Shown here: positions 1 to 64,000 of the stretch, piece by piece
Layout of the letters: each line of letters begins with the position of its first letter
Numbering within the stretch: the stretch's first letter is position 1
Source of the DNA: Brucella pituitosa
Lineage (GTDB): Bacteria > Pseudomonadota > Alphaproteobacteria > Rhizobiales > Rhizobiaceae
Reading direction: 5' to 3'
DNA length: 64,000 nucleotides
Assembly: GCF_003049685.1 (NCBI RefSeq)
Contig: NZ_PYSY02000002.1
Location: forward strand, 620,001 to 684,000
Notes under the pieces: model-generated
What the model saw: the letters and a program-made list of their open reading frames with translations, nothing else
The model's database searches: none
Told to the model about the DNA's origin: nothing
Translations under genes and position numbers: made by a program

Positions 1-443
1 CGGTGTCGGGCGACAGGAATTTCGCAGCACTCGTTCTTCCAGCTCTATCGCTTGGTTTGTCTTTAGGCGCGGTGATCGGACAGGTCCTACGCGAAGGTCT
101 GGAACGCGCACTGGAAGAACCCTTTGCGCTGACAGTGCGTAGTTGGGGGACCAGCAATCTTGTGCTGCGTTTGAGACATGGTTTGCGCCACGCATCGCTA
201 CCCGCAGTTACACTGACCGGCTGGCTGATTGGCGGACTTCTTTCAGGCGCAGTCATCACCGAAGCCGTCTTCGGGCGTCCCGGTCTTGGCCGCATCACGG
301 TTGATGCAGTGCTTTATCACGACCTGCCGGTGGTGCTGGCTGTCGCTATTTTCTCGGCGTTTATCTATGTGGTGATGAGCACCATCGTTGATGTGCTCTA
401 TCTGCTGATTGATCCGCGCCTGAGAACCGAAGGTCGGAGATAG
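1..443 (+). CDS. ABC importer permease, DppB/OppB type (partial, 5' end outside window)
   Basis: About 146 C-terminal residues of an inner-membrane permease of a peptide/nickel-type ABC importer are visible. The frame is open to the left edge, so the start lies outside; the GTG at 3 is internal. The sequence shows an EAA-like cytoplasmic loop (LRLRHGLRHASLPAVTL), the glycine-rich segment GGLLSGAVITEAVFGRPGLGR typical of DppB/OppB C-termini (only partly quoted as GRPGLGR), and the end motif YLLIDPRLR. The next permease starts 3 bases after the stop, and the ATPase follows, so this is one transport operon. Substrate unknown; the LLM monooxygenases downstream suggest a sulfur- or nitrogen-containing organic compound. 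Confidence 0.88.
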   Translation, partial: VSGDRNFAALVLPALSLGLSLGAVIGQVLREGLERALEEPFALTVRSWGTSNLVLRLRHGLRHASLPAVTLTGWLIGGLLSGAVITEAVFGRPGLGRITVDAVLYHDLPVVLAVAIFSAFIYVVMSTIVDVLYLLIDPRLRTEGRR

Positions 444-446
444 ATC

Positions 447-1334
447 ATGAGTGTCACCCCCGCACTTGAAACACACTCGACGGCAAAACCGGCTGGTACA
501 AGCTTACGTAATCTGGCCCGATTGGTCCTTTCGCGCCCGGCACTGGCACTACCATCACTCTTTCTAACGCTCATTGCCGTTGCAACGCTCTGGCCGGGTT
601 TACTTACAACAGCCGATCCATTGCTGGCCGATCCGTTACAAGCACAATTGCCGCCGTCGGCAGAACATTGGTTTGGCACCGATCATTTGGGCCGCGACGT
701 GTTTTCACGCGTGGTTCACGGTGCGCGCTATTCCGTTCTGATCGGCTTTAGTGCTGTGGCTATCGGTGCTATAGCTGGCTCCATTCTAGGGCTGCTGGCT
801 GGATTATCGCGCGGCCTGATTGATGAAGCAATTTCCCGTTTTCTTGACGTGGTGTCTTCGTTTCCCGATCTGCTGCTGGCTCTTGTTTTCATCTCGTTCA
901 CAGGACCGGGCACCGTCAATCTGATCTTTGCGCTTGGGGTTGCCATCATTCCGCGTTTCGCCCGCGTCGTGCGCGCGCAGACCTTTGTTATCGCGCAAAG
1001 CGGTTATGTCGAGCAGGCGAAAACATTTGGGCTGAAGCGTCACATCCTCGTACTGCGGCATGTATTGCCCCACGCCATTGCGCAGGTACCAATCCTTGCA
1101 ACAATCGGGCTTGGCACAGCGATCATCAGCGCTGCGGGCTTGAGCTTTCTTGGCATGGGACCGCAGCCGCCAGCTCCCGAATGGGGCGCGATGCTCTCAG
1201 AAGCGCGCAATTATCTGCGTGTTGCATGGTGGATTGGCGTCTGGCCCGGTCTGGCCATCACACTCACCGTTATCTCCATCAGCATTCTCGGACGCCGTTG
1301 GCAGCTTGCCTTTGAAGGCCGGAGGCAGTCATGA
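447..1334 (+). CDS. ABC importer permease, DppC/OppC type
   Basis: A 295-residue integral membrane protein, the second permease of the peptide-type importer. Features: an N-terminal membrane helix (about residues 33-53) preceded by a basic tail, the family motif HWFGTDHLGRDVFSR (about 72-86), several hydrophobic segments, and the EAA loop EQAKTFGLKRHILVLRHVLPH region (about 190-210) that contacts the ATPase. The C-terminus GRRWQLAFEGR is a variation on the usual GD-lrD-lDPR ending of DppC. It starts 3 bases after the DppB-like gene and ends in an ATGA overlap with the ATPase gene, which implies translational coupling. Confidence 0.93.
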   Translation: MSVTPALETHSTAKPAGTSLRNLARLVLSRPALALPSLFLTLIAVATLWPGLLTTADPLLADPLQAQLPPSAEHWFGTDHLGRDVFSRVVHGARYSVLIGFSAVAIGAIAGSILGLLAGLSRGLIDEAISRFLDVVSSFPDLLLALVFISFTGPGTVNLIFALGVAIIPRFARVVRAQTFVIAQSGYVEQAKTFGLKRHILVLRHVLPHAIAQVPILATIGLGTAIISAAGLSFLGMGPQPPAPEWGAMLSEARNYLRVAWWIGVWPGLAITLTVISISILGRRWQLAFEGRRQS

Positions 1335-2965
1335 CAACGCCCCTTGTTGAAATTCGCAATCTATCCATCAGCTTTCAACGCGATGACCAATTGGTCAAAG
1401 TCGTCGAAGGCATCAATTTGACCATTCACCCCGGTGAGACGGTAGCGCTTGTTGGAGAGTCCGGTTCGGGCAAGTCAGTGACGGCACGAGCATTGATCGG
1501 ACTTTCAGGCCCAAGCGCTATCGTCAAGGCTGACCTTTTCGAGATCGATGGTCTGAGTGTCCTTGATTACCGCGATAAGGAATGGCGGGGGTTGCGCGGC
1601 AACAAGATCGGTTTCGTCCTACAGGACGCGCTGGTTTCGCTTGATCCACTACGCCGCATCTCGCAACAGCTTTCGGATGCGTTCGGCGTGAAGGGCTTTT
1701 TCAAACGGCCAGACGTTTCAGATCGCAGCAAGGCATTGCTGCGCTCGGTCGGCATTCCCGACCCTGATCGCAGATTGCTGCAATATCCACATCAGCTTTC
1801 CGGCGGTTTGCGGCAACGCGCACTGATCGCAACAGCGGTTGCACGCTCGCCGTCACTGCTTATTGCCGACGAACCGACCACAGCGCTAGATGCAACGGTT
1901 CAGAAGCAGATCCTCGATCTTCTTGCGGAGCGTCGCCGGGCGGGACACACACTTCTGCTGATTAGCCATGACCTTGCTGTTGTCTCACGATTGGCCGATC
2001 GCGTTCTGGTCATGCACAATGGCCGCATCGTTGAGGAAGGCCCGACTAACCAGATCCTCAATGCGCCGAAGGAAGCCTATACGCGACATTTGCTTGAAGC
2101 CGTGCCATCGGCAGGTTCGCGCGGCTACCGACTATCGCCAGCACAGCCGCACCAACCGCAAGTCAGGGTGGCACTGCCGCCAAAGCGTATTGATGAAAGC
2201 ACCCATGTTCTGGAAGCCAAAGGGCTTTTCAAACATTATGGCAAAGCCAACACGCCTTTGGCCGTCAATGATGTCTCATTCTCGTTGAAAGCTGGCGAAG
2301 CGCTCGGCATTGTTGGGGAATCCGGCTCTGGCAAAACCACAGTCGCGAAGATCGTTCTGGGATTAACTGAACCCGACCAGGGTACGGTACATATTGATGG
2401 CAGGCTCTGGAGCAATCTGCGCGAGGAGCAACGCCGCGAACAACGTGCGCATATGCAACTGATTGCGCAGGATGCGCTCAGTTCGTTCGATCCGCGTTAC
2501 ACGGTTGAAAAGATCGTCGGTGAAAGCCTTGATTCAGTTCATATCTATGGTGATGAACGCCGCAAGCGCGTGGTAGAAGTCCTGGATGCTGTACGTCTGG
2601 GCGCGCAGTTTCTCAAGCGCTATCCCCGTGAATTGTCGGGCGGTCAGCGCCAGCGTGTCGCCATCGCGCGTGCCTTTGCACCGCGCCCGAAACTTCTGGT
2701 GGCCGACGAGCCTGTAAGCGCGCTTGATGTATCGGTGCAGGCTCAGGTGCTCGACCTTCTGGCGGAGCTACAAGCAGCTTCAGGCACATCGCTTCTGTTC
2801 ATTTCCCACGACCTTGGCGTCGTCCATCATCTGACAGACCGCGTTCTGGTGATGAAGGACGGTCGCATCGTTGAAAGCGGCGCTGTTGAACGCGTCTTTT
2901 CCCAACCACAGCACAATTACACACGCGCCCTGCTGGATGCCGTTCCAACGATAAGCGCCGCTTAA
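1331..2965 (+). CDS. ABC importer fused double ATPase (DppD-DppF in one chain)
   Basis: A 544-residue protein with two complete ABC ATPase domains in tandem. Domain 1 (about 1-260): Walker A GESGSGKS, signature LSGGLRQRALIA, Walker [13 protein letters not shown]. Domain 2 (about 290-540): Walker A GESGSGKTT, signature [12 protein letters not shown], Walker B LLVADEPVSALD. It energises the import system whose permeases lie upstream; in most species the two domains are separate proteins DppD and DppF, and fused forms (as in YejF/GsiA) are well known. The start codon overlaps the stop of the permease (ATGA). No binding protein gene is visible downstream; it presumably lies left of the window. 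Confidence 0.93.
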   Translation: MTTPLVEIRNLSISFQRDDQLVKVVEGINLTIHPGETVALVGESGSGKSVTARALIGLSGPSAIVKADLFEIDGLSVLDYRDKEWRGLRGNKIGFVLQDALVSLDPLRRISQQLSDAFGVKGFFKRPDVSDRSKALLRSVGIPDPDRRLLQYPHQLSGGLRQRALIATAVARSPSLLIADEPTTALDATVQKQILDLLAERRRAGHTLLLISHDLAVVSRLADRVLVMHNGRIVEEGPTNQILNAPKEAYTRHLLEAVPSAGSRGYRLSPAQPHQPQVRVALPPKRIDESTHVLEAKGLFKHYGKANTPLAVNDVSFSLKAGEALGIVGESGSGKTTVAKIVLGLTEPDQGTVHIDGRLWSNLREEQRREQRAHMQLIAQDALSSFDPRYTVEKIVGESLDSVHIYGDERRKRVVEVLDAVRLGAQFLKRYPRELSGGQRQRVAIARAFAPRPKLLVADEPVSALDVSVQAQVLDLLAELQAASGTSLLFISHDLGVVHHLTDRVLVMKDGRIVESGAVERVFSQPQHNYTRALLDAVPTISAA

Positions 2966-2978
2966 CTTACTATTTAAC

Positions 2979-3021
2979 GCGCATCTTGTCCGAAAACCGT
3001 TTCACACTTTTCGGGATGCGC
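2979..3021. repeat. Palindromic intergenic repeat, copy A
   Basis: Imperfect palindrome with outer arms GCGCATC / GATGCGC and inner arms CCGAAAA / TTTTCGG around the core ccgtttcacac. It lies between the ABC ATPase and the first LLM monooxygenase gene, ending 18 bases before that gene's start. It resembles the copies near 13397, 30619, 42306, 46020 and 50039. Confidence 0.7.
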
Positions 3022-3038
3022 TTCTTGAGGAGATCACC

Positions 3039-4358
3039 ATGACCAGAACACGTACCCGCCGCTTGAAAACCCTGTTCGGTGCCAGCAACGTTGTTTCCGC
3101 GGACAATGACCAGGACAAGGCCTTTGGGTTCAAACGCGCAATAGAGTTGGCAAAGAAGGCGGAAGCCGAGAAAATCACCGGTCTTTTTACTGCCGACCTT
3201 CTGCAACTTGATCCGGCGGGTCTTGCAGGCACCACTGGCACGCAAGACCCGGTTATCGCGCTTGCAGCGCTGGCACATGCCACATCGCATATCGGGCTTA
3301 TTGCGACCGTCTCAACAACATTTTTGCATCCTTACAATCTCGCACGCCAGATCGGAACGCTGGATCATTTGAGCGGTGGCAGAACGGGCTGGAATGCCGT
3401 GACCTCTTCGGTCGGCGAAGAGAATTTCGGCGGCGATCTGCCAAGTCCGGAAGAGCGCTATGAACGGGCTGCGGAATTCATCGAGATCGTCAACGCGCTC
3501 TATGATGCAAATGAACGTGATGCGATCACCCGCAAAGCGTCGGGTAATATCTCTGTCCACCCGGAAAAATTTCACCCCATCAACTATCGTGGCAAGCATT
3601 TCAGCGTAGAAGGGCCACTGAATGTGCCACCTCTGCCGCAGGGGCGTCCGGTTCAGTTTCAGGCCGGCCAATCCGACGCCGGTGTCACGGTTGGCGCACG
3701 CTATGCTGAAGTCGTCTATACGTCACAGCCGAAGCTCGAAGATGCTGTGGCCTTTGCCGCCGAGCTGCGCCGCCGAGCGGCACAGTTTGGCCGAGCCAAC
3801 AATCTGCCATTCATCATGAACTCGCTTCATTCGCTGATTGGATCATCGGAAGCCGATGTTGCTCGCCGTCTGAAAGACAAGCATGAGGCAATCGATTATG
3901 ATCAGGGACGTGTCAAACTTGCAGATATGCTTGGCGGTCATATTGATCTGAGCGATCTGCCGCTCGACAAGCCGCTGCCGGAAAACCTGCTGCCGGAAAT
4001 CACCAGCATTAACCGTCGCCGGGGCCGTGTCGAAGTGTTCCGTCGCTATGCGCGTGAAGGTCTGACCTTGCGTCAGTTGATTATTGAGGCGCAGGAAACC
4101 GGTCACTGGTCGATTGCAGGCACGCCGGAGCAACTCGTCGATGCGATTGAAGAACGTTTCAACACAGGTGCTGTTGACGTTCTCACGCTGCACGGCATTG
4201 GTAATCCCGATCAGGAAGATTTGCTTCTAAATGGTCTGATCCCGGAGCTCCGACGCCGGTCGTTGATTGATACGGATTATATCGGTTCTGACTTCCGCGC
4301 CAATCTGGAACTACCAGCCTTATCCGTTGCAACACCATCTCAGGCCCGGAGCGCCTGA
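3039..4358 (+). CDS. LLM-class flavin-dependent monooxygenase, NtaA/SnaA/DszA type
   Basis: A 439-residue luciferase-like TIM-barrel monooxygenase expected to use reduced flavin (FMNH2) supplied by a separate reductase. Family marks are GLIATVSTTFLHPYNLARQ, then TLDHLSGGRTGWNAVTS (residues about 105-130), the insertion-rich centre with [20 protein letters not shown] and QAGQSDAG, and the C-terminal LRRRSLIDTDY end. Such enzymes cleave C-S or C-N bonds of organosulfur compounds, nitrilotriacetate and similar. Start chosen for the GAGGAG ribosome site 7 bases upstream. The next LLM gene starts 1 base after this stop, so the two are co-translated and may be partners. Exact substrate cannot be read from sequence. 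Confidence 0.9.
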   Translation: MTRTRTRRLKTLFGASNVVSADNDQDKAFGFKRAIELAKKAEAEKITGLFTADLLQLDPAGLAGTTGTQDPVIALAALAHATSHIGLIATVSTTFLHPYNLARQIGTLDHLSGGRTGWNAVTSSVGEENFGGDLPSPEERYERAAEFIEIVNALYDANERDAITRKASGNISVHPEKFHPINYRGKHFSVEGPLNVPPLPQGRPVQFQAGQSDAGVTVGARYAEVVYTSQPKLEDAVAFAAELRRRAAQFGRANNLPFIMNSLHSLIGSSEADVARRLKDKHEAIDYDQGRVKLADMLGGHIDLSDLPLDKPLPENLLPEITSINRRRGRVEVFRRYAREGLTLRQLIIEAQETGHWSIAGTPEQLVDAIEERFNTGAVDVLTLHGIGNPDQEDLLLNGLIPELRRRSLIDTDYIGSDFRANLELPALSVATPSQARSA

Positions 4359-4359
4359 A

Positions 4360-5742
4360 ATGGCAAAGCGTGAGGGTTTTCTGCGTTTTGGCTTGTTCGT
4401 CTATCCGGTCGGCCACCATATTGCGGCATGGCGGCACCCGGATGCTGTTGCAAATGCTGGCATCAATTTCGATTATTACCGCAACGTTGCCTCGCTGGCG
4501 GAAGCAGCCAAGTTCGATCTGCTGTTTCTTGCCGATGGTGCGGGAACTCGCGGCGACAATCTCGAAATTCTGAGCCGCACAGCCCACAGCTATGTAGCAC
4601 AGTTTGAGCCGCTGACACTTCTGTCTGCCCTGTCAGCAGTGACCCGCCATATCGGCCTTGTTGCGACGGCCTCATCGAGCTTCAATGAGCCTTTTCACAT
4701 CGCGCGGAAATTTGCCTCACTTGACCATTTAAGCGGTGGTCGCGCAGGCTATAACCTTGTGACTTCGGCCAGCGACTTTGAGGCGCGCAATTTCAATCTC
4801 GACCGTCACTATGAACATGCCGACCGTTATGAACGGGCGGAAGAATTTGCCGATGTCGTCACGGGGCTATGGAACAGCTGGGAAGATGATGCCTTTCTTT
4901 ATGACAAGGAGCAGGCACGGTTTTTCGACCCTAACAAGCGGCATGTGCTTGATCATAAGGGCAAGCACTTCTCAGTTCAGGGGCCGTTGAATGTGCCGCG
5001 TTCCCCGCAAGGGCATCCGGTGACCGTGCAGGCCGGTTCGTCAGCAGCTGGAAAGGAACTGGCAGCAAAAAGTGCTGATGTGGTTTTCACTGCACAGCAG
5101 ACGGTTGAGGAAGCTTCAGCCTTCTACAAGGATGTCAAACAGCGTGCAGCACACTATGGGCGTGATGCCGACGATATCAAAATCATGCCTGGTATTTTTC
5201 CGGTTGTTGGTCGCACGAGGCAGGAGGCTCAGGACAAATTTGACGAACTTCAGAACCTCATTCACCCGTCTGTAGGGCTCAATATTCTGTCTTCGGGCTG
5301 GTCTGGTCCCGACCTTTCGCAGTTCGATCTCGACGGTCCCGTGCCTGAGTTGCCGGAAACTCAAGGCAGCAAAAGCAGACAAGAGCTTCTGTTTGAATTG
5401 GCGCGGCGCGAAAATCTGACCATTCGTGAGCTTTATCTACGGGTTGCGGGCGCGCGTGGTCATCTGCAAATCGTCGGCACAGCGACGGACGTGGCTGACG
5501 CGCTCGAAGAGCGTTTTGAAACCTATGGCGCGGATGGATTCAATGTGATGCCGCCTATCTTCCCGGCAGGTCTGGAAGACTTTGCCGAGCTGGTTCTGCC
5601 GAAGCTTCGTCGCCGCGGGCTTGCCCGCAGCGATTATGATGGTCCGACATTGCGGGATAATCTCGGTTTGAAGATACCGACACATCCCGCAACATCGGTT
5701 CAGAGTTCAGACACCTTAGCTGCCATCAAAAAAGCGGTTTGA
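4360..5742 (+). CDS. LLM-class flavin-dependent monooxygenase, NtaA/SnaA/DszA type (second)
   Basis: A 460-residue paralogue of the preceding enzyme. N-terminal LRFGLFVYPVGHHIAAWRHP carries the HxxAWRxP signature of the NtaA subfamily; then ASLDHLSGGRAGYNLVTSAS and KHFSVQGPLNVPRSPQGHPV with QAGSSAAG, and the C-terminal LRRRGLARSDYDGPTLRDNLGL. I start it at the ATG at 4360, one base after the upstream stop. An open extension further upstream lies inside the previous gene and carries no family sequence. The 3' end overlaps by 27 bases the end of the convergent LLM gene on the other strand. Confidence 0.9.
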   Translation: MAKREGFLRFGLFVYPVGHHIAAWRHPDAVANAGINFDYYRNVASLAEAAKFDLLFLADGAGTRGDNLEILSRTAHSYVAQFEPLTLLSALSAVTRHIGLVATASSSFNEPFHIARKFASLDHLSGGRAGYNLVTSASDFEARNFNLDRHYEHADRYERAEEFADVVTGLWNSWEDDAFLYDKEQARFFDPNKRHVLDHKGKHFSVQGPLNVPRSPQGHPVTVQAGSSAAGKELAAKSADVVFTAQQTVEEASAFYKDVKQRAAHYGRDADDIKIMPGIFPVVGRTRQEAQDKFDELQNLIHPSVGLNILSSGWSGPDLSQFDLDGPVPELPETQGSKSRQELLFELARRENLTIRELYLRVAGARGHLQIVGTATDVADALEERFETYGADGFNVMPPIFPAGLEDFAELVLPKLRRRGLARSDYDGPTLRDNLGLKIPTHPATSVQSSDTLAAIKKAV

Positions 5743-7041
5743 AGGGCGTGGGAGGCCTAGGTGTTCACGCAGCGTGCTGCCCTCGTAATCAGTGCGGAAG
5801 ATACCACGGCGCTGTAACTCAGGCACCAGTCTTTCCGCGACATCATCAAGGCCTTCCGGCAGGAAGGGGAATACAACTGTGAAGCCGTCACTGGCATCCT
5901 CTTCCAGCCACTTCTGCATTTCATCGGCAACGCTTTCGACGGTTCCGACGAAAGCAAGACCTGAATAGCCGCCGTAACGCTGGGCGAGCTGACGGACAGT
6001 CAGCTTTTCCTCTTCGGCCAATTTAAGCACCTGCGCCCTGCCCGACTTGCTTGCGTTGGTTTCGGGAATTTGAGGCAAATAGTCATCTGGATTAAAGCCT
6101 GATACATCATGGCCCAGAGCAATCGACAGCGATGCGATACCGCTATCATAGTGAACAAGACTATCGAGCTTCGCACGCTTCTGCTTGGCTTCCTCAAGGC
6201 TATCGCCAAGGACGATGAAGGCTGCAGGCAATATCTTCAACGACGATGGCGCGCGACCGGCGGCTGCCAAGCGTGACTTCAAATCAGCATAAAGCTTTTT
6301 TGATTCAACAATGTCTCGCGGCGCACAAAACACCACTTCCGCAGTTTCTGCCGCTAGCTGGCGACCCGGTTCTGATTGACCAGCCTGAACAATCACCGGC
6401 CATCCTTGTACGGGGCGAGCGATATTGAGCGGACCACGCACATTGAAATCATCGCCATGGTGATCCAGAACATGCATCTTGGATGGATCAAAGAAGATGC
6501 CGCTTTCCTGATCCCGGATGAATGCATCATCCGCAAAGCTGTCCCAAAGTCCCGTTACAACATCATAGAACTCGCGCGCACGCTTGTAACGTTCGCCATG
6601 CTCGACATGCTCGTCCTTGCCGAAATTAAGCGCTGAGTCGGGATTGGACGTCGTGACAATGTTCCACGCTGCACGCCCCTGACTGATATGGTCAAGCGAG
6701 GCAAAACGTCTGGCAATATGATAGGGTTCATCAAATGTCGTGGAGGCCGTTGCAGCCAATCCGATCTTGTCAGTCACCGCTGCCAGAGCCGACAGCAGCG
6801 TGAATGGTTCAAATGATGTAACTGTATGACTACGCTTCAACGCCTCGACCGGCATGTTGAGGACAGCGAGGTGATCCGCCATGAAGAATGCGTCGAATTT
6901 CGCCGCTTCAAGTTTCTGGGCGAAAGCCTTCAGATGCTTGAAATTGAAATTCGCGTCGGCATAGGCACCGGGATATCGCCAAGCGCCAGTATGCAGGCTT
7001 ACAGGACGCATAAACGCCGTAAGATGAAGAGACTTGTTCAA
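5716..7041 (-). CDS. LLM-class flavin-dependent monooxygenase, NtaA/SnaA/DszA type (third)
   Basis: A 441-residue flavin-dependent monooxygenase convergent with the previous one. Motifs: LTAFMRPVSLHTGAWRYPGA at the N-terminus, FAQKLEAAKFDAFFMADHLA, ASLDHISQGRAAWNIVTTSN, DFNVRGPLNIARPVQGWPV with QAGQSEPG, and the ending LQRRGIFRTDYEGSTLREHL. I chose the TTG at 7041 (reading M-N-K-S-L-H) because AGGA sits about 8 bases upstream and the family homology begins there; a frame open to 7125 adds a tail with no family sequence. It is transcribed away from the small GNAT-fold gene at 7418. Confidence 0.88.
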   Translation of the reverse strand: MNKSLHLTAFMRPVSLHTGAWRYPGAYADANFNFKHLKAFAQKLEAAKFDAFFMADHLAVLNMPVEALKRSHTVTSFEPFTLLSALAAVTDKIGLAATASTTFDEPYHIARRFASLDHISQGRAAWNIVTTSNPDSALNFGKDEHVEHGERYKRAREFYDVVTGLWDSFADDAFIRDQESGIFFDPSKMHVLDHHGDDFNVRGPLNIARPVQGWPVIVQAGQSEPGRQLAAETAEVVFCAPRDIVESKKLYADLKSRLAAAGRAPSSLKILPAAFIVLGDSLEEAKQKRAKLDSLVHYDSGIASLSIALGHDVSGFNPDDYLPQIPETNASKSGRAQVLKLAEEEKLTVRQLAQRYGGYSGLAFVGTVESVADEMQKWLEEDASDGFTVVFPFLPEGLDDVAERLVPELQRRGIFRTDYEGSTLREHLGLPRPSNRFFDGS

Positions 7042-7417
7042 TTGATTGTTCCTGAGGCTATTGCGAAATGAGGTGGGCGCTTCTCGATGAGCGTTTGTCA
7101 GATCGGTGATTTTACGACTACGCACTCATTGAGCTAAGAAATATGATTGCGCAGCCTGCGCCACTCAAGGAATTTGCACTTCATATTTCCGTGATTCATG
7201 GATCATCGTGCTAAGCGCCCGTCACAGAGCAATGTTAGACTCTATCCCAATATCTTGCGTTGGCTTTATTGGGTTTTATCGACAAACTCGACATGGCATA
7301 TTTTAGGAGTGGAACCGACATCGACCTTTGACGTTGAAGATGACGATCCGGCGCACGCCTGAGGACGGAGACGTTTCTACTGAAAAATACAAAGTGGATC
7401 GAAGGGAGGTCAGAGAG
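7042..7417. other. Divergent intergenic region, no gene seen
   Basis: About 376 bases between the divergent LLM monooxygenase and the small GNAT-fold gene. It must hold promoters for both. I find no RNA gene or convincing operator. The only clear signal is the GGGAGGT ribosome site at 7404-7410. Confidence 0.5.
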
Positions 7418-7873
7418 ATGAAAGCACGAACAGCGAGTGTTGGTGATCTTGAAAGCGTTTTTCACGACCTTTCAGAGCGAATGGCCACAGAATATATTGC
7501 GGCCGGTAAAGACGTGAGGTCTGCCTACGACAATCTTACCATGAACCTGCGTGAAGGACGCGCGCATGCGTTGATCGAAAACGACAAAGTCGTTGCGATC
7601 ATTGCGTGGCAGGAAGCGGACGAGGCAACGGATACACTGTTTGCGGCAAAAGAAGATTTCTTCAATGCACGATCCGTCCGGTTCTGCCGAAAACACATAA
7701 AGCAGATTCAAGCTTTATCGGGTGATCGTCCGATACATTCCAGAAGCTGGCTTGATCGTCCTGACGTTGTGAGATGGTTCAGGATCATCGGCTATCAAGA
7801 AGCGGGACATGAAGATGGAGCCCAGCTTTTCGAGCTTTTGCCGCCCAAAGGAAACAGCCTCTCAAGCCAGTAG
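7418..7873 (+). CDS. Small GNAT-fold protein resembling phage gp13-type proteins
   Basis: A 151-residue protein. The start is the ATG at 7418, 7 bases after a near-perfect ribosome site (GGGAGGT); an upstream extension to 7328 lacks one. N-terminal KARTASVGDLESVFHDLSERM looks like the first strand and helix of a GNAT acetyltransferase. The C-terminal segment VRWFRIIGYQEAGHEDGAQLFEL looks like strands 5-6 of that fold and recalls the T7 gp13 internal-virion protein family, where cellular relatives exist. The acetyl-CoA loop (Q/R-x-x-G-x-G/A) is not recognisable, so enzymatic activity is doubtful. No neighbouring phage genes. Function unknown. Confidence 0.7.
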   Translation: MKARTASVGDLESVFHDLSERMATEYIAAGKDVRSAYDNLTMNLREGRAHALIENDKVVAIIAWQEADEATDTLFAAKEDFFNARSVRFCRKHIKQIQALSGDRPIHSRSWLDRPDVVRWFRIIGYQEAGHEDGAQLFELLPPKGNSLSSQ

Positions 7874-7898
7874 TTTTGTTTCCAATCGTGTTTTTTAT

Positions 7899-7925
7899 TG
7901 CGTCGTGCGGATTCCGCGCGACGCA
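7899..7925. terminator. Hairpin between convergent genes
   Basis: Stem TGCGTCG-T-GCGG / CCGC-G-CGACGCA with a 3-base loop lies directly between the stop of the GNAT-fold gene and the stop of the convergent LysR gene. It has no downstream T-run on either strand, although six T precede it on the plus strand. A role as a transcription barrier is plausible but not proven. Confidence 0.45.
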
Positions 7926-7927
7926 GC

Positions 7928-8827
7928 TCAACGCAATGCTTTTGCGATTGCATCAATCGTCACCCGAACGCGGGATGTTAAAGCACGTCCTCCCGGCCAT
8001 ATGATATGAATAGGCAATGTGGGCATTCTGACGTTTGACAGCACGGGGATCAGTGCTCCAGAGCTAAGCTGGTTCTCAACGAGCCAGTGTGGCACCTGTG
8101 CCAGCCCCAACCCGCGAGCCGCCGCATCCACAATCATGTCCACCGCAGCAAAGCTATGGTTCGACGGAATATTGCGTCGGACCTCTTCTCCCCGCTCATT
8201 TAGAACAATCCATGGCTCGCGTTGACCACCACGAAACTGCGTAATACATCGATGCCGCTCAAGATCGTCCAGCATCGCGGGCATGCCATGAACTGCAATA
8301 TACGAAGGCGAAGCACAGATAATCACTTCCTGCTGACCGATACGTTTGGAGATAAGGTCCGCACTATCAGGGAGTTGGCCAATCCTGACAGCAAGGTCAT
8401 AGCCCTCGTCGATCAGATTCACGATGCGATTTTCAAAGGAAACTTCAAATTGGAGCTCATAATATTCATTAGCCAGTTGCAACAAGACCGGCGCCACACA
8501 TCTGCGTCCATATAAATCCGGCAGATTAATTCGCAGCCGTCCGGCCGGAATTTCCCTTCTCGCGGAAAGTGCAATTTCCGCAGCCCCCAACTCTTCGAGC
8601 GCACGGCGGCAGCTCTCGAGGTAGACGCGTCCTTCATCAGTAAGGCGCAAACTGCGCGTGGTGCGATGAAACAACCGCACTCCAAGACGATCTTCAAGCC
8701 GCGCAATCGACTTGCTGACCGCAGATTGCGATAGCCCCAACAATGCTGAGGCCGCAGCAAAACTGCCCGACTGTTCTGCCTGCACAAAAGCCCTGATACC
8801 GTTGAACCGCTCGGTTGAAATCATCAT
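7928..8827 (-). CDS. LysR-family transcriptional regulator
   Basis: A 299-residue LysR-type regulator. The N-terminal winged helix-turn-helix is clear: FVQAEQSGSFAAASALLGLS then QSAVSKSIARLEDRLGVRLF and RTTRSLRLTDEGRVYLE. The effector domain follows (about 90-299) with the SxxxHGMPAMLDDL region typical of the AaeR/DmlR-like subfamily. The start is set at the ATG at 8827; a longer frame exists but lacks family sequence. It is divergent from the SDR gene 108 bases away, the classic arrangement in which the LysR protein controls the neighbour and itself from the shared intergenic region. Confidence 0.9.
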   Translation of the reverse strand: MMISTERFNGIRAFVQAEQSGSFAAASALLGLSQSAVSKSIARLEDRLGVRLFHRTTRSLRLTDEGRVYLESCRRALEELGAAEIALSARREIPAGRLRINLPDLYGRRCVAPVLLQLANEYYELQFEVSFENRIVNLIDEGYDLAVRIGQLPDSADLISKRIGQQEVIICASPSYIAVHGMPAMLDDLERHRCITQFRGGQREPWIVLNERGEEVRRNIPSNHSFAAVDMIVDAAARGLGLAQVPHWLVENQLSSGALIPVLSNVRMPTLPIHIIWPGGRALTSRVRVTIDAIAKALR

Positions 8828-8935
8828 TCGATCTTTTTTGTCGTGATTGAAGATAATTAATGCCAGAAATGCGATTTCAACTCCATGATAAGTTGCCGAC
8901 CGCTCGTAAGCACATGTGTAACGAAAGGACCAGGC

Positions 8936-9658
8936 ATGGTTGAGATGTTGAACGATAAAACTGTTGTAGTGATCGGTGGCAGCGCAGGCATCGGCCTGAA
9001 TGTTGCGCAAGGAGCAATTGCACGAGGTGCCAATGTGGTGATCGGCGCACGCGATCCCGCCAAACTCACACAGGCCGCAGACGCGCTGGGGAGCCGTGGC
9101 AGAGCTTTACAGGTGGATACCGCCGATCACGCTTCGCTGGCAGTTTTTTTCCAGACAATAAGCCAGTTTGATCATCTTTTCATTTCAGCTGCGACTTATA
9201 CGGTCGTTGGATTGGAAAGCGATGACGAACAAGCCATAGAAAGCCCATTCCGCTCAAAATTCTGGGGTCAATACTGGGCAGTAAAGCTCGCTATTCCCTA
9301 TCTGGCAAAAGATGGCTCTATTACTCTGACGGCAGGTGCCGCAGGCACAAGGCCAATCAAGGGTGGAGCGGTTTATGCTGCGTGCAACAGCGCGATTGAA
9401 GGACTCGGGCGCGGACTGGCGATTGATCTCGCACCCATCCGGGTGAATACAATATCTCCGGGCACGATTAACGGCCACCTCTGGCAAAACCGTCCGGCGG
9501 AAATTCGCAACGCCGCATTCAAGCATTATAGTCAGATCGCGCTTGCCGGGCGACCGGGAACCGAGGCAGAAGTTGCAGACACTGTGCTCTACCTGATGGG
9601 CAATAGCTTTATGACAGGCTCAGCTCTTTACCCGGATGGCGGCTACGCTCTGCGTTAA
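8936..9658 (+). CDS. SDR-fold protein with degenerate catalytic residues
   Basis: A 240-residue short-chain dehydrogenase/reductase-fold protein. The nucleotide-binding loop GGSAGIG (14-20) is intact. The usual catalytic set Asn-Ser-Tyr-Lys is not: Tyr147 is present, but four residues on, where Lys is expected, there is Asn151 (YAACN), and the Ser position about 13 residues before Tyr reads LTAGAAG. The C-terminal region ISPGTINGHLW and DGGYALR is normal. It may bind NAD(P) without classical catalysis, or use a different mechanism. Start chosen at the ATG at 8936 behind AAAGGA. Probably controlled by the divergent LysR gene. Confidence 0.85.
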   Translation: MVEMLNDKTVVVIGGSAGIGLNVAQGAIARGANVVIGARDPAKLTQAADALGSRGRALQVDTADHASLAVFFQTISQFDHLFISAATYTVVGLESDDEQAIESPFRSKFWGQYWAVKLAIPYLAKDGSITLTAGAAGTRPIKGGAVYAACNSAIEGLGRGLAIDLAPIRVNTISPGTINGHLWQNRPAEIRNAAFKHYSQIALAGRPGTEAEVADTVLYLMGNSFMTGSALYPDGGYALR

Positions 9659-9695
9659 AAAATGGCTGCGTTATAATAAGGTTTTAACGCAGCCA
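9656..9695 (-). terminator. Rho-independent terminator of the minus-strand salvage operon
   Basis: Perfect 11-bp stem (TGGCTGCGTTA at 9663-9673 with TAACGCAGCCA at 9685-9695), 11-base loop, followed on the minus strand by six T (9662 down to 9657). It lies just after the stop of the DsbA-like gene. The T-run overlaps the TAA stop codon of the convergent SDR gene. Confidence 0.85.
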
Positions 9696-9702
9696 CTTGA
9701 AG

Positions 9703-10299
9703 TTAAAAGGTTTCGCCACGCAAGTGATTGGCAAGAAAACCGAGATTATCTTGTCCCCAATAGGTCTCCGTATCGTAGATATAGGTCGGAAAACCAAAAA
9801 CGCCCTTATCGACGGCACGTTCGCGATCCGATTTCCACTTGGCCTGAACGTCATGATCATTCTCACGCCCAACCAGATACTGACCGTTGAAACCAGCTTC
9901 ATCGGCCACGGCACTGCGGACTTCCTGTTTGCCAATATCCTTTGCCTCAGACCAGAATGCTTGCTGGAGGGCACGGGTCAGCTGCAGCCAGTTCTGCCCC
10001 TCAAGATAGGCAGCAATCACCGTAAACGAAGCTGGCGTCGGATCGCTTAAAGCTGGGCGCTCATCAATGAACAGCGGCTTGCCACGAAACTTGGCCCAAC
10101 GCTTGAGATCCTGCGTGCCATAAGCGCGACGGGCTTCTGGACGATTGCGCGAAAAGATGCCGCCATTTTCCTCGATGACGGTAGCAAGATAAGGCTTGAT
10201 TTCAACCACATGCCGCTCTGCCAGTTCCTCAAGCGTATCAAGCCCGAGATATGACCAGGGCGAGCCGATGGAAAAGAAATAATCGATAGTTTTTGGCAC
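9703..10299 (-). CDS. DsbA-family / kappa-GST-like protein (2-hydroxychromene-2-carboxylate isomerase family)
   Basis: A 198-residue thioredoxin-fold protein of the DsbA superfamily. The N-terminus IDYFFSIGSPWSYLG matches the active-site region of 2-hydroxychromene-2-carboxylate isomerases and kappa-class glutathione transferases, with Ser where DsbA has CxxC. The C-terminal GVFGFPTYIYDTETYWGQDN holds the cis-Pro and the WGQD motif common to this family. I start it at the GTG at 10299 because AAGGA sits 6 bases upstream. Last gene of the minus-strand run, 34 bases after a binding-protein gene and just before a strong terminator. A glutathione-linked step in handling an S-substituted thiol is a reasonable guess. 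Confidence 0.87.
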   Translation of the reverse strand: MPKTIDYFFSIGSPWSYLGLDTLEELAERHVVEIKPYLATVIEENGGIFSRNRPEARRAYGTQDLKRWAKFRGKPLFIDERPALSDPTPASFTVIAAYLEGQNWLQLTRALQQAFWSEAKDIGKQEVRSAVADEAGFNGQYLVGRENDHDVQAKWKSDRERAVDKGVFGFPTYIYDTETYWGQDNLGFLANHLRGETF

Positions 10300-10333
10300 G
10301 TTCTGTCCTTCGCTATAAGCTTCACTCAAGAAA

Positions 10334-11263
10334 TTATTTAAACTTCGGCAATCCGGGCGGATTGGTTTCCGATTGCTCCAGTGCTTCCTCTTGGAGATGC
10401 CAGCGATCAAGAATGCGCGTATAGTCTCCATTCTTGATCAAACCATTGGTCGCGATGGTCAAAGCATTGGCAAGTCCGCTGCCTTTGCGCGTTGTAATTG
10501 CCACATCCGAGCGATCCGGCCAGCCTGCGCTCAGCGTGCCGACACGTTTGATATTCTTGTCGCGCGAGGCGATGAATACGAGCTGCGCGTGAGGCTGCAC
10601 GATCACATCGGCCCGACCCGATTGTAGAGCCAGAAGGCTGGCAGCCTCATCATCGTAATATTGCAGCTCCAGCGGCTTCAGCCCCGCCTTCTCATTCTCT
10701 TCGCTCCACTTGACCAGAATGCGCTCCTGATTGGTCCCGGCACCCACGATGATGCGGAGGCCTGCCGCATCCTTTGGTTCCTTGATGGAGGTAACGCCAC
10801 TGTCGGCCTTTACGAAGAAGCCATGCAGGCCCTGCCGATAGGTCGAAAAATCGAACTTTTCCTTACGCTCTTCGGTCACTCCAACATTGGATATCACGGC
10901 ATCATATTTGCCCGATGCGAGACCCAGCGGCCAATCGATCCATGCAACCGGAACGCTTTCGAGTTCGAGCCCAAGGCTTTCGGCAATGGCCGACGCATAG
11001 TCTGCATCCGCACCCACAACGGTCTTGGCATCCGTCGCATAAGCTGCAAGCGGCGGACCGCCCGGTGCAACAGCAACAGTCAGTTTGCCTGGTGTGACGA
11101 ATTTGAAATCAGCAGGAATGGCAGCGATTGCTGCGGCATCTTTCTGCACATGAATGCGGCCGGTCTGTTCGGGTGACAAATCAAAATCATCTTCCGAAAA
11201 GGCTGGCAGAGATGAAGCACTTACCAATGCCCATGTAGCTATTAACAGAGCACCTGCTCTCAT
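10334..11263 (-). CDS. Amino-acid ABC transporter periplasmic binding protein (paralogue 3)
   Basis: A 309-residue exported family-3 solute-binding protein. Signal peptide MRAGALLIATWALVSASSLPA-FSE, then the mature N-terminus FDLSPEQTGR shared with its two upstream paralogues. Family marks: AVISNVGVTEERKEKFDFST, GAGTNQERILVKW, YYDDEAASLLALQSGRADV, and the C-terminal TRKGSGLANALTIATNGLIKNG. It is the most diverged of three tandem copies: KFDFSTYRQGLHGFFVKAD against KDELGFYVKAD in the other two. The start ATG at 11263 has GGAGAG upstream. It probably delivers an amino-acid-like ligand to the fused permease-ATPase. Confidence 0.93.
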   Translation of the reverse strand: MRAGALLIATWALVSASSLPAFSEDDFDLSPEQTGRIHVQKDAAAIAAIPADFKFVTPGKLTVAVAPGGPPLAAYATDAKTVVGADADYASAIAESLGLELESVPVAWIDWPLGLASGKYDAVISNVGVTEERKEKFDFSTYRQGLHGFFVKADSGVTSIKEPKDAAGLRIIVGAGTNQERILVKWSEENEKAGLKPLELQYYDDEAASLLALQSGRADVIVQPHAQLVFIASRDKNIKRVGTLSAGWPDRSDVAITTRKGSGLANALTIATNGLIKNGDYTRILDRWHLQEEALEQSETNPPGLPKFK

Positions 11264-11293
11264 GAACCACTCTCCATTTATGTAAAGTACGGC

Positions 11294-11327
11294 GGGCCGG
11301 CACAAACGTCCCCTCTTGTACCGGCCC
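11294..11327 (-). other. Intercistronic hairpin between binding-protein genes
   Basis: Stem GGGCCGG (11294-11300) with CCGGCCC (11321-11327), extended by a partly paired second segment (acaa/ttgt), in the 70-base gap between two binding-protein genes. No T-run follows. Such hairpins often protect the upstream transcript from 3' exonucleases or attenuate the downstream gene. Confidence 0.5.
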
Positions 11328-11333
11328 TGCCCC

Positions 11334-12278
11334 TCACGAACCGCTTTTCGGCAGGCCCTGTGGATTGGTCTTGGCCTCACTGATGGCCTCCGGTCCGAGG
11401 TTCCACGTATCGAGGACCTTGGTATAGGCACCGCTAGCAATCAGATCGTTGAGAACATTGGTCAGCGGCGCTGCAAGTCCGCTGCCCTTACGCGTTGTGA
11501 CCGCAATCTCGGCAGTGATCGGCCAGCCGCCACTGACAGTGCCAACCAGCTTGGTCTTGCCGTTGATGCCTGCAGAATAGGCCTGCGTCGCATTCACGCT
11601 GAATACAGCATCTGCACGGCCACTTTGAATGGCGAGATCTTTGACCGCGTCATCGTCGTAGTATTGCACCTCAATCGGTTTCAGACCGGCTGCAACATTC
11701 TGGCGATCCCATTCCAGCAGCACCTTTTCCTGATTGGTGCCTGCATCGGTGATGATCTTGAGGCCTTCAATATCCTTGGGCTGCTTCAGCTCTTTGATCG
11801 CACTGTCTGCCTTCACATAAAAGCCAAGCTCATCCTTGCGATAGGTGGAGAAATCGAACTTCTCCTTCCGCTCTTCCGTCACTGTGACATTGGAAATCAC
11901 AGCATCGAATTTGCCTGAAGCAAGCCCAAGAGGCCAATCGGCCCAGGCAACCGAAACCAGTTCCAGATCGCGTCCGAGACTATCGGCAATGATCTGTGCC
12001 AGATCGACATCGTAGCCGATGACGGTCTTGGAATCTGATGCATAGTCATGCAACGGCAGATGCCCGCTGGTGCTGATCCCGATGGTCAGAACACCGTCCT
12101 TGACGAATTTGAAGTCCTTGACCTCGTCGATACGCTTATCGAGTTTTTCCACCCGCAAACGGTTGGGCTGTTCAGGACTGAGATCAAATTTGCCCTCACT
12201 CCATGCAGCATTCGTCATCAGCAAAGCCCCTGAAATCAGGCCTGCAGTGAAGTATCCCGCTTTTCTGATATAAGTCAT
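11334..12278 (-). CDS. Amino-acid ABC transporter periplasmic binding protein (paralogue 2)
   Basis: A 314-residue exported family-3 binding protein, with signal peptide MTYIRKAGYFTAGLISGALL and cleavage probably after AAW-S. The mature N-terminus is FDLSPEQPNRLRVEK. Marks: AVISNVTVTEERKEKFDF, STYRKDELGFYVKADSAI (identical in the next paralogue), DAGTNQEKVLLEW, VQYYDDDAVKDLAIQSGRAD and the GSGLAAPLTNVLNDL tail. Ribosome site AAGGAG 8 bases before the ATG. Second of three consecutive copies served by one permease-ATPase. The ligand may be an S-substituted cysteine, judged only from the enzymes upstream. Confidence 0.94.
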   Translation of the reverse strand: MTYIRKAGYFTAGLISGALLMTNAAWSEGKFDLSPEQPNRLRVEKLDKRIDEVKDFKFVKDGVLTIGISTSGHLPLHDYASDSKTVIGYDVDLAQIIADSLGRDLELVSVAWADWPLGLASGKFDAVISNVTVTEERKEKFDFSTYRKDELGFYVKADSAIKELKQPKDIEGLKIITDAGTNQEKVLLEWDRQNVAAGLKPIEVQYYDDDAVKDLAIQSGRADAVFSVNATQAYSAGINGKTKLVGTVSGGWPITAEIAVTTRKGSGLAAPLTNVLNDLIASGAYTKVLDTWNLGPEAISEAKTNPQGLPKSGS

Positions 12279-12353
12279 ATTCCCATCTCCTTGAGTGTAA
12301 AACTCTGTGTAATGACCTGATTTCTTTACATTTCGCCCCGTTACGAGCGGATC

Positions 12354-13295
12354 TTACGATCTGCTTTTCGGCAATCCGGCAGGGTTGGTTTTGGCCTCAT
12401 CAACGGCTTCTGAACTCAGGCTCCAACGCTGAAGCACCTGATGATATTTGCCGTTCTTGATGAGTTCATTGAGCGAGAGCGTCAGCGTATCGGCCAGACC
12501 GCTGCCCTTGCGTGTGGTGATTGCCACCTCGGCCGTCTGCGGCCAGCCACCGCTTACCGTTCCCACAAGCTTGGTTTTACCGTGCTGCGATGCAGCATAG
12601 GCCTGCACTGCATTGACGCTGAAAACCGCATCTGCACGACCGGAATCAATCGCCAGGCTCTTGACGGCATCATCGTCGTAATACTGAATTTCTACGGGCT
12701 TCAGGCCCGCTTCGACGTTCTGCTTGTCCCATTGCACAAGGATGTTTTCCTGATTGGTGCCTGGATCGGTGATGATTTTGAGACCCGCAATGTCCTTCGG
12801 CTCTTTCAGCGACGTGATCGCACTGTCGGCCTTCACATAAAAGCCAAGCTCATCCTTGCGATACGTTGAAAAGTCGAACTTCTCCTTGCGCTCTTCGGTT
12901 ACGGTCACATTTGAAATAACCGCATCGAACTTGCCAGATTGAAGCGAAAGCGGCCAATCCGCCCAGGCGATTGGCACCAGCACAAGCTCACGGCCCAATG
13001 CATCGGAAACCAGCTGAATAAGATCGGGATCGAAAGCCACGACAGTCTTTGCATCGGTTGCATAAGTGCTGATCGGAGGCACCCAGGGATTAATGCCGAC
13101 GACGAACTTGCCGTCCTGCACAAACTTGAAATCCTTGGGAACGGCATTGACGACGGCTTCGCTCTTTTCCGTGCGCAAACGGTTTTGCTGCTCCGGGCTA
13201 AAATCAAGCTCTGCAGAAAAGGCTGGCGCGCTGAACAGCGTTGCTGCTGCCAGAAAGCTGCCCAATATTGCGTTCTTGTAGTTGACTGATTTCAT
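12354..13295 (-). CDS. Amino-acid ABC transporter periplasmic binding protein (paralogue 1)
   Basis: A 313-residue exported family-3 binding protein, first of three tandem copies. Signal peptide MKSVNYKNAILGSFLAAATL with cleavage near AFS-A; mature start LDFSPEQQNRLRTEK. It shares long identical stretches with paralogue 2 (AVISNVTVTEERKEKFDFST, KDELGFYVKADSAI) and the same YYDDDAVKSLAIDSGRADAV segment, so these two are the younger duplication. The start ATG at 13295 follows CAGGAGT; an extension upstream has no signal peptide and runs through a palindromic repeat, so it is rejected. Confidence 0.94.
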   Translation of the reverse strand: MKSVNYKNAILGSFLAAATLFSAPAFSAELDFSPEQQNRLRTEKSEAVVNAVPKDFKFVQDGKFVVGINPWVPPISTYATDAKTVVAFDPDLIQLVSDALGRELVLVPIAWADWPLSLQSGKFDAVISNVTVTEERKEKFDFSTYRKDELGFYVKADSAITSLKEPKDIAGLKIITDPGTNQENILVQWDKQNVEAGLKPVEIQYYDDDAVKSLAIDSGRADAVFSVNAVQAYAASQHGKTKLVGTVSGGWPQTAEVAITTRKGSGLADTLTLSLNELIKNGKYHQVLQRWSLSSEAVDEAKTNPAGLPKSRS

Positions 13296-13396
13296 TGAAT
13301 GACTCCTGAGAATAATCTGAATTTTGGACAAACAATCCCTGTCGACTGCCCCGTCAGGGCAATCGTAAGTGTCGGGAGTTGTGGTTTGGATCCTGA

Positions 13397-13435
13397 GCGC
13401 ATCCCGAAAAATGAGAACCGATTTTCGGAATGCGC
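13397..13435. repeat. Palindromic intergenic repeat, copy B
   Basis: Arms GCGCATCCCGAAAA and TTTTCGGAATGCGC flank the core tgagaaccga. It lies between the fused permease-ATPase and the first binding-protein gene, so it is transcribed as part of the operon. Confidence 0.75.
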
Positions 13436-13458
13436 TTAACAAAGCGGGCGTTCTGGCG

Positions 13459-15261
13459 TCAGAGGACTTTTGCGAGAAACTCCCGGGTTCGGGGATGCGT
13501 TGCCGCATTGAAAAGCTGCTCTGGCCTGCCGGTTTCGAGAATACGGCCCTCTTCCATGAACACCACCGTATCCGCCACTTCACGGGCAAAGCCGATCTCA
13601 TGGGTTACGATGACAAGCGTGGTGCCAGAGCGTGCAAGCTCCTTGATGACATCCAGCACTTCACCAACCAGTTCCGGGTCGAGCGCCGAGGTTGGCTCGT
13701 CGAACAGGATGACTTTTGGATTGAGTGCCAGAGTGCGGGCGATGGCGACACGCTGTTGCTGACCGCCGGAAAGCTGGCGCGGATAGGCATTGATTTTTTC
13801 GCTGAGACCAACGCGGGCAAGCAGGCGTTTTGCAATCACGGTCGCGGCATCGCGGCTCAGCCCACGGACAATCATCGGTGCTTCGATGATGTTTTCCAGC
13901 ACGGTCAGATGCGGGAAGAGGTTGAAGTTCTGAAACACCATGCCGACATCGACGCGCTTTTTCAGAATGTCTTTCTCTTTCAATTCGTAGAGGGTGTTGC
14001 CGCTCTGGCGATAGCCCAACAGCTCGTCATCAATCGAGATGAAGCCGTCATCCACGCGCTCCAGATGATTGATGGATCGCAGCAATGTCGACTTGCCCGA
14101 ACCCGATGGACCTAGGATTGCAGTCACACTACCGGGCTTGATGTGCAGGCTGACATTGTCGAGAACGAGATTGTTGCCGAAGCTCTTCGATACCCCATGA
14201 ATATCCACCGCACCGCGTCGCGTACCTGTGAACCCGCTGACAGCAAGTGTTTCGGTAATCCGCGCATCCTGTTCGCTCGATGCAACATTCTCCGCTTTGC
14301 TCGATACGGGGCCTTTTGCTGGAACGAAACGAGCGAACAGGCGTGTCAGAATGGCTGGCGGCGGATTGCGCAATGCACCGCGCGAGAAATGGCGTTCGAT
14401 GTAATATTGCGCGATCGACAGCACCGTCATGATGATCAGATACCAGACGGTTGCGACCATCAGCAGGGGAATAACTTCGAGGTTGCGGCGGTAGATGACC
14501 TGCACCGTGTAGAAGAGTTCCGGCAGCGCAAGCACGTAGACCATCGATGTGCCTTTAGCGAGACCAATGATCTCGTTGAAGCCCGTTGGAAGGATCGTAC
14601 GCATGGCCTGCGGAAGCACGATGCGGAAGGCTTGTCTGCGTCGTGGCAAGCCGAGAGCGGCAGCAGCTTCGAGCTGACCCTGATCGACGGACAGAATACC
14701 GCCGCGGATGATTTCGGACGAGAACGCAGCCTGATTGAGACTCAAGCCCAGAAGGGCGGCAGCGAACGGACTGAGGATCTGAACGGTTGGATATTCGGCA
14801 AAAGTGATATCCGTGTAAGGAACACCAAGCCTAACAGTTTCATATAGATAGCCGAGATTGTTCAGAACAAGAAGCAGGACGATCAGTGGAATGGATCGCA
14901 GCAGCCAGATATAGGCCCAGGAAAGACCGGATAGTAGCGGCGAGCGTGAAACGCGCGCCAGTGCAAGGGCTGTGCCCAACGCAAAACCGAGAACTGTTGC
15001 GAGCGCCGTCAGCCACAAAGTCCGCATCAATCCTACAAGGACGGGCTCAGACAGAAACCATTCAGCAAAGACCGGCCAACCCCATTTCGGATTTGTCAAA
15101 ACAGACTGGATAACCGCGATAATCAGTCCTGCGGCAAAGATTGTTCCAATCACGCGCGCCGGATAACGCGCCGGAACGATCTTGTAGTGCTTGAAGTCGC
15201 CCGGACTTACGCGGGAAGTATCTTCCCTATCTGTCCCTACAAAATCTGTAGCAATTGCCAT
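13459..15261 (-). CDS. Amino-acid ABC importer: fused permease and ATPase
   Basis: A 600-residue fusion. The N-terminal half (about 1-300) is a polar-amino-acid permease: helices, LWLTALATVLGFALGTALAL, and the loop LEAAAALGLPRRRQAFRIVL with PQAMRTILPTGFNEIIGLAK (HEQRM-type permease signature). A linker of about 50 residues leads to a complete ATPase (about 345-600): Walker A GPSGSGKST, Q-loop VFQNFNLFPHLTV, signature LSGGQQQRVAIA, Walker B VILFDEPTSALDP, H-loop VTHEIGF. It needs only a binding protein to work, and three are encoded downstream. ATG at 15261 taken as start; a TTG two codons earlier (15267) sits nearer to GGAG and is possible. Confidence 0.92.
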   Translation of the reverse strand: MAIATDFVGTDREDTSRVSPGDFKHYKIVPARYPARVIGTIFAAGLIIAVIQSVLTNPKWGWPVFAEWFLSEPVLVGLMRTLWLTALATVLGFALGTALALARVSRSPLLSGLSWAYIWLLRSIPLIVLLLVLNNLGYLYETVRLGVPYTDITFAEYPTVQILSPFAAALLGLSLNQAAFSSEIIRGGILSVDQGQLEAAAALGLPRRRQAFRIVLPQAMRTILPTGFNEIIGLAKGTSMVYVLALPELFYTVQVIYRRNLEVIPLLMVATVWYLIIMTVLSIAQYYIERHFSRGALRNPPPAILTRLFARFVPAKGPVSSKAENVASSEQDARITETLAVSGFTGTRRGAVDIHGVSKSFGNNLVLDNVSLHIKPGSVTAILGPSGSGKSTLLRSINHLERVDDGFISIDDELLGYRQSGNTLYELKEKDILKKRVDVGMVFQNFNLFPHLTVLENIIEAPMIVRGLSRDAATVIAKRLLARVGLSEKINAYPRQLSGGQQQRVAIARTLALNPKVILFDEPTSALDPELVGEVLDVIKELARSGTTLVIVTHEIGFAREVADTVVFMEEGRILETGRPEQLFNAATHPRTREFLAKVL

Positions 15262-15440
15262 GATCAACGTCGCTCCGAAATATCATTTAACTTATGATCC
15301 AATACAGACGCGTCTGCCATGGAAGTCACTGAACTCGATATTCGGAGAAGAGAGGATAAGTTTCAAAACAAATAAGTCTATTTAAACACTGTTGAATGGA
15401 TGTTTTTTCCATTATTCGCGATCATCTGTCACGCATTGAC

Positions 15441-15983
15441 TTAACCTGAAGCTGCCTTTTTCAATTCATTATCGACAGTGTGAAAATCGACTTCATGAAT
15501 ATTATGAAGGCTCTTCTCAAAAGGAAGTGTCCCATAAATTTCCGGATCAGCGGACACATCAAAGAGCGCCGTATATCCGTTTCTTAAGTAAAGCTCTTTG
15601 GCTTCCGGCTGCCGGAAACCGGTGGTCAGATAAACGCGCTTGTAACCCTGACGATGCGCCTGCGCTTCCAGCTCTTCAAGCACCCTTTTGGCCAACCCCT
15701 GTCGGCGCAAATTGCTATGCGTCCAGATGCGCTTGAATTCGGCTGTAACATCGTCATAGCGCATGAATGCACCGCCACCGATTGTCAGGCCATCACGGAG
15801 CAGCAGCAGGAAATTGCCGTGCGGAGGCGCGAAGGCTTCCGGCGGATATTTGTTCATTTCCGCAGCCGCACCTTCGTCACTGAAATAATTACCGTAGCGC
15901 GTGTCATACTCGATTGTCAGCGCCTCGATCAGCGGCACTGCACGAATGTCAGTCGTTGAAGTGTAGAGAAATTCATCCGCCAT
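15441..15983 (-). CDS. GNAT-family N-acetyltransferase
   Basis: A 180-residue GNAT acetyltransferase. The acetyl-CoA-binding motif A is clear: FKRIWTHSNLRRQGLAKRVL (R-R-Q-G-L-A), followed by AHRQGYKRVYLTTG and the motif B-like KELYLRNGYTAL. It lies 16 bases after the M20 amidohydrolase gene and before the amino-acid importer. In the Bacillus ytm and yxe operons an acetyltransferase of this size N-acetylates S-substituted cysteines before oxidative cleavage, and the same role is inferred here from gene order. Direct substrate evidence is lacking. Confidence 0.9.
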   Translation of the reverse strand: MADEFLYTSTTDIRAVPLIEALTIEYDTRYGNYFSDEGAAAEMNKYPPEAFAPPHGNFLLLLRDGLTIGGGAFMRYDDVTAEFKRIWTHSNLRRQGLAKRVLEELEAQAHRQGYKRVYLTTGFRQPEAKELYLRNGYTALFDVSADPEIYGTLPFEKSLHNIHEVDFHTVDNELKKAASG

Positions 15984-15999
15984 GATATGGACTTCCGTA

Positions 16000-17190
16000 T
16001 CAGTTGAGAGAAGCTTCGGTCAGACGCACCCAGAACAGGGCTGCTGGCAGTAAGATATTATCGTTGAAATTATAGTCAGGACTATGCAAACCGGCGCTGT
16101 CGCCATTACCGATGAAGAAATACGTCCCCGGTTTCTGTTCGAGCATGAAGGCAAAATCCTCACTGGCCGTGCGCGGTCGGAAATCTTCGATGACAGTGCC
16201 GCTGGAGAAAGTGCCGAGCGCGACCTGTCGTGCAAAATCCGTCTCGGCTTTTGCGTTGATCAGCGCAGGAAAGCCCCACTGATAATTGACATCAGCAACA
16301 GCACCAAAACTTTCGGCCTGAGAACGCGCGACAGCTTCAATCCGCCGCCGCAACTCTTCACGTACAGTTTGCGAGAACGAGCGAATGGTAATGCCAAGAT
16401 CGACATGCGCTGGAATGACATTCAACGCATCGCCGCCATGAATGGAGGCCACCGTCACCACACCCATATCAAGCGGATCGAGATTGCGCGCGACCACCGT
16501 TTGCAGGGCCAGAACAATGGATGAAGCAACCACAACCGGATCGACCGACTTGTGCGGCTCCGCACCGTGACCACCACGCCCGTTTACGCGAATTCTTGCA
16601 CGGTCTACCGATGCCATCGCGGGGCCGGTCACAAAACCAAATTTTCCTGCGGGCACACCCGGCCAGTTATGCAGCCCATAAACGGCATCGCACGGAAAGC
16701 GCTCAAAGAGGCCGTCTTCGATCATGCGTCGGGCACCTGCCCCGATCTCCTCAGCAGGCTGGAAAATGAGATGCACAGTGCCGGAAAAACGACCGGACTG
16801 GGCGAGATAGCGAGCCGCTGCCAGCAGAATGGTCGTATGTCCGTCATGGCCACATGCGTGCATCACACCGGAATTACTGCTTGCATAATCGAGCCCGGTA
16901 TCCTCGATGATCGGCAGGGCGTCCATGTCCGCCCTGATGCCGATGGTCTTGCTGGAGTTGCCACGCTTCAATGTGCCAACGACGCCAGAACCGCCAACGC
17001 CGGTTGTAACGTCGTAGCCCCACTGACTGAGATGGTCCGCCACCAGAGCAGAGGTCCGTGTCTCCTTGAACGCCAGCTCCGGATGGGTATGAATGTCGCG
17101 ACGCAAAGCGATAAACTCGTCGATAAACGAGGCAAGACCTGCCTCGATTTCCAGTTTCCGGTTTGCATCTGGCGACCGTTGAATATTCAT
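16000..17190 (-). CDS. M20-family amidohydrolase (N-acyl-amino-acid / hippurate hydrolase type)
   Basis: A 396-residue metallo-amidohydrolase. Metal-site motifs: DMDALP (89-94), HACGHDGH (111-118), PAEE (145-148), and near the C-terminus [15 protein letters not shown]. The dimerisation lid carries [14 protein letters not shown]. Length and motifs fit the HipO/AmaB/YtnL group that removes N-acyl groups from amino acids. The start overlaps the stop of the LLM monooxygenase by four bases (ATGA). It likely deacetylates N-acetylcysteine or a relative released by the monooxygenase, by analogy with YxeP/YtnL. Confidence 0.93.
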
Positions 17191-18542
17191 GCCGCACCCT
17201 TTCGGTGACTTCCGGCATCATTGTTTTCAACGGGCTTCGCATAACGGCTCTGCGGATGCTCCAACCCAAGATTTCTGCGCAGCGTATCGTGTTTCAGGCT
17301 GCCTTCATGATATCCGCGTTCTTCCAGAATTGGCAGAACATGGGCAATGAAATCATCCAGCCCTTCGGCAATCACCGGGAAACCAAGGATGAAACCGTCA
17401 GCAGCCTTCTGCTCTTTCCAGAGAATGATTTCGTCAGCAATCTTCTCTGCCGTGCCGATGAAGGACGTGCGTGGTGTGGCTACATTCAAGGCCACTTCAC
17501 GCAAGGTCAGCTTATTCTCAGACGCGTCACGCTTGATCCGATCCGTTGTCGAACGGAAGCTGTTCTTGCCGACATCGCCAAGATCAGGGAACGGCGCATC
17601 GAGATCATAGGCGGTAAAATCATGATGATCAAAGAAACGACCGAGATAAGAGAGCGCCTCATTCACGCTCACCAGATTACGGATCGCCTGATATTTCTCT
17701 TCGGCCTCTGCATCGGTTCGCCCGACTATGGGACCAATGCCGGGATAAATGCCGACATCATCCTGCGAACGCCCATGCGCAACAGCGCTAGCTTTGATCT
17801 GCGCATAAAATGTCTGGCTGTCCTTGATGGTGCCCGCATTGGTGAACACGGCGTCCGCGTGTTTACCCGCAAGTCCGACACCCGCCTCGGAAGCACCGGC
17901 CTGAAAGATGACAGGCTGGCCCTGAGGGGAGCGCTGGATATTAAGCGGCCCTTCAACCGAGAAAAAGCGCCCCTTATGGTCGAGCCGATGGAACCCTTCA
18001 GGCTTGTAAAACTGCCCGCTCTCACGATCACGAACGAAGGCGTCTTCATCCCATGAATCCCAAAGGCCTTTGGTCACGTCGAGGTATTCATCGGCGATTT
18101 CATAACGCAGAGCGTGCTCGGGATGCGGTTTGCCATAGTTGCGGCCTGACCCTTCGAGCGGCGATGTCACCACGTTCCAGCCCGCACGCCCGCCTGAGAT
18201 GAGATCAAGCGATGCGAACTGTCGTGCAACCGTAAATGGATCGCTATAGGACGTCGAAACCGTGCCTGCCAGACCAATGCGCTTCGTGTTCGCTGCGAGC
18301 GCCGAAAGCACGGTCAAAGGCTCAAAGCGATTGAGAAAATGCGGAATGGAAATCTCGTTGATATAGAGCCCGTCTGCGATGAAGGCGAAGCTGATGCCAG
18401 CCTCTTCGGACTTGCGTGCCGCATCAATGAAAAACTGGAGGTTCACACTGGCATCTGCCGGCCCGGATGGATGTTTCCAGGCATTCATATGTCCGCCTGC
18501 ACCCTGCAACATCACACCGAATCTAATCTGCTTGGAACTCAT
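17187..18542 (-). CDS. LLM-class flavin-dependent monooxygenase, NtaA/YtnJ/YxeK type
   Basis: A 451-residue flavin-dependent monooxygenase. N-terminus [20 protein letters not shown] holds the AWKHP mark; then [52 protein letters not shown] with QAGASEAG, and [20 protein letters not shown] at the end. Start at 18542 has GGGAG 9 bases upstream. Translationally coupled to the M20 gene. Enzymes of this type in Bacillus (YxeK, YtnJ) attack N-acetylated S-substituted cysteines, so this is the best candidate for the C-S cleaving step of the cluster. It needs a flavin reductase, which is not encoded nearby. Confidence 0.92.
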
Positions 18543-18573
18543 TTGAGGTACTCCCTATAGCCAGTGGCTTTGA

Positions 18574-19587
18574 TCAGGCGGCAATAGCCAGACGTTCGCC
18601 TGCGAGGCTTTCGATGGCAGCTAATCTTTGCTCATGTGAAACGGCGGGGAACTCGAGCACAAACTCGGTCACCCCATATTGCGCATGCAGCTCATCGAGC
18701 TTCTGCTTCACCTGTTTTGCTGAGCCTGCGAGCACATTTGGATGCTTTTCTTCAATGCGATAATCAGTCTCTCCAGCCTGACGCGCAAACTCGGCGGCGG
18801 CTTCCGGAGTGCCTACTGAAACCGATGTTCCAGAGGAGAGATGAACCTTGAAGATCTTGATTTTCGAGACTGCGGCATCAACCGCGTCTTGGCTCTCGGC
18901 AACCACTGCACCAAGCGCCAGCACCGGCACTTTTCCAGTCACATTGCGATAGGCGTCGAAGGTCTTTTGCAAATTGGCAGTATCGCCGTTCAAATGACCG
19001 GCATAGACAAAATCCCAGCCGGAATGTGCGGCAAGCAACGCGCTTTCAGGGCTTGCACCTAGCACAAATTTTTCCGCAGACGCCTGTGGTTTGGGGGTTG
19101 CGGCCAGTCCTTCAAACGGACCGGAAGCGATCTTGTCACCACCAAGAAATGCGCTGAGCTGTTCAAGCTTGCTGTTAAAATCGAGCCGCTTTTCGCTGCC
19201 TGTTTCCTGCTGCAAGGCCTTGGTTGACAATGGAAGTCCGCCCGGAGCCTTGCCGACACCGAGATCAACGCGGCCGCGCCCAAGGGCGGCTAGAAGGTTG
19301 AAGTTTTCGGCAACTTTGTAGGGGCTGTAATGCTGAAGCATCACGCCGCCAGAACCAATTCTGATCCGCTTTGTCGATGCCAGAAGATAGGAAACAAGCA
19401 CCTCGGGCGAAGGTCCGGCCAGCTCATCCGCGTGATGATGCTCCGCAACCCAAAAGCGTTTGTAGCCCGCTTGCTCCGCAGCCTGAGCATAAGACACAGT
19501 ATTCGCAAGGGCGGTTTCCGCATTACCAGCCTGTGCTACCGGGCTCTTGTCGAGAAGGCTTAACTGATAGGGCATTGGCGCATCCAT
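18574..19587 (-). CDS. LLM-class oxidoreductase, MsnO8 / YtmO type
   Basis: A 337-residue luciferase-like protein of the shorter, MsnO8-type subfamily. Marks: YQLSLLDKSPV at the N-terminus, KRFWVAEHHHADELAGPSPE, IRIGSGGVMLQHYSPYKVAE, GRGRVDLGVGKAPGGLP. It leads a minus-strand run and lies 31 bases before the NtaA-type enzyme. In Bacillus the ytm operon also pairs one MsnO8-like (YtmO) with one NtaA-like enzyme (YtnJ). The start could be the ATG at 19587 or 19575; neither has a strong ribosome site. Substrate unknown. Confidence 0.9.
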   Translation of the reverse strand: MDAPMPYQLSLLDKSPVAQAGNAETALANTVSYAQAAEQAGYKRFWVAEHHHADELAGPSPEVLVSYLLASTKRIRIGSGGVMLQHYSPYKVAENFNLLAALGRGRVDLGVGKAPGGLPLSTKALQQETGSEKRLDFNSKLEQLSAFLGGDKIASGPFEGLAATPKPQASAEKFVLGASPESALLAAHSGWDFVYAGHLNGDTANLQKTFDAYRNVTGKVPVLALGAVVAESQDAVDAAVSKIKIFKVHLSSGTSVSVGTPEAAAEFARQAGETDYRIEEKHPNVLAGSAKQVKQKLDELHAQYGVTEFVLEFPAVSHEQRLAAIESLAGERLAIAA

Positions 19588-19809
19588 TTTCGCTGAGCAT
19601 CAGATTTTTGAGGCGGAGCCTTCTGTGCAGCGCGCACGAGCACAGACCAGCCGAGCATAGTTTCTCGACTTCGCGACAAAATCTCAAAGATCAGGCGACT
19701 GAAATATGCAGTGTTGAGGCAAATTTATTCTTTGTGGATGGAATATGTTGAAATGGACAGCTTGGTGACTGTCGCTCCACCGGTCTTGATAAAAATGATA
19801 GATAGACTC

Positions 19810-19840
19810 TCGCAGCGGCTAAAATGCACTGCCGCTGCGA
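19810..19840 (-). terminator. Hairpin downstream of the amino-acid operon
   Basis: Perfect 10-bp stem TCGCAGCGGC (19810-19819) / GCCGCTGCGA (19831-19840) with an 11-base loop, 18 bases after the stop of the last gene of the 25.4-19.9 kb operon. The T-run on the minus strand is displaced (about 20 bases on), so termination is likely but not certain. The remaining 220 bases up to 19588 presumably carry the promoter of the MsnO8-type gene. Confidence 0.55.
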
Positions 19841-19858
19841 TCCATTCTCGTGTCGAAC

Positions 19859-20584
19859 TCAGAGATAACGGCGTGGGTTGGCTGCCAGATAGAAAGTATT
19901 GATCAGCGTGTTGATGTCGAACACCGGTAAACCGGATTCAGCAGCCACATAGGACGAAAACGGGCACATATTTGTGCATTCAAACAAGATCGCGCCCGGA
20001 TTTTCACAGCTCACCATGAACTCCCGCGTCATTTCCAGCATCTCTTCCTTCAGCACTTCTGTGTCGAGATAATCGCGGCCTTCGATATAGGTTTGCGGAA
20101 ATTCAGCATTCTGCTTCATGCCCTGCACCTGCACAGGAATAACCTCAGATGACCAGCCAACACCTTTGAAATGTGCGTCATTCATATGATGCGCGCGCTC
20201 GGTAAAGACGCCGATGACTTTGCCAGGAGCCAGCATTGCATGAATAATCGGTGCCTGCATCAAGGACGAAGTGAAGACCGGAATGTTGACCGCTGCTGCG
20301 ATATCTTTCTGAAACGGCCCAAGAAAGCCGCAACTCGTGGTAATGGCGCGAACGCCTTCCGCTTCCAGCTCGCGCGCGGCTTCGATAAAAGGCTCAATCA
20401 GCTTGGGATCAGGATTATTGCCCATAATGCGTGTGGCATGAGCACCTTTCACCGTCTTGTAGCGAACGGGAAAATCATAGGACAGGGCATTGCCAATATC
20501 GCCAGCCGGACGAGGGAAAATCGTATCCAGCATAAGAACGCCGATCTGCTGGCCATAATTGGTGTAGCCACCTTTGAGCATCAT
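19859..20584 (-). CDS. Asp/Glu/hydantoin racemase-family protein (second of two)
   Basis: A 241-residue cytoplasmic protein of the aspartate/glutamate racemase superfamily. The two catalytic cysteines are recognisable in TTSCGFLGPFQ (about residue 90) and ECTNMCPF (about 200). N-terminal IGVLMLDTIFPRPAGDIGNA is shared in outline with the paralogue at 23360-24073 (LGVIMLDTGFPRPPGDVGNP). Ribosome site AAGGAA upstream. Last gene of a seven-gene operon with an amino-acid importer and a DadA-type oxidase. It may isomerise an acidic or modified amino acid, or be a lyase of the related maleate/arylmalonate group. Confidence 0.85.
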   Translation of the reverse strand: MMLKGGYTNYGQQIGVLMLDTIFPRPAGDIGNALSYDFPVRYKTVKGAHATRIMGNNPDPKLIEPFIEAARELEAEGVRAITTSCGFLGPFQKDIAAAVNIPVFTSSLMQAPIIHAMLAPGKVIGVFTERAHHMNDAHFKGVGWSSEVIPVQVQGMKQNAEFPQTYIEGRDYLDTEVLKEEMLEMTREFMVSCENPGAILFECTNMCPFSSYVAAESGLPVFDINTLINTFYLAANPRRYL

Positions 20585-20610
20585 TGTTTTATTCCTTTGG
20601 ATTAAGAAAA

Positions 20611-21867
20611 CTAGTGACCGAAGCGAGAAGGCGAGAAGACGCGAGCGCTTTCGGAAGGTAGGTTGTTGATTTCATCGAACACCATATCGGCGGTCTTGGG
20701 GGCTGCAGCGATCCCGATATGACCATGACCGAAAGCTGCTATAATTCCGGGATGGCGTGTGAGTTTTCCAATCACCGGAATCCCATCGGCAGGCGATGGC
20801 CGGTGCCCCATCCAAAGTTTCATATGCTGCAAATCATGCTTTGCCAGATTGGGATAACTCGCCAGCGCGTGTTTCAGCAGCACTTCTGAACGTCTCCAGT
20901 CGGGAGCTTTCTCTACAGTTGCCAGTTCAACCTGACCGGAAAGCCGCAATCCCATATTGGTCGGCGTATTGCCCATTCTCCCGGTGCTCGGCATGATCGG
21001 GATATCGAAGGGGACCTCTGTCATCGGCAGGGTTACGTGATAGCCGCGCTCGCTCTGCATAGGCACATGCATGCCGAGATCGTGCATAATACGCCCCGAA
21101 TGGATGCCTGCTGCCAGCACAATATGATCGGCGGCAATACTCTCATCATTATCGAGCACAACACGCGGCGAAACACTGGTGAGAATTCTCACGATATTCC
21201 TTCGGATGAAGCGAACACCTGCCTTTTCAGCCTGCGCTGCGATACCTGCGACATAACCTCCAGTATCGAGACAATGTGCGCCTTCTGTCACATGTATGGC
21301 AAAGCGATAGTTGCTCCCAAGCGCCGGGATACGTTCACGCAGTTCCGCTTCCTGCCACTCGTCGAACAGGATGCCGTTATCGCGACGCAGCTTCCAGCTA
21401 AGTGCTTCGACCTCAAATGCAGCCCTGTCAGGATAGGCGTAAAGCAAACCCTTCTGCACAATGAGGTGTTCCTGCCCGGTCTTGCTGGCCAGCTCAAGAT
21501 GCCGTTTTGGTCCGTCATTGAGCAACCAGTTGAGCTTGGCCGCAGTTTTCGTCACGCGTGATTTGGTTGCGCCTGCAAGCAAAAACCGCATCAACCACGG
21601 CGTCAGTCTTGGAACCGATTTCCAATCAAGGGTCAGCGGCCCATTGCGATCAAGCAGAAAGCCCGGCACCTGCCGCCATAGTCCCGGCATACTCATTGGA
21701 ATGATCGAAGCTGGGCTGATCCAGCCACCATTCCCGTAGCTTGCACTTTGCTCACCACCCGGCTGTGAGCCATCACACAGCGTAACCTTCAGGCCTGCCT
21801 CAGCAAGCCGCAAGGCGGTTGTGGAGCCGATAATGCCAGCCCCAACGACAATAACATTGCCTGTCAT
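20611..21867 (-). CDS. FAD-dependent D-amino-acid dehydrogenase-like protein (DadA family)
   Basis: A 418-residue flavoprotein of the DAO/DadA family. The FAD-binding Rossmann motif is at the N-terminus (VVGAGIIGSTTALRLAEAG, with G9-A-G11-I-I-G14), then SASYGNGGWISPASIIPM matching the DadA signature, and a C-terminal MGHRPSPADGIPVIG then AFGHGHIGIAAAPKTADMV with the second FAD contact. It would oxidatively deaminate an imported amino acid to a keto acid, passing electrons to the respiratory chain. Gaps of 26 bases to both neighbours show it is in the operon with the ATPase and the second racemase. Confidence 0.9.
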   Translation of the reverse strand: MTGNVIVVGAGIIGSTTALRLAEAGLKVTLCDGSQPGGEQSASYGNGGWISPASIIPMSMPGLWRQVPGFLLDRNGPLTLDWKSVPRLTPWLMRFLLAGATKSRVTKTAAKLNWLLNDGPKRHLELASKTGQEHLIVQKGLLYAYPDRAAFEVEALSWKLRRDNGILFDEWQEAELRERIPALGSNYRFAIHVTEGAHCLDTGGYVAGIAAQAEKAGVRFIRRNIVRILTSVSPRVVLDNDESIAADHIVLAAGIHSGRIMHDLGMHVPMQSERGYHVTLPMTEVPFDIPIMPSTGRMGNTPTNMGLRLSGQVELATVEKAPDWRRSEVLLKHALASYPNLAKHDLQHMKLWMGHRPSPADGIPVIGKLTRHPGIIAAFGHGHIGIAAAPKTADMVFDEINNLPSESARVFSPSRFGH

Positions 21868-21893
21868 GACATTTATCCGTTCTGCACGTGCAT

Positions 21894-22664
21894 TTATGCG
21901 AGGCCGCCATGGAAATGGCTTAAGAACTCACGGGTTGCAGCTTCGCGCGGTTCATTGATCACCTGACGAGCATCGCCGGTTTCAACGACGTAACCGTCCT
22001 GCATAAAGATGACTTTGTCAGCGACATCGCGCGCGAAAGCCATTTCATGGGTGACAAGGATCATCGTCATGCCCTGCTCGGCCAGTTGCCGGATGACCGC
22101 CAGAACTTCACCGACCAGCGCCGGATCGAGTGCCGATGTCGCTTCATCAAACAGCATCACGTCGGGACGCATTGCGAGTGCTCTCGCAATCGCCACACGC
22201 TGTTTCTGACCGCCGGAAAGCTGCTCAGGTCTGGCGTCGGCACGAGCTGCAAGCCCAACCTTCTCCAGCAGTTCCATAGCCAGTTGACGCGCTGCCCTTT
22301 TGTCCTGCTTGAGAACAGTGACCGGCCCGATCATCACGTTATCGAGGACACTCATATGCGGAAACAGGTTGAAGTTCTGGAACACCATCCCGGTATTGGC
22401 GCGGAATGCCGCGAGATATTTGTCTTTAAGCGACACGTTCCCGGACGAGAAATCTATCTTCTGCTCACCAATTGCGATGTAACCCCCATCGGGCAGCGAA
22501 AGCAGATTGAGACTGCGCAACAGCGTTGATTTGCCGGAGCCGCTTGGTCCGATAAGCGCTACTACCTGTCCTCGCTCGACAGTGAGGCTGATATTGCGCA
22601 GCACCTCGATGTCGCCGAAAGACTTTTTCAGCCCACGCACTTCAATCATCGGTTCAGCACTCAT
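21894..22664 (-). CDS. Amino-acid ABC importer ATPase
   Basis: A 256-residue ATPase of the polar-amino-acid (GlnQ/HisP) type. Walker A GPSGSGKST (39-47), Q-loop VFQNFNLFPHMSV, signature LSGGQKQRVAIA, Walker B VMLFDEATSALDP, H-loop VTHEMAF. It carries Ala in place of the usual Pro after DE, a common variation. It partners with the permease encoded immediately upstream and the binding protein at 24087. Confidence 0.94.
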   Translation of the reverse strand: MSAEPMIEVRGLKKSFGDIEVLRNISLTVERGQVVALIGPSGSGKSTLLRSLNLLSLPDGGYIAIGEQKIDFSSGNVSLKDKYLAAFRANTGMVFQNFNLFPHMSVLDNVMIGPVTVLKQDKRAARQLAMELLEKVGLAARADARPEQLSGGQKQRVAIARALAMRPDVMLFDEATSALDPALVGEVLAVIRQLAEQGMTMILVTHEMAFARDVADKVIFMQDGYVVETGDARQVINEPREAATREFLSHFHGGLA

Positions 22665-22703
22665 GGCTTATCTCCACAATGACGGTTCGCTCAATACGGT
22701 TCA

Positions 22704-23360
22704 TCATTTCAGCCTGCCTTCCAGCCCATGGGCGAGCCGCGTCAGAGGGAAGAGAACGGCGAGATAAAGCACTGCAATCAGGGTGTAGGTTTCAAGCGGC
22801 CGGTAGGTAGCCGAGGTGACAAGCTGGCCCTGATAAAGAAGATCAGGCACAGCTAGAACCGATAAAAGCGATGTGTTTTTCAGCTGAAGCACAGACTGGT
22901 TGACCAGCGGCGGCACCATGCGGCGCAGTGCCTGTGGCAGAATGATCTTGCCCATCAGCTGACCGCGGCGCATACCGATTGCACGTCCTGCATCCCACTG
23001 CCCCGCATCAATGGAAACGATGCCGCCACGGATGATTTCTGCATAAAAGGCCGCGCCATAGAAGGTAAGCGTAATGAAAGCCGCCATGGCCGGCGAAATT
23101 TCAAATCCGATCAGCATCGGGAGTGCGTAGTAGCACCAGACCAGCTGCACCAGCACTGGTGTGCAACGAAATATCTCAACGACCGTCATGATGGGGACGG
23201 TGATAATCTTGTTGCCTGAAAGCCTACCCAGAGCAAAAACCGTTCCAACGAATATGCCCGAGAGTACGGTTATAATCGTGAAACCGACGGTGTAGGCCAG
23301 GCCCTGAAGGAATAAACCCCGATACTGCCAGAGGCCGGAAAAGTCCCATTGATAGTCCAT
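22704..23360 (-). CDS. Amino-acid ABC importer permease (HisM/GlnP type)
   Basis: A 218-residue inner-membrane permease. N-terminus MDYQWDFSGLWQYRGLFLQG, transmembrane helices, FRCTPVLVQLVWCYYALPML, and the conserved loop GQWDAGRAIGMRRGQLMGKI followed by PQALRRMVPPLVNQSVLQLK. Start ATG at 23360 shares one base with the TAA stop of the upstream racemase gene (TAATG), which couples translation. Only one permease gene is present, so a homodimer is expected. Confidence 0.93.
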   Translation of the reverse strand: MDYQWDFSGLWQYRGLFLQGLAYTVGFTIITVLSGIFVGTVFALGRLSGNKIITVPIMTVVEIFRCTPVLVQLVWCYYALPMLIGFEISPAMAAFITLTFYGAAFYAEIIRGGIVSIDAGQWDAGRAIGMRRGQLMGKIILPQALRRMVPPLVNQSVLQLKNTSLLSVLAVPDLLYQGQLVTSATYRPLETYTLIAVLYLAVLFPLTRLAHGLEGRLK

Positions 23361-24073
23361 TAATTCACTCTTTCTGACATCCCGGTAAAGGCGCGGGAAG
23401 ACGTTGAGCTGAACAGCCAATGTCCAAGCGACAGAACATCGAACACAGGCAAGCCGCATGTTTTTGCAACGGCTTGAGCGAATGGCGGCATGTTCGTGCA
23501 TTCAAGAACAACAGCACCAAGGTCAGGTTCGCGCGACTTCAACTCTCGCGCCGCATGTGTGATTTCAGCTTCAAGCGCAGCGCAATCATAAGTTCCACTG
23601 CCTTCAATCAGTTCACGAAATGCGCCGCCGTCTGGCATGCCAATCCGTGGCGTCCTGATGTCGGCACCACAAGCAGCAAAGATCGCATCATCGAGGCTCG
23701 CTTCATCATAGGTGATCACACCCACTTTGCGTTGCGGTCCGATCAGTGTGCTTACCATCGACAACTGAAGCAGGCTGGAAGTGGCAATCGGCACCGAAAG
23801 CTTTGCACTCAGCGCGCTTTGGTGGCGTGCCATGAAACCGCAAGACGTCACCAGCGCGCTACAGCCTTCAGCAATCAAGGCTTCACCCGCAATGACGAAG
23901 TCTTCGATCAGTCCGGAGCCACCCTGACGAATGATCTTATCAGGCGATGCTCCTGTTACCTTTTTGAAACGCACTGGCATCTCCCAGGATGCCGGATTGC
24001 CGACATCTCCAGGCGGACGCGGAAAGCCGGTGTCAAGCATGATGACACCGAGTGATTTTTGCTCGAGCTGCAT
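23360..24073 (-). CDS. Asp/Glu racemase-family protein (first of two)
   Basis: A 237-residue racemase-superfamily protein. Catalytic cysteines in VTSCGFMARHQ (about residue 82) and ECTNMPPFAQ (about 194). The start IGV/LGV strand and the FPRPPGDVGN loop are shared with the protein at 19859-20584, so the operon encodes two related enzymes. It sits between the binding-protein gene (13 bases upstream) and the permease (TAATG overlap), an unusual place for an enzyme unless it acts on the transported compound. Confidence 0.85.
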   Translation of the reverse strand: MQLEQKSLGVIMLDTGFPRPPGDVGNPASWEMPVRFKKVTGASPDKIIRQGGSGLIEDFVIAGEALIAEGCSALVTSCGFMARHQSALSAKLSVPIATSSLLQLSMVSTLIGPQRKVGVITYDEASLDDAIFAACGADIRTPRIGMPDGGAFRELIEGSGTYDCAALEAEITHAARELKSREPDLGAVVLECTNMPPFAQAVAKTCGLPVFDVLSLGHWLFSSTSSRAFTGMSERVN

Positions 24074-24086
24074 GATGGTGGACGCG

Positions 24087-24920
24087 TCAGAACTTCAGAG
24101 TTGGCGGCAGGTCAGATGGCTGCACGCCAACAAGCGAAAGGCTGCTGACGATCCACTCATTGACCTTGCCCTCCTCGCGACGCTTTTTGAGCCAAACATC
24201 AACGTAGTCGCGGAATTCGCCCTTTTCGTCTTTACGCACACCAATCGTCGTTGGCTGGCTATCCAGCGGCTCCGGAACAAAAACCTTAAATTTGCTGCCA
24301 AGCTTGTGCGCCGTTACCACAGACATCAGCGCAACCTGCACAATCGCATCTGCCCGGCCAGACTGTAGTGCGATAACTGTTTCATCCGCACCCTTGAGCG
24401 CAACGAGCGTGCAATTGGGTAAGGTTTTGCGGGCGAAAAGATCCTGGGTTGATCCGAGATCAACCGTGACGCGGATTTCCGGCTTGTTCAATTCTTCCCA
24501 ATTTTTGATCTCGCGGTCCGCACTGGTGATGACGGTGAAGACGTTATCCATCATGGCTTCGGTGAAATCGACGGATTTCGCGCGCTCAGGATTGTTGCTG
24601 AGGGCAAACATGATGTCGATTTTGCCGCCCTGAAGGTCCATGACGGAATTACCCCAGGTGGTTTCGACCATTTCGAGCGGAACGCCAATATATTCAGCCA
24701 AGTCTCTGCCCATGGAAACGCAGAAGCCATCCCATTCACCAGTGGCGAGATTTTTCTGATAATAAGGTGGCGTGCCATTAAATACACCGATGCGCAGAGC
24801 GCCCCGGTCCTTGATGGATTTCAGTGTCGCACCTTCTTCGACAGCCCACGAAAAGCCGGGGGCAAGCATGACGGCAGCACCACCCAAAAGCGTTGTCTGG
24901 ATAAACTTACGTCTATTCAT
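24087..24920 (-). CDS. Amino-acid ABC transporter periplasmic binding protein
   Basis: A 277-residue exported family-3 binding protein. The signal sequence MNRRKFIQTTLLGGAAVMLA begins RRKFIQ, which recalls a twin-arginine signal, and cleaves near SWA-VEE. Marks: LRIGVFNGTPPYYQKN, GFCVSMGRDLAEYIGVPLEM, MDLQGGKIDIMFALSNNPER, VDLGSTQDLFARKTLP, and VIALQSGRADAIVQ. The start ATG at 24920 follows AGAGGGAAAC. It provides the ligand for the permease and ATPase in the same operon, presumably an amino acid. Confidence 0.93.
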   Translation of the reverse strand: MNRRKFIQTTLLGGAAVMLAPGFSWAVEEGATLKSIKDRGALRIGVFNGTPPYYQKNLATGEWDGFCVSMGRDLAEYIGVPLEMVETTWGNSVMDLQGGKIDIMFALSNNPERAKSVDFTEAMMDNVFTVITSADREIKNWEELNKPEIRVTVDLGSTQDLFARKTLPNCTLVALKGADETVIALQSGRADAIVQVALMSVVTAHKLGSKFKVFVPEPLDSQPTTIGVRKDEKGEFRDYVDVWLKKRREEGKVNEWIVSSLSLVGVQPSDLPPTLKF

Positions 24921-24948
24921 TGTTGTTTCCCTCTTTTTGAATCGAGCA

Positions 24949-25413
24949 TTACTGTGCGCTTGAATGCGACAGACTGCTTTCTCTATTAAACTTATTGGAA
25001 AGTACCACCGAGTAACTGACGTTCTCGATACCTTCGATTTGTGCCAGCTCCTCGATGAGTGCTTCCAGATCTTCGAGAAACCCGACATGAACCCGGCACA
25101 ATATGTTGGCCGGGCCACTAATAGCATCAGCGGTCAGGATTTCCGGATAGGCGCGCAAGGCTGTAAACAGGCGCTGCACAATCCGTTGTGAGGCCGTGAT
25201 GAACAAATAGGCGGAAATGCTGTTATCATCCTTCGCCCGGCGAACGATAGCCCGATATCCCAATATGACGCCGCGACGCTCCAAACGGCCTATCCGCTCC
25301 TGAACACTTGATCGGGCAAGACCCACGCGCCGCGCCAGTTCGCTCGCCGGGAGACGTGCGTTTTCCTCCAGGATACTGACCAGATTTCGGTCGATACTAT
25401 CACCGTAGTCCAT
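24949..25413 (-). CDS. Lrp/AsnC-family transcriptional regulator
   Basis: A 154-residue leucine-responsive-type regulator. The N-terminal helix-turn-helix reads IDRNLVSILEENARLPASEL then ARRVGLARSSVQERIGRLER, followed by GVILGYRA and a RAM ligand-binding domain (about 70-140, ending IEELAQIEGIENVSYSVVL). It is the first gene of the amino-acid uptake and racemase operon, 28 bases before the binding protein, and so probably senses the transported amino acid. Divergent from a LysR-type regulator. Confidence 0.93.
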   Translation of the reverse strand: MDYGDSIDRNLVSILEENARLPASELARRVGLARSSVQERIGRLERRGVILGYRAIVRRAKDDNSISAYLFITASQRIVQRLFTALRAYPEILTADAISGPANILCRVHVGFLEDLEALIEELAQIEGIENVSYSVVLSNKFNRESSLSHSSAQ

Positions 25414-25437
25414 CGTGTTCCCTTATGTTTATTTTTA

Positions 25438-25460
25438 ATGAGAATGCGGCGCTTTCTCAT
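25438..25460. promoter_or_regulatory. Inverted repeat upstream of the Lrp gene
   Basis: ATGAGAA (25438-25444) and TTCTCAT (25454-25460) flank a 9-base spacer, 25 bases before the Lrp start codon. The position suits an operator for the Lrp protein or its neighbour. No experimental match is known to me. Confidence 0.4.
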
Positions 25461-25484
25461 CAAATAAAAGCATTGAAAATTGGA

Positions 25485-25511
25485 TTAAGCATGACTTAAA
25501 CTCATGATTAA
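25485..25511. promoter_or_regulatory. Inverted repeat upstream of the LysR-type gene
   Basis: TTAAGCATGA (25485-25494) and TCATGATTAA (25502-25511) pair at nine of ten positions across a 7-base spacer, 15 bases before the ATG of the LysR-type gene. Candidate self-regulation site, or a site shared with the divergent Lrp operon. Confidence 0.45.
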
Positions 25512-25526
25512 ACTCAGAGGTATCCA

Positions 25527-26441
25527 ATGCGCCGCTTTCTTCCATCTCTTTCGGCTCTGCACGCTTTCGATGCTTCGGTACGCTATCTGAGCTTCACGCG
25601 CGCATCGGAAAATCTTGGGATGACCCAAAGCGGAGTGAGCCGCCAGATACAGAATCTTGAATCTTTTCTTGGGCTTAAACTGTTTGAACGCGCTGGACCG
25701 CGACTGGTTCTGACCGAAGAGGGGCAGAACTATTACGAGGAAGTTTCGCGCATTCTGGCAAAGCTTGAAGAAGTGTCGATGGATGCAGTCCGTGGGTATA
25801 AAACGCAAAGCCTGCTCAAAGTGGGCTTGCCGCCAACACTGATGCGGAAATGGGCGCCGGGTATTATCAGCACCTTTGCGAGATCTCATCCGCAAATATG
25901 GTTTGAGGTGTTTCCCTGCTCACATGATCTTGACTGGGGGAAGTCCGATCTCGATCTTGCCGTACTGCGCGGCATCGGCAATTGGGCCAATGTGCGTAGC
26001 CATTTGCTTTTCGATGAAGAGCTCGTCGTGATCGGATCGCCTGACATTGTGCCCCAAAACGGACTGTCCGGAGATGTCGAATTGCTCGATTTCCCACTGA
26101 TCCAGAACTCAAACAGACCCAGCCTGTGGCTGCATTGGCTGCGCGGCGCGGGTATCCATTACAACAAGCGCATTTTTGGTCCGCGTCTACCAACGCATGA
26201 CGTTATTATCGAATGCGCCGTGGCGGGTATGGGGCTCGCCATCGCGCCCAGAATTTTCGTACAGGAAGAATTGCGTTCCGGAAAACTCAAACTGGCACTT
26301 GAGCGCGTGCAGACATCTGGCGAGAGCTATTTTCTTTGCTCAGCGCAGGCGCGTCAGGGTTCGAAAAATGTCCGTCTGTTCCGCGATTGGTTTATCACTG
26401 AAGCAAAACGCCACAGACATTCTCTGCCTGTGGCGCCGTAA
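25527..26441 (+). CDS. LysR-family regulator, GcvA-like
   Basis: A 304-residue LysR regulator of the GcvA type. N-terminus LPSLSALHAFDASVRYLSFT then RASENLGMTQSGVSRQIQNL and ESFLGLKLFERAGPRLVLTE is the winged helix-turn-helix with the typical GcvA spacing. Ribosome site AGAGGT 7 bases before the start. It is divergent from the Lrp-headed operon and convergent with the acetolactate-synthase-like gene, so it may regulate either the operon, the enzyme, or both. Confidence 0.92.
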   Translation: MRRFLPSLSALHAFDASVRYLSFTRASENLGMTQSGVSRQIQNLESFLGLKLFERAGPRLVLTEEGQNYYEEVSRILAKLEEVSMDAVRGYKTQSLLKVGLPPTLMRKWAPGIISTFARSHPQIWFEVFPCSHDLDWGKSDLDLAVLRGIGNWANVRSHLLFDEELVVIGSPDIVPQNGLSGDVELLDFPLIQNSNRPSLWLHWLRGAGIHYNKRIFGPRLPTHDVIIECAVAGMGLAIAPRIFVQEELRSGKLKLALERVQTSGESYFLCSAQARQGSKNVRLFRDWFITEAKRHRHSLPVAP

Positions 26442-26462
26442 ACTACGGTGTTCAAAAACGGC

Positions 26463-28214
26463 TTAGACGTATGAGCGTTCAACCGGCTTCAGATTGAGCG
26501 GGTCTTCGCCGCGCTTCAAAAGCCATGAATAGACCGGCGGCACACGGTCAGCGATCGATTCAACATGAATATCGACAAAGCAAGGACCGTCCTTCCACGC
26601 GAAAGCTTCGGCCAAGGCTATATCAACCTCCGCAGCGGTTTTGGCAGTCCACGCTTTCAGGCCGTAGGCTTCGGCAATGGCTTGCCCCTTTGGCGCAAGA
26701 AAATCGACGCCAAAACATTGATTGTGCCCCTTCAACCTGTGCAAACCTTTGATCCAGCCAAATGTCGCGTTGTTGAACAGGATCAGAATGGCCGGCACCT
26801 GCAAGCGCACCAGCGTTTCAAGCTCGCCTACCGTCATGCCGAAAGAACCATCACCGAACAGTCCGATGGGACGCTTGTCCGGATCGGCACGCCATGCACC
26901 CACTGTGGCTGGAAGTGCTGATCCAAGACCACCAAAAGCACGCGGAATAGCAAACCGTGTTTCCTGATCGTTGATCTTGAGAAAGCGTGTCATATAGGGC
27001 GTTGGTGTACCTGCATCAGAGTAAATCAGGGCTGGCTGTCCCGATTGACTCAATGCATCATTGAAGGAACGAACAACCCGTTCAGGACGCAACGGCACAC
27101 GCTCATCGTTCAAAGCTTCCTCAGCATGTTCCCAGAATATGCGCCTGCGAGCATTCAATTCCTCGATCCAGCCATCGTGCTTTTTCGGTTCAATCGTCAG
27201 CTCGATCTGCAGTAATTCTTCAAGAACCAGCAATGCATCGCCCTGAATGGAGAGCAAATTCTCATAGTTGTTGGCCATGATTTCAGGCGAAATATCGATC
27301 TGTGCAAGGCGCCGATTGAGCGTGATTTTGGGAAAGGTCCAGCCAATAGTCACGACAGAGCCGATGCGTGATCCGACAAACAGGGTAAAATCAGAATGTT
27401 CCAAAGCCCAATTGGCATGGGGATGATAACCATTGTCGCCGATCACCCCGATGGCCAGACGATGATCGTCATCAATCGCTCCCTGCCCCGTCATCGTTGT
27501 GCACATTGGAATGTTGTATTTCTCGGCCAGCCTCGAAATCTGATCGCCCGCTCTGGCACGATTGACGCCGCCACCGGCAACGATCAGAGGTCGTTCTGCT
27601 TTCGCAATCAGTTCGAGCAGTTCATGCAGCTTCTGTTTTGGCGGCAGTGTCGGGAAAGCCGGGAAGGTTTTGCACTCTTCTTCAATGTGCAGTGAAATGC
27701 GTGCAGGATCGACCTCAGCGAGAAGCATGTCCTCGGGGATCTGGAGATGCACCGCACCCGGTTTTCCGGAACAGGCGACGCGAAACGCACGACGGATGAT
27801 TTCCGGCAATTTCTCCGCTGACTTCACCTGAACGGACAGCTTGGTCACAGGCTCAAACAGTTTGGCGCAATCGAGCTCAGTGAGAACACCGCGCCCTTCT
27901 CCCGGCAAAGGAATATCAATGGTCAGGAGGATTACAGGTATCGACGATCCATTCGATTCAGCGACAGGCGGCAGCGAATACATAGCGCCTGCACCCGACG
28001 GACACTCAAAGACACCGGGCTTATTGGTAAAACGACCATAGGCATCCGCCATATAACCGGCAGAGCGTTCATCACGCGCCATGATATGACGAATTTCGCC
28101 TTCTCGCTGTTGCAGAGCTTCATAAAGAGGCACGTTGGTATCGCCCGGCACCCCGAAGATTGTCTCCACACCATAGCCAATCAACATTTGGACCAAAATA
28201 TCTGCGCCGCGCAT
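26463..28214 (-). CDS. Thiamine-diphosphate-dependent enzyme, acetolactate-synthase-like
   Basis: A 583-residue ThDP enzyme of the acetolactate synthase / oxalyl-CoA decarboxylase / sulfoacetaldehyde acetyltransferase group. Marks: N-terminal GYGVETIFGVPGDTNVPLYE, catalytic Glu in ARDERSAGYMADAYGR, central FAD-like domain VAGGGVNRARAGDQI, and the Mg/ThDP motif GDGSFGMTVGELETLV ending ILFNNATFG. No biosynthetic regulatory subunit is nearby, so a catabolic role is more likely than valine/isoleucine synthesis. Strong GGAG ribosome site. The substrate is probably an alpha-keto acid; a link to the amino-acid oxidation operon is only by proximity. Confidence 0.88.
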   Translation of the reverse strand: MRGADILVQMLIGYGVETIFGVPGDTNVPLYEALQQREGEIRHIMARDERSAGYMADAYGRFTNKPGVFECPSGAGAMYSLPPVAESNGSSIPVILLTIDIPLPGEGRGVLTELDCAKLFEPVTKLSVQVKSAEKLPEIIRRAFRVACSGKPGAVHLQIPEDMLLAEVDPARISLHIEEECKTFPAFPTLPPKQKLHELLELIAKAERPLIVAGGGVNRARAGDQISRLAEKYNIPMCTTMTGQGAIDDDHRLAIGVIGDNGYHPHANWALEHSDFTLFVGSRIGSVVTIGWTFPKITLNRRLAQIDISPEIMANNYENLLSIQGDALLVLEELLQIELTIEPKKHDGWIEELNARRRIFWEHAEEALNDERVPLRPERVVRSFNDALSQSGQPALIYSDAGTPTPYMTRFLKINDQETRFAIPRAFGGLGSALPATVGAWRADPDKRPIGLFGDGSFGMTVGELETLVRLQVPAILILFNNATFGWIKGLHRLKGHNQCFGVDFLAPKGQAIAEAYGLKAWTAKTAAEVDIALAEAFAWKDGPCFVDIHVESIADRVPPVYSWLLKRGEDPLNLKPVERSYV

Positions 28215-28384
28215 TCTTTACTCCTTTGGAATCGTGTTGGCGCAGCTTAGGAGCAATTAATTGCGGGCTGGACCGGCGGATCGGCGGCTTTATCGTATGA
28301 GCGCCGACGAAACGCAGGCATTCAACGGCGATACCGCACTTTTACAGCGGTTCCATCGGACAAGTTGGCGTGATATTTACGAGG

Positions 28385-29518
28385 TTATATTCCTGCGCCC
28401 CTAAGCAGATTGAGCCGCGATTTACGCTTCTTTGGTGGCTCTGGTTCCTGAAACCGTAGCGAACGAGCCAAAGCACTCAACAAGTCCGTCTGCGAAATTA
28501 GCCCCTGAACGACATTATCCTGATCCGTTACGATAACGGCATGGGAACGGCCATCTGTCAGCAGCGGCACCAGTTTCACAACCGGTTCGTCTCTCTGGGC
28601 TGTTACAGCCTCAATCATCAGCGAACTGACATTTGCCGCAGATTGGCCCAACTCGCGCAACCCCACAGTACCAAGCAGTTTTCCCTGCTCGCCAACCACA
28701 GGCAAGGTGCGGATATTGTGCTCAAGCAACAAGCGCCGCGCTTCGTCTGTGCTGTCGTGCTCCGCAATGCTGATAACATCGCGCGACATGATATCTTTGG
28801 CCGTTACAGTACCATGGGTGCGGATAAGCGCCTGCAACTCGACCTGCCTCAGCAGTCGATCCAGATCACCCGGATCAATATCAAACGTCTCATCGACTTC
28901 CTTCAGCGCCGAGGCAATATCATCGGATGTAAAGCCTACGCGCAAAGGTGCGGGAAGATCGTTTGTCTTATGGGTATTGGCCGGAGCTGCAACCGGCACA
29001 TGGGGATATTTTCGCCCAGCCAGTTTGTGAAAGGCGATACCGAGGGCGACCAGCAATACAGAGTTGAGCCCGACAGGTATGAGAGCAAAGTGATAGCCCA
29101 GGTCAGTCACGCTCGAACCGCCAATAACAGCTGTCAAAGCGGCAGCTCCACCGGGGGGATGCAGGCAACGCGAAAGCGACATGATCGCAATAGCAAGAGC
29201 AACGCCAACCCCGATGGCAATCAACGGATTACCTATGAAACGGGCAACTGCGATGCCGACAAGCGCTGAGATCACATTTCCACCGATGACCGACCAGGGT
29301 TGCGCCAGTGGACTTGCGGGAACTGCAAATATCAGCACAGCAGAAGCGCCGATTGGTGCCACGATCAAAGGAAGTTCGATCCCCCTGCCCACAATGAGAG
29401 CGGTTATCAGACCCGTCAGGCATATGCCGATCAATGCACCCAGACTGCCGATCAGCCGGTCACGCAGACTGGCACCAGCCAATATGGGCACAAAAAGCCG
29501 AAAACCGTTGAACATCAT
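28385..29518 (-). CDS. HPP-family membrane protein with C-terminal CBS domain pair
   Basis: A 377-residue inner-membrane protein. The N-terminal part (about 1-180) has several hydrophobic helices and the diagnostic CLHPPGGAAALTAVIGG segment of HPP proteins. The C-terminal part holds two CBS motifs: VTAKDIMSRDVISIAEHDST with TLPVVGEQGKLLGTVGLREL, and VVKLVPLLTDGRSHAVIVTD. CBS pairs usually bind adenine nucleotides. HPP proteins have been linked to nitrite transport in plants and cyanobacteria; the role here is unknown. Single gene, with 281 bases upstream shared with the divergent arginase-like gene. Confidence 0.88.
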   Translation of the reverse strand: MMFNGFRLFVPILAGASLRDRLIGSLGALIGICLTGLITALIVGRGIELPLIVAPIGASAVLIFAVPASPLAQPWSVIGGNVISALVGIAVARFIGNPLIAIGVGVALAIAIMSLSRCLHPPGGAAALTAVIGGSSVTDLGYHFALIPVGLNSVLLVALGIAFHKLAGRKYPHVPVAAPANTHKTNDLPAPLRVGFTSDDIASALKEVDETFDIDPGDLDRLLRQVELQALIRTHGTVTAKDIMSRDVISIAEHDSTDEARRLLLEHNIRTLPVVGEQGKLLGTVGLRELGQSAANVSSLMIEAVTAQRDEPVVKLVPLLTDGRSHAVIVTDQDNVVQGLISQTDLLSALARSLRFQEPEPPKKRKSRLNLLRGAGI

Positions 29519-29799
29519 CGGTTCCTATTTCTAACCGTGAGCAAGAATATCTATCGATCCCAACAATTTCAGTAACCGGAACGAGGAACGATGTCGCGCA
29601 GGCTTATATCAAGTTGTTCTCGATTACGAGAATGCTTTTTCGTCGGTGACACAAACGTTAGACCAGCCACCCTGATCGAAGAGACCTCGATTGATCCAAT
29701 AATTTACGGCTCTAAGCGTCGCAAAAACAAACAGATAGCGATAATTTTGAGAACTCGCTAAAGAGCTTCTGCCTGTTTCAAGTATCAAGGACGACTCGC

Positions 29800-30618
29800 A
29801 TGAAATCGCGCATCATCACTTCTCAGGGCCGTGTAGCAGATCGTACTCCCGGCGCCATTCCGGGCGCTCTGGCCGTCGCAAAAGCTCTGGCGGCGCGCTA
29901 TGATCTTTCCGTCAAGACTGTAGGCACACCCGCACCTGCTGTCTCCGATGACTGGCGCGAAGCGCTGCCGCAAGCTCATGAAACGCTTAAGGGTCTTGCT
30001 GCGGCTGTTTCAGAAGAATTGACTGCTGGACGTCGACCTCTCCTTGCCACCAACACCTGTTCGGCGAGCCTTGCGACGATTCCACAAGCAGCAAGCCAAA
30101 TAAATGGACTGACCGTCCTGTGGGTCGATGCGCATGGTGACTTCAACACACCTGAAACAACAGATTCTGGTTACATGGGCGGAATGGCGCTTGCTGGTAT
30201 CTGCGGACTTTGGGATAGCGGATATGGCGGCAATGTTGCGCCGGAAAAACTCGTGATTTTCGGAGCGCGTGACATCGATCCGGAAGAAATGGAAACGCTT
30301 GAGCGCAAAAAAGTTACGGTAATTAAGCCTGAGGCAGCCAATGCACAATCGCTTTTAGCGGCAATCGGCACAGGGCCGCTTTGGATTCATATTGACTGGG
30401 ACGTCATGGAGCCCGGGCTAATTCCAGCAGCTTACGCAATCGAAGACGGACTACTTGCGCCACAACTGCGCGATGCGCTGGCCGCAATTCCCGCCTCTCA
30501 AATTGCAGCAATCGAACTTGCAGAATTTGAATTGCCCGAAGACAAGCAAGCTGCTGATCACGCGCTTGACCTGATCCTCGAAATCACCGCACCGCTTTAT
30601 GAAAGCATCGGTGTCTAG
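29800..30618 (+). CDS. Arginase/agmatinase-family protein lacking one metal-site histidine
   Basis: A 272-residue ureohydrolase-fold protein. Metal-ligand motifs are WVDAHGDFNT (108-117, standing for DAHxD) and HIDWDVMEP (197-205, standing for S-x-D-x-D). The first metal ligand, the His of GGDHS, is not present: the corresponding segment reads LLATNTCSAS (81-90). Asp110, His112, Asp114, Asp199 and Asp201 remain. It may bind a single metal, or hydrolyse something other than arginine. Ribosome site AAGGA 9 bases upstream. Followed by a stack of hairpins. Confidence 0.85.
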   Translation: MKSRIITSQGRVADRTPGAIPGALAVAKALAARYDLSVKTVGTPAPAVSDDWREALPQAHETLKGLAAAVSEELTAGRRPLLATNTCSASLATIPQAASQINGLTVLWVDAHGDFNTPETTDSGYMGGMALAGICGLWDSGYGGNVAPEKLVIFGARDIDPEEMETLERKKVTVIKPEAANAQSLLAAIGTGPLWIHIDWDVMEPGLIPAAYAIEDGLLAPQLRDALAAIPASQIAAIELAEFELPEDKQAADHALDLILEITAPLYESIGV

Positions 30619-30664
30619 TGCATTTCCAGCAAAAGTGCGAAGCGGTTTTGCGTCGGATAATGCG
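30619..30664. repeat. Palindromic intergenic repeat, copy C
   Basis: A copy starting immediately after the stop codon of the arginase-like gene: gtgcatttcc-agcaaaagtg-cgaagcggtt-ttgcgtcgga-taatgcg. It shares the GCATTTCCAGCAAAAGTG...CGGTTTTGCG layout with the copy at 46020. Confidence 0.7.
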
Positions 30665-30678
30665 AAAAACCAAGAGAT

Positions 30679-30724
30679 AGAGCATAATTCCTTAAACTTG
30701 GATCAGTTTAAGGAATTATGCTCT
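30679..30724. repeat. Long perfect inverted repeat (hairpin)
   Basis: Perfect 19-bp arms starting agagcataattcc (30679) and ending ggaattatgctct (30724), with the 8-base loop TTGGATCA. Two further hairpins follow at 30751-30770 (GGGCGTCC-AATA-GGACGCCC) and 30790-30826. No gene is encoded here. Confidence 0.85.
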
Positions 30725-30789
30725 GATTTTAAAGGGTTAGAGCGACCTTTGGGCGTCCAATAGGACGCCCGGCGCTCTAGTGCAAATTG

Positions 30790-30832
30790 GAGCGCCAGAA
30801 TTGAACAGGATTCAGCTCTGGCGCTCTTTTTT
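30790..30832 (+). terminator. Rho-independent terminator after the arginase-like gene
   Basis: Stem GAGCGCCAGA (30790-30799) / TCTGGCGCTC (30817-30826), 17-base loop, followed by six T (30827-30832). It reads on the plus strand, closing the arginase-like transcript, and may also block transcription coming from the convergent Tlde1-domain gene. Confidence 0.8.
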
Positions 30833-30840
30833 AATGATGA

Positions 30841-32061
30841 TCAGAAGATGGAAGCAATGCGTGCGGGCTTGGCTGATGACGACATGCTCGTGACAACGAT
30901 CATCTTATCAAATTCGCCACGCTTGAATGCGTTTAAGAACCGCTTGTAGTCCTTGAAGACCACACAGCCATTTGAATCGCCGGCGCGACGAAGCATGTAG
31001 GTATGAGCCAGCAGTCCATCCCGATTATACGGGTTACGTCCATCGGCGGGGAGTAAGCGCACAGCTTCGACGCCATGGAAAAGGCTTTCGCGCATACGAA
31101 GTTTATAGGTGCTCGGCGGTGTCGCACCCCGCATCTTCTGATCAACATAGCGCGGGTTGTCACGCATGTGACCCATGCCCGAATGCGCTTCCAGTTTTTC
31201 ACCGCTCGGCAGATAAACCGTTGCTGCGGAAATATCATAAATCGCAGTCTTGTTGCGGGCTGCCTGACCAAAGAGCCGACCAAAAAGCCCGCGCTGAATA
31301 TTTTCGGTTTGGCCGCTTGGAGGCGCATAAGCCAGCTGTGTTTTTTCCTGCTTTTCAGGCTTTGCAATAGTTGGTTTATCAATGATGGGCTTCTGGCCAG
31401 GAAACGGCACTTCATCAGGCAGGAAGCTGTCTGTATCGTTTTCAATTGGCGCGCGCGCTATTTGGGTATCCGGTGCAGCCATCGGAACGGGGACCGCATC
31501 GCCGGATGGCAGCGTATCCCGCAAACGGGCGCTATAATCTTGTGCTGCGGTCTGCGCCGCAATAGAGGCCGAGGCGATCACGGCGGGAGAAACAACATCC
31601 TGGGTGGGTGCAAGTTGTGCCACGCGCTCTTCGCGCGGTTCAACCACCTCGGTCGTTGCCACGGGCTGATCTTCTATGACCGATTCAGGACCGACATCTG
31701 CAATGATAGGTGCATCCGCAATTGCCTTGTTGCGCCGCCAGTCAAGATTGGAATATGGCGCATCAGCAGTATAGGCTTCGATGAACCGCTGGCGGATAAC
31801 GTGACCCATGCCGATTTTTTGATCCACAACGGCCAATTGATGTGGTGTCGACGTCGGAAGACGGCGCATGACAGGCGCTAAAGGCACGAAGGCTGGCAGC
31901 ACGGCTTCCACAGTACCCAAGGCAGTCATAAGGCAGCTTCCCGCCAGAAGGCCCGCGCCCAAAAGACCTGCAACACGCAAAACACCTTTAAATACAAAAG
32001 GGTTAGGAATGTTAATCCCACGCGGCAATGCAAAATCATACGGTTCTGTGACGAACGCCAT
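30841..32061 (-). CDS. Tlde1/DUF2778-domain, L,D-transpeptidase-like protein
   Basis: A 406-residue membrane-anchored protein. One hydrophobic segment (about residues 27-55, VLRVAGLLGAGLLAGSCLMT) places the rest in the periplasm; a long proline/alanine-rich, low-complexity linker (about 100-265) follows. The C-terminal domain (about 275-400) has NKTAIYDISAATVYLPSGEK and HTYMLRRAGDSNGCVVF with His353 and Cys366 as the expected catalytic pair of DUF2778/Tlde1 L,D-transpeptidase-like enzymes. Such domains act on cell-wall peptides, some as type VI secretion toxins. No immunity or secretion genes are nearby, so a housekeeping cell-wall role is likelier. Start: AGGA ribosome site. Confidence 0.85.
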   Translation of the reverse strand: MAFVTEPYDFALPRGINIPNPFVFKGVLRVAGLLGAGLLAGSCLMTALGTVEAVLPAFVPLAPVMRRLPTSTPHQLAVVDQKIGMGHVIRQRFIEAYTADAPYSNLDWRRNKAIADAPIIADVGPESVIEDQPVATTEVVEPREERVAQLAPTQDVVSPAVIASASIAAQTAAQDYSARLRDTLPSGDAVPVPMAAPDTQIARAPIENDTDSFLPDEVPFPGQKPIIDKPTIAKPEKQEKTQLAYAPPSGQTENIQRGLFGRLFGQAARNKTAIYDISAATVYLPSGEKLEAHSGMGHMRDNPRYVDQKMRGATPPSTYKLRMRESLFHGVEAVRLLPADGRNPYNRDGLLAHTYMLRRAGDSNGCVVFKDYKRFLNAFKRGEFDKMIVVTSMSSSAKPARIASIF

Positions 32062-32253
32062 ACTACTCGTCCTGGAAAATAACTGGTTTTCTCGCTGTCG
32101 CTTTGCATGAAAGTTCGGCGGAAAAGCGAAGCAATCATGGCAAAAGTGCTAACTTGAAAGTCACGCTAAGCATGGAGAATTATGGTAACTAAATTCTTTA
32201 CAATCGCCCGGCTGTAGCAAAGAAAGTATGGCTGCTGCTCTCAGACGGGCTCT

Positions 32254-33474
32254 CTATGCCGTGAGCAAATAGCCAACATGGGTGGTGTTTTGAAACTCAA
32301 AACCCTCGAACGCCACGCGGTTACGTCCACGACGTTTCACCCTTAAAAGGGCAATATCTGCGCGTTCCGCAGCATCCCAGATGCTCTCGTTTTTGCGCAT
32401 GAGAGCCACGCCAAAACTACTGGTAAGTTTGCGCCCATTCGGCAACATTGAGAAACTATAGCGTGCCACATGATTGCATAGGCGATTGGCAAAGACTTCA
32501 CATTGTTGAGCGTTGCCTTCCACAATCACGATGAATTCTTCGCCGCCAATCCGACCAACAATTCCTCCTTTTTCGGTCATTGATTGCAGCAGAGACGAAA
32601 ACTCAACCAAAACCTGATCACCGATAGAGTGCCCAAATTCATCGTTAATCGCTTTGAAATGGTCGATATCCGCGATGATGATAGCGCGTTTGTTCGTATC
32701 CGAGACGATGAATTTCCGTTTAAAAGATCGCTCCAACCCACGGCGATTAAGGGTACCGGTGAGCGGATCTGAATCCCGCTCTCCTTGTAATTCGTTGATC
32801 ACGTCAGCGGTCGCGACGACCAGAATGACGAGGCCGAGTAAGACCCCGATGAAGGAGACGGAAATCGTAACAAGGGCCCAATACTGGGAGTTGATCAATT
32901 GTTCACTGCTTTTAACGCCGTCAAGCATATTGAAGGTGAGTACACTTCGAAGATAAAAATGCATCGCAAATATCACAAGAACACTGTGCAATGTTCGCTC
33001 GATCCAATTACCTTCAGCCAGTTTCCGGGACTTTATACAAAGAACAGCAATCATTGTTCCAAGCCCGAAGTTCGAAGCAATCGCCATATACTTGTAAGCG
33101 ATGCCAGCTTGCGCGAAATAAGCAATTATCGCCAGTGTGAACACACTGATCGATGCCCCGACAAACGGAGAAAATGGCCTGCCAAGACGAACCATGACAG
33201 CTTCACAGAAGAACAGTCCGGCCAGAAGATAGAGGGCAGTTGCAGCAAATACCGCCCCATTCAAACTCGGAAACAGATGCAAAACCTGAAGCAGTAAGCC
33301 AGTCCCAAAGGTAGCGAAGCCCAATCCGAACAGCAATATGTGTCTGCGTTTTGTGTCGAGCATCCAGACGCCCGACATCGTCGTCGCAAACAACATAATC
33401 AGAAGGGGCGGAACAAAATTCACGACAGAAGATACCGTTAAATTAAAAATTATACTAAAATCGAAATTGAACAT
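32254..33474 (-). CDS. Membrane-bound diguanylate cyclase (GGDEF)
   Basis: A 406-residue protein with several hydrophobic helices in the first 225 residues (sensor of unknown ligand) and a C-terminal GGDEF domain (about 235-390). The active-site motif is GRIGGEEF. Substrate-binding marks are DPLTGTLNRRGL and IADIDHFKAINDEFGHSIGD, so c-di-GMP synthesis is expected. The RxxD inhibitory site normally 5 residues before GGEEF is absent (the segment reads EKGGIVGRI). Stands alone; the upstream region is strongly AT-rich. Confidence 0.92.
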   Translation of the reverse strand: MFNFDFSIIFNLTVSSVVNFVPPLLIMLFATTMSGVWMLDTKRRHILLFGLGFATFGTGLLLQVLHLFPSLNGAVFAATALYLLAGLFFCEAVMVRLGRPFSPFVGASISVFTLAIIAYFAQAGIAYKYMAIASNFGLGTMIAVLCIKSRKLAEGNWIERTLHSVLVIFAMHFYLRSVLTFNMLDGVKSSEQLINSQYWALVTISVSFIGVLLGLVILVVATADVINELQGERDSDPLTGTLNRRGLERSFKRKFIVSDTNKRAIIIADIDHFKAINDEFGHSIGDQVLVEFSSLLQSMTEKGGIVGRIGGEEFIVIVEGNAQQCEVFANRLCNHVARYSFSMLPNGRKLTSSFGVALMRKNESIWDAAERADIALLRVKRRGRNRVAFEGFEFQNTTHVGYLLTA

Positions 33475-33790
33475 TCTTCAAACGATAATAACTAATTTAA
33501 ATCAAGTGTAATTACAGTATTAATAGCTAGGCGTTTTATATAATTACTTTATTATAAAATAATGATTTACTAATAATTATCTACAATCAACAGGATGCCA
33601 GCGCTGACAGCAGCGTTTGAATTTTAAAGACCTGTAGTTATCCCCAGATACTGATTTCAAAAATTCACCAAAATAAGGCGATGAAAGCCAAAAATACCAA
33701 CATTACCTGTTACTAAATTTATTGAGGGCTTGGTGACGAGGCTCTGAAATGTCATTTTATCAGCAGGCACAGCCCCAGCGGAGAAAACAT
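33475..33790. other. AT-rich intergenic region
   Basis: About 316 bases, clearly richer in A/T than the rest of the window, between the divergent diguanylate cyclase and exonuclease genes. It must hold both promoters. A possible start codon for the exonuclease at 33749 (with GAGG upstream) lies inside it. No RNA gene or ordered repeat seen. Confidence 0.5.
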
Positions 33791-34783
33791 ATGCGCCATC
33801 AGTTCGACCTTTTTGCTCCTCCCGCAGTGGACGGAGATAAACAGGCGGAACTGCGCCCTGCCCGCACCAAACCTGGCAAGACGACCGGTATTGATGAAGC
33901 TGAAATGATCCAGCGCCTCAAGGATAGTGGTCGTTATAGGATTTTGCGGCGGCTCGACCCGACACCGATTGTGCCCAATGCCGACAAACTCGCTTTCCCG
34001 CGTCTTGGCATGGTGGTCGATACGGAAACGACCGGGCTTAATCCTGCGCAAGAAGAAATTATCGAAATAGGTGCGGTTGCCTTCCGCTATGCAGATGATG
34101 GGTCTATCGGCGATGTCTGCGCCACTTTTGGTGCGTTGCAGGAACCATCGAAACCCATTCCCGCCGAAATCACGCGCATCACCGGTATCACTGATGAGAT
34201 GGTGGCTGGACAGATGATCCCGCGTGCGAAACTCGACGCACTGATCGCGGACGCTGATCTGATCATCGCGCATAATGCAGGTTTCGACCGGCCTTTCCTC
34301 GAGCGCTTCTCACCAGCCTTCGCAAACAAGCCATGGGCCTGCTCGGTTAAGGAGATCGACTGGACGGCACGCGGCTTTGAAGGCACAAAGCTTGGCTACC
34401 TGATCGGCCAGAGTGGATATTTTCATAATGGTCATCGCGCCGAAGATGATTGTCAGGCGCTGCTGGCCGTGTTGCGCGAAACATCAGGTCGCAAACAAAC
34501 CCCATTTTCCGAGTTGCTCAAGGCCAGCCGCAAATCGCGTCTGCGGATCTATGCTGAAAACAGTCCCTTTGAAATGAAGGACAAGCTGAAAGAGCGCCGC
34601 TATCGCTGGTCGGATGGCACCGATGGTAGCCCGAAATCCTGGTGGACGGAAGTCGATGAGGAAGAGTTGGACGCAGAACTGGAATATCTGCGTACCGAGA
34701 TTTACGGCTGGCGTGATGCCGATCCGCTTATCGTGAAGCTGACGGCAACCGAACGCTACAAAGAGCGAACGCCGCTCAGATAA
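33791..34783 (+). CDS. 3'-5' exonuclease of the DEDDh family (DnaQ-like)
   Basis: A 330-residue protein with the DnaQ-type exonuclease domain at about 70-235. Motif I VVDTETTGL with Asp77 and Glu79, motif II HNAGFDRPFLE, motif III HRAEDDCQALL: all four acidic residues and the His are present. The C-terminal tail (about 240-330, RLRIYAENSPFEMKDKLKER) resembles the extension of stand-alone DnaQ-like exonucleases found in this order. The N-terminus before 70 has no known domain. Start ATG at 33791 with GGAG upstream; 33749 is an alternative with GAGG. Likely in DNA repair or RNA degradation, not the replicative epsilon subunit. Confidence 0.88.
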   Translation: MRHQFDLFAPPAVDGDKQAELRPARTKPGKTTGIDEAEMIQRLKDSGRYRILRRLDPTPIVPNADKLAFPRLGMVVDTETTGLNPAQEEIIEIGAVAFRYADDGSIGDVCATFGALQEPSKPIPAEITRITGITDEMVAGQMIPRAKLDALIADADLIIAHNAGFDRPFLERFSPAFANKPWACSVKEIDWTARGFEGTKLGYLIGQSGYFHNGHRAEDDCQALLAVLRETSGRKQTPFSELLKASRKSRLRIYAENSPFEMKDKLKERRYRWSDGTDGSPKSWWTEVDEEELDAELEYLRTEIYGWRDADPLIVKLTATERYKERTPLR

Positions 34784-34792
34784 AAACAATGA

Positions 34793-34817
34793 AAAGGCCG
34801 CATAATGCGGCCTTTCT
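34793..34817. terminator. Bidirectional terminator
   Basis: Perfect 10-bp stem AAAGGCCGCA (34793-34802) / TGCGGCCTTT (34806-34815) with a 3-base loop. T-rich on both sides, between the convergent exonuclease and amidase genes. Confidence 0.8.
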
Positions 34818-34818
34818 A

Positions 34819-36207
34819 TTATGCGATGGTAGGCCATGGCCTTTGAGCCGGCCGCATGTCCTCATAGGCTTTTGCCAGACGCAACACGCCAAGATCATCA
34901 AAACGCTGGCCGAAAATCTGCAAGCCGATTGGCAGTCCCGTCGACGTATAGCCGCAATTGATTGAAATCGCAGGTTGCTCGGACATATTCATCGCCACGG
35001 TGAAAGCGATATGCTCGAACGGACGCTGGGGATCGTTGACCGGCGATGCCCATTCCGCCGGATAGGTCGCCATCGGCGAGGTTGGCGAAATGATGAAATC
35101 AAAACCTTTCGATGCGGCAAGCGCCGCATTGCGCATGGCATCAATCTGGGCGAAACCCATATAAACTTCTTCGCCTGACAGGCCTTCGGCGGTTTCGGTC
35201 CACTGATAGATATATGGCAGGATTTTCGCGCGATTTTCGGGCGTCATCTTCTTGATATCTGACCATGAACGCGCACGCCAGAAACGATCAAGACCGTCGA
35301 TCATTGTGCGATTGAGGAACGGCGCAACCGGCTCTATGATAGCACCAGCATCGGCGAAAAGCTTTGCCGCAGCTTCCACGGCAGCGCGGGTTTCATCTCC
35401 CGTCGGCTCGCCAAAACCGGCATCAAGCCATAGACCGATCTTCAGGCCCTTCACATCGATATCGAGGTTCATCCAGTCGATATCCTGCGGAGGCAGGCTC
35501 ATGCCATCGCGGCGATCCGGTTGGGAAAGCACCGACATATAAAGCGCGGTATCGGCAACATCACGGGTCATTGGCCCGGCAACGCGACCGAGAAACGCCG
35601 GATCAATGGGAATGCGCCCGAAAGACGGCTTGAGGCCCACAAGACCACACCAGCCAGCAGGTAGACGGACCGAACCACCAATATCAGTACCGACATGCAA
35701 CGGACCATAACCGGCAGCAGCGGCACTGCCTGCACCCGCACTCGACCCACCCGGATTTGTGCTCAAATCCCACGGATTGCGTGCAAGCTTGTGGAAGCTC
35801 GACAAGCCCGACGACAACATGCCGAGATCGGGCATGGTCGTCTTGGCGAGGAGAACGCCGCCAGCTTCGCGGGTGCGGGCGGCAGCCGGAGCATCGGCAG
35901 TAGCGGGCTTCAGCGGCAGCGCCGCGCAGCCAAGCGGAACCGGCAGACCTTCCGTTGCGATATTTTCTTTCAGCGTCAGCGGCACACCGTCAATTGCGCC
36001 CGCGGGTTCGCCCTTCACCCAACGCGCTTCCGATGCTTTTGCCGATGCACGCGCAGCGTCCGGATCATAGGCCCAAAGTGCATTGAGCTTCGGCTCATAG
36101 GCTTCGATGCGCTCTATCACCGCTTCGGTCACTTCAACTGGAGAAAGCGTCTTCGCTTTATAGGCATCGACAAGCGCAACGGCCGACAAATCCGCAAGAT
36201 TTGACAT
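34819..36207 (-). CDS. Amidase signature-family hydrolase
   Basis: A 462-residue amidase. The Ser-cisSer-Lys catalytic set is visible: Lys in VPLTLKENIATEG (about 78), and STNPGGSSAGAGSAAAAGYG followed by VGTDIGGSVRLPAGWCGLVG (about 150-185). It closes a minus-strand operon with a peptide-type importer, so it probably hydrolyses an imported amide or peptide-like compound to a carboxylate and ammonia. Not GatA: no GatB/GatC neighbours. AGGGAA ribosome site before the start. Confidence 0.92.
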   Translation of the reverse strand: MSNLADLSAVALVDAYKAKTLSPVEVTEAVIERIEAYEPKLNALWAYDPDAARASAKASEARWVKGEPAGAIDGVPLTLKENIATEGLPVPLGCAALPLKPATADAPAAARTREAGGVLLAKTTMPDLGMLSSGLSSFHKLARNPWDLSTNPGGSSAGAGSAAAAGYGPLHVGTDIGGSVRLPAGWCGLVGLKPSFGRIPIDPAFLGRVAGPMTRDVADTALYMSVLSQPDRRDGMSLPPQDIDWMNLDIDVKGLKIGLWLDAGFGEPTGDETRAAVEAAAKLFADAGAIIEPVAPFLNRTMIDGLDRFWRARSWSDIKKMTPENRAKILPYIYQWTETAEGLSGEEVYMGFAQIDAMRNAALAASKGFDFIISPTSPMATYPAEWASPVNDPQRPFEHIAFTVAMNMSEQPAISINCGYTSTGLPIGLQIFGQRFDDLGVLRLAKAYEDMRPAQRPWPTIA

Positions 36208-36222
36208 TTAAGTTCCCTTTTT

Positions 36223-37071
36223 TCATTCCGGTAATTGAAGATTGGCGGTCTGCCGTGGAGCGCGCTTACGCCGCCCCGAGAAAGGCTTTGGCACCGCATC
36301 GACAAGCGCACGGGTATAGTCGTGCTGCGGATTGTCGAAGACTTCGTTGGTCAGCCCCTGTTCGACAATATTGCCGTGATAGATCACGGCAACGCGGTCA
36401 GTAATCGCACGTACCACGCCAAGATCATGGCTGATGAAGAGATAGGAGAGACCGAACTTCTCCTGCAAATCCATCATCAGGTTAAGCACCTGCGCCTGAA
36501 TAGAAACATCAAGCGCAGAAACCGGCTCGTCGGCAACGATGAGTGCTGGCTTTGTAATCAGCGCGCGCGCAATCGCGATACGCTGACGCTGGCCGCCGGA
36601 AAACTCATGCGGGTATTTGTCTGCAGACGCCGGCGGCAATCCAACCGCCGCCAACACTTCCGCCACACGCTCATTGCGTTCAGCCGCGCTTGTTCCTCGT
36701 TCCAGAGAAACAATAGGCTCGGATATAATCCGCCGCACTGTATGACGCGGATCAAGCGAACCATACGGATCCTGAAAAATCGCTTGAAAGCCTTTGCGTG
36801 CTTCGCGAAGCCCGCCACGATCAAGCGCATAGATGTCCTGCCCGTTGATGAGAATTTGCCCCGATTGCGGGCGTTCCAGCCCCATCACCGCGCGAGCCAA
36901 CGTGGATTTTCCCGAACCGCTTTCGCCGACAATGCCAAGACTTTGCCCTGCTTCAATGTCAACACTGACGCCATGGAGCACCCGGAGACTCTCCTGCTTC
37001 GACAAAAACGAAGCACGCGGCAGGCGGTATTCGCGCACAACGTTGCGCACTTCCAGAATGTGCTTCGTCAT
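36223..37071 (-). CDS. Peptide-type ABC importer ATPase (DppF/OppF)
   Basis: A 282-residue ATPase. Walker [10 protein letters not shown], signature FSGGQRQRIAIA, Walker B LIVADEPVSALDV, H-loop ISHDLGV; the C-terminal FDNPQHDYTRALVDAVPKP is the OppF-type tail. The start ATG at 37071 overlaps the stop of the DppD-like gene by four bases (ATGA). Second ATPase of the importer encoded at 36-41.5 kb. Confidence 0.94.
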   Translation of the reverse strand: MTKHILEVRNVVREYRLPRASFLSKQESLRVLHGVSVDIEAGQSLGIVGESGSGKSTLARAVMGLERPQSGQILINGQDIYALDRGGLREARKGFQAIFQDPYGSLDPRHTVRRIISEPIVSLERGTSAAERNERVAEVLAAVGLPPASADKYPHEFSGGQRQRIAIARALITKPALIVADEPVSALDVSIQAQVLNLMMDLQEKFGLSYLFISHDLGVVRAITDRVAVIYHGNIVEQGLTNEVFDNPQHDYTRALVDAVPKPFSGRRKRAPRQTANLQLPE

Positions 37072-38081
37072 GCCATCACCTCGCCTTCGCAAGGATGGAA
37101 ACAGGCAGCGCGATGCGTAATCCCGTTGTTCTCACCCAGCATATCAAGCGGTGGGATTGTCTGACGGCAATCATCCTGCACAAAGGCACAGCGATCTGCA
37201 AATGTGCAATGTGCCGGACGTGTAAGCGGATCAGGCACAACGCCCGGAATAGCCTTCAACCGTTGGCGCCCGCCGGAGCTTGGACGCGCCAGTGCTACAC
37301 CATGCGGCGAAGCCGCAAAGAGACCACGCGCATAAGGGTGCGCCATGCGGCGAAACACGGCCTCGGTTTGTCCCGTTTCCACAATTCGTCCGGCATACAT
37401 GACCGCAATACGATCAGTCATTTCCGAAACCACGCCAAGGTCATGGGTGATCAGCATCAGAGCTGTGCCAGTTTCGTCGATCAACTCGTCCATGAGATCG
37501 AGAATCTGCGCCTGAACAGTTACATCAAGTGCAGTTGTCGGCTCATCGGCAATCAGCAAATCAGGCTCACAGGCAATCGCCATGGCGATCATCACACGCT
37601 GGCGCTGTCCACCCGAAAGCTGATGCGGATAGAGAGCAAGATTAAAACGCGGCGCGGGCAATCCAACGCGGTCGAGAAGCTCGCGGGCTTTTCGTTCTGC
37701 ATCCGCACGGCTTTCACCAAGATGCAGACGGCGGCCTTCCGCAATCTGCGCGCCGATGGATTTCACCGGATTAAGCGCCGTCATCGGCTCCTGAAAGCTC
37801 ATCGCCATACGGCGCCCACGCATTTTGCACAATTGCGCTTCCGGCAAAGACGCAAGGTCCTGACCGTCAAACCGGAGTGTGCCCCGCACGCGCATGCGAT
37901 CAGGAAGCAGGCCCATAGCCGCAAGCGCGGTAATGGATTTGCCGCTGCCCGATTCACCCACTATACCGAGGCGTTCGCCGCGATTGAGCGTAAGCGTGAT
38001 ATCGGACACGATATCCGCGACCTTGAGACCGATCGGCAGTTCGACTGACATATTTGTCATTTCAAGCAAAGGAGCGGTCAT
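37068..38081 (-). CDS. Peptide-type ABC importer ATPase (DppD/OppD)
   Basis: A 337-residue ATPase of the DppD type. Walker [10 protein letters not shown], signature [16 protein letters not shown], Walker [15 protein letters not shown]-loop ITHDLGV. The C-terminal oligopeptide-transporter tail has the cysteine pattern [20 protein letters not shown] (iron-sulfur cluster seen in some DppD proteins) followed by DDC and RAACF. Start overlaps the permease stop (ATGA). Confidence 0.95.
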
Positions 38082-38938
38082 CTCTGCCTCCTTACGCGCG
38101 GGTCGAGCACATCACGCAGCCCATCTCCGAGCATGTTAAGCCCCAGAACGGCAAGCGTGATGGCTAGGCCGGGAAAAATGGCGAGCCATGGCGCGTCATA
38201 GATAAAGGTCTGTGCATCGTTGAGCATCTTGCCCCAGCTTGGCATCGGCGGCTGGGTGCCAAGCCCGACATAGGAGAGGCCCGCCTCGGCAACGATTGCC
38301 AACGCGAACTGGATCGTCGCCTGCACGATCAGCACGTGATTGATATTTGGCAGCACATGCAGAATTGTGATCGAAATATCGCCACGACCTGCGCAACGTG
38401 CGGCCTGCACATATTCCCGCTTCCAAAGTCCAAGTGATGCTCCGCGCGTTACACGCGCAAACACCGGGATATTGAAAATGCCGATGGCGATCATCGCATT
38501 GACGGCACCCGGACCGAAAATAGCGGTAATGATGACAGCGGTCAGAAGTGCCGGAAACGCAAAGGCCAGATCGGTCATGCGCATGACAAAGCCGTCGACC
38601 ATCCCGCCACGCGCTGCAGCAAAAGCCCCAAGCGGAATACCAAGACCCGCACCGACCAGCACGGCAATGATCGACACGGCAATCGAATTGCGCGCGCCGA
38701 CCATAATCATGGAAAACACGTCGCGCCCAAAATTATCCGTACCGAAGAAATGGCTGAAGCTCGGTCCCTGCAATTTATCGCGGAAATTCATCGCTGTTGG
38801 CGAATAAGGCGTCCAGAAATAGGACACCAGCGCCATAGCTACCAAAATGACGGTAATCAGCGATCCGATAAACAAGCTCCGGCTTAAAAACAGCGTTCGG
38901 AAGCGGTTCGGTTTGGCGATGGTCTGAACGTCGCTCAT
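38078..38938 (-). CDS. Peptide-type ABC importer permease (DppC/OppC)
   Basis: A 286-residue membrane permease: N-terminal single helix (about 17-37), the SHFFGTDNFGRDVFSMIMVG motif, then five helices and an EAA-type loop (YVQAARCAGRGDISITILHV) with LPNINHVLIVQATIQFALAI, ending GDGLRDVLDPRVRR. Overlaps the neighbours on both sides by four bases (ATGA), a fully coupled transport operon. Confidence 0.95.
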   Translation of the reverse strand: MSDVQTIAKPNRFRTLFLSRSLFIGSLITVILVAMALVSYFWTPYSPTAMNFRDKLQGPSFSHFFGTDNFGRDVFSMIMVGARNSIAVSIIAVLVGAGLGIPLGAFAAARGGMVDGFVMRMTDLAFAFPALLTAVIITAIFGPGAVNAMIAIGIFNIPVFARVTRGASLGLWKREYVQAARCAGRGDISITILHVLPNINHVLIVQATIQFALAIVAEAGLSYVGLGTQPPMPSWGKMLNDAQTFIYDAPWLAIFPGLAITLAVLGLNMLGDGLRDVLDPRVRRQR

Positions 38939-39888
38939 CGGCTACCTCCCGTCGAAAGGCGCGGATCAATGAAGCCATAGACCAGATCGACAACAAAATT
39001 GACCGCAATGACGGAGGCAGCAAGCAATGTCACCAGCGACTGCACTGTAATGAGATCGCGCTGCGCAATAGCCTGAAACACCAGCCTTCCAAGACCGGGC
39101 AGATTGAAGACGTTTTCGATGATGATGGTTCCTGCGAGCAGAAAGGAGAATTGCAAGCCGATGATGGTGACAACCGGGATCAGCGCATTGGGCACCGCAT
39201 GACGCCAGAGTGCGGCGTTACGTGTGAGCCCCTTGGCGCGTGCAGTACGCACGAAGTCTTCGCCGAGTGTTTCAATAACAGCCGAACGTGTCACGCGAGC
39301 AAGAATTGCAGCAAGTGGCAAGGCAAGGGCGAGCGCAGGAAGAAACAGCGAACGAATACCTGTCCAGAAGCCATTTTCCCATCCGGCAAAACCAGATGCC
39401 GGAAACCAGCCGAGCTGTAACGCAAACAGAAGGATCAAAAGCAGGCCAAGCCAAAAATTCGGGATTGCAACGCCCACCTGCGCCACGCCCATGGACAACA
39501 CATCGCCGGTCTTGCCCCGCTTGGAAGCGGCGTAGACACCAACCGGAATAGCAACCGCGACTGACAGCACCATGGACAGAAGCGCTAGTGGCAACGTCAC
39601 CATGATGCGTGGTCCGAGCAATTCGCTGATCGGCACGGAATAAGTATAGCTCGTTCCGAAATCACCTTTCAGGAAACCGCCAATCCAGGAAAGATAGCGC
39701 CACCAGAGCGGCTGATCGAGCCCGAGCTGCTTGTGAAGTGCTGCCAGCGTTTCAGGCTGCGCATTGATGCCGAGGATGACTGCTGCGGGATCACCCGGCA
39801 GTACCTGCATCAGCAGGAAGACGATGACGGAAGCCGCAAGCGTCGTAAGCAGGAGCGAAACCAATCGCCCGGATATATAAGCCAGCAA
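38935..39888 (-). CDS. Peptide-type ABC importer permease (DppB/OppB)
   Basis: A 317-residue membrane permease. I start it at the TTG at 39888 because an excellent AAGGAGG site lies 5 bases upstream; a longer frame to 39927 would bury this site. Marks: LLMQVLPGDPAAVILGINAQ, EDFVRTARAKGLTRNAALWR then HAVPNALIPVVTIIGLQF, and IIENVFNLPGLGRLVFQAIA near the end. It forms the channel with the DppC-like subunit. Gap of 136 bases to the binding-protein gene, probably within one operon. Confidence 0.93.
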   Translation of the reverse strand: MLAYISGRLVSLLLTTLAASVIVFLLMQVLPGDPAAVILGINAQPETLAALHKQLGLDQPLWWRYLSWIGGFLKGDFGTSYTYSVPISELLGPRIMVTLPLALLSMVLSVAVAIPVGVYAASKRGKTGDVLSMGVAQVGVAIPNFWLGLLLILLFALQLGWFPASGFAGWENGFWTGIRSLFLPALALALPLAAILARVTRSAVIETLGEDFVRTARAKGLTRNAALWRHAVPNALIPVVTIIGLQFSFLLAGTIIIENVFNLPGLGRLVFQAIAQRDLITVQSLVTLLAASVIAVNFVVDLVYGFIDPRLSTGGSR

Positions 39889-40024
39889 AGCGACCTCCTT
39901 GAAAAGACGGATACCCGCTTTCCACATTCCAACTCACCGCACGCCCTCCCCTTATCTTTATGGGGTGCACGGCCATTCGTGTTGTTTCCCGCCCCTTTGC
40001 CTGCGCGCCGGGGCGGAGTTCTTT

Positions 40025-41503
40025 TTATTCAGCCCAATAGGCTTGCGTCAGGTCGTCAGCCGGAATCGGCATATTCTTCCACAGACCCTTGACGTTCTTG
40101 TTCCATACGCCGATTTTCGGCAGCGCATAGAGGAAGATGTTCGGCTCGTCAGCAGCAAGTTTTTCCTGCAGCTTCTTTACGAGTTCGAGCTGTTCCTCAT
40201 CACTTCCAGCCTCGGCATAGGCCTTGTAGAGCGCCTTATATTCCGGGTTGTTATAGTTGAAGTAGTATTTGTCGCGGGCATAGATATCGAGATCGCGTGC
40301 TTCAGTGTGCGCGATGATCGTCGCATCGAAATCCGAGCGTTTGAACACCTGATCCAGCCACTGCGCGAACTCGATCGGCACCAGATTGACCTGAATGCCG
40401 ACCTCAGCCAGCATCGCCGCAATGATCTCGCCGCCGCGACGCGCATAGGCCGGTGGCGGAAGCGTGATGGTGATCGACGTGCCAGCCGGAACGCCAGCCT
40501 CTTCCAGCAACTGCTTCGCCTTGGCCGGATCATACGGATAGGTTTCCGACAGATCTACATAGCCCGGATCGACCGGCGCATAATGCGAGCCAATTGGCGT
40601 ACCGAAACCGGAATAAACGCCTTCGATCAGCGCCTTGCTGTCGATTGCGTGGGCCAGTGCCTGACGCACTTTCACATTGTCGAAAGGCGCCTTGGCATTA
40701 TTGAGCGACAGCAGAACCTTGCCTGCCGTATCACCCACTTCGACCTGCAACTTGTCGTCGCTCTTGAAGCGGCTGATCAGCTCCGGTGCCTGGAACATCG
40801 GGAACACATCGATGTCACCGGCAAGGATGGCAGCGGCAGCTGCCGACGGATCGCTCACGAAGCGGAACGTGACGGCTGAAAGCTTTGCAGGCTCGCCCCA
40901 ATAAGCCGCATTGCGTTCCAGCTCCACGCGGTCGCCCTGCACCCAGCGCTTGAACTTGAACGGGCCCGTGCCCACAGGCTTGGTCTTGTTGTCGGCAGCC
41001 GAATTCGGCGCGACCATGACCGCGTCACCCCACCCCATATTGAACAGGAAGTTCGAGGTAGGCCGCTTCAGCGTGACAACGGCAGTTGCGGGATCAGGGC
41101 ATTCCGTGCTCGCAATCGGTTCAAACAGCCCCTTTTGCGCGTTGGTGGAATCAGGTGCCACCGCACGCTCATAGGAGAACTTTGCGACCGAGCAGTCAAA
41201 CGGCGTGCCGTCATGAAACTTCACGCCTTGCCGCAGCTTGAACGTATAGGTTTTCTTGTCGTCGGAGACAGTCCAGCTTTCGGCCAGAAGCGGCTTCACC
41301 GTGCCGTCTTCGACAATGCGCACCAGACCTTCATAAAGGTTGGCATAGGTAACCTGCCGGATACCGGCGGCGGCATTGGCCGTCGGATCGAGGCCCGGCG
41401 GTTCCAGCACTTCGCCAACCACCAGCGTATCTTTTGCAAATGCACCGTTGATCGATGCCAGCATCGCGGCTGTTATCAGCCCGGCTTTCAGCAGTTTACC
41501 CAT
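40025..41503 (-). CDS. Peptide-type ABC transporter periplasmic binding protein (DppA family)
   Basis: A 492-residue exported family-5 binding protein. Signal peptide MGKLLKAGLITAAMLASING with cleavage at AFA-KD. Marks: GLDPTANAAAGIRQVTYANL, AESWTVSDDKKTYTFKLRQG then VKFHDGTPFDCSVAKFSYER, and VGTGPFKFKRWVQGDRVELE, the usual SBP_bac_5 signatures. Ligand unknown; the enzymes of the operon (aldehyde dehydrogenase, SDR, amidase) argue for a small organic amide or amine rather than a nutritive peptide. Ribosome site AGAGGAA. Confidence 0.94.
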   Translation of the reverse strand: MGKLLKAGLITAAMLASINGAFAKDTLVVGEVLEPPGLDPTANAAAGIRQVTYANLYEGLVRIVEDGTVKPLLAESWTVSDDKKTYTFKLRQGVKFHDGTPFDCSVAKFSYERAVAPDSTNAQKGLFEPIASTECPDPATAVVTLKRPTSNFLFNMGWGDAVMVAPNSAADNKTKPVGTGPFKFKRWVQGDRVELERNAAYWGEPAKLSAVTFRFVSDPSAAAAAILAGDIDVFPMFQAPELISRFKSDDKLQVEVGDTAGKVLLSLNNAKAPFDNVKVRQALAHAIDSKALIEGVYSGFGTPIGSHYAPVDPGYVDLSETYPYDPAKAKQLLEEAGVPAGTSITITLPPPAYARRGGEIIAAMLAEVGIQVNLVPIEFAQWLDQVFKRSDFDATIIAHTEARDLDIYARDKYYFNYNNPEYKALYKAYAEAGSDEEQLELVKKLQEKLAADEPNIFLYALPKIGVWNKNVKGLWKNMPIPADDLTQAYWAE

Positions 41504-41533
41504 TGTTCCTCTTTGGCTCCCCTTGCCTCTTTT

Positions 41534-42280
41534 TTAAATCGAACGCCCACCATCCACGTCGAGCGCAACCCCGGTAATCATAGAGGCAGCGGGCGAGCAA
41601 AGGAAAGCCGCAGCTTCAGCCAGATCGTCGGGTTTCAACAGGCGGCCCATCGGGATGGAATCGCGGAACTTCTTGCGGATTTCCTCGGTGTCTTCGCCCA
41701 TGAAGGTGGTGAGAAGCGGCGTTTCACCGGCAACCGGGTTCAATGCAACCACGCGAATCTTCGCTGGAGCAAGCTCGATAGCCAGCGCCTTTGTCACCGA
41801 CACGACCCAGCCCTTGGTGGCATTGTACCAGGCGAGGTTCGGACGCGGGCGACCGGCACCAGTCGAAGCGACGTTCAGAATGACGCCTTCACCGTTCTTT
41901 TTCATATGCGGGATGAGTTTGCGTGTCATCAGATAGACGCCGCGCACATTGACGCCGAGAATGCGGTCGAATTCTTCCGGCTCAACCAGTTCGGCATTTT
42001 GCGGCTTGTGACCGATACCGGCATTGTTGATGAGAATATCGACCTTGCCGAATTTCGACAGAGCAGCTTCCACTGCTGCATCAACATCGGCTTCCTTGGA
42101 AATGTCGGCAGCCACAGCCAGCGCCGCATCACCGATTTCGCCTGCGACACGCTCAGCGCCTGCCTTGTCGCGGTCCACGATGACGACCTTCGCGCCGCCA
42201 CTAGCGAAGCGCTTCGCCATGCCTTCGCCAAACCCAGAACCTGCTCCCGTGATGAGCGCGACCTTACCTTCAAGCGACAC
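41534..42280 (-). CDS. SDR-family dehydrogenase/reductase
   Basis: A 248-residue classical SDR with a full catalytic set. Nucleotide loop TGAGSGFGEG, NNAG motif, Ser in LNVASTGAGRP and YNATK as the Tyr-Lys pair; C-terminal ITGVALDVDGGRSI. Start taken at the GTG at 42280 with GGGAGA 8 bases upstream; a frame to 42337 runs through the palindromic repeat and is rejected. Its place between the aldehyde dehydrogenase and the importer suggests alcohol or keto oxidation of the imported compound. Confidence 0.92.
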   Translation of the reverse strand: MSLEGKVALITGAGSGFGEGMAKRFASGGAKVVIVDRDKAGAERVAGEIGDAALAVAADISKEADVDAAVEAALSKFGKVDILINNAGIGHKPQNAELVEPEEFDRILGVNVRGVYLMTRKLIPHMKKNGEGVILNVASTGAGRPRPNLAWYNATKGWVVSVTKALAIELAPAKIRVVALNPVAGETPLLTTFMGEDTEEIRKKFRDSIPMGRLLKPDDLAEAAAFLCSPAASMITGVALDVDGGRSI

Positions 42281-42305
42281 TGTAATTCTCCCGAATGCTA
42301 TTTCC

Positions 42306-42352
42306 AGCGCATTTTCGGACGGGAAACCGGTTCCCACTTTCCCTGAAAATGC
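42306..42352. repeat. Palindromic intergenic repeat, copy D
   Basis: Outer arms AGCGCATTTTC / GAAAATGCT with the core gggaaaccgg-ttcccacttt. It lies in the 77-base gap between the aldehyde dehydrogenase and SDR genes, so is part of their transcript. Confidence 0.7.
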
Positions 42353-42357
42353 TAATT

Positions 42358-43830
42358 TCAGCCATGCCAGACCGAGATGGTTTTCAACGAGGCAAACCCG
42401 TAGAGCGCCTCAAAACCCTTCTCGCGACCATGGCCGGATTTCTTCACGCCGCCGAATGGCAGCTCGATACCGCCACCGGCACCGTAATTGTTGATGAACA
42501 CCTGTCCTGAATGGATCGCATGAGCAAGTCTGAACTGTCGTCCGCCATCATTGGTCCAGATGCCGCAAACAAGGCCGTAAGACGTGCCATTGGCAATCGC
42601 GATGGCTTCTTCCTCAGTGTCGAAAGGCAGGATGACCTGCACCGGACCGAAGATTTCTTCCTGCGCCAGACGATGATCGGTAGGAACATCGCGGATCAAG
42701 GTCGGTAAAACATAAGCGCCGCCTTCCGGCGCGTTATCGGCAAGAACACCTTGCGCAGCGATGGCCAGACCATCTTCTTTAGCGACATCAAGATAGCCTT
42801 CGATAATTTCTTTCTGACGCTGCGAGACAACCGGACCGACTGACAAATCTTCTCCTGCCGGGCCAACCTTCAATGCGCGATAGCGTTCGCTCATCCGGGC
42901 GACGACATCCTCGTAGATGCTGCGTTCGACCAGAATACGCGACGACGCCGAGCAGGTCTGACCGGCATTTTGGATACCTGCGTTCACAAGGAATGGAACA
43001 GCGCGCTCGATATCAGCATCAGCAAAGACGATCTGCGGAGACTTGCCACCAAGTTCGAGCGTAACAGGCACGGTGTTTTTCGCAGCCGCGGCCTGAATGA
43101 GTTCACCAGTGCGCACCGATCCGGTGAACGAGATGTGATTGACGTCAGGATGTTCGGAGAGCGCCGCACCGGCTTCCGAGCCAAGCCCGGTCACCACATT
43201 GAGCGCGCCGACCGGCAGACCAGCCTTTTCGGCAATCTTCGCGAATTCCAGAATCGTCAGGCAGGCTTCTTCGGCAGGCTTGACCACGGCTGCATTGCCC
43301 ATAGCCAGCGCTGCGCCAAGGCTGCGGCCCAAAATCTGCATCGGATAGTTCCACGGAATGATGTGCCCCGTGACGCCATGCGGCTCATAGATCGACAGAA
43401 CCGTAAAACCATTCTGATAAGGCAGCGTGTCGCCATGCACCTTGTCGGCAGAAGCGCCATAAAACTCGAGGTAACGCGCCAGCGCCACCACATCGGCACG
43501 CGCCTGTGTGACCGGCTTGCCGACATCTTTCGATTCCAGATCGGTCAGGAGATCGATATTCTTCAGCACTTCTTCCGAAATGCGGTGCAGCACACGACCA
43601 CGCTCGGTCGCCGTCAGCTTGCCCCACTCGCCAGAAAGCGCGCTACGGGCCGCAGCCACCGCCAGATCGATATCGGCCTTGGTGCCACGCGCAATCAGCG
43701 CAAGATCGCTGCCGTCGGAAGGATTTCGGAGCGTGATATGCTCGCCACCAACGGCATCCTGCCATTCGCCCGCGATGAAATTGCCATAACGGAGCAAGCC
43801 GGCTCCTCCCGTCTTGTTCTCATGCTTCAT
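42358..43830 (-). CDS. NAD(P)-dependent aldehyde dehydrogenase
   Basis: A 490-residue aldehyde dehydrogenase. Catalytic Cys in NAGQTCSASSRIL (about residue 290) and the general-base Glu in VTLELGGKSPQIVF (about 256); NAD contact FTGSVRTG. Full family length. Of two nearby ATG codons I prefer 43830, which has GGGAG about 8 bases upstream. The start lies inside the end of the GntR gene (11-base overlap), so the two are co-transcribed. It probably oxidises the aldehyde intermediate formed from the imported compound. Confidence 0.94.
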   Translation of the reverse strand: MKHENKTGGAGLLRYGNFIAGEWQDAVGGEHITLRNPSDGSDLALIARGTKADIDLAVAAARSALSGEWGKLTATERGRVLHRISEEVLKNIDLLTDLESKDVGKPVTQARADVVALARYLEFYGASADKVHGDTLPYQNGFTVLSIYEPHGVTGHIIPWNYPMQILGRSLGAALAMGNAAVVKPAEEACLTILEFAKIAEKAGLPVGALNVVTGLGSEAGAALSEHPDVNHISFTGSVRTGELIQAAAAKNTVPVTLELGGKSPQIVFADADIERAVPFLVNAGIQNAGQTCSASSRILVERSIYEDVVARMSERYRALKVGPAGEDLSVGPVVSQRQKEIIEGYLDVAKEDGLAIAAQGVLADNAPEGGAYVLPTLIRDVPTDHRLAQEEIFGPVQVILPFDTEEEAIAIANGTSYGLVCGIWTNDGGRQFRLAHAIHSGQVFINNYGAGGGIELPFGGVKKSGHGREKGFEALYGFASLKTISVWHG

Positions 43831-44500
43831 TTTCATTCTCCCGAAGAGGCATTTCCGCCTCAAGTCTCGCGGTTGTGGCGCGGATATGCGCCCGCGCCAG
43901 CCGCTCGGCTTCTTCGCCATCGCGCGAAGCAATGGCTTCGACAATGGCTCCATGTTCACGAATTGCATCGCGCGCCCTGTCCACGGACAACGAGAACGAA
44001 GGCGCAAAAACCTGCGATGTCATCCGCAGAAGCGGCACGAAGGCGATCAGCGACGCGTTGCCCGCCGTGCTCATCACCGCCATATGAAAATCGACATTGG
44101 ACTGGGTATAGGCTTTCGGGTCCCACGGATCGACGACCGTGCCCTGTCCTGCAACATGGGCGCGCAGCTTTGCAATATCCGCATCGCTCGCCCGCTCGGC
44201 GGCAAAACGCGCGGCCACACCGTCGAGCACTTCACGCACGGCATAGGCATCGATCAGGCGGGTAAGATCGGCAGAAGCCACGCGAACACCACGACCGGGA
44301 AGATGAACAACCAGTCCGTCACGCTCCAGAACACGCAAGGCTTCCCTCAAGGGCGTCCGACTGATGCCAAACTCAGCGGCCATGTGCTCCTGTCGGAGTA
44401 TCGCGCCCGGCGCATAGACGCCCGCATAGATTCGCTCGCGAAGTGCCTCTGCAACTTCATCCAGCAAACGGGTCTGACTGCGCCATTCAAAAGCCGCCAA
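43820..44500 (-). CDS. GntR-family regulator, FCD (FadR/VanR) subfamily
   Basis: A 226-residue regulator. N-terminal winged helix ERIYAGVYAPGAILRQEHMA then AEFGISRTPLREALRVLERD and GLVVHLPGRGVRVA; the C-terminal FCD domain (about 85-215) includes NVDFHMAVMSTAGN and HGAIVEAIASRDGEEAERLA, a pattern that binds metal and small organic acids. Start at the TTG at 44500, 8 bases after GGGAGG. First gene of the long catabolic operon extending to 34819, so likely its local repressor. Confidence 0.9.
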   Translation of the reverse strand: MAAFEWRSQTRLLDEVAEALRERIYAGVYAPGAILRQEHMAAEFGISRTPLREALRVLERDGLVVHLPGRGVRVASADLTRLIDAYAVREVLDGVAARFAAERASDADIAKLRAHVAGQGTVVDPWDPKAYTQSNVDFHMAVMSTAGNASLIAFVPLLRMTSQVFAPSFSLSVDRARDAIREHGAIVEAIASRDGEEAERLARAHIRATTARLEAEMPLRENENEA

Positions 44501-44531
44501 TAGAAAAGCCTCCCAACTTTTCTGGACACAA

Positions 44532-44542
44532 TATCCTGGATA
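44532..44542. promoter_or_regulatory. Candidate GntR operator
   Basis: Short palindrome TATCC-T-GGATA, about 32 bases before the GntR start codon, with another TATCC half-site at 44583-44587. FCD-type GntR regulators often bind short palindromes just upstream of their own gene. Confidence 0.4.
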
Positions 44543-44778
44543 CAAAATCAGTCAATCCGAAATTGAAGCCTATTCCGAAAAGTATCCAAGGGGGTTTGGA
44601 CAAAGGCCACCAGCATCAAAAATAGCCTCAAACTGAAGAGGATACCTGGCTGCAACAAGGGCGAATGGAACAAAACGCAATCAACGCCGCTATCGAAGAG
44701 CTTTGGCAAATTTGAGAATTTTCTTACGACATGATCCAGTGCTAGCCAATCGAGGCTAATGCAAACTATATTTATCCT

Positions 44779-45240
44779 ATGGATAATCTCGTATCACGAC
44801 AGTATAGGTCAGGCGACTTTTCTGCCTGTATGGCGATTTTCGATAGCAATGTGCCAACCTTTTTTGCCCTGCAAGAACGCAAGGATTTTTGCGAGTATTT
44901 GCAAAGCATCAACACCGCAGGCATGCCTTTTCTGGTATTTTTGCACAAAGGCTCAATCGTTGCTTGCGGAGGGCTTACAATCGAACCAGACAAGCGGCAA
45001 GCGTCTCTATCGTGGGGAATGGTCGGCAAGGCATTTCACAGACAGGGGTTGGGTACCCATTTGGTGGAAGCGAGGCTGACTTTGGCACGTTCTATACCAG
45101 AAATCGATGAATTGGTGTTGGCGACCAGCCAGCATACCCACGGTTTCTATGAGAGATTCGGCTTCGTAATTTCTAAAATTACACCTGATGGTTTCGGTTC
45201 TGGATTGGACCGCTGGGATATGACCCTGCGTTTCGAATAG
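44779..45240 (+). CDS. GNAT-family N-acetyltransferase
   Basis: A 153-residue GNAT protein. Motif A is HRQGLGTHLVEARL (about 87-100), preceded by the strand RQASLSWGMV and followed by the motif B segment HGFYERFGFVI. Stand-alone gene with weak ribosome site. Substrate unknown. The 278 bases upstream hold only the GntR promoter/operator region, no gene. Confidence 0.88.
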   Translation: MDNLVSRQYRSGDFSACMAIFDSNVPTFFALQERKDFCEYLQSINTAGMPFLVFLHKGSIVACGGLTIEPDKRQASLSWGMVGKAFHRQGLGTHLVEARLTLARSIPEIDELVLATSQHTHGFYERFGFVISKITPDGFGSGLDRWDMTLRFE

Positions 45241-45313
45241 AGCCCGCTTGTAAAATCGGATTTTCAAAACCGAGATATTTAAACATCAATACCCAACCGG
45301 ATGTGAGCCGCAT

Positions 45314-45343
45314 AAAAACGCCGCGACAAGCGCGGCGTTTTTT
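45314..45343. terminator. Bidirectional rho-independent terminator
   Basis: Stem ACGCCGCG (45318-45325) / CGCGGCGT (45331-45338) flanked by A-run and T-run (six T at 45338-45343). Serves the GNAT gene on the plus strand and the phosphoribosyltransferase gene on the minus strand. Confidence 0.85.
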
Positions 45344-45357
45344 CTGCATATTTCGAT

Positions 45358-45996
45358 TTACAGGAAGCTCTCTGGAATTGGCTTCCACTCGCCATCTTGA
45401 TTATCGAACTGCGGAATATGCGCGAGACTTTGAAGCAGCTTCACATCATCGCCAAGCACTTCCTGCCAATCCCTGGCTTCAGTGAGGATAACGCCAACAC
45501 CGACAACTTCGCCGCCTGCCTTACGCACCAACTCAACCGAACCCTTGAGGCTCGAACCGGACGCAACCACATCATCCACCACAACTACGCGCTTGCCTTC
45601 AAGCAGCGGAATTGCCTGACGGTCGAGAAGCAGACGCTGCTCACCCTTCGACGTGATGGACGAGATTGTCTGCACCAACGCATCGCCAAGATGAATCTTT
45701 GGTGACTTTTGCAAGATCACATAATCATCAAGACCAAGAGCACGTGACACTTCAATCGCTACCGGAATACCAAGTGTTGCAGCGCCGACGATCACATCTG
45801 GCTTCAGCGGTGCAAGCTTTTCGGCCAATGCCTTGCCCACATGCTCACCAAAACGCACACCGAGATCAATGACCATCATCAGCGAAATAGCGCAGTTCGG
45901 ATTGATCGGCACGATCGGCAGATCAACCTTGCTGCCCGCCACATCGACGGTCCAGACCTGACCGTTTCCAGAGAGTTTCGCGCTGTGTTCAGTCAT
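45358..45996 (-). CDS. Phosphoribosyltransferase-family protein
   Basis: A 212-residue type I phosphoribosyltransferase. The PRPP-binding motif is VVVVDDVVASGSSLKGSVEL (about 138-157); a pyrophosphate-contact loop and GAATLGIPVAIEVSRALGLD are as in adenine/orotate phosphoribosyltransferases. Start ATG at 45996 with AAGGA 9 bases upstream. Last gene after an ECF-type importer (the T subunit ends 96 bases earlier, with a palindromic repeat between), which suggests salvage of an imported nucleobase-like compound. It is not clearly APRT, HPRT or PyrE. Confidence 0.85.
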   Translation of the reverse strand: MTEHSAKLSGNGQVWTVDVAGSKVDLPIVPINPNCAISLMMVIDLGVRFGEHVGKALAEKLAPLKPDVIVGAATLGIPVAIEVSRALGLDDYVILQKSPKIHLGDALVQTISSITSKGEQRLLLDRQAIPLLEGKRVVVVDDVVASGSSLKGSVELVRKAGGEVVGVGVILTEARDWQEVLGDDVKLLQSLAHIPQFDNQDGEWKPIPESFL

Positions 45997-46019
45997 CGTT
46001 TTGCATCCTTGAGATTGAA

Positions 46020-46064
46020 GCATTTCCAGCAAAAGTGTGAAACGGTTTTGCGCCCGGAAATGCG
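46020..46064. repeat. Palindromic intergenic repeat, copy E
   Basis: Sequence layout gcatttccag-caaaagtgtg-aaacggtttt-gcgcccggaa-atgcg, between the ECF T-subunit gene and the phosphoribosyltransferase gene. It matches copy C nearly throughout. Confidence 0.75.
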
Positions 46065-46092
46065 TGAAAACAAACAGTCAGAGCGGTTCCAA

Positions 46093-46770
46093 CTATTCAT
46101 CTTTTGTGGGCACCGCTCTGAGTCTCGATTCGACCAGCAGGCCGACATTACGCCATGTGGTACGCTTGCGCTTGGTGTCAAAGCCATAAATAGCAAGAGA
46201 CAGCGAAATAGCGTGGGCCATACGGATCGCCTGCACCAGAAGCGGCACTCCGCGCGCCAGTGCAAAACGCAGACGCATGGGGAACGAAACGTCGTCAATT
46301 TCCATACCGCGTGCGCGCTGCGCATCAGCGATGCGCTCGAAATCCTCACGCAACATCGGAATGATACCGAACGTCAGTGACAAGACAAGCGTCACCATTG
46401 GCGGCAGACGTGCAGCGCTGGCCGCAGCCAGAATGGAGCCGGGTGTGCTGGTTTCCATAACGAAATAGAAGGCTGCGGTGGTCGTTACCAGACGCGCCGC
46501 CATGCCTGCTGCAATAGGCAAAGTATCAACGAATGCCATGCCTTGCAGCACGAGATTGAGAATCCAGCTTGCCATGACGAGCAATGTCAGAAGCACTGCA
46601 CCTTTGAGATAGCCGCGAAGGCCCGGCACCTTGACCAACACCAGAAAACCGACCGTGACCAGCGCAAGCGGTAAACCATATTTCCAGCCCGGCACCAGCC
46701 AGGCTGCAAGCATGACCAGAAATGCTGCTGCAAGTTTTACGAAGAAGTTGAGGTCATAGAAGATTTTCAT
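46093..46770 (-). CDS. ECF importer transmembrane subunit T (EcfT/CbiQ family)
   Basis: A 225-residue membrane protein of the energy-coupling-factor type. Hydrophobic helices in the first 120 residues, then the EcfT cytoplasmic region with the two coupling motifs: ADAQRARGMEID (A-R-G) and IRMAHAISLSLAIYGFDTKR (A-x-x-x-R-G degenerate). The start overlaps the stop of the double ATPase gene by four bases (ATGA). Confidence 0.9.
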   Translation of the reverse strand: MKIFYDLNFFVKLAAAFLVMLAAWLVPGWKYGLPLALVTVGFLVLVKVPGLRGYLKGAVLLTLLVMASWILNLVLQGMAFVDTLPIAAGMAARLVTTTAAFYFVMETSTPGSILAAASAARLPPMVTLVLSLTFGIIPMLREDFERIADAQRARGMEIDDVSFPMRLRFALARGVPLLVQAIRMAHAISLSLAIYGFDTKRKRTTWRNVGLLVESRLRAVPTKDE

Positions 46771-48293
46771 GCCGCTTCTCCGGTCTCGACAACACGCGGC
46801 TTCGGCCAGCCAAGTGCACTGTATGCCTCTGAACTCCATGATGCATCCACATCGCCGTCAAAGGTGACATGGCCACGATCCAGGATCATGACGCGAGATG
46901 AAACATCATCCACGAGTTCCAGATCGTGAGAGATCAACATCACAGCACGGTTTTCAGCGAGCGCTGTTTCCAGGAACAGCTCCAGCATGCGCCGACCGTT
47001 TAAATCACGCGCCAGAAGCGGCTCGTCGAGAATTGCAACTGAAGCACCGGCTGCCTCTGCACAAGCAAGCCCAAGCAAAGCCTGCTGACGCGACGAGAGA
47101 GCAAACGGGTTGGTTTCCTCGTGTCCACCAAGGCCATATTTTTGCAAACAAGCGGTCGCACGTGCCGTAACCACATCGTCTTTTGGTGCGCGCGTGGCAG
47201 CGGTAATCGCAAACACCACTTCTTCCAGCACTGTCATATTGAACAGGATACGGCGCATATTCTGTGGCAGATAGGCGATGGAACGTGCGCGCTTTGCAGC
47301 CGTCCATTTGTCGGCATTCTCGCCGCCAATGGTAATGGTGCCAGCCGCAATTTTCTGAAGCCCCAGAATAGACTGAAACAGCGTGGTTTTGCCCGCACCG
47401 TTTTTGCCGATCAGTGCAACAACTTCACCAGCACGAATTTCAAAATTCACGTTTTCCAGAACCGGTTGACCATCACGGCGCTGAAGCTGGGTCTTGATCC
47501 CGGAAACAGAAACAAGCACTTTGCCATTTTCTTTGGCGCCTGCAAGACGCTTGCGAACGCCAATGGGCGGAAGAATGCCTGCATCTTCCCAAGCCGCAGC
47601 ATCATTGATGATTTCGGAAAGCGACACCAGAGGCGCCAACTTTCCATCTTTCAACAAACCGACATTCGTCACCACAGCCTGCAAAGACGCCGGGTCTTGT
47701 TCTGCGATCAGCAGAGCTGGGATTTCCGCGCCGAGCTTCTTCAAAACGCGTACAAGACGCTGCCGTGCAGCTGGATCGAGACCCGTGGTCGGCTCATCGA
47801 GAATAAGCAGCTTCGGCTCTGCTGCCAGTGCCGCAGCCATCGCAACCATCCGGCGCTCGCCGCCCGACAGCGTCAGCACGCGACGACCACGCAAAGCGTT
47901 AAGTTCCAGCTCATTCAGGAGATCGTCGATCCGTGCACGGATGACGTCTCTGGCGAGGCCCCGATTTTCCAGCGGAAATGCGACGAGGTCTTCAACGCTC
48001 AGATCCCATAGCTGGTCTTCGACATTCTGCGACACCACCCCGACCATGCTGAAGAGTTCGTCCTTCGGCATGGAGGAAAGTGGCTTACCATTAAGCGATA
48101 TTTCGCCAGCGAAAACCTGAGGCGTGATCAGACGCGGCACAATGCCGGACGCAGCGTTGAGCAGCGTGGTTTTACCACTACCGCCCGCGCCGCAAATAAG
48201 AAGGCGTTCGCCATCACGAATATTCAGGCTGGCTTCGGCGATGCCCAAAACGGAATCGCCAAAGCCTACTTTTACATTCTGTAGTTGGAGCAC
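46767..48293 (-). CDS. ECF importer double ATPase (EcfA1-EcfA2 fusion)
   Basis: A 508-residue fusion of two ATPase domains. Domain 1 (about 1-230): Walker A CGAGGSGKTTLL, signature LSGGERRMVAMA, Walker B LLILDEPTTGLDP. Domain 2 (about 265-500): Walker A IGKNGAGKTTLF, degenerate signature ALSSRQQALLGLA, Walker B VAILDEPLLARDL. It starts at a GTG. An asymmetric pair of this kind is usual in ECF transporters of the YkoD type. It lies between the S and T subunit genes. Confidence 0.92.
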   Translation of the reverse strand: MLQLQNVKVGFGDSVLGIAEASLNIRDGERLLICGAGGSGKTTLLNAASGIVPRLITPQVFAGEISLNGKPLSSMPKDELFSMVGVVSQNVEDQLWDLSVEDLVAFPLENRGLARDVIRARIDDLLNELELNALRGRRVLTLSGGERRMVAMAAALAAEPKLLILDEPTTGLDPAARQRLVRVLKKLGAEIPALLIAEQDPASLQAVVTNVGLLKDGKLAPLVSLSEIINDAAAWEDAGILPPIGVRKRLAGAKENGKVLVSVSGIKTQLQRRDGQPVLENVNFEIRAGEVVALIGKNGAGKTTLFQSILGLQKIAAGTITIGGENADKWTAAKRARSIAYLPQNMRRILFNMTVLEEVVFAITAATRAPKDDVVTARATACLQKYGLGGHEETNPFALSSRQQALLGLACAEAAGASVAILDEPLLARDLNGRRMLELFLETALAENRAVMLISHDLELVDDVSSRVMILDRGHVTFDGDVDASWSSEAYSALGWPKPRVVETGEAA

Positions 48294-48309
48294 TTTTTTA
48301 GGCTCGCAA

Positions 48310-48882
48310 TCAGAAACGGGTAAAGCCGGACGGATGAGCGCCCTTGAGGATCTTCAGAGCTGGAACGACCAGCAGTGGCGTACCAATGAGCATTGGTACA
48401 ATATCAGAGAGGCCGAGATACATAACCGCCCACCAATATGGGAAAATGCCGAGATAGGCCAGGCTGGCCGAAACAGCAGCCACCATCAAAAGACCAACAA
48501 CAAGGCAGGTTGCCGCAATTTTAATCAGCGTTGCGCGATTGAATGTGGTGGTCTTTGGATCAAACAGCATGCCCGGGATCAAGCCAGTCAGACCGACCAT
48601 GATGCCATCGATGATAAGCGAATGCGCAGGAATGAATGTTCCAGCAAGCAACGACCAGATAACGGTGCCGAGATAACCGCAGATAAAACCGCTTTTACGG
48701 CCAAGAAGAATGCCGACGAGCGGCGGAAGGAAAGCGAAGATACGCCACTGGATAACACCAGGCACGAGCTGGATAGGGTTCGCATAGGCCCAGAGAACGC
48801 CTGTTGCAGCAGCAGCAACGATTGAAAGAACGATTGGAAACAAAGTGTTTCCATCATTGTGAGTGATGGTGGTGTTGGACAT
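48310..48882 (-). CDS. ECF importer substrate-binding membrane subunit S
   Basis: A 190-residue membrane protein with about five or six hydrophobic helices. The segment IQWRIFAFLPPLVGILLGRK then SGFICGYLGTVIWSLLAGTF has the ECF S-component pattern. Ligand cannot be told; it is not clearly BioY, ThiT, RibU or YkoE. Start ATG at 48882 with GGGA 8 bases upstream. The following ATPase, T subunit and phosphoribosyltransferase genes argue for a nucleobase-like substrate. The 229-base leader upstream shows no recognisable TPP riboswitch (no CUGAGA element). Confidence 0.85.
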   Translation of the reverse strand: MSNTTITHNDGNTLFPIVLSIVAAAATGVLWAYANPIQLVPGVIQWRIFAFLPPLVGILLGRKSGFICGYLGTVIWSLLAGTFIPAHSLIIDGIMVGLTGLIPGMLFDPKTTTFNRATLIKIAATCLVVGLLMVAAVSASLAYLGIFPYWWAVMYLGLSDIVPMLIGTPLLVVPALKILKGAHPSGFTRF

Positions 48883-49111
48883 TATCATAATCCCGTAAAG
48901 CGCCTCCCGCTTGCAATAAGCAAGAACCATGCCGTTTGGCTGTCGCAGCGAGCGAAAGGAACTTTAAGATGGTAAAAGTGGGGGCTATCCTGTCGGCATA
49001 TCTGTAGCGCTATGAACAGGCAAAAACACTGCGCTTGCAGTAGAGTCAAGCAGTCTCGCGGTGTTTGACGCAATGAGTCACATTAAATCGGCCTGTTAAA
49101 GCAATATTCGA

Positions 49112-49963
49112 TCATTCCCCCACAATTTCGGAAAGCATTTCGACCAATTGCCGTATCTGGTCGGGGCCATTCTCCATATGTCGGATGACGATTTCCATAG
49201 GATCAACAGCAGGCAAACCCGCTGCAGCAGGCACAATGCGGTGCACAGGCTGCGCGACACGTGTAGGGAGAAGGCTGACGCCCAATCCTTCTGCAACTGC
49301 ACTTTGAACACTTGCGAGACTGGAACTGGTAAAAACGACATGCCACGGCCGTCCGATGCGGTCGAGCGCTTCCATCATATCACTGCGGTAAAGGCCATTT
49401 GGCGGGAACACGACCAGCGGCAAAGGATCAATATCCGAAACCGGATAGTCCGCACTTTCCAGCCATGACAGTGGTTCAGGCCAGTGCATCGTCCCCACAG
49501 TCTCTCCACGTTTCTGCTTGATCATGACAAGATCAAACTCGCCCGTTTCAAAGCCCTTCTGTAGCTCGCGACTTAACCCACTGGTCACTTCCAGCTTCAT
49601 GTTGGGATGTGTACGCAGGAAAGCTGCGAGCGCCGGCGTCACGAGCCTTGCCGCAAAATCCTCAGCCAATCCAAGTCGGAAAACGGCGGTAAGCGCGTTA
49701 CCGGTCATGGCTGCAGCCGCCTCATCATGCAAATGCAGCATGCGTCGTGCATAGCCGAGCAGCTTTTCGCCAGCGTCTGTTGGGCGGATATCATGGCGTG
49801 CACGCTCCAGAAGAGATTGCTCCGCTGCTTCTTCAAGGCGGAGGATTTTCTGGCTTACAGTCGATTGCGTGGAATGCAACTGTTGTGCGGCGACCGTGAA
49901 GCTCCGGCTATCAACAACAGCCACAAAAGCACGCAGGAGATCGAGACTGAATACGTTATTCAT
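49112..49963 (-). CDS. LysR-family transcriptional regulator
   Basis: A 283-residue LysR protein: LDLLRAFVAVVDSRSFTVAA then QQLHSTQSTVSQKILRLEEA and RHDIRPTDAGEKLLGYARRM. The effector domain has SSSLASVQSAVAEGLGVSLL near the C-terminus. It lies upstream of, and in the same direction as, the ECF importer (229-base gap), so it may regulate it, but it may also be a separate unit. Confidence 0.9.
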   Translation of the reverse strand: MNNVFSLDLLRAFVAVVDSRSFTVAAQQLHSTQSTVSQKILRLEEAAEQSLLERARHDIRPTDAGEKLLGYARRMLHLHDEAAAAMTGNALTAVFRLGLAEDFAARLVTPALAAFLRTHPNMKLEVTSGLSRELQKGFETGEFDLVMIKQKRGETVGTMHWPEPLSWLESADYPVSDIDPLPLVVFPPNGLYRSDMMEALDRIGRPWHVVFTSSSLASVQSAVAEGLGVSLLPTRVAQPVHRIVPAAAGLPAVDPMEIVIRHMENGPDQIRQLVEMLSEIVGE

Positions 49964-50038
49964 AATCTGAATGAATACCAGTTGAACATTTAATTTCTAA
50001 ATATGACTTATAGCTAGTATTTAATCAATAAATTAGGA

Positions 50039-50083
50039 GCATGTCTCCCAAAAGTGAGAACCGGTTTTGGGATAAAGACATGC
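50039..50083. repeat. Palindromic intergenic repeat, copy F
   Basis: Outer arms GCATGTCTC / GACATGC with inner CCAAAA and TTTTGG around the core gtgagaaccgg. It lies between the LysR and ankyrin-repeat genes. A partial relative (ttttgggagacatgc) occurs at about 57523-57537. Confidence 0.7.
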
Positions 50084-50152
50084 ATAAAAACAAAGAACTA
50101 AAGCGTACTGGGTGAATACGATAAAACGCTAAACGCTTTAGGAGCACCGCCG

Positions 50153-50842
50153 ATGCGTCAAACGATACTTAGCTTGAGTGCCTTGGCATTGATTGCAGGG
50201 ACGATAGTCGTGACCGAACCAACTCTGCCGAGCCACCACGCCGCAGCACGCGCGCAAAGCTCGCTCATTGACGCCGCCACAGCGGGCAATCTTCCCGCTG
50301 TAAACGATGCCATTAAAGCAGGTGTTGATCTGGACGCGCGTGGCAACCGGGGCGAAACCGCCTTGCTGGCTGCCACCCATGCCAATCATGTCGATGTCGC
50401 TCGCTCGCTTATTGAAGCGGGCGCGGACGTCAACGCCAAAGATGCGATCAAGGATAGCCCTTATCTTTATGCGGGCGCACGCGGTCATCTCGAAATCCTG
50501 AAACTCACGCTCTCTCACGGGGCTGACCTCAAAAGCACCAATCGCTATGGCGGCACAGCACTGATCCCGGCGTCAGAACGTGGTCATGTGGAAACCGTAC
50601 GGACGCTGATTGAAGCAGGCGTGAAGGTCGATCACGTCAATAATCTCGGTTGGACCGCTCTTCTCGAAGCCATCATCCTGGGTGATGGTGGGCAGCGTCA
50701 TGTCGATATCGTGAAATTACTGATTGATGCAGGAGCAGATATAAATCTTGCCGATAATGATGGCGTTTCGCCATTGCAGCATGCACGTCAGCGCGGCTTT
50801 GCGCCCATGGTGGCGATGCTGGAAAAGGCTGGCGCGAAATGA
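50153..50842 (+). CDS. Exported ankyrin-repeat protein
   Basis: A 229-residue protein: signal peptide MRQTILSLSALALIAGTIVV with likely cleavage near residue 35 (AAARAQ), then about six ankyrin repeats, for example LIDAATAGNLPAVNDAIKAG, GETALLAATHANHVDVARSL then IEAGADVNAKD, and HVDIVKLLIDAGADINLADN. Located in the periplasm. TAGGAG ribosome site. Overlaps the following deaminase gene (ATGA). A binding partner cannot be identified; such small ankyrin proteins sometimes act with periplasmic enzymes. Confidence 0.9.
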   Translation: MRQTILSLSALALIAGTIVVTEPTLPSHHAAARAQSSLIDAATAGNLPAVNDAIKAGVDLDARGNRGETALLAATHANHVDVARSLIEAGADVNAKDAIKDSPYLYAGARGHLEILKLTLSHGADLKSTNRYGGTALIPASERGHVETVRTLIEAGVKVDHVNNLGWTALLEAIILGDGGQRHVDIVKLLIDAGADINLADNDGVSPLQHARQRGFAPMVAMLEKAGAK

Positions 50843-51309
50843 GTATGAACAGCGCATTTCTTGATCAGGCAATTGCGCTTGCGTTTGAAAATGTCGAGCA
50901 AGGCGGACGCCCATTCGGTGCAGTCGTCGTAAAAGACGAAAAGGTCATCGCCACGGGCGTCAACCGCATGCAGGCAGATTGCGATCCAACTGCCCATGCC
51001 GAATTACTGGCATTGCGCGCAGCAGGCAAAATATTGCAGTCCCCGCGTCTCGACGGTTGCAGTGTTTATGCAAGCGGCCAGCCCTGCCCCATGTGTTTTG
51101 CTGCCATGCGCATGTCAGGTGTTACCGAAATCGTGTTCGCCTACTCAAACGATCAGGCTGCCCCCTACAATCTCTCGACGGCAAAAATTGCCGAAGAGCT
51201 TTCCAGGCCTATAAGCGAGCAAACGGGCATCAAGGTTGAGCATTGCTCCCCTGACGATGGCGAACGGCTCTATCGCACATGGCAGAAAAAAGAACAGTCA
51301 AAGCGCTAG
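50839..51309 (+). CDS. Cytidine/deoxycytidylate-type nucleoside deaminase
   Basis: A 156-residue zinc deaminase of the CDA superfamily. Active-site motifs HAELLALRAAG (about 52-62) and PCPMCFAAM (about 83-91), the PCxxC pattern seen in guanine deaminases and TadA. Length and the C-terminal region are closer to guanine/cytosine-type free deaminases than to tRNA adenosine deaminase. Start overlaps the ankyrin gene stop by four bases, so they are co-translated. Confidence 0.9.
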   Translation: MSMNSAFLDQAIALAFENVEQGGRPFGAVVVKDEKVIATGVNRMQADCDPTAHAELLALRAAGKILQSPRLDGCSVYASGQPCPMCFAAMRMSGVTEIVFAYSNDQAAPYNLSTAKIAEELSRPISEQTGIKVEHCSPDDGERLYRTWQKKEQSKR

Positions 51310-51314
51310 ATAAA

Positions 51315-52541
51315 ATGCATCCCACCACAACCGCGCCAGCTGGCAAACAGGCCAGTTCAGTCGCTCTTATAATACTCGTCGTCTTGATCGGCCTTAATCT
51401 CCGGCCTTTCCTCACGGCACCGGGGCCCGTTCTCACGGATATCGCGAACGATACCGGAATGGGCTTTGGCGCGCTGTCATTGCTCACGTTTTTACCAATG
51501 TTATTGATGGGGCTTGGTGCCTTTGTCGCGCCACGCATTCAATCATTGATCGGCACGCGCCGAAGCATGTTCGCAGCACTCGTGATACTCGCCGCCGGTT
51601 CGGTCTTGCGCGGTTTCGTACCCAACGGTTTCTCATTGGTGCTTACCGCCGTCCTCTGCGGTGCAGGCGTTGCTATGATTCAAGCAATCATGCCCGGGCT
51701 CATCAAAGCGAAATTTCCTGCAAGTATTGCAGCCGTTACAGGCCTTTATTCAGCAATGATTATGGGCGGCGGGGCGCTTGGTGCCCGTTTGACACCTTGG
51801 CTGGCAGGTTCGGAACACAATTGGCGCCTTGCGCTCGCAGTTCTCGCAATTCCTGCAGTCGTGGCTTTGTTCGCAGCAATACCAATCCTGAGTGAAACGG
51901 CCTCATCCGGTTCGAAATCGGGTATAACGATCAAACTTCTTCGACGCCCACGTACATGGGTTTTGATGGCGGCCTTCGGACTGGTGAATGCAGGTTACTC
52001 ATCAATGGTAGCCTGGCTTGCACCTTATTATCAGTCGCTCGGTGTCGAAGCTTCCGCGACGGGCAATCTGGTGGCGATCATGGCAATTGCTCAGGCGCTC
52101 TCGGCCTTCGGCCTTCCACTTCTTGCACGACGCAGTATCGACCGTCGGCCCTGGCTTTTTCTGACATTGGCTATGCAGGGCTTAGGATTTGCAGGCCTCG
52201 CCTTCGCCCCGCAGCTTTCTCCACCGTTCTGGTCTGCTATCTGTGGAGCTGGTCTTGGCGGCAGTTTTGCACTCGCGATGATAACGTCGCTCGACCACCT
52301 TCCAAAACCGGAAGAAGCTGGCGCACTGGCGGCCATGATGCAAGGCGGCGGCTTTCTGATTGCCGCCCTCGGCCCGATTGCAACAGCTTTCCTGCACAAT
52401 CTGACTGGCAGCTTTGCTTCAGGCTGGATTATGCATCTTGTTCTGGTTGCAAGTATCTGCCCGCTTTATCTGAGCTTCAATCCGCGACACTATGCACGTG
52501 TGATGAGTTTCGTAATGGCTACTGAAAACAGCACACAATAG
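51315..52541 (+). CDS. Major facilitator transporter, CynX/NimT family
   Basis: A 408-residue 12-helix MFS transporter. The region LIGLNLRPFLTAPGPVLTDI then GALSLLTFLPMLLMGLGAFV is typical of the cyanate/CynX-NimT subfamily. Start ATG at 51315, 5 bases after the deaminase stop; an upstream start at 51279 would overlap the deaminase by 31 bases. Function as an exporter or importer of a small organic compound; substrate unknown. The neighbouring deaminase suggests, without proof, a nucleobase-related metabolite. Confidence 0.9.
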   Translation: MHPTTTAPAGKQASSVALIILVVLIGLNLRPFLTAPGPVLTDIANDTGMGFGALSLLTFLPMLLMGLGAFVAPRIQSLIGTRRSMFAALVILAAGSVLRGFVPNGFSLVLTAVLCGAGVAMIQAIMPGLIKAKFPASIAAVTGLYSAMIMGGGALGARLTPWLAGSEHNWRLALAVLAIPAVVALFAAIPILSETASSGSKSGITIKLLRRPRTWVLMAAFGLVNAGYSSMVAWLAPYYQSLGVEASATGNLVAIMAIAQALSAFGLPLLARRSIDRRPWLFLTLAMQGLGFAGLAFAPQLSPPFWSAICGAGLGGSFALAMITSLDHLPKPEEAGALAAMMQGGGFLIAALGPIATAFLHNLTGSFASGWIMHLVLVASICPLYLSFNPRHYARVMSFVMATENSTQ

Positions 52542-52702
52542 CGTTACCTGACCCATTTCATGGATCAAAGCCGGTGTTTTGCGCGAAATTTTGGAGTAGA
52601 TGCCTTGCTGACCTTACCAATCCGGATAAGGTTGGCAGAATTCTTTCGTTTATTCGCAGCGCAACGCTCTGTCGCTCGTCACCCATATAATTGGTCGATG
52701 AA

Positions 52703-54082
52703 ATGAAGCATGAAACGGTCGTCAAAGAAGGGACATTCGTAGCACCGGATGGCCTTCCCAAGCCACGTATCTACTGGGCTTGGGCAACGCTCATGGTGGG
52801 GCTTACCCTTGCCGTGATTGATGGCACCATCGCCAATGTTGCACTTCCGACCATCGCTGCCGACTTTTCTGCGGGACCGGCCGCATCGATCTGGATCGTC
52901 AATGGTTATCAGCTGGCAATCGTCATCACACTTCTGCCTTTAGCGGCATTGGGTGAAATTTACGGCTACCGGCGCGTCTATCTTATAGGCGTATCATTGT
53001 TCACGCTTGCCTCGATCGCCTGCGTGTTTTCCCGTTCCCTGGAAGCACTCACAATAGCGCGCGTCATTCAGGGCTTTGGCGCAGCGGGCCTGATGAGCGT
53101 CAACACTGCATTGTTGCGCTATACGGTTCCGCAGGCCAAATTCGGCACGGCCATTGGCCTCAACGCACTCTTTGTTGCAGTTTCCTCGACCATCGGCCCA
53201 ACACTTGCCGGGATCATCCTGCATTCACTGAGTTGGCCGTGGCTTTTCGTGATAAACATTCCGCTTGGAGTGCTGGCTGTCGCGATGGGCCTCAAAAGCC
53301 TACCAGACAATGAGCGCTCGTCACGCCGTTTCGACTATCTGAGTGCAGTTCTCAGTGCGCTCGCGCTCGGATTGCTGGTAACGGTGATCGATAGTGCAGG
53401 CAATGGCGTCGATGCTGGCTGGCTTTTACTGCAAGCTGCGGCCTGCGTGTTCGCTGCAACCTGGCTTATCCGCCGCTCGCTTCGCACCAGCGATCCGCTA
53501 TTACCGCTCGATCTGTTACGGATTCCCGTTTTCAGCCTGTCGCTTTGCACATCCATCATGTCATTTCTGGCGCAGATGATGGCCTTCATCTCTCTGCCAT
53601 TCCTGTTTCAGAGCGTTTACGGCTTCACACCCATTGAAGTCGGCTTCCTGATAATGCCATGGCCAATTGCACTGGCTATCATCGCCCCGCTATCCGGTAA
53701 ACTTTCAGATAAATACTCGCCCGCAACACTTGGTCTTGTTGGATTGATTATCTTTGCGACAGGCCTGGCTCTGGTTGGCCTTTTGCCGGAACAACCGACA
53801 ATTCAGGATATCTGTTGGCGCATGGCGATTTGTGGCATCGGATTTGGCTTCTTCCAGGCACCGAACAACCGCATGATCATAACCTCTGCTCCTCGCGCCA
53901 GAAGTGGCGCTGCAAGTGGTATGCTCGGAACTGCAAGATTGATGGGACAGTCGCTCGGCGCGGCCTTTGTTGCCTTCCTGCTAGCCCATTGGGGGATCGC
54001 TAATATCCCCAACATCTTGCTCATTGCTGCGGGCTTTGCCGCATTCGCCTCCATCATCAGCATTGCGCGGCGCAAGCGTTAA
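52703..54082 (+). CDS. Drug exporter, DHA2-type MFS transporter (EmrB/QacA family)
   Basis: A 459-residue, 14-helix MFS exporter. Marks: LTLAVIDGTIANVALPTIAA, WIVNGYQLAIVITLLPLAAL, GYRRVYLIGVSLFTLASIAC, then IQGFGAAGLMSVNTALLRYT. The DHA2 motif C region SSTIGPTLAGIILHSLSW is present. ATG at 52703 is taken as start (TTG at 52691 is an alternative). Probably expels lipophilic or cationic compounds. Separate from the CynX-like gene by 161 bases. Confidence 0.92.
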   Translation: MKHETVVKEGTFVAPDGLPKPRIYWAWATLMVGLTLAVIDGTIANVALPTIAADFSAGPAASIWIVNGYQLAIVITLLPLAALGEIYGYRRVYLIGVSLFTLASIACVFSRSLEALTIARVIQGFGAAGLMSVNTALLRYTVPQAKFGTAIGLNALFVAVSSTIGPTLAGIILHSLSWPWLFVINIPLGVLAVAMGLKSLPDNERSSRRFDYLSAVLSALALGLLVTVIDSAGNGVDAGWLLLQAAACVFAATWLIRRSLRTSDPLLPLDLLRIPVFSLSLCTSIMSFLAQMMAFISLPFLFQSVYGFTPIEVGFLIMPWPIALAIIAPLSGKLSDKYSPATLGLVGLIIFATGLALVGLLPEQPTIQDICWRMAICGIGFGFFQAPNNRMIITSAPRARSGAASGMLGTARLMGQSLGAAFVAFLLAHWGIANIPNILLIAAGFAAFASIISIARRKR

Positions 54083-54219
54083 CGACTGAATGGATCAGCC
54101 TGTGAATCTTTGTAAATATCTTAGTCGAAACATCAAATTCCCTGTTGCAATCCTGAAATCATTAGTCCATATAGCGCGTGCCTAACGGAAACGACTTCTC
54201 TCAGAGAAGACTGGCGCGA

Positions 54220-54294
54220 GCGGGTGTAGCTCAGGGGTAGAGCACAACCTTGCCAAGGTTGGGGTCGAGGGTTCGAATCCCTTCGCCCGCTCCA
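54220..54294 (+). tRNA. tRNA-Gly (anticodon GCC)
   Basis: 75 bases with genomic CCA. Acceptor stem GCGGGTG / CGCCCGC (one T-G pair), D arm GCTC-AGGGGTA-GAGC, anticodon stem CAACC / GGTTG around loop TTGCCAA with GCC, T arm GAGGGTTCGAATCCCTT. A complete cloverleaf. Confidence 0.97.
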
Positions 54295-54430
54295 GTTTTC
54301 CGAGGCTTTCCAGAACAGTACAGAGAATTAACGCCTCCGAGCGCGTTTCTATCTTTGGAAATTTTATTCGCAATACGCAAAACCTGCGCTGCGTCCGAAG
54401 ATTTCCGCCAACCTCATTTAGGCCTTTCCC

Positions 54431-54664
54431 ATGATCCGTAGTATCTGTTTGTTAATCGTCGGCATCGGCGCGCTCATTCAGGGCATTTTAAAACTGGGAT
54501 ATCCGGCTCAGGCAGTTGAAAAATCGGGCTGGCTCTATCAGCAGTTTGGTGATCAGGGTGTCGCCTTCGGAATGATAATTCTTGGTGTAGTTGCTTTCAT
54601 CATCGGTGCTATAATGTTCAATAACAGCTGGATCAAAGCTATTCGCGAACGCACGCAGCGTTGA
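54431..54664 (+). CDS. Small two-helix membrane protein
   Basis: A 77-residue protein with two hydrophobic segments (about 4-22 and 46-63: IRSICLLIVGIGALIQGIL and FGMIILGVVAFIIGAIMF) and a basic C-terminal tail (KAIRERTQR). Probably an inner-membrane protein of the type of a family with unknown function. Followed by a hairpin. No partner visible. Confidence 0.7.
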   Translation: MIRSICLLIVGIGALIQGILKLGYPAQAVEKSGWLYQQFGDQGVAFGMIILGVVAFIIGAIMFNNSWIKAIRERTQR

Positions 54665-54697
54665 ACTTTCAAATCATTGTTGAAAAATCGAAAGTAT

Positions 54698-54720
54698 CAG
54701 CGGGCGAGACATGCCCGCTG
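54698..54720 (+). terminator. Terminator-like hairpin
   Basis: Stem CAGCGGGC (54698-54705) / GCCCGCTG (54713-54720), 7-base loop, followed by TATTATTT. Between the small membrane-protein gene and the convergent alpha/beta-hydrolase gene. Confidence 0.65.
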
Positions 54721-54756
54721 TATTATTTCAGCATCCAGCGAACGACTAAAAGCGGG

Positions 54757-55821
54757 TCAACGCTTAAGCGTCATCTGCAGGTTCATCAGCACCAGATTTG
54801 ATATCTCAGCATGAATATCTTTGCGCGCTCTGCCGGTCTCTTCACAGATCGGATCAACTTCTCCAACTGAATCGAGAAACTCAGTCGCTCCTTCCTTACA
54901 CTCAGGCAAGAAGCTGAAATGGTCTGAATCTTTGACTGTGACATAGGTGCTGTTTGGAACGAGTGCCGCCAAATGGTCCGCTTGAACCGCGGTTGGAATA
55001 TCTCCTTCGCTGCCCAGATTGATAAAGCTCATTGGAATTTTGATTTCCTCGAGACTCTGAGCCACATAGGCTTGAGCCAGACCCGGATCGATCATCACAG
55101 CAGCCTTGATGCGCTGATCGAGATTTGACTGTTCAAAACGTGCCTTGTCGACACGACGCAGATCAAGCTTTTCAACATTCACCGCTTCATCATCGGCATA
55201 GCCCCGACCGCCCGCATACCAGGCGCAATCCCATTTCGTGTAAGTGTCGCAATAGCGCGCATATGCTTCCAGATTGACCCGAGCACCGGCAATTTCCATT
55301 GCAGTTGAGCCGCCAAGCGAAAATCCGACAACGCCGATACGATCTGCATCTATATGATCCTCCCAGTTTGAGTTGCCGGTCAGATAATCGATGACGGTCG
55401 AGAGATCCTGTGTACGCTCCCAAAGCTTTGGTGTTTCAGCAGGCAAGGAGTCACCAGAAGTCGTGCCGGGATGATTGGGGCCTGCAACAATAAAGCCAGC
55501 CTTTGCAAGCTCTACGGCAAGCCAACCCGCCGCCTCGGCGCGACCACCCGAGCCATGCGAAAGCATGATGAGCGGAAACCGCCCGTTACCGAGCGGCGCG
55601 TCTTTTGATGCCGCACTGCCTTTAAATATCCTGTTATCACCGAACAGTACGGCAGCCCCCGCACCCGTCGCAGGATACCAGAGTGTCACAGCGAGATTTT
55701 TCCCGCGCGCTTGTGATGGCACTTCAACTGTGCGGACACCCACATCAGCAGCAAAAGCATTGGAAGCGGCAAGCGTTGTGCCAATAGCAAAGGCTGAAAA
55801 CAACAGATTAAAGCGGCTCAT
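54757..55821 (-). CDS. Exported alpha/beta hydrolase (dienelactone/PAF-acetylhydrolase-like)
   Basis: A 354-residue secreted hydrolase. Signal peptide MSRFNLLFSAFAIGTTLAAS with cleavage after AFA. The oxyanion/first block is PLIMLSHGSGGRAEAAGWLA with HGSGG; the nucleophile elbow is GVVGFSLGGSTAMEIAG (G-x-S-x-G); a likely catalytic His in DSDHFSFLPEC. Such periplasmic lipase/esterases cleave short esters. Ribosome site GGAG 7 bases before the ATG. It is divergent from a membrane-bound AraC regulator 144 bases away, which may control it. Confidence 0.87.
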   Translation of the reverse strand: MSRFNLLFSAFAIGTTLAASNAFAADVGVRTVEVPSQARGKNLAVTLWYPATGAGAAVLFGDNRIFKGSAASKDAPLGNGRFPLIMLSHGSGGRAEAAGWLAVELAKAGFIVAGPNHPGTTSGDSLPAETPKLWERTQDLSTVIDYLTGNSNWEDHIDADRIGVVGFSLGGSTAMEIAGARVNLEAYARYCDTYTKWDCAWYAGGRGYADDEAVNVEKLDLRRVDKARFEQSNLDQRIKAAVMIDPGLAQAYVAQSLEEIKIPMSFINLGSEGDIPTAVQADHLAALVPNSTYVTVKDSDHFSFLPECKEGATEFLDSVGEVDPICEETGRARKDIHAEISNLVLMNLQMTLKR

Positions 55822-55965
55822 CGTGTATCTCCATATTTCATACGATGAGCCATGCTTTCCAGAGAACGTATTATCTGGCGTTCTAAATCACGATTCAGGT
55901 CGTTCAGAATCGCGATATAGATCAATGATCGGCAACATATCGCCCATCAGATTGCGAGACCGCTT

Positions 55966-56985
55966 TTGATTTTCGTTCCTTTGCCCTTTGTCGTTGCGCT
56001 TTTGCTGCTCATCCTTCTGGTAGTGATGTGGCGTCGTCAGGAGAATGCTGCCTCCAATCACCCATTCCAATTGCTGATCGTATTGTGTGCGGCGCAATCC
56101 GTGGCCGTGGGCCTTCGCTGGGGCTATGGGCTGGCAGAAGTTCGCTATTTGCTTCCCATTATCGCGAGCTGCCTGCCTCCACTCGTATATGTAAGTTTTC
56201 GGAGCCTGATACGTGGAGACAGCAAGGTTCGAACCCGTCATATCTGGTATGTTGCAGCTTTTCCGGTTGTGACTACAGCCATCCTGCTGACTGTTCCCGT
56301 TCTCTTGGATGCTGGCCTTATTGTTCTGTTTGTGGGATATGCACTCGCACTTCTCTATCTTGGCAGAACCGGCCCAGACGGGCTTGACGATGCGCGTTTC
56401 GACAGCGCGATTTCGGCGCATCGCGCGCTTATTATTGCTGCAGTATCGCTTTGCCTGTCGGCCTTTTTTGACCTGGCCGTTTTGATGGACTTTGAATGGA
56501 CGAATGGTAAAAACGCAGCGCTGATCGTCAGCAACGCCAATCTGCTCGGGCTGCTTTTCGTGGGCCTGACAGCGATGGTTGCAAGCCGCGCAAAACCTTC
56601 TGCACCCGTTCCGCTTGAAGAAAGCGAAAACGAGGCCCGCAACGAGCAGGATCGGGATAGTCTCGCGCGTGTAGAACATGTCCTCATTCAGAACCGGCTG
56701 TATCTGGACGAGAATTTGACTCTTATAAGGCTTGCGCGAAAAGTGGGCCTGCCAGCGCGCCAGATTTCGAGCTCCATAAACCGGATTACCGGTAAAAACG
56801 TATCCCAATACATCAATGATTATCGCATCACTGAAGCCTGTCGACTGCTGCAAGAAACTACACTGCCCGTTACGACGATAATGTTTGAATCAGGGTTTCA
56901 GACCAAATCCAATTTCAATCGGGAATTTCGGCGTGTCACCTCGTTAAGTCCTGCAACTTGGCGCGACCAACAGGGAGCAGCATGA
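55966..56985 (+). CDS. Membrane-bound AraC-family regulator
   Basis: A 339-residue protein. The first about 210 residues contain several hydrophobic helices (for example VVALLLLILLVVMW, VTTAILLTVPVLLDAGLIVL), and the C-terminal 100 residues hold two helix-turn-helix motifs of the AraC type: LTLIRLARKVGLPARQISSS and EACRLLQETTLPVTTIMFES with GFQTKSNFNREFRRVTSLSP. It starts at a TTG with weak ribosome site; no better in-frame start is available before the upstream stop codon. Membrane AraC regulators sense extracytoplasmic or membrane signals. Divergent from the exported hydrolase. Confidence 0.85.
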   Translation: MIFVPLPFVVALLLLILLVVMWRRQENAASNHPFQLLIVLCAAQSVAVGLRWGYGLAEVRYLLPIIASCLPPLVYVSFRSLIRGDSKVRTRHIWYVAAFPVVTTAILLTVPVLLDAGLIVLFVGYALALLYLGRTGPDGLDDARFDSAISAHRALIIAAVSLCLSAFFDLAVLMDFEWTNGKNAALIVSNANLLGLLFVGLTAMVASRAKPSAPVPLEESENEARNEQDRDSLARVEHVLIQNRLYLDENLTLIRLARKVGLPARQISSSINRITGKNVSQYINDYRITEACRLLQETTLPVTTIMFESGFQTKSNFNREFRRVTSLSPATWRDQQGAA

Positions 56986-57073
56986 TAGAAAATGTGGGAT
57001 ATCAATAATATTTTCTTAGGGTTGCTCACAAAGTTCTGCCCCGCGAATTGCGAAGCAGAACTTTGTCAGCTCT

Positions 57074-57283
57074 TTAACCGAAAATAGTTTTACCGCCGGA
57101 GAAACCGCCGCCCGGCACGGAGATTCTACCCACCCGATTTGGTCCTACTGCCAACTGGATCTTGGTGCCCTGTTCCTGCTTCACTGTAGTTGATGTATCA
57201 ACCTGACCGCTGGTTGGGGCTGCGGCGAAGGCTGCACTGGCAGTCATCAATGAACCGGCTGCAAATAACAAAATAGTCTTCAT
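57074..57283 (-). CDS. Small exported protein
   Basis: A 69-residue protein. The first about 20 residues are a signal peptide (MKTILLFAAGSLMTASAAFA), giving a mature peptide of about 49 residues with a glycine-rich C-terminus (RISVPGGGFSGGKTIFG). No cysteine. The GGAGG ribosome site 6 bases before the ATG at 57283 argues for real translation. No known domain. Confidence 0.65.
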   Translation of the reverse strand: MKTILLFAAGSLMTASAAFAAAPTSGQVDTSTTVKQEQGTKIQLAVGPNRVGRISVPGGGFSGGKTIFG

Positions 57284-57548
57284 CTTTTCCTCCGATACTG
57301 GCAAAGGCCAGAAAGCACCATGAACCAAAATACAAGGGGATCATGCTGGCGCTGCTTCACAATCCAGCATGACACTAATCGGAGGGGATAGATCGGCACA
57401 TACGTCAGATGTCGTATTTCGTCATAGCTGGAGGCTAGAGCACTTCCAGTTCATAATAAATCATAAGAAACTCTCTATCTTTTTGGTTTTACACATGTTT
57501 TTATCAAAAAGCCGCTGCACATTTTTGGGAGACATGCTTTAGTATGAT

Positions 57549-58346
57549 TTAGAAATGAAGTACCAGCCCCAGTATCGGTCCTTTTTGCACCACATCGTAA
57601 ACGAAACCATCGTGACTATAGTCGACACCAAGCGCACGATAGCCTGCAACGGCAGATAGATTGTCCCTGAACTGATATCCGAGTGTTCCGGCAACATCCC
57701 AATCCATTTTTGCCTGCCCCGCACCCACGATGCCCCAACCACTGAAGTAAAGATCATTCGTCAGGAAGTACTTACCGCGTATTCCGGCAACGGCATCGAC
57801 CCATGCAGCGCTGTCACGCCCGCTGTGCCCGTCCAATAATCCACCATCAAAAGAGATTTCCGTACTCGCGTACCAGACGCGCGCGCCTGCCACTACATCC
57901 AGCCGGCTTCTCCCTTCTTCTAGAAGACTATAACCTCCGCCGAAAAAGCCGGAAAACGTCTCGGATTTAATATCGACGCTGTTGCTCAACACACCGTAAG
58001 GGGTCTGACCACCTGTCGATATTTTGGTATAAATGATATCGCTGAACAGACTATAACGATCATAGTGCCCTTCAATGACACCCATGAACGAGAAGTCGAG
58101 TTCTTTGAAGAGGCTCCCGAAGTCAGATTTCATTTTTGCGGGTGGCAACCCAAATTGGCCCGCAGTGCCACTGATACCGGCTGCCCAGAAATATGGGCTT
58201 GCACTAAAGCGCCATCCATCCGGTTTGATCTCTTGCCTTACAGGCTCCGAGACAGTGGATGCCGACGGAATATCAGCAGCGACGGCCATATGCTGACAGC
58301 CGATCAAAGCAGTCAGCGCAATCGCGAAAAATCTATAGTGATACAT
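57549..58346 (-). CDS. Outer-membrane beta-barrel protein
   Basis: A 265-residue exported protein: signal peptide MYHYRFFAIALTALIGCQHM then AVAAD, and a body rich in alternating hydrophobic/aromatic strands (WRFSASPYFWAAGISGTAGQ, FSGFFGGGYSLLEEGRSRLD, LGYQFRDNLSAVAGYRALGV) ending with KGPILGLVLHF, the C-terminal Phe of many outer-membrane barrels. No known porin motif. Upstream of and in the same direction as the small exported protein gene; the 265 bases between hold a partial repeat copy near 57523. Confidence 0.82.
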   Translation of the reverse strand: MYHYRFFAIALTALIGCQHMAVAADIPSASTVSEPVRQEIKPDGWRFSASPYFWAAGISGTAGQFGLPPAKMKSDFGSLFKELDFSFMGVIEGHYDRYSLFSDIIYTKISTGGQTPYGVLSNSVDIKSETFSGFFGGGYSLLEEGRSRLDVVAGARVWYASTEISFDGGLLDGHSGRDSAAWVDAVAGIRGKYFLTNDLYFSGWGIVGAGQAKMDWDVAGTLGYQFRDNLSAVAGYRALGVDYSHDGFVYDVVQKGPILGLVLHF

Positions 58347-58393
58347 TGTCCCCCCGAAATTCCGCTTCGGTGATCAGTTGAGGGAAAGGGCTG

Positions 58394-59215
58394 TCATTGC
58401 ATTTGCTCTGAGAGCGCCCGCTCCTCAACAGCGCAATCGACAGACGGTCTGCTCGCGGCTTCCAGTTCTTTGCGCGCTGCCTGAACATCAGCAAGGAATT
58501 CGGGATTGCTGTGCAGTTTAGCAACTGTCGCTGCGCCCATAATGCGTCCCGCATCAACATCGCTTTGCCAGTGCGCATTACAGATCACCCGGCTTTGTCC
58601 AAACGACAATCCGCGCTTGAACAGATCATCGGCGCGCTTTGGATTGACTTCTGCCAATGTGAGCGCCCATGCCCATCCTGCAGCTGTGTGTCCCGACGGA
58701 TAGGAGCCATCCTGACGCAACACAGCTTCCTCATCTGGCTGGCATGTGCCTTCGTTGTGCACGACGAAAGGGCGGGTTCTGTTATACTTGTTCTTGATGC
58801 CATAGGTGGAAAGCCCTGCATCGGTAAGAACTCGCTGCATCAAATTGTAAAGATGCGGGGTCTTCTCTTCACTAATATCAACGCCCATGGCGCAGGAGAA
58901 ATTCTTCGCAGGCTGTGGGAACTGCAAATCAGCATCCGTCCGCGCCTGATCCCAACGTGCTTTTCCGCGGAGCGCAATGGTAGCCTCTCTTGCAGCCTCA
59001 TCACGTGCCAGTGCCGCACTTCCTTCCGCTGGAGGTGAACCAAGCAAAACAAGACTGTTGGGAAGCTCACTCGGTTGCAGATAGCCCGGTGCGAGATGAA
59101 AATGCGGATCCGTTACCTTCGGGCCAACGGCATTGTCGGCCAGAGCGAAACTCGCTACTTGGCCAGACAATACGACAGAGCTGATCAAGACCACCCGAGA
59201 AATGTTCGAAAACAT
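58394..59215 (-). CDS. Class A non-specific acid phosphatase (PAP2 superfamily)
   Basis: A 273-residue exported enzyme. Signal peptide in residues 1-27. All phosphatase motifs are present: K143 x4 R148-P149 in KYNRTRPF, SYPSGHT (171-177) and GQSRVICNAHWQSD (206-219) with the catalytic His and Asp. It dephosphorylates organic phosphoesters in the periplasm. Start ATG at 59215 behind GAGGAGA. It lies 47 bases before the outer-membrane barrel gene, so may be co-transcribed with it. Confidence 0.93.
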   Translation of the reverse strand: MFSNISRVVLISSVVLSGQVASFALADNAVGPKVTDPHFHLAPGYLQPSELPNSLVLLGSPPAEGSAALARDEAAREATIALRGKARWDQARTDADLQFPQPAKNFSCAMGVDISEEKTPHLYNLMQRVLTDAGLSTYGIKNKYNRTRPFVVHNEGTCQPDEEAVLRQDGSYPSGHTAAGWAWALTLAEVNPKRADDLFKRGLSFGQSRVICNAHWQSDVDAGRIMGAATVAKLHSNPEFLADVQAARKELEAASRPSVDCAVEERALSEQMQ

Positions 59216-59391
59216 TCCAGTTCTCCTCAAAATGGGATTCAGGCTGTTTACTGGCGGGCGTCAGTCATACTTCCACAGATAGCGGACGGATAAACGGACA
59301 CCTCATCACTGCATAAACACAAGTGGAGGAGCGGCCAAAACCCACATCCCATGGGACAAGACCGCTTCGCCAGGCATTCAGCCGATGTGAC

Positions 59392-60429
59392 TTAGTTCAA
59401 ACGCGGCTTGGCCTCGGGAAACTTCCACTCGCCGCTAACAACGGATTGATCTGGACGATAAAGTCTTACGGTGTAGTTCCAGCCTTCAACAACGGGCAGG
59501 CAGTTTGGAATTTTGCCGTCACAACCACCAAATTGCGCAGTCACCGACCCGTCAGCATTTTTCTTTGCGGTGATACTATTGAGCGAATAGGCACTATACT
59601 CATTCTTTTCGAAGAAGCCTTTGGCGTTATAAACGCTGATCGACCAGAAGGCCTGCACAGGCACATTCTTTGGCACATCCAGCGTATAGACAGTCTTTCC
59701 ATCATTTTTCTCAGGCGTAAAACTCGGATACATCGCATCCTTTTCCGGAATGCCACCCCATCCAGAGGCTGTACCAATCAGATGCCGGATCGGATCGACG
59801 TGACCACGGGCTCCAAAAGAACCGTTATAAGACGTCTGATGCTTTGCTAATGAGAGCAGCGCATTACGGATGTCGGTCAGGCTTTCGTCATCCCAGTTTG
59901 GCAGATCAAGTTTGCCTGAATCCTTCTGGCTGACCTTGATGGCATCCTGAAGCTTATGGACCTCGTCAAGATCCTTTGGATCATTGGGGTCAACAAGTGT
60001 GCGAACGGCGACGAAAGCATATCTGCTACCAACCGATTCCTGCGTCAGCGTAACCGGCTTCGTGCCATATGCGACAATGGGTAGGTAGTGATCCTGATCG
60101 ACGACCATCATCGACATATAGCGCTTGCCCGTATCAGGCAGAGAGAGCGTTACCGGCCCAGCAGCAAGATCAAATACGGCAAATGAATAAAGCGTATCGC
60201 GGTTCATACGGATGACGGTCTGCTTATCGATCGCCACAGGTTCCCGAGAATGCTTGAACTGGCCCAGTTTGCCTATGTCCTTAACATTGGCTGCAAGGTA
60301 ATGATCGGTCTCAGCGCGGACAAAATTGTCAACGGTGACTGGTATCTTGCTGTCTGAGGTCTCAGCATACGCTCCTCCGACCCAAACAGCCGAGGCGACG
60401 GCAAGACTGATCCCAACCGAACGGAACAT
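59392..60429 (-). CDS. Exported DUF1254/DUF1214-family protein
   Basis: A 345-residue exported protein. Signal peptide MFRSVGISLAVASAVWVGGA with cleavage after AYA. The N-terminal half (DUF1254: VRAETDHYLAANVKDIGKLG, VIRMNRDTLYSFAVFDLAAG) is followed by the DUF1214 half (VQAFWSISVYNAKGFFEKNE, AQFGGCDGKIPNCLPVVEGW). I start at 60429, which has GAAGAGGT upstream; the earlier ATG at 60444 has none. Family function uncertain; related to proteins found with acid phosphatases and porins in gram-negatives. Confidence 0.88.
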   Translation of the reverse strand: MFRSVGISLAVASAVWVGGAYAETSDSKIPVTVDNFVRAETDHYLAANVKDIGKLGQFKHSREPVAIDKQTVIRMNRDTLYSFAVFDLAAGPVTLSLPDTGKRYMSMMVVDQDHYLPIVAYGTKPVTLTQESVGSRYAFVAVRTLVDPNDPKDLDEVHKLQDAIKVSQKDSGKLDLPNWDDESLTDIRNALLSLAKHQTSYNGSFGARGHVDPIRHLIGTASGWGGIPEKDAMYPSFTPEKNDGKTVYTLDVPKNVPVQAFWSISVYNAKGFFEKNEYSAYSLNSITAKKNADGSVTAQFGGCDGKIPNCLPVVEGWNYTVRLYRPDQSVVSGEWKFPEAKPRLN

Positions 60430-60619
60430 GGAATACCTCTTCATTCAATCAAACTAACAACCACGGTGTCCCTCCACAGGATGCGGCAGGGATCAATCCA
60501 AACACCGTCAGCGGATCATTCCTTGATCAGCTGACAAGTTCATCCAGATCGCTTCTAGCATTCGCGAATTTCCAGTCTTGCCATTTCGTGCCATTTTCCG
60601 TTTGGCGTTTCCGTTTCGC

Positions 60620-61441
60620 CTATTCGGGGAACATAAGGGTCAGGGTCGTACGCAGTCCCCACTCTGGAGTACCGGCAGGACCATCGGCGTAGTAGCGCCC
60701 GCCCACCTGAAGGCTCATAGCCTGATCATTCACCTTGAAAACCTGAGTAGCGCCCAAGTTAATTGGCACCAACCACTGTCTGGCCTCCCAGTCATAGGTT
60801 GAATCGACACTGAGCGACATCGATCTTCCCTGGCCAAAATTATAGGAAACAAACGGCTGCAACAGACTGGCACTCACATCTTGCCGGCCCGAAGGACCAG
60901 CAACAGACCAAACATGATTACCCAATGCGCCGACCGTCCACGCTTTTTCCTGAACAAGCGCTACCGCTGTCGGACCAAGCCCGAATTTGCCACTACCAAG
61001 ATATTCATCGGTGGCCGTAGGAAGAAGAAACACCGGACCGACGCCCCATATCAAACCACCGGGCCCCGGTTTTGTGGGAGACAGAAAAAAGCTGGCATTT
61101 ATATCGCCTAAACCGGAAACGCTGCCACCGGGCATATAATCCCGATAAGCGATTGGTATGATCGTGCGCGATATAAGATTCCACTCATCGTTTAAACTGA
61201 ATGGAATAACAGGCTGAATGTTGAGGCCGTAGGCAAAGCCGTCTTTGTTCGGGCCTGCCTTGAAATCAAAATTATTTTGCAAGGGAACGCTGATCAGGCT
61301 GGCGAGAGGATTGGCTAGCTGTTGCGACAGATCATCAGCAGAAGATTCGGACCATGCCAAACCAGTATTAAAGGTTATAAAGCCGGTGATCGAGATAATC
61401 ATGGCACATGACCGCTTAAGCCCCTTGAACAGACCATTCAT
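60620..61441 (-). CDS. Outer-membrane transporter-like beta-barrel protein
   Basis: A 273-residue exported protein: signal peptide up to about residue 35 (AWSESS), then ANPLASLISVPLQNNFDFKA and the strands NIQPVIPFSLNDEWNLISRT, IIPIAYRDYMPGGSVSGLGD, the pattern of the phenol/aromatic-transport family barrel. Start ATG at 61441, nine bases after GGGGGA. The C-terminal strand LRTTLTLMFPE lacks the usual terminal Phe. Substrate unknown. Probably in the same run as the DUF1254 protein. Confidence 0.82.
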   Translation of the reverse strand: MNGLFKGLKRSCAMIISITGFITFNTGLAWSESSADDLSQQLANPLASLISVPLQNNFDFKAGPNKDGFAYGLNIQPVIPFSLNDEWNLISRTIIPIAYRDYMPGGSVSGLGDINASFFLSPTKPGPGGLIWGVGPVFLLPTATDEYLGSGKFGLGPTAVALVQEKAWTVGALGNHVWSVAGPSGRQDVSASLLQPFVSYNFGQGRSMSLSVDSTYDWEARQWLVPINLGATQVFKVNDQAMSLQVGGRYYADGPAGTPEWGLRTTLTLMFPE

Positions 61442-61696
61442 GAACTTCATTCCCCCGTAAACAAATACTGAAATTGTCTTACATCAGCAAAAAGATGCCA
61501 TTCCGCAGAGCGTGATCTGGCCAATGCTAACGGCAGCTAGCCGATCATTGCGTGATGGCCGACAAATTCCGATCAAACCGTTTCTAGCGGGGGCAGATCA
61601 TCAATCTTGCCATTTAGTGCCAACTTCTGGCTGGCAACGGTTTTCTTGCACTGAAAATAAATAATGTAATGCACCTATATGCAGGAAAAACTACAT

Positions 61697-62698
61697 CTAT
61701 CGCAACTGCTCCTGTTCACGAAATTGGCGCGGTGTAACTCCTGAAATCCGGCGAAATGCTCGCGTAAAATGAGCGGGATCAGAATAGCCGGATGCAAATG
61801 CGATATCGATTATCTTGGAATTTGACTCGCACAACAAATGGCTTGAGCGCTCAAATCTCACAACATCCAGAATATCTGAATATACAAAGCCAATATTCGC
61901 GAGTTTACGTTGAAAGGTACGCGTACTGACGCCAGCCATCTCCGCAATCTCAGCAAGCGTGGGAACCCCTCCATCAAGATAGGATGGCAACATCAGTTTG
62001 AGAAGTTCCACAACATCGTAGCCAGAAGGCCCATCCTCCTGATCCGGAACCGGATTAAATGATCCAGTCAAACAGTTGGAGAGACTGAGACACGAAATCG
62101 GTATGCTGATCCAGGCGGCGTGCTGCCCAGATAGGAAGCGCACATTTGGCCAGAAGGATTGGGTCGCTTCACTCGGCGTATACTGCGCTTCAAAAGCCAT
62201 TGTCGGCGGCGTCCAGTTGGGACCAGTGAATTGCCGCACGATATAGATCGAGAAAATATTCTGAAGCCATTGCGCATGCTCAAGATGCTGAAGCTCTTTT
62301 GTTATTGCGAGTTTGCTGCAAACCCGCACGTGATCGCTATCGTGTTCGATCCACATGCTCAGGATCGTATCTTCCCTTGAAGCCTCGCTGCAGGCATGTC
62401 GCAACGCAACGAGTAATGTCGGAGAATGAGCGATCAATGCTCTCGTTTTTTCTCTCAGATGAGAAAAATGGAGCCGCTGGCTGGCCAGAAAACCGAAATC
62501 TGTGATGCCCTGAGAGCTTTGGGCAGTTTCAATAAACCGAATTGCTGGCAATACCGGAACATAGAGATTGCTCTTTGCCTCAAGAGAGGATGGCAGTCGA
62601 GCTTTCTTCAAAAGCGAACTCGTGGGCGCACCCAACTCATCAAGTATACCCATAAAAGGAAGAAGAAATTGGCTACGCGTTAAAGGAATATTGGCCAT
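61697..62698 (-). CDS. AraC-family regulator with Arabinose_bd-type N-terminal domain
   Basis: A 333-residue AraC regulator of the OruR type. N-terminal about 1-200 residues form a ligand domain; the C-terminal part (about 230-330) has TLAEIAEMAGVSTRTFQRKL and IDIAFASGYSDPAHFTRAFR then RISGVTPRQFREQ, the two AraC helix-turn-helices. Start ATG at 62698 with GGGAG about 10 bases upstream. It heads the run of exported proteins at 59.4-61.4 kb and probably controls them. Confidence 0.9.
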   Translation of the reverse strand: MANIPLTRSQFLLPFMGILDELGAPTSSLLKKARLPSSLEAKSNLYVPVLPAIRFIETAQSSQGITDFGFLASQRLHFSHLREKTRALIAHSPTLLVALRHACSEASREDTILSMWIEHDSDHVRVCSKLAITKELQHLEHAQWLQNIFSIYIVRQFTGPNWTPPTMAFEAQYTPSEATQSFWPNVRFLSGQHAAWISIPISCLSLSNCLTGSFNPVPDQEDGPSGYDVVELLKLMLPSYLDGGVPTLAEIAEMAGVSTRTFQRKLANIGFVYSDILDVVRFERSSHLLCESNSKIIDIAFASGYSDPAHFTRAFRRISGVTPRQFREQEQLR

Positions 62699-62913
62699 AG
62701 CATCTTTTCTCCCTCGCTCAGCTGATGTTTTCTTGCAAGAAATTGGGCGAAATACAACGACTATATTGTCGAGCTGGAGAATTGAACTCGAAGAAAGCAT
62801 CCTGCTTGCCGATATGCGCTGCGACGATTTCAGTATTGAGGCCTAAATTAGCCAATCACCTTCCCCGAGTGATAGCGCACGAGGAAATTGCACACGTCTG
62901 GTGCCACGCCATC

Positions 62914-62930
62914 CGGTAACTTCGTTACCG
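62914..62930. other. Small hairpin
   Basis: CGGTAAC-TTC-GTTACCG, 7-bp stem and 3-base loop, between the AraC regulator and the YciI-like gene. May be a weak terminator for the latter; no clear T-run on the minus strand. Confidence 0.35.
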
Positions 62931-62947
62931 AGTTTTCTGTATTTGAA

Positions 62948-63280
62948 CTAGGACGAACGCTCCAGCGGCCACACTTCAACGACACCACGAGCAACAGCGC
63001 AGGGAGTTCGTGACACCATCTCGATGGCTTCATCCAGATTAGCAGCTTCAATTATTGCAAATCCGGCCACTGGTAGCGAAGAACTCATGAATGGACCGCT
63101 CATCGTTTCAACCCGGGCAGAGTCAAGATTGCGTACCTGCACCGGGTTCCCAGCGATCCCCATTAAAGCCCCATCTTTCTGCAATTTTGCATCATGGGCA
63201 TGAGCTGCGTCTCGAATGGGTTTCGGAGTTTGATCGTAGCCCTTCCGATCTCCATATCCAATTGTTACGAATTTAGGCAT
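62948..63280 (-). CDS. YciI-family protein
   Basis: A 110-residue cytoplasmic protein of the YciI/DGPF group (ferredoxin-like barrel). Start MPKFVTIGYGDRKG at 63280, 7 bases after GAGGAG. Marks: GNPVQVRNLDSARVETMSGP and AGFAIIEAANLDEAIEMVSR with TPCAVARGVVEVWPLER. The function of this family is uncertain. It follows the IlvD-type gene in the same direction. Confidence 0.85.
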   Translation of the reverse strand: MPKFVTIGYGDRKGYDQTPKPIRDAAHAHDAKLQKDGALMGIAGNPVQVRNLDSARVETMSGPFMSSSLPVAGFAIIEAANLDEAIEMVSRTPCAVARGVVEVWPLERSS

Positions 63281-63324
63281 AGCTATACTCCTCATAAGAT
63301 GCGCGTAAAAACGAACACTTGTTG

Positions 63325-63351
63325 CGCCGATCTGATTCAATCAGATCGGCG
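63325..63351. other. Near-perfect palindrome upstream of the YciI-like gene
   Basis: Perfect 13-bp arms CGCCGATCTGATT / AATCAGATCGGCG around one central base. It lies between the YciI-like start and the IlvD-type stop; either an operator or a transcription terminator. Confidence 0.5.
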
Positions 63352-63403
63352 TTATAGGATAGCTATGCTTGCCTGTTTCTATTTCAACAGTTTCATCAGT
63401 TCA

Positions 63404-64000
63404 CTAATGATTATGACGCGGTGGTGTTTTGGCCAGTTGGCGGAATTTATCAGCATCGCGGATCGTAGCTCCATCGGCCAGCTGCGTTACCGTCTGTCGA
63501 TAGATCATCTGCCAAGGCGTTGCATCTGCCGGTGTCTGCGGAATACCTTCTGCCTTGCGACGTGCGATTTCCGCCTCGTCCACCAGCATATCACACCGCC
63601 CCTTGTTGAAGTCTATGCGAATGGTATCACCGTTGCGCACCCAGGCCAGACCGCCGCCCGCTGCACTTTCCGGTGAAGCATTGAGAATGGACGGGCTATC
63701 GGCAGTGCCCGATTGGCGGCCGTCGCCGATGGTTGGCAAACTTGTGATTCCACGCTTGATCAGATGATCCGGCGGCTGCATGTTTACGACTTCGGCAGAC
63801 CCCGGCCAACCGAGCGGACCAGCGCCCCGAATGACCAATATGCAGCGTTCGTCAATGTTGAGCGCAGGATCGTTGATGCGCTTATGATAATCTTCCGAGC
63901 CATCGAAAACGATAGCCCGTCCATCGAAAATCCCTTCCTGTCCCGGCTCTGACAGATAGCGATCACGAAACTCCGGTGAGACCACACTCATTTTCATAAT
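63404..64000 (-). CDS. IlvD/Edd-family dehydratase, C-terminal part (partial at right edge)
   Basis: The C-terminal 198 or so residues of a dehydratase of the dihydroxy-acid / sugar-acid family; the start lies outside the window (the internal ATG codons near 63997 are not the start). Marks: IVIRGAGPLGWPGSAEVVNM (first five differ), SLPTIGDGRQSGTADSPSIL and ASPESAAGGGLAWVRNGDTI, which form the substrate/iron-sulfur region of sugar-acid dehydratases (araC/xylonate type) rather than typical IlvD. The Fe-S cysteines lie outside the visible part. Probably a sugar-acid catabolic enzyme. Confidence 0.88.
   Translation of the reverse strand: MMKMSVVSPEFRDRYLSEPGQEGIFDGRAIVFDGSEDYHKRINDPALNIDERCILVIRGAGPLGWPGSAEVVNMQPPDHLIKRGITSLPTIGDGRQSGTADSPSILNASPESAAGGGLAWVRNGDTIRIDFNKGRCDMLVDEAEIARRKAEGIPQTPADATPWQMIYRQTVTQLADGATIRDADKFRQLAKTPPRHNH

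What the first reader, a model, noticed from the sequence alone, without database searches (positions are those of the whole stretch)
9703..19587. Candidate salvage cluster for S-substituted cysteines in an alphaproteobacterium
Seen: on one strand, a MsnO8-type LLM oxidoreductase, an NtaA-type LLM monooxygenase, an M20 amidohydrolase, a GNAT acetyltransferase, a fused amino-acid permease-ATPase, three binding proteins and a DsbA/kappa-GST-like protein. Known: Bacillus ytm and yxe operons combine an acetyltransferase, LLM monooxygenase, M20 deacetylase and amino-acid importer to use S-methyl- or S-(2-succino)-cysteine as sulfur source. Inference: the same chemistry here, but with a different transporter layout and a thioredoxin-fold accessory protein instead of the glutaredoxin-like YtnI. 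No flavin reductase is encoded nearby.
Basis: partly seen in the sequence, partly recalled or inferred. Interest (0 to 1): 0.72.

Follow-up and report, generated by a model that had tools for sequence, protein, structure and literature searches.

The report
Alphaproteobacterial S-alkylcysteine salvage gene module
A conserved block of genes in a bacterium that appears related to rhizobia probably imports cysteine carrying an unwanted group on its sulfur, acetylates it, cuts the group off with two flavin enzymes and returns plain cysteine, as Bacillus does, but with different protecting and deprotecting enzymes.

Summary
In detail: nine genes on the minus strand (window 9703-19587) encode two LLM flavin monooxygenases, an M20 amidohydrolase, a GNAT, a fused amino-acid permease-ATPase, three binding proteins and a kappa-GST/HCCA-isomerase-like protein. 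It is not chance: around the 13 other close LLM relatives found among 397 sampled same-order genomes, LLM-LLM-GNAT-permease/ATPase recurs in 13 and M20 in 12. It also sits on Rhizobium, Ensifer and Sinorhizobium plasmids, sometimes beside an FMN reductase, gamma-glutamylcyclotransferase or cystathionine beta-lyase gene. Trees put the two LLM proteins in the Bacillus YtnJ (CmoJ) and YtmO (CmoO) clades, with the one YxeK used outside. The thioredoxin-fold protein has no cysteine, so it cannot replace YtnI as a dithiol; a glutathione-dependent role is inferred. Substrate and activities are untested. A new variant of a known kind.

The parts
18574..19587 (-). LLM_O: MsnO8-family FMN-dependent monooxygenase, CmoO (YtmO) clade; proposed S-oxidation step
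   Evidence: TIGR03558 312 bits; 42% to B. inaquosorum YtmO, the best match among the Bacillus ORFs fetched; clade of 33 with YtmO, 100/99, outside which stand four other Bacillus MsnO8-type proteins and one of the window genome's own
17187..18542 (-). LLM_J: NtaA/DmoA-family FMN-dependent monooxygenase, CmoJ (YtnJ) clade; proposed oxidative C-S cleavage
   Evidence: TIGR03860 512 bits; PDB best 3sdo (named nitrilotriacetate monooxygenase) 627 bits, YtnJ 1tvl 536 bits, next different protein 322; 54% to YtnJ against 46% to YxeK; clade 96/96 with YtnJ, YxeK outside
16000..17190 (-). M20-family amidohydrolase; proposed N-acetylcysteine deacetylation
   Evidence: TIGR01891 353 bits; best PDB match YxeP 1ysj; motifs HACGHDGHT and QPAEE present (metal-site role recalled); tree places it with M20 proteins of its own genome
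15441..15983 (-). GNAT N-acetyltransferase; proposed N-acetylation of the imported amino acid
   Evidence: PF00583 48 bits; AlphaFold2 GNAT fold, pLDDT 86.8; same family as the Pantoea-cluster GNAT
13459..15267 (-). Fused amino-acid ABC permease-ATPase
   Evidence: BPD_transp_1 and ABC_tran domains; ATPase half scores best with TcyN, 314 bits, below its cutoff of 406, with EhuA close behind at 300
12354..13295 (-). SBP1: family 3 solute-binding protein (longest ORF runs to 13601; probable start near 13295)
   Evidence: PF00497 82 bits; shorter orthologues
11334..12278 (-). SBP2: family 3 solute-binding protein
   Evidence: PF00497 85 bits
10334..11263 (-). SBP3: family 3 solute-binding protein (longest ORF runs to 11440; probable start near 11263)
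   Evidence: PF00497 84 bits; some orthologues 309 aa long
9703..10299 (-). Kappa-GST/HCCA-isomerase-like DSBA-fold protein, cysteine-free (longest ORF runs to 10431; probable start near 10299)
   Evidence: PF01323 87 bits; the five PDB matches are HCCA isomerases and kappa or mitochondrial GSTs; SIGSPWS in 9 of 9 aligned (L037 has SLGS); 198-residue orthologues without cysteine
19588..19858 (-). Upstream region with conserved blocks (around 19718-19731, AGAATAAATTTGCC, and neighbours); likely promoter/operator of the module
   Evidence: Alignment of 10 same-genus upstream regions: 57 invariant columns, 52 of them before the LLM_O start codon; no Rfam match there

Best explanation
A CmoO/CmoJ-type salvage operon. 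The three binding proteins and the fused permease-ATPase import an S-substituted cysteine or its sulfoxide. The GNAT N-acetylates it. LLM_O with FMNH2 and O2 makes the sulfoxide. LLM_J cleaves the sulfoxide C-S bond to an aldehyde and N-acetylcysteine sulfenic acid. A thiol reduces the sulfenic acid, possibly glutathione held by the kappa-GST-like protein. The M20 enzyme then removes the acetyl group to give cysteine. Shown here: the gene content, its conservation, and the clade membership of the two LLM enzymes. From published Bacillus chemistry (PMC10863075): the reactions. Inferred: that each alphaproteobacterial protein does the matching step, the role of the kappa-GST-like protein, and the substrate, for which plant S-alkylcysteines such as S-methylcysteine are a guess.
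For: LLM_J: 54% to YtnJ/CmoJ, clade 96/96, YxeK outside. LLM_O: CmoO/YtmO clade 100/99. In the 13 same-order loci fetched besides the window's, LLM_O lies directly before LLM_J in 13, GNAT follows in 13, permease-ATPase in 13, M20 in 12. Flavin, cysteine or glutathione genes beside the module elsewhere: MsuE FMN reductase and gamma-glutamylcyclotransferase, cystathionine beta-lyase, cysteine synthase. The published pathway has just these steps: acetylation, sulfoxidation by CmoO, cleavage by CmoJ, reduction, deacetylation (PMC10863075; parts 1 and 2 of 3 read). YtnL, of the ytn cluster, is an N-acetylcysteine deacetylase (PMC12757645, Results part 1 of 2 and Discussion read).
Against: GNAT and M20 do not group with YtmI/YtnL, so their chemistry is assumed from context. 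The best solved relative of LLM_J, 3sdo, bears the depositors' name nitrilotriacetate monooxygenase. M20 is missing in L121 and Roseomonas L094; L129 shows only LLM_O, LLM_J and GNAT, L130 LLM_J alone; two same-genus loci (L037, L039) lack an adjacent LLM_O. The kappa-GST-like gene is in only 2 of 13 same-order loci, so it is an accessory. No flavin reductase is inside the module. No activity or phenotype was tested.
Confidence: 0.8

Rival explanations
1. It is a YxeK-type (scm/yxe) module that breaks down S-(2-succino)cysteine: GNAT acetylates, LLM_J oxygenates the succino-carbon in one step, M20 deacetylates.
For: Same acetylate-cleave-deacetylate logic (PMC9706529, abstract, one Results section and Discussion read); LLM_J is still 46% identical to YxeK; M20's best solved relative is YxeP.
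Against: LLM_J groups with YtnJ and not with YxeK (only one YxeK in the tree, on a longish branch); a CmoO-clade LLM, not seen in the Bacillus yxe locus L083, is adjacent; LLM_b at 4267-5742 is the closer YxeK relative, 52%.
Confidence: 0.08
2. The LLM pair attacks some other organosulfur or N-substituted amino acid (sulfone, aminopolycarboxylate), and GNAT/M20 protect or process an unrelated amino acid.
For: TIGR03860 is named for NtaA and DmoA, and the best solved match of LLM_J, 3sdo (627 bits), is named nitrilotriacetate monooxygenase; GNAT and M20 belong to broad families and do not group with YtmI/YtnL.
Against: The dimethyl-sulfide, EDTA and dibenzothiophene monooxygenase chains score 206-256 bits against 536 for YtnJ; neighbours in other genera include cysteine and glutathione enzymes.
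Confidence: 0.1
3. The natural substrate arrives already N-acetylated (mercapturic acids), so the M20 does the essential step and the GNAT serves another end.
For: Mercapturates would enter at the N-acetyl stage (recalled chemistry); a GNAT paralogue sits in a neighbouring LLM cluster with no M20 match beside it.
Against: The importer is an amino-acid type (SBP_bac_3, TcyN-like ATPase); GNAT is the more constant partner, 13/13 against 12/13 in the order, and three loci (L121, L129, L094) keep GNAT without M20.
Confidence: 0.06

Closest known systems
Bacillus subtilis ytmI-ytnM operon, S-alkylcysteine salvage by CmoO and CmoJ (PMC10863075; operon and gene names partly recalled)
   Same: CmoO- and CmoJ-clade LLM enzymes, a GNAT, an M20 hydrolase and an amino-acid importer with more than one binding protein in one cluster
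   Different: GNAT and M20 come from other branches; permease and ATPase are fused; three binding proteins; no CxxC glutaredoxin-like YtnI, instead a cysteine-free kappa-GST-like protein in the window's genus and some Rhizobium and Ensifer
Bacillus subtilis scm/yxe operon, S-(2-succino)cysteine breakdown (PMC9706529, PMC12757645)
   Same: Acetyltransferase, NtaA-type LLM, M20 deacetylase and ABC importer
   Different: LLM_J is outside the YxeK branch; a second, CmoO-clade LLM is present; the GNAT profile does not find YxeL (E 0.62)
Pantoea plasmid cluster (L093, L098)
   Same: CmoO-clade and CmoJ-clade LLM and a GNAT of the window's family
   Different: M20 groups with YtnL/YxeP (96/92); permease and ATPase are separate; other gene order; no DsbA-family gene annotated in the stretch

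Membership tests
CmoO/CmoJ S-alkylcysteine salvage | CmoJ-clade NtaA-type monooxygenase | tested here: met
   Clade with Bacillus YtnJ 96/96, YxeK outside
CmoO/CmoJ S-alkylcysteine salvage | CmoO-clade MsnO8-type monooxygenase beside it | tested here: met
   Clade with YtmO 100/99; adjacent in the window and in 13 of 13 other same-order loci fetched
CmoO/CmoJ S-alkylcysteine salvage | Acetyltransferase orthologous to YtmI | tested here: not met
   Profile search E 0.011 to YtmI, 0.62 to YxeL, 1.7e-49 to the Pantoea GNAT; hhalign with YtmI 87% over the GNAT core only. A GNAT is present, but of another subfamily
CmoO/CmoJ S-alkylcysteine salvage | M20 deacetylase orthologous to YtnL | tested here: not met
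   Clade with YtnL/YxeP without the own-genome M20s rejected, p-AU 0.00128, group named after seeing the first tree. An M20 hydrolase with the conserved motifs is present
CmoO/CmoJ S-alkylcysteine salvage | Dithiol (CxxC) glutaredoxin-like YtnI | tested here: not met
   YtnI has CSYC; the window's thioredoxin-fold protein has no cysteine
CmoO/CmoJ S-alkylcysteine salvage | Sulfoxidation and C-S cleavage of N-acetyl-S-alkylcysteine | not testable with these tools
   Needs enzyme assays
scm/yxe S-(2-succino)cysteine module | YxeK-clade monooxygenase | tested here: not met
   LLM_J falls in the YtnJ clade. Only one YxeK sequence (B. inaquosorum) was in the tree
Kappa-GST / HCCA isomerase | DSBA fold with a serine motif instead of CxxC | tested here: met
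   PF01323; PDB sequence matches to both groups; SIGSPWS in 9 of 9, no cysteine
Kappa-GST / HCCA isomerase | Glutathione binding | not tested
   The AlphaFold2 model was poor, pLDDT 61; no fold search was run with it

The most novel reading that the evidence does not exclude
Alphaproteobacteria built a second version of the CmoO/CmoJ pathway: the two flavin enzymes are shared with Bacillus, but acetylation and deacetylation were taken over by separately recruited enzymes, and in the window's genus and some rhizobia the sulfenic acid (or the released aldehyde) is handled by a cysteine-free, glutathione-dependent kappa-GST-like enzyme. On plasmids of plant-associated bacteria it serves to take sulfur from plant S-alkylcysteines and their sulfoxides, such as the gamma-glutamyl-S-methylcysteine that bean seeds store.
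Probability: 0.35. Interest if true: 0.62.

Novelty: new variant of a known kind. Interest (0 to 1): 0.45.

Why it matters
It extends a recently described C-S bond cleavage pathway to a conserved, often plasmid-borne module of alphaproteobacteria, and suggests which part is the fixed core (two flavin enzymes) and which parts are exchangeable (acetylase, deacylase, thiol reductase). It offers a function for genes annotated only as 'LLM class oxidoreductase', 'M20 aminoacylase' and 'DsbA family protein', and a testable link between rhizobia and plant S-methylcysteine pools. PMC10863075 already calls the pathway widely distributed in soil bacteria, which limits the surprise.

Tried and rejected
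Shared operator: the conserved blocks upstream of LLM_O were sought in the flanking LLM island L010 (14-base word at up to 2 mismatches, 31-base word at up to 3), 0 matches; within the window the 14-base word had 2 matches, one of them its own site, against 0.54 expected. Upstream regions of nine plasmid clusters share at most one 9-base word with the window's. Riboswitch: one match, a tRNA, reached Rfam's gathering score in the window.

GNAT substrate by fold: the model is good (pLDDT 86.8), but Foldseek's best matches are GNATs of varied or unknown substrate (3lod, HP0935, PaiA and others), so nothing on the substrate follows. The kappa-GST model was poor (pLDDT 61), so I did not run a fold search with it.

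Second operon 19859-25127 as part of the module: rejected. It lies beside the module in the window and in 3 of the 14 other same-genus loci (L026, L027, L030); it was not seen in the other 11, several of which are cut short by contig ends or by the stretch fetched.

Published report of this module in alphaproteobacteria: none seen in the title listings. These cover open-licence PMC papers only, and searches listed only 15 of 2,120 and 10 of 173 papers. The 2022 Biochemistry paper on cysteine dealkylation was not looked up; the 2022 FEBS J and 2018 JBC papers are not held.

The alliinase of Ensifer adhaerens (PMC3159909, passages only) was considered as the product of the 'cystathionine beta-lyase' gene beside the Ensifer modules; the passages give no gene or sequence, so this stays open.

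Naming the organism: two short stretches of the window's genome against the plasmid collection gave only 77-80% matches to a catalase gene, or nothing.
Full report
What is there. On the minus strand of window 9703-19587 lie, in order of transcription, LLM_O (MsnO8 family), LLM_J (NtaA/DmoA family), an M20 amidohydrolase, a GNAT acetyltransferase, a fused amino-acid permease-ATPase, three family 3 solute-binding proteins and a DSBA-fold protein. LLM_J and M20 overlap by 4 bases; the largest gap between the listed ORFs, GNAT to permease-ATPase, is 173 bases. The DSBA-fold protein matches HCCA isomerases and kappa-type glutathione transferases among solved structures and keeps SIGSPWS in 9 of 9 aligned relatives. 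Its 198-residue form has no cysteine.

Not chance. LLM_J was sought in three samples of whole genomes; counts include the window's own genome. It was found in 15 of 60 relatives (E up to 1e-120), 14 of 397 genomes of the order (E up to 1e-150) and 3 of 385 of the class (E up to 1e-150). I fetched DNA around the 14 + 13 + 2 hits outside the window's genome and looked for the module's genes on the same strand within 9.5 kb. Of the 13 same-order loci, LLM_O was present in 13, GNAT in 13, permease-ATPase in 13, M20 in 12, a third LLM (LLM3) in 11 and the kappa-GST-like gene in 2. Of the 14 same-genus loci, M20, GNAT and permease-ATPase were present in 13 (the other, L034, ends 188 bases after LLM_J), LLM_O directly before LLM_J in 12 (not L037, L039) and the kappa-GST-like gene in 12 (not L034, L038). 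Of the 2 other class loci, one shows LLM_O and GNAT but no M20 or permease-ATPase, the other none of them. In the plasmid collection 582 records hold a match at E up to 1e-80, 155 of them with a best place at 60-80% identity. I opened 12, chosen by hand. Eight have LLM_J at 69% identity or more; 8 of these 8 have LLM_O, GNAT and permease-ATPase, 7 have M20 and 5 the kappa-GST-like gene. Two Pantoea records (57%) have a related cluster in another order, Paenibacillus (61%) a mixed one, and Paracoccus (50%) shows only an ATPase match.

Neighbours. Beside the module elsewhere stand genes of flavin, cysteine or glutathione metabolism: msuE FMN reductase and gamma-glutamylcyclotransferase on three Rhizobium plasmids, cystathionine beta-lyase on two Ensifer plasmids, and cysteine synthase in Roseomonas and in 4 of the 13 same-order loci, one of these on the other strand.

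Relation to the Bacillus pathways. I fetched the ytm/ytn operon of Bacillus inaquosorum (L040) and its yxe operon (L083); Bacillus gene names are given by position and likeness, partly recalled. LLM_J is 54% identical to YtnJ and 46% to YxeK; LLM_O is 42% to YtmO, its best match among the Bacillus ORFs fetched. In a tree of 66 proteins (68 hits before duplicates were removed), LLM_J lies in a clade of 42 with YtnJ of Bacilli, the Pantoea proteins and the alphaproteobacterial module copies (96/96); the one YxeK lies outside a clade of 44 (100/98) (the program flags several long branches, YxeK among them). In a tree of 38, LLM_O lies in a clade of 33 with YtmO (100/99), outside which stand four other Bacillus MsnO8-type proteins and one of the window genome. 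That YtnJ is CmoJ and YtmO is CmoO is recalled. PMC10863075 (parts 1 and 2 of 3 read) gives the steps: acetylation, stereospecific sulfoxidation by CmoO, C-S cleavage by CmoJ to an aldehyde and N-acetylcysteine sulfenic acid, reduction, deacetylation. PMC12757645 (Results part 1 of 2 and Discussion read) shows that ScmP (YxeP), YhaA and YtnL are N-acetylcysteine deacetylases.

What does not match. A profile of the window's GNAT family, run over a small set of ORFs from the fetched loci, finds YtmI at E 0.011 and YxeL at 0.62, but the Pantoea-cluster GNAT at 1.7e-49; some Psychrobacillus and Paenibacillus cluster GNATs come between (3e-5 to 1e-3). hhalign still pairs the family with YtmI over the common GNAT core (probability 87%, 89 columns). 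The M20 groups with the window genome's own M20 proteins (98/97), and a tree uniting it with YtnL, YxeP and the Pantoea M20 without these is rejected (p-AU 0.00128; four rows were dropped from the 38 before this test). The group was named after seeing the first tree and long branches are present, both of which weaken the test. Two further Bacillus M20 proteins (L071, L074) fall on the module's side with weak support (81/24); I did not establish whether one is YhaA, so N-acetylcysteine deacetylation by the window's M20 remains open. If the acetyl-protection steps occur here, they use separately recruited enzymes. The kappa-GST-like protein cannot act as a dithiol like YtnI (CSYC). A glutathione-dependent reduction of the sulfenic acid, or handling of the released aldehyde, is my inference.

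Substrate. Unknown. Import is of amino-acid type. Plant S-alkylcysteines are plausible because the module occurs on plasmids of legume symbionts; bean seeds store gamma-glutamyl-S-methylcysteine (PMC6572574, passages), and a gamma-glutamylcyclotransferase gene lies beside the Rhizobium modules. This is a hypothesis.

Reduced flavin. The module has no reductase. The genome holds five PF01613 matches, one of them in the LLM island about 9.4-9.8 kb left of the window, and eight PF03358 matches elsewhere.

Verdict. It works like the Bacillus S-alkylcysteine salvage and shares its flavin-enzyme core, but it is a variant with other accessory enzymes. Nothing was tested at the bench.

Noticed in passing
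Window 1-7125 and G000:C2:610188-620000 (in L010): The module lies in an island of LLM genes: 9 of the genome's 14 Bac_luciferase matches fall in C2:611030-639539. Left of the module are an Opp-type transporter and LLM_a, LLM_b (52% to YxeK) and LLM_c; outside the window are a GNAT paralogue, an LLM 55% identical to the third LLM of the Rhizobium modules, an MsnO8 LLM and a flavin reductase. It could be a second route for peptide-bound or succinated cysteines.
   Followed up: partly
19859-25127: A separate minus-strand operon: a PF01177 Asp/Glu-racemase-family protein, an NF005679 'hypothetical protein', a D-amino-acid dehydrogenase-like FAD protein, an amino-acid ABC ATPase (best NCBIfam match TcyN, below cutoff), a permease and a binding protein. 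It adjoins the module in only some same-genus genomes.
   Followed up: partly
19588-19858: Conserved blocks in the module's upstream region in ten same-genus sequences, next to diverged DNA. The regulator is unknown.
   Followed up: partly
L091, L099, L100 downstream of the module: On these Rhizobium plasmids the module is followed by msuE (FMN reductase) and gamma-glutamylcyclotransferase. Bean seeds store gamma-glutamyl-S-methylcysteine (PMC6572574, passages).
   Followed up: partly
L089 and L092 at about 18720-19914: On two Ensifer plasmids a 'cystathionine beta-lyase' gene directly follows the module. An alliinase acting on S-alkylcysteines and their sulfoxides has been purified from Ensifer adhaerens, gene not given in the passages seen (PMC3159909).
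   Followed up: no
G000 contigs C1 and C2 ends: M20 matches at C2:13514 and C2:1681972 have the same score, as have LLM matches at C1:24557 and C1:2442130. This suggests untrimmed overlapping ends of circular replicons, which may account for the listed 5.55% contamination.
   Followed up: no
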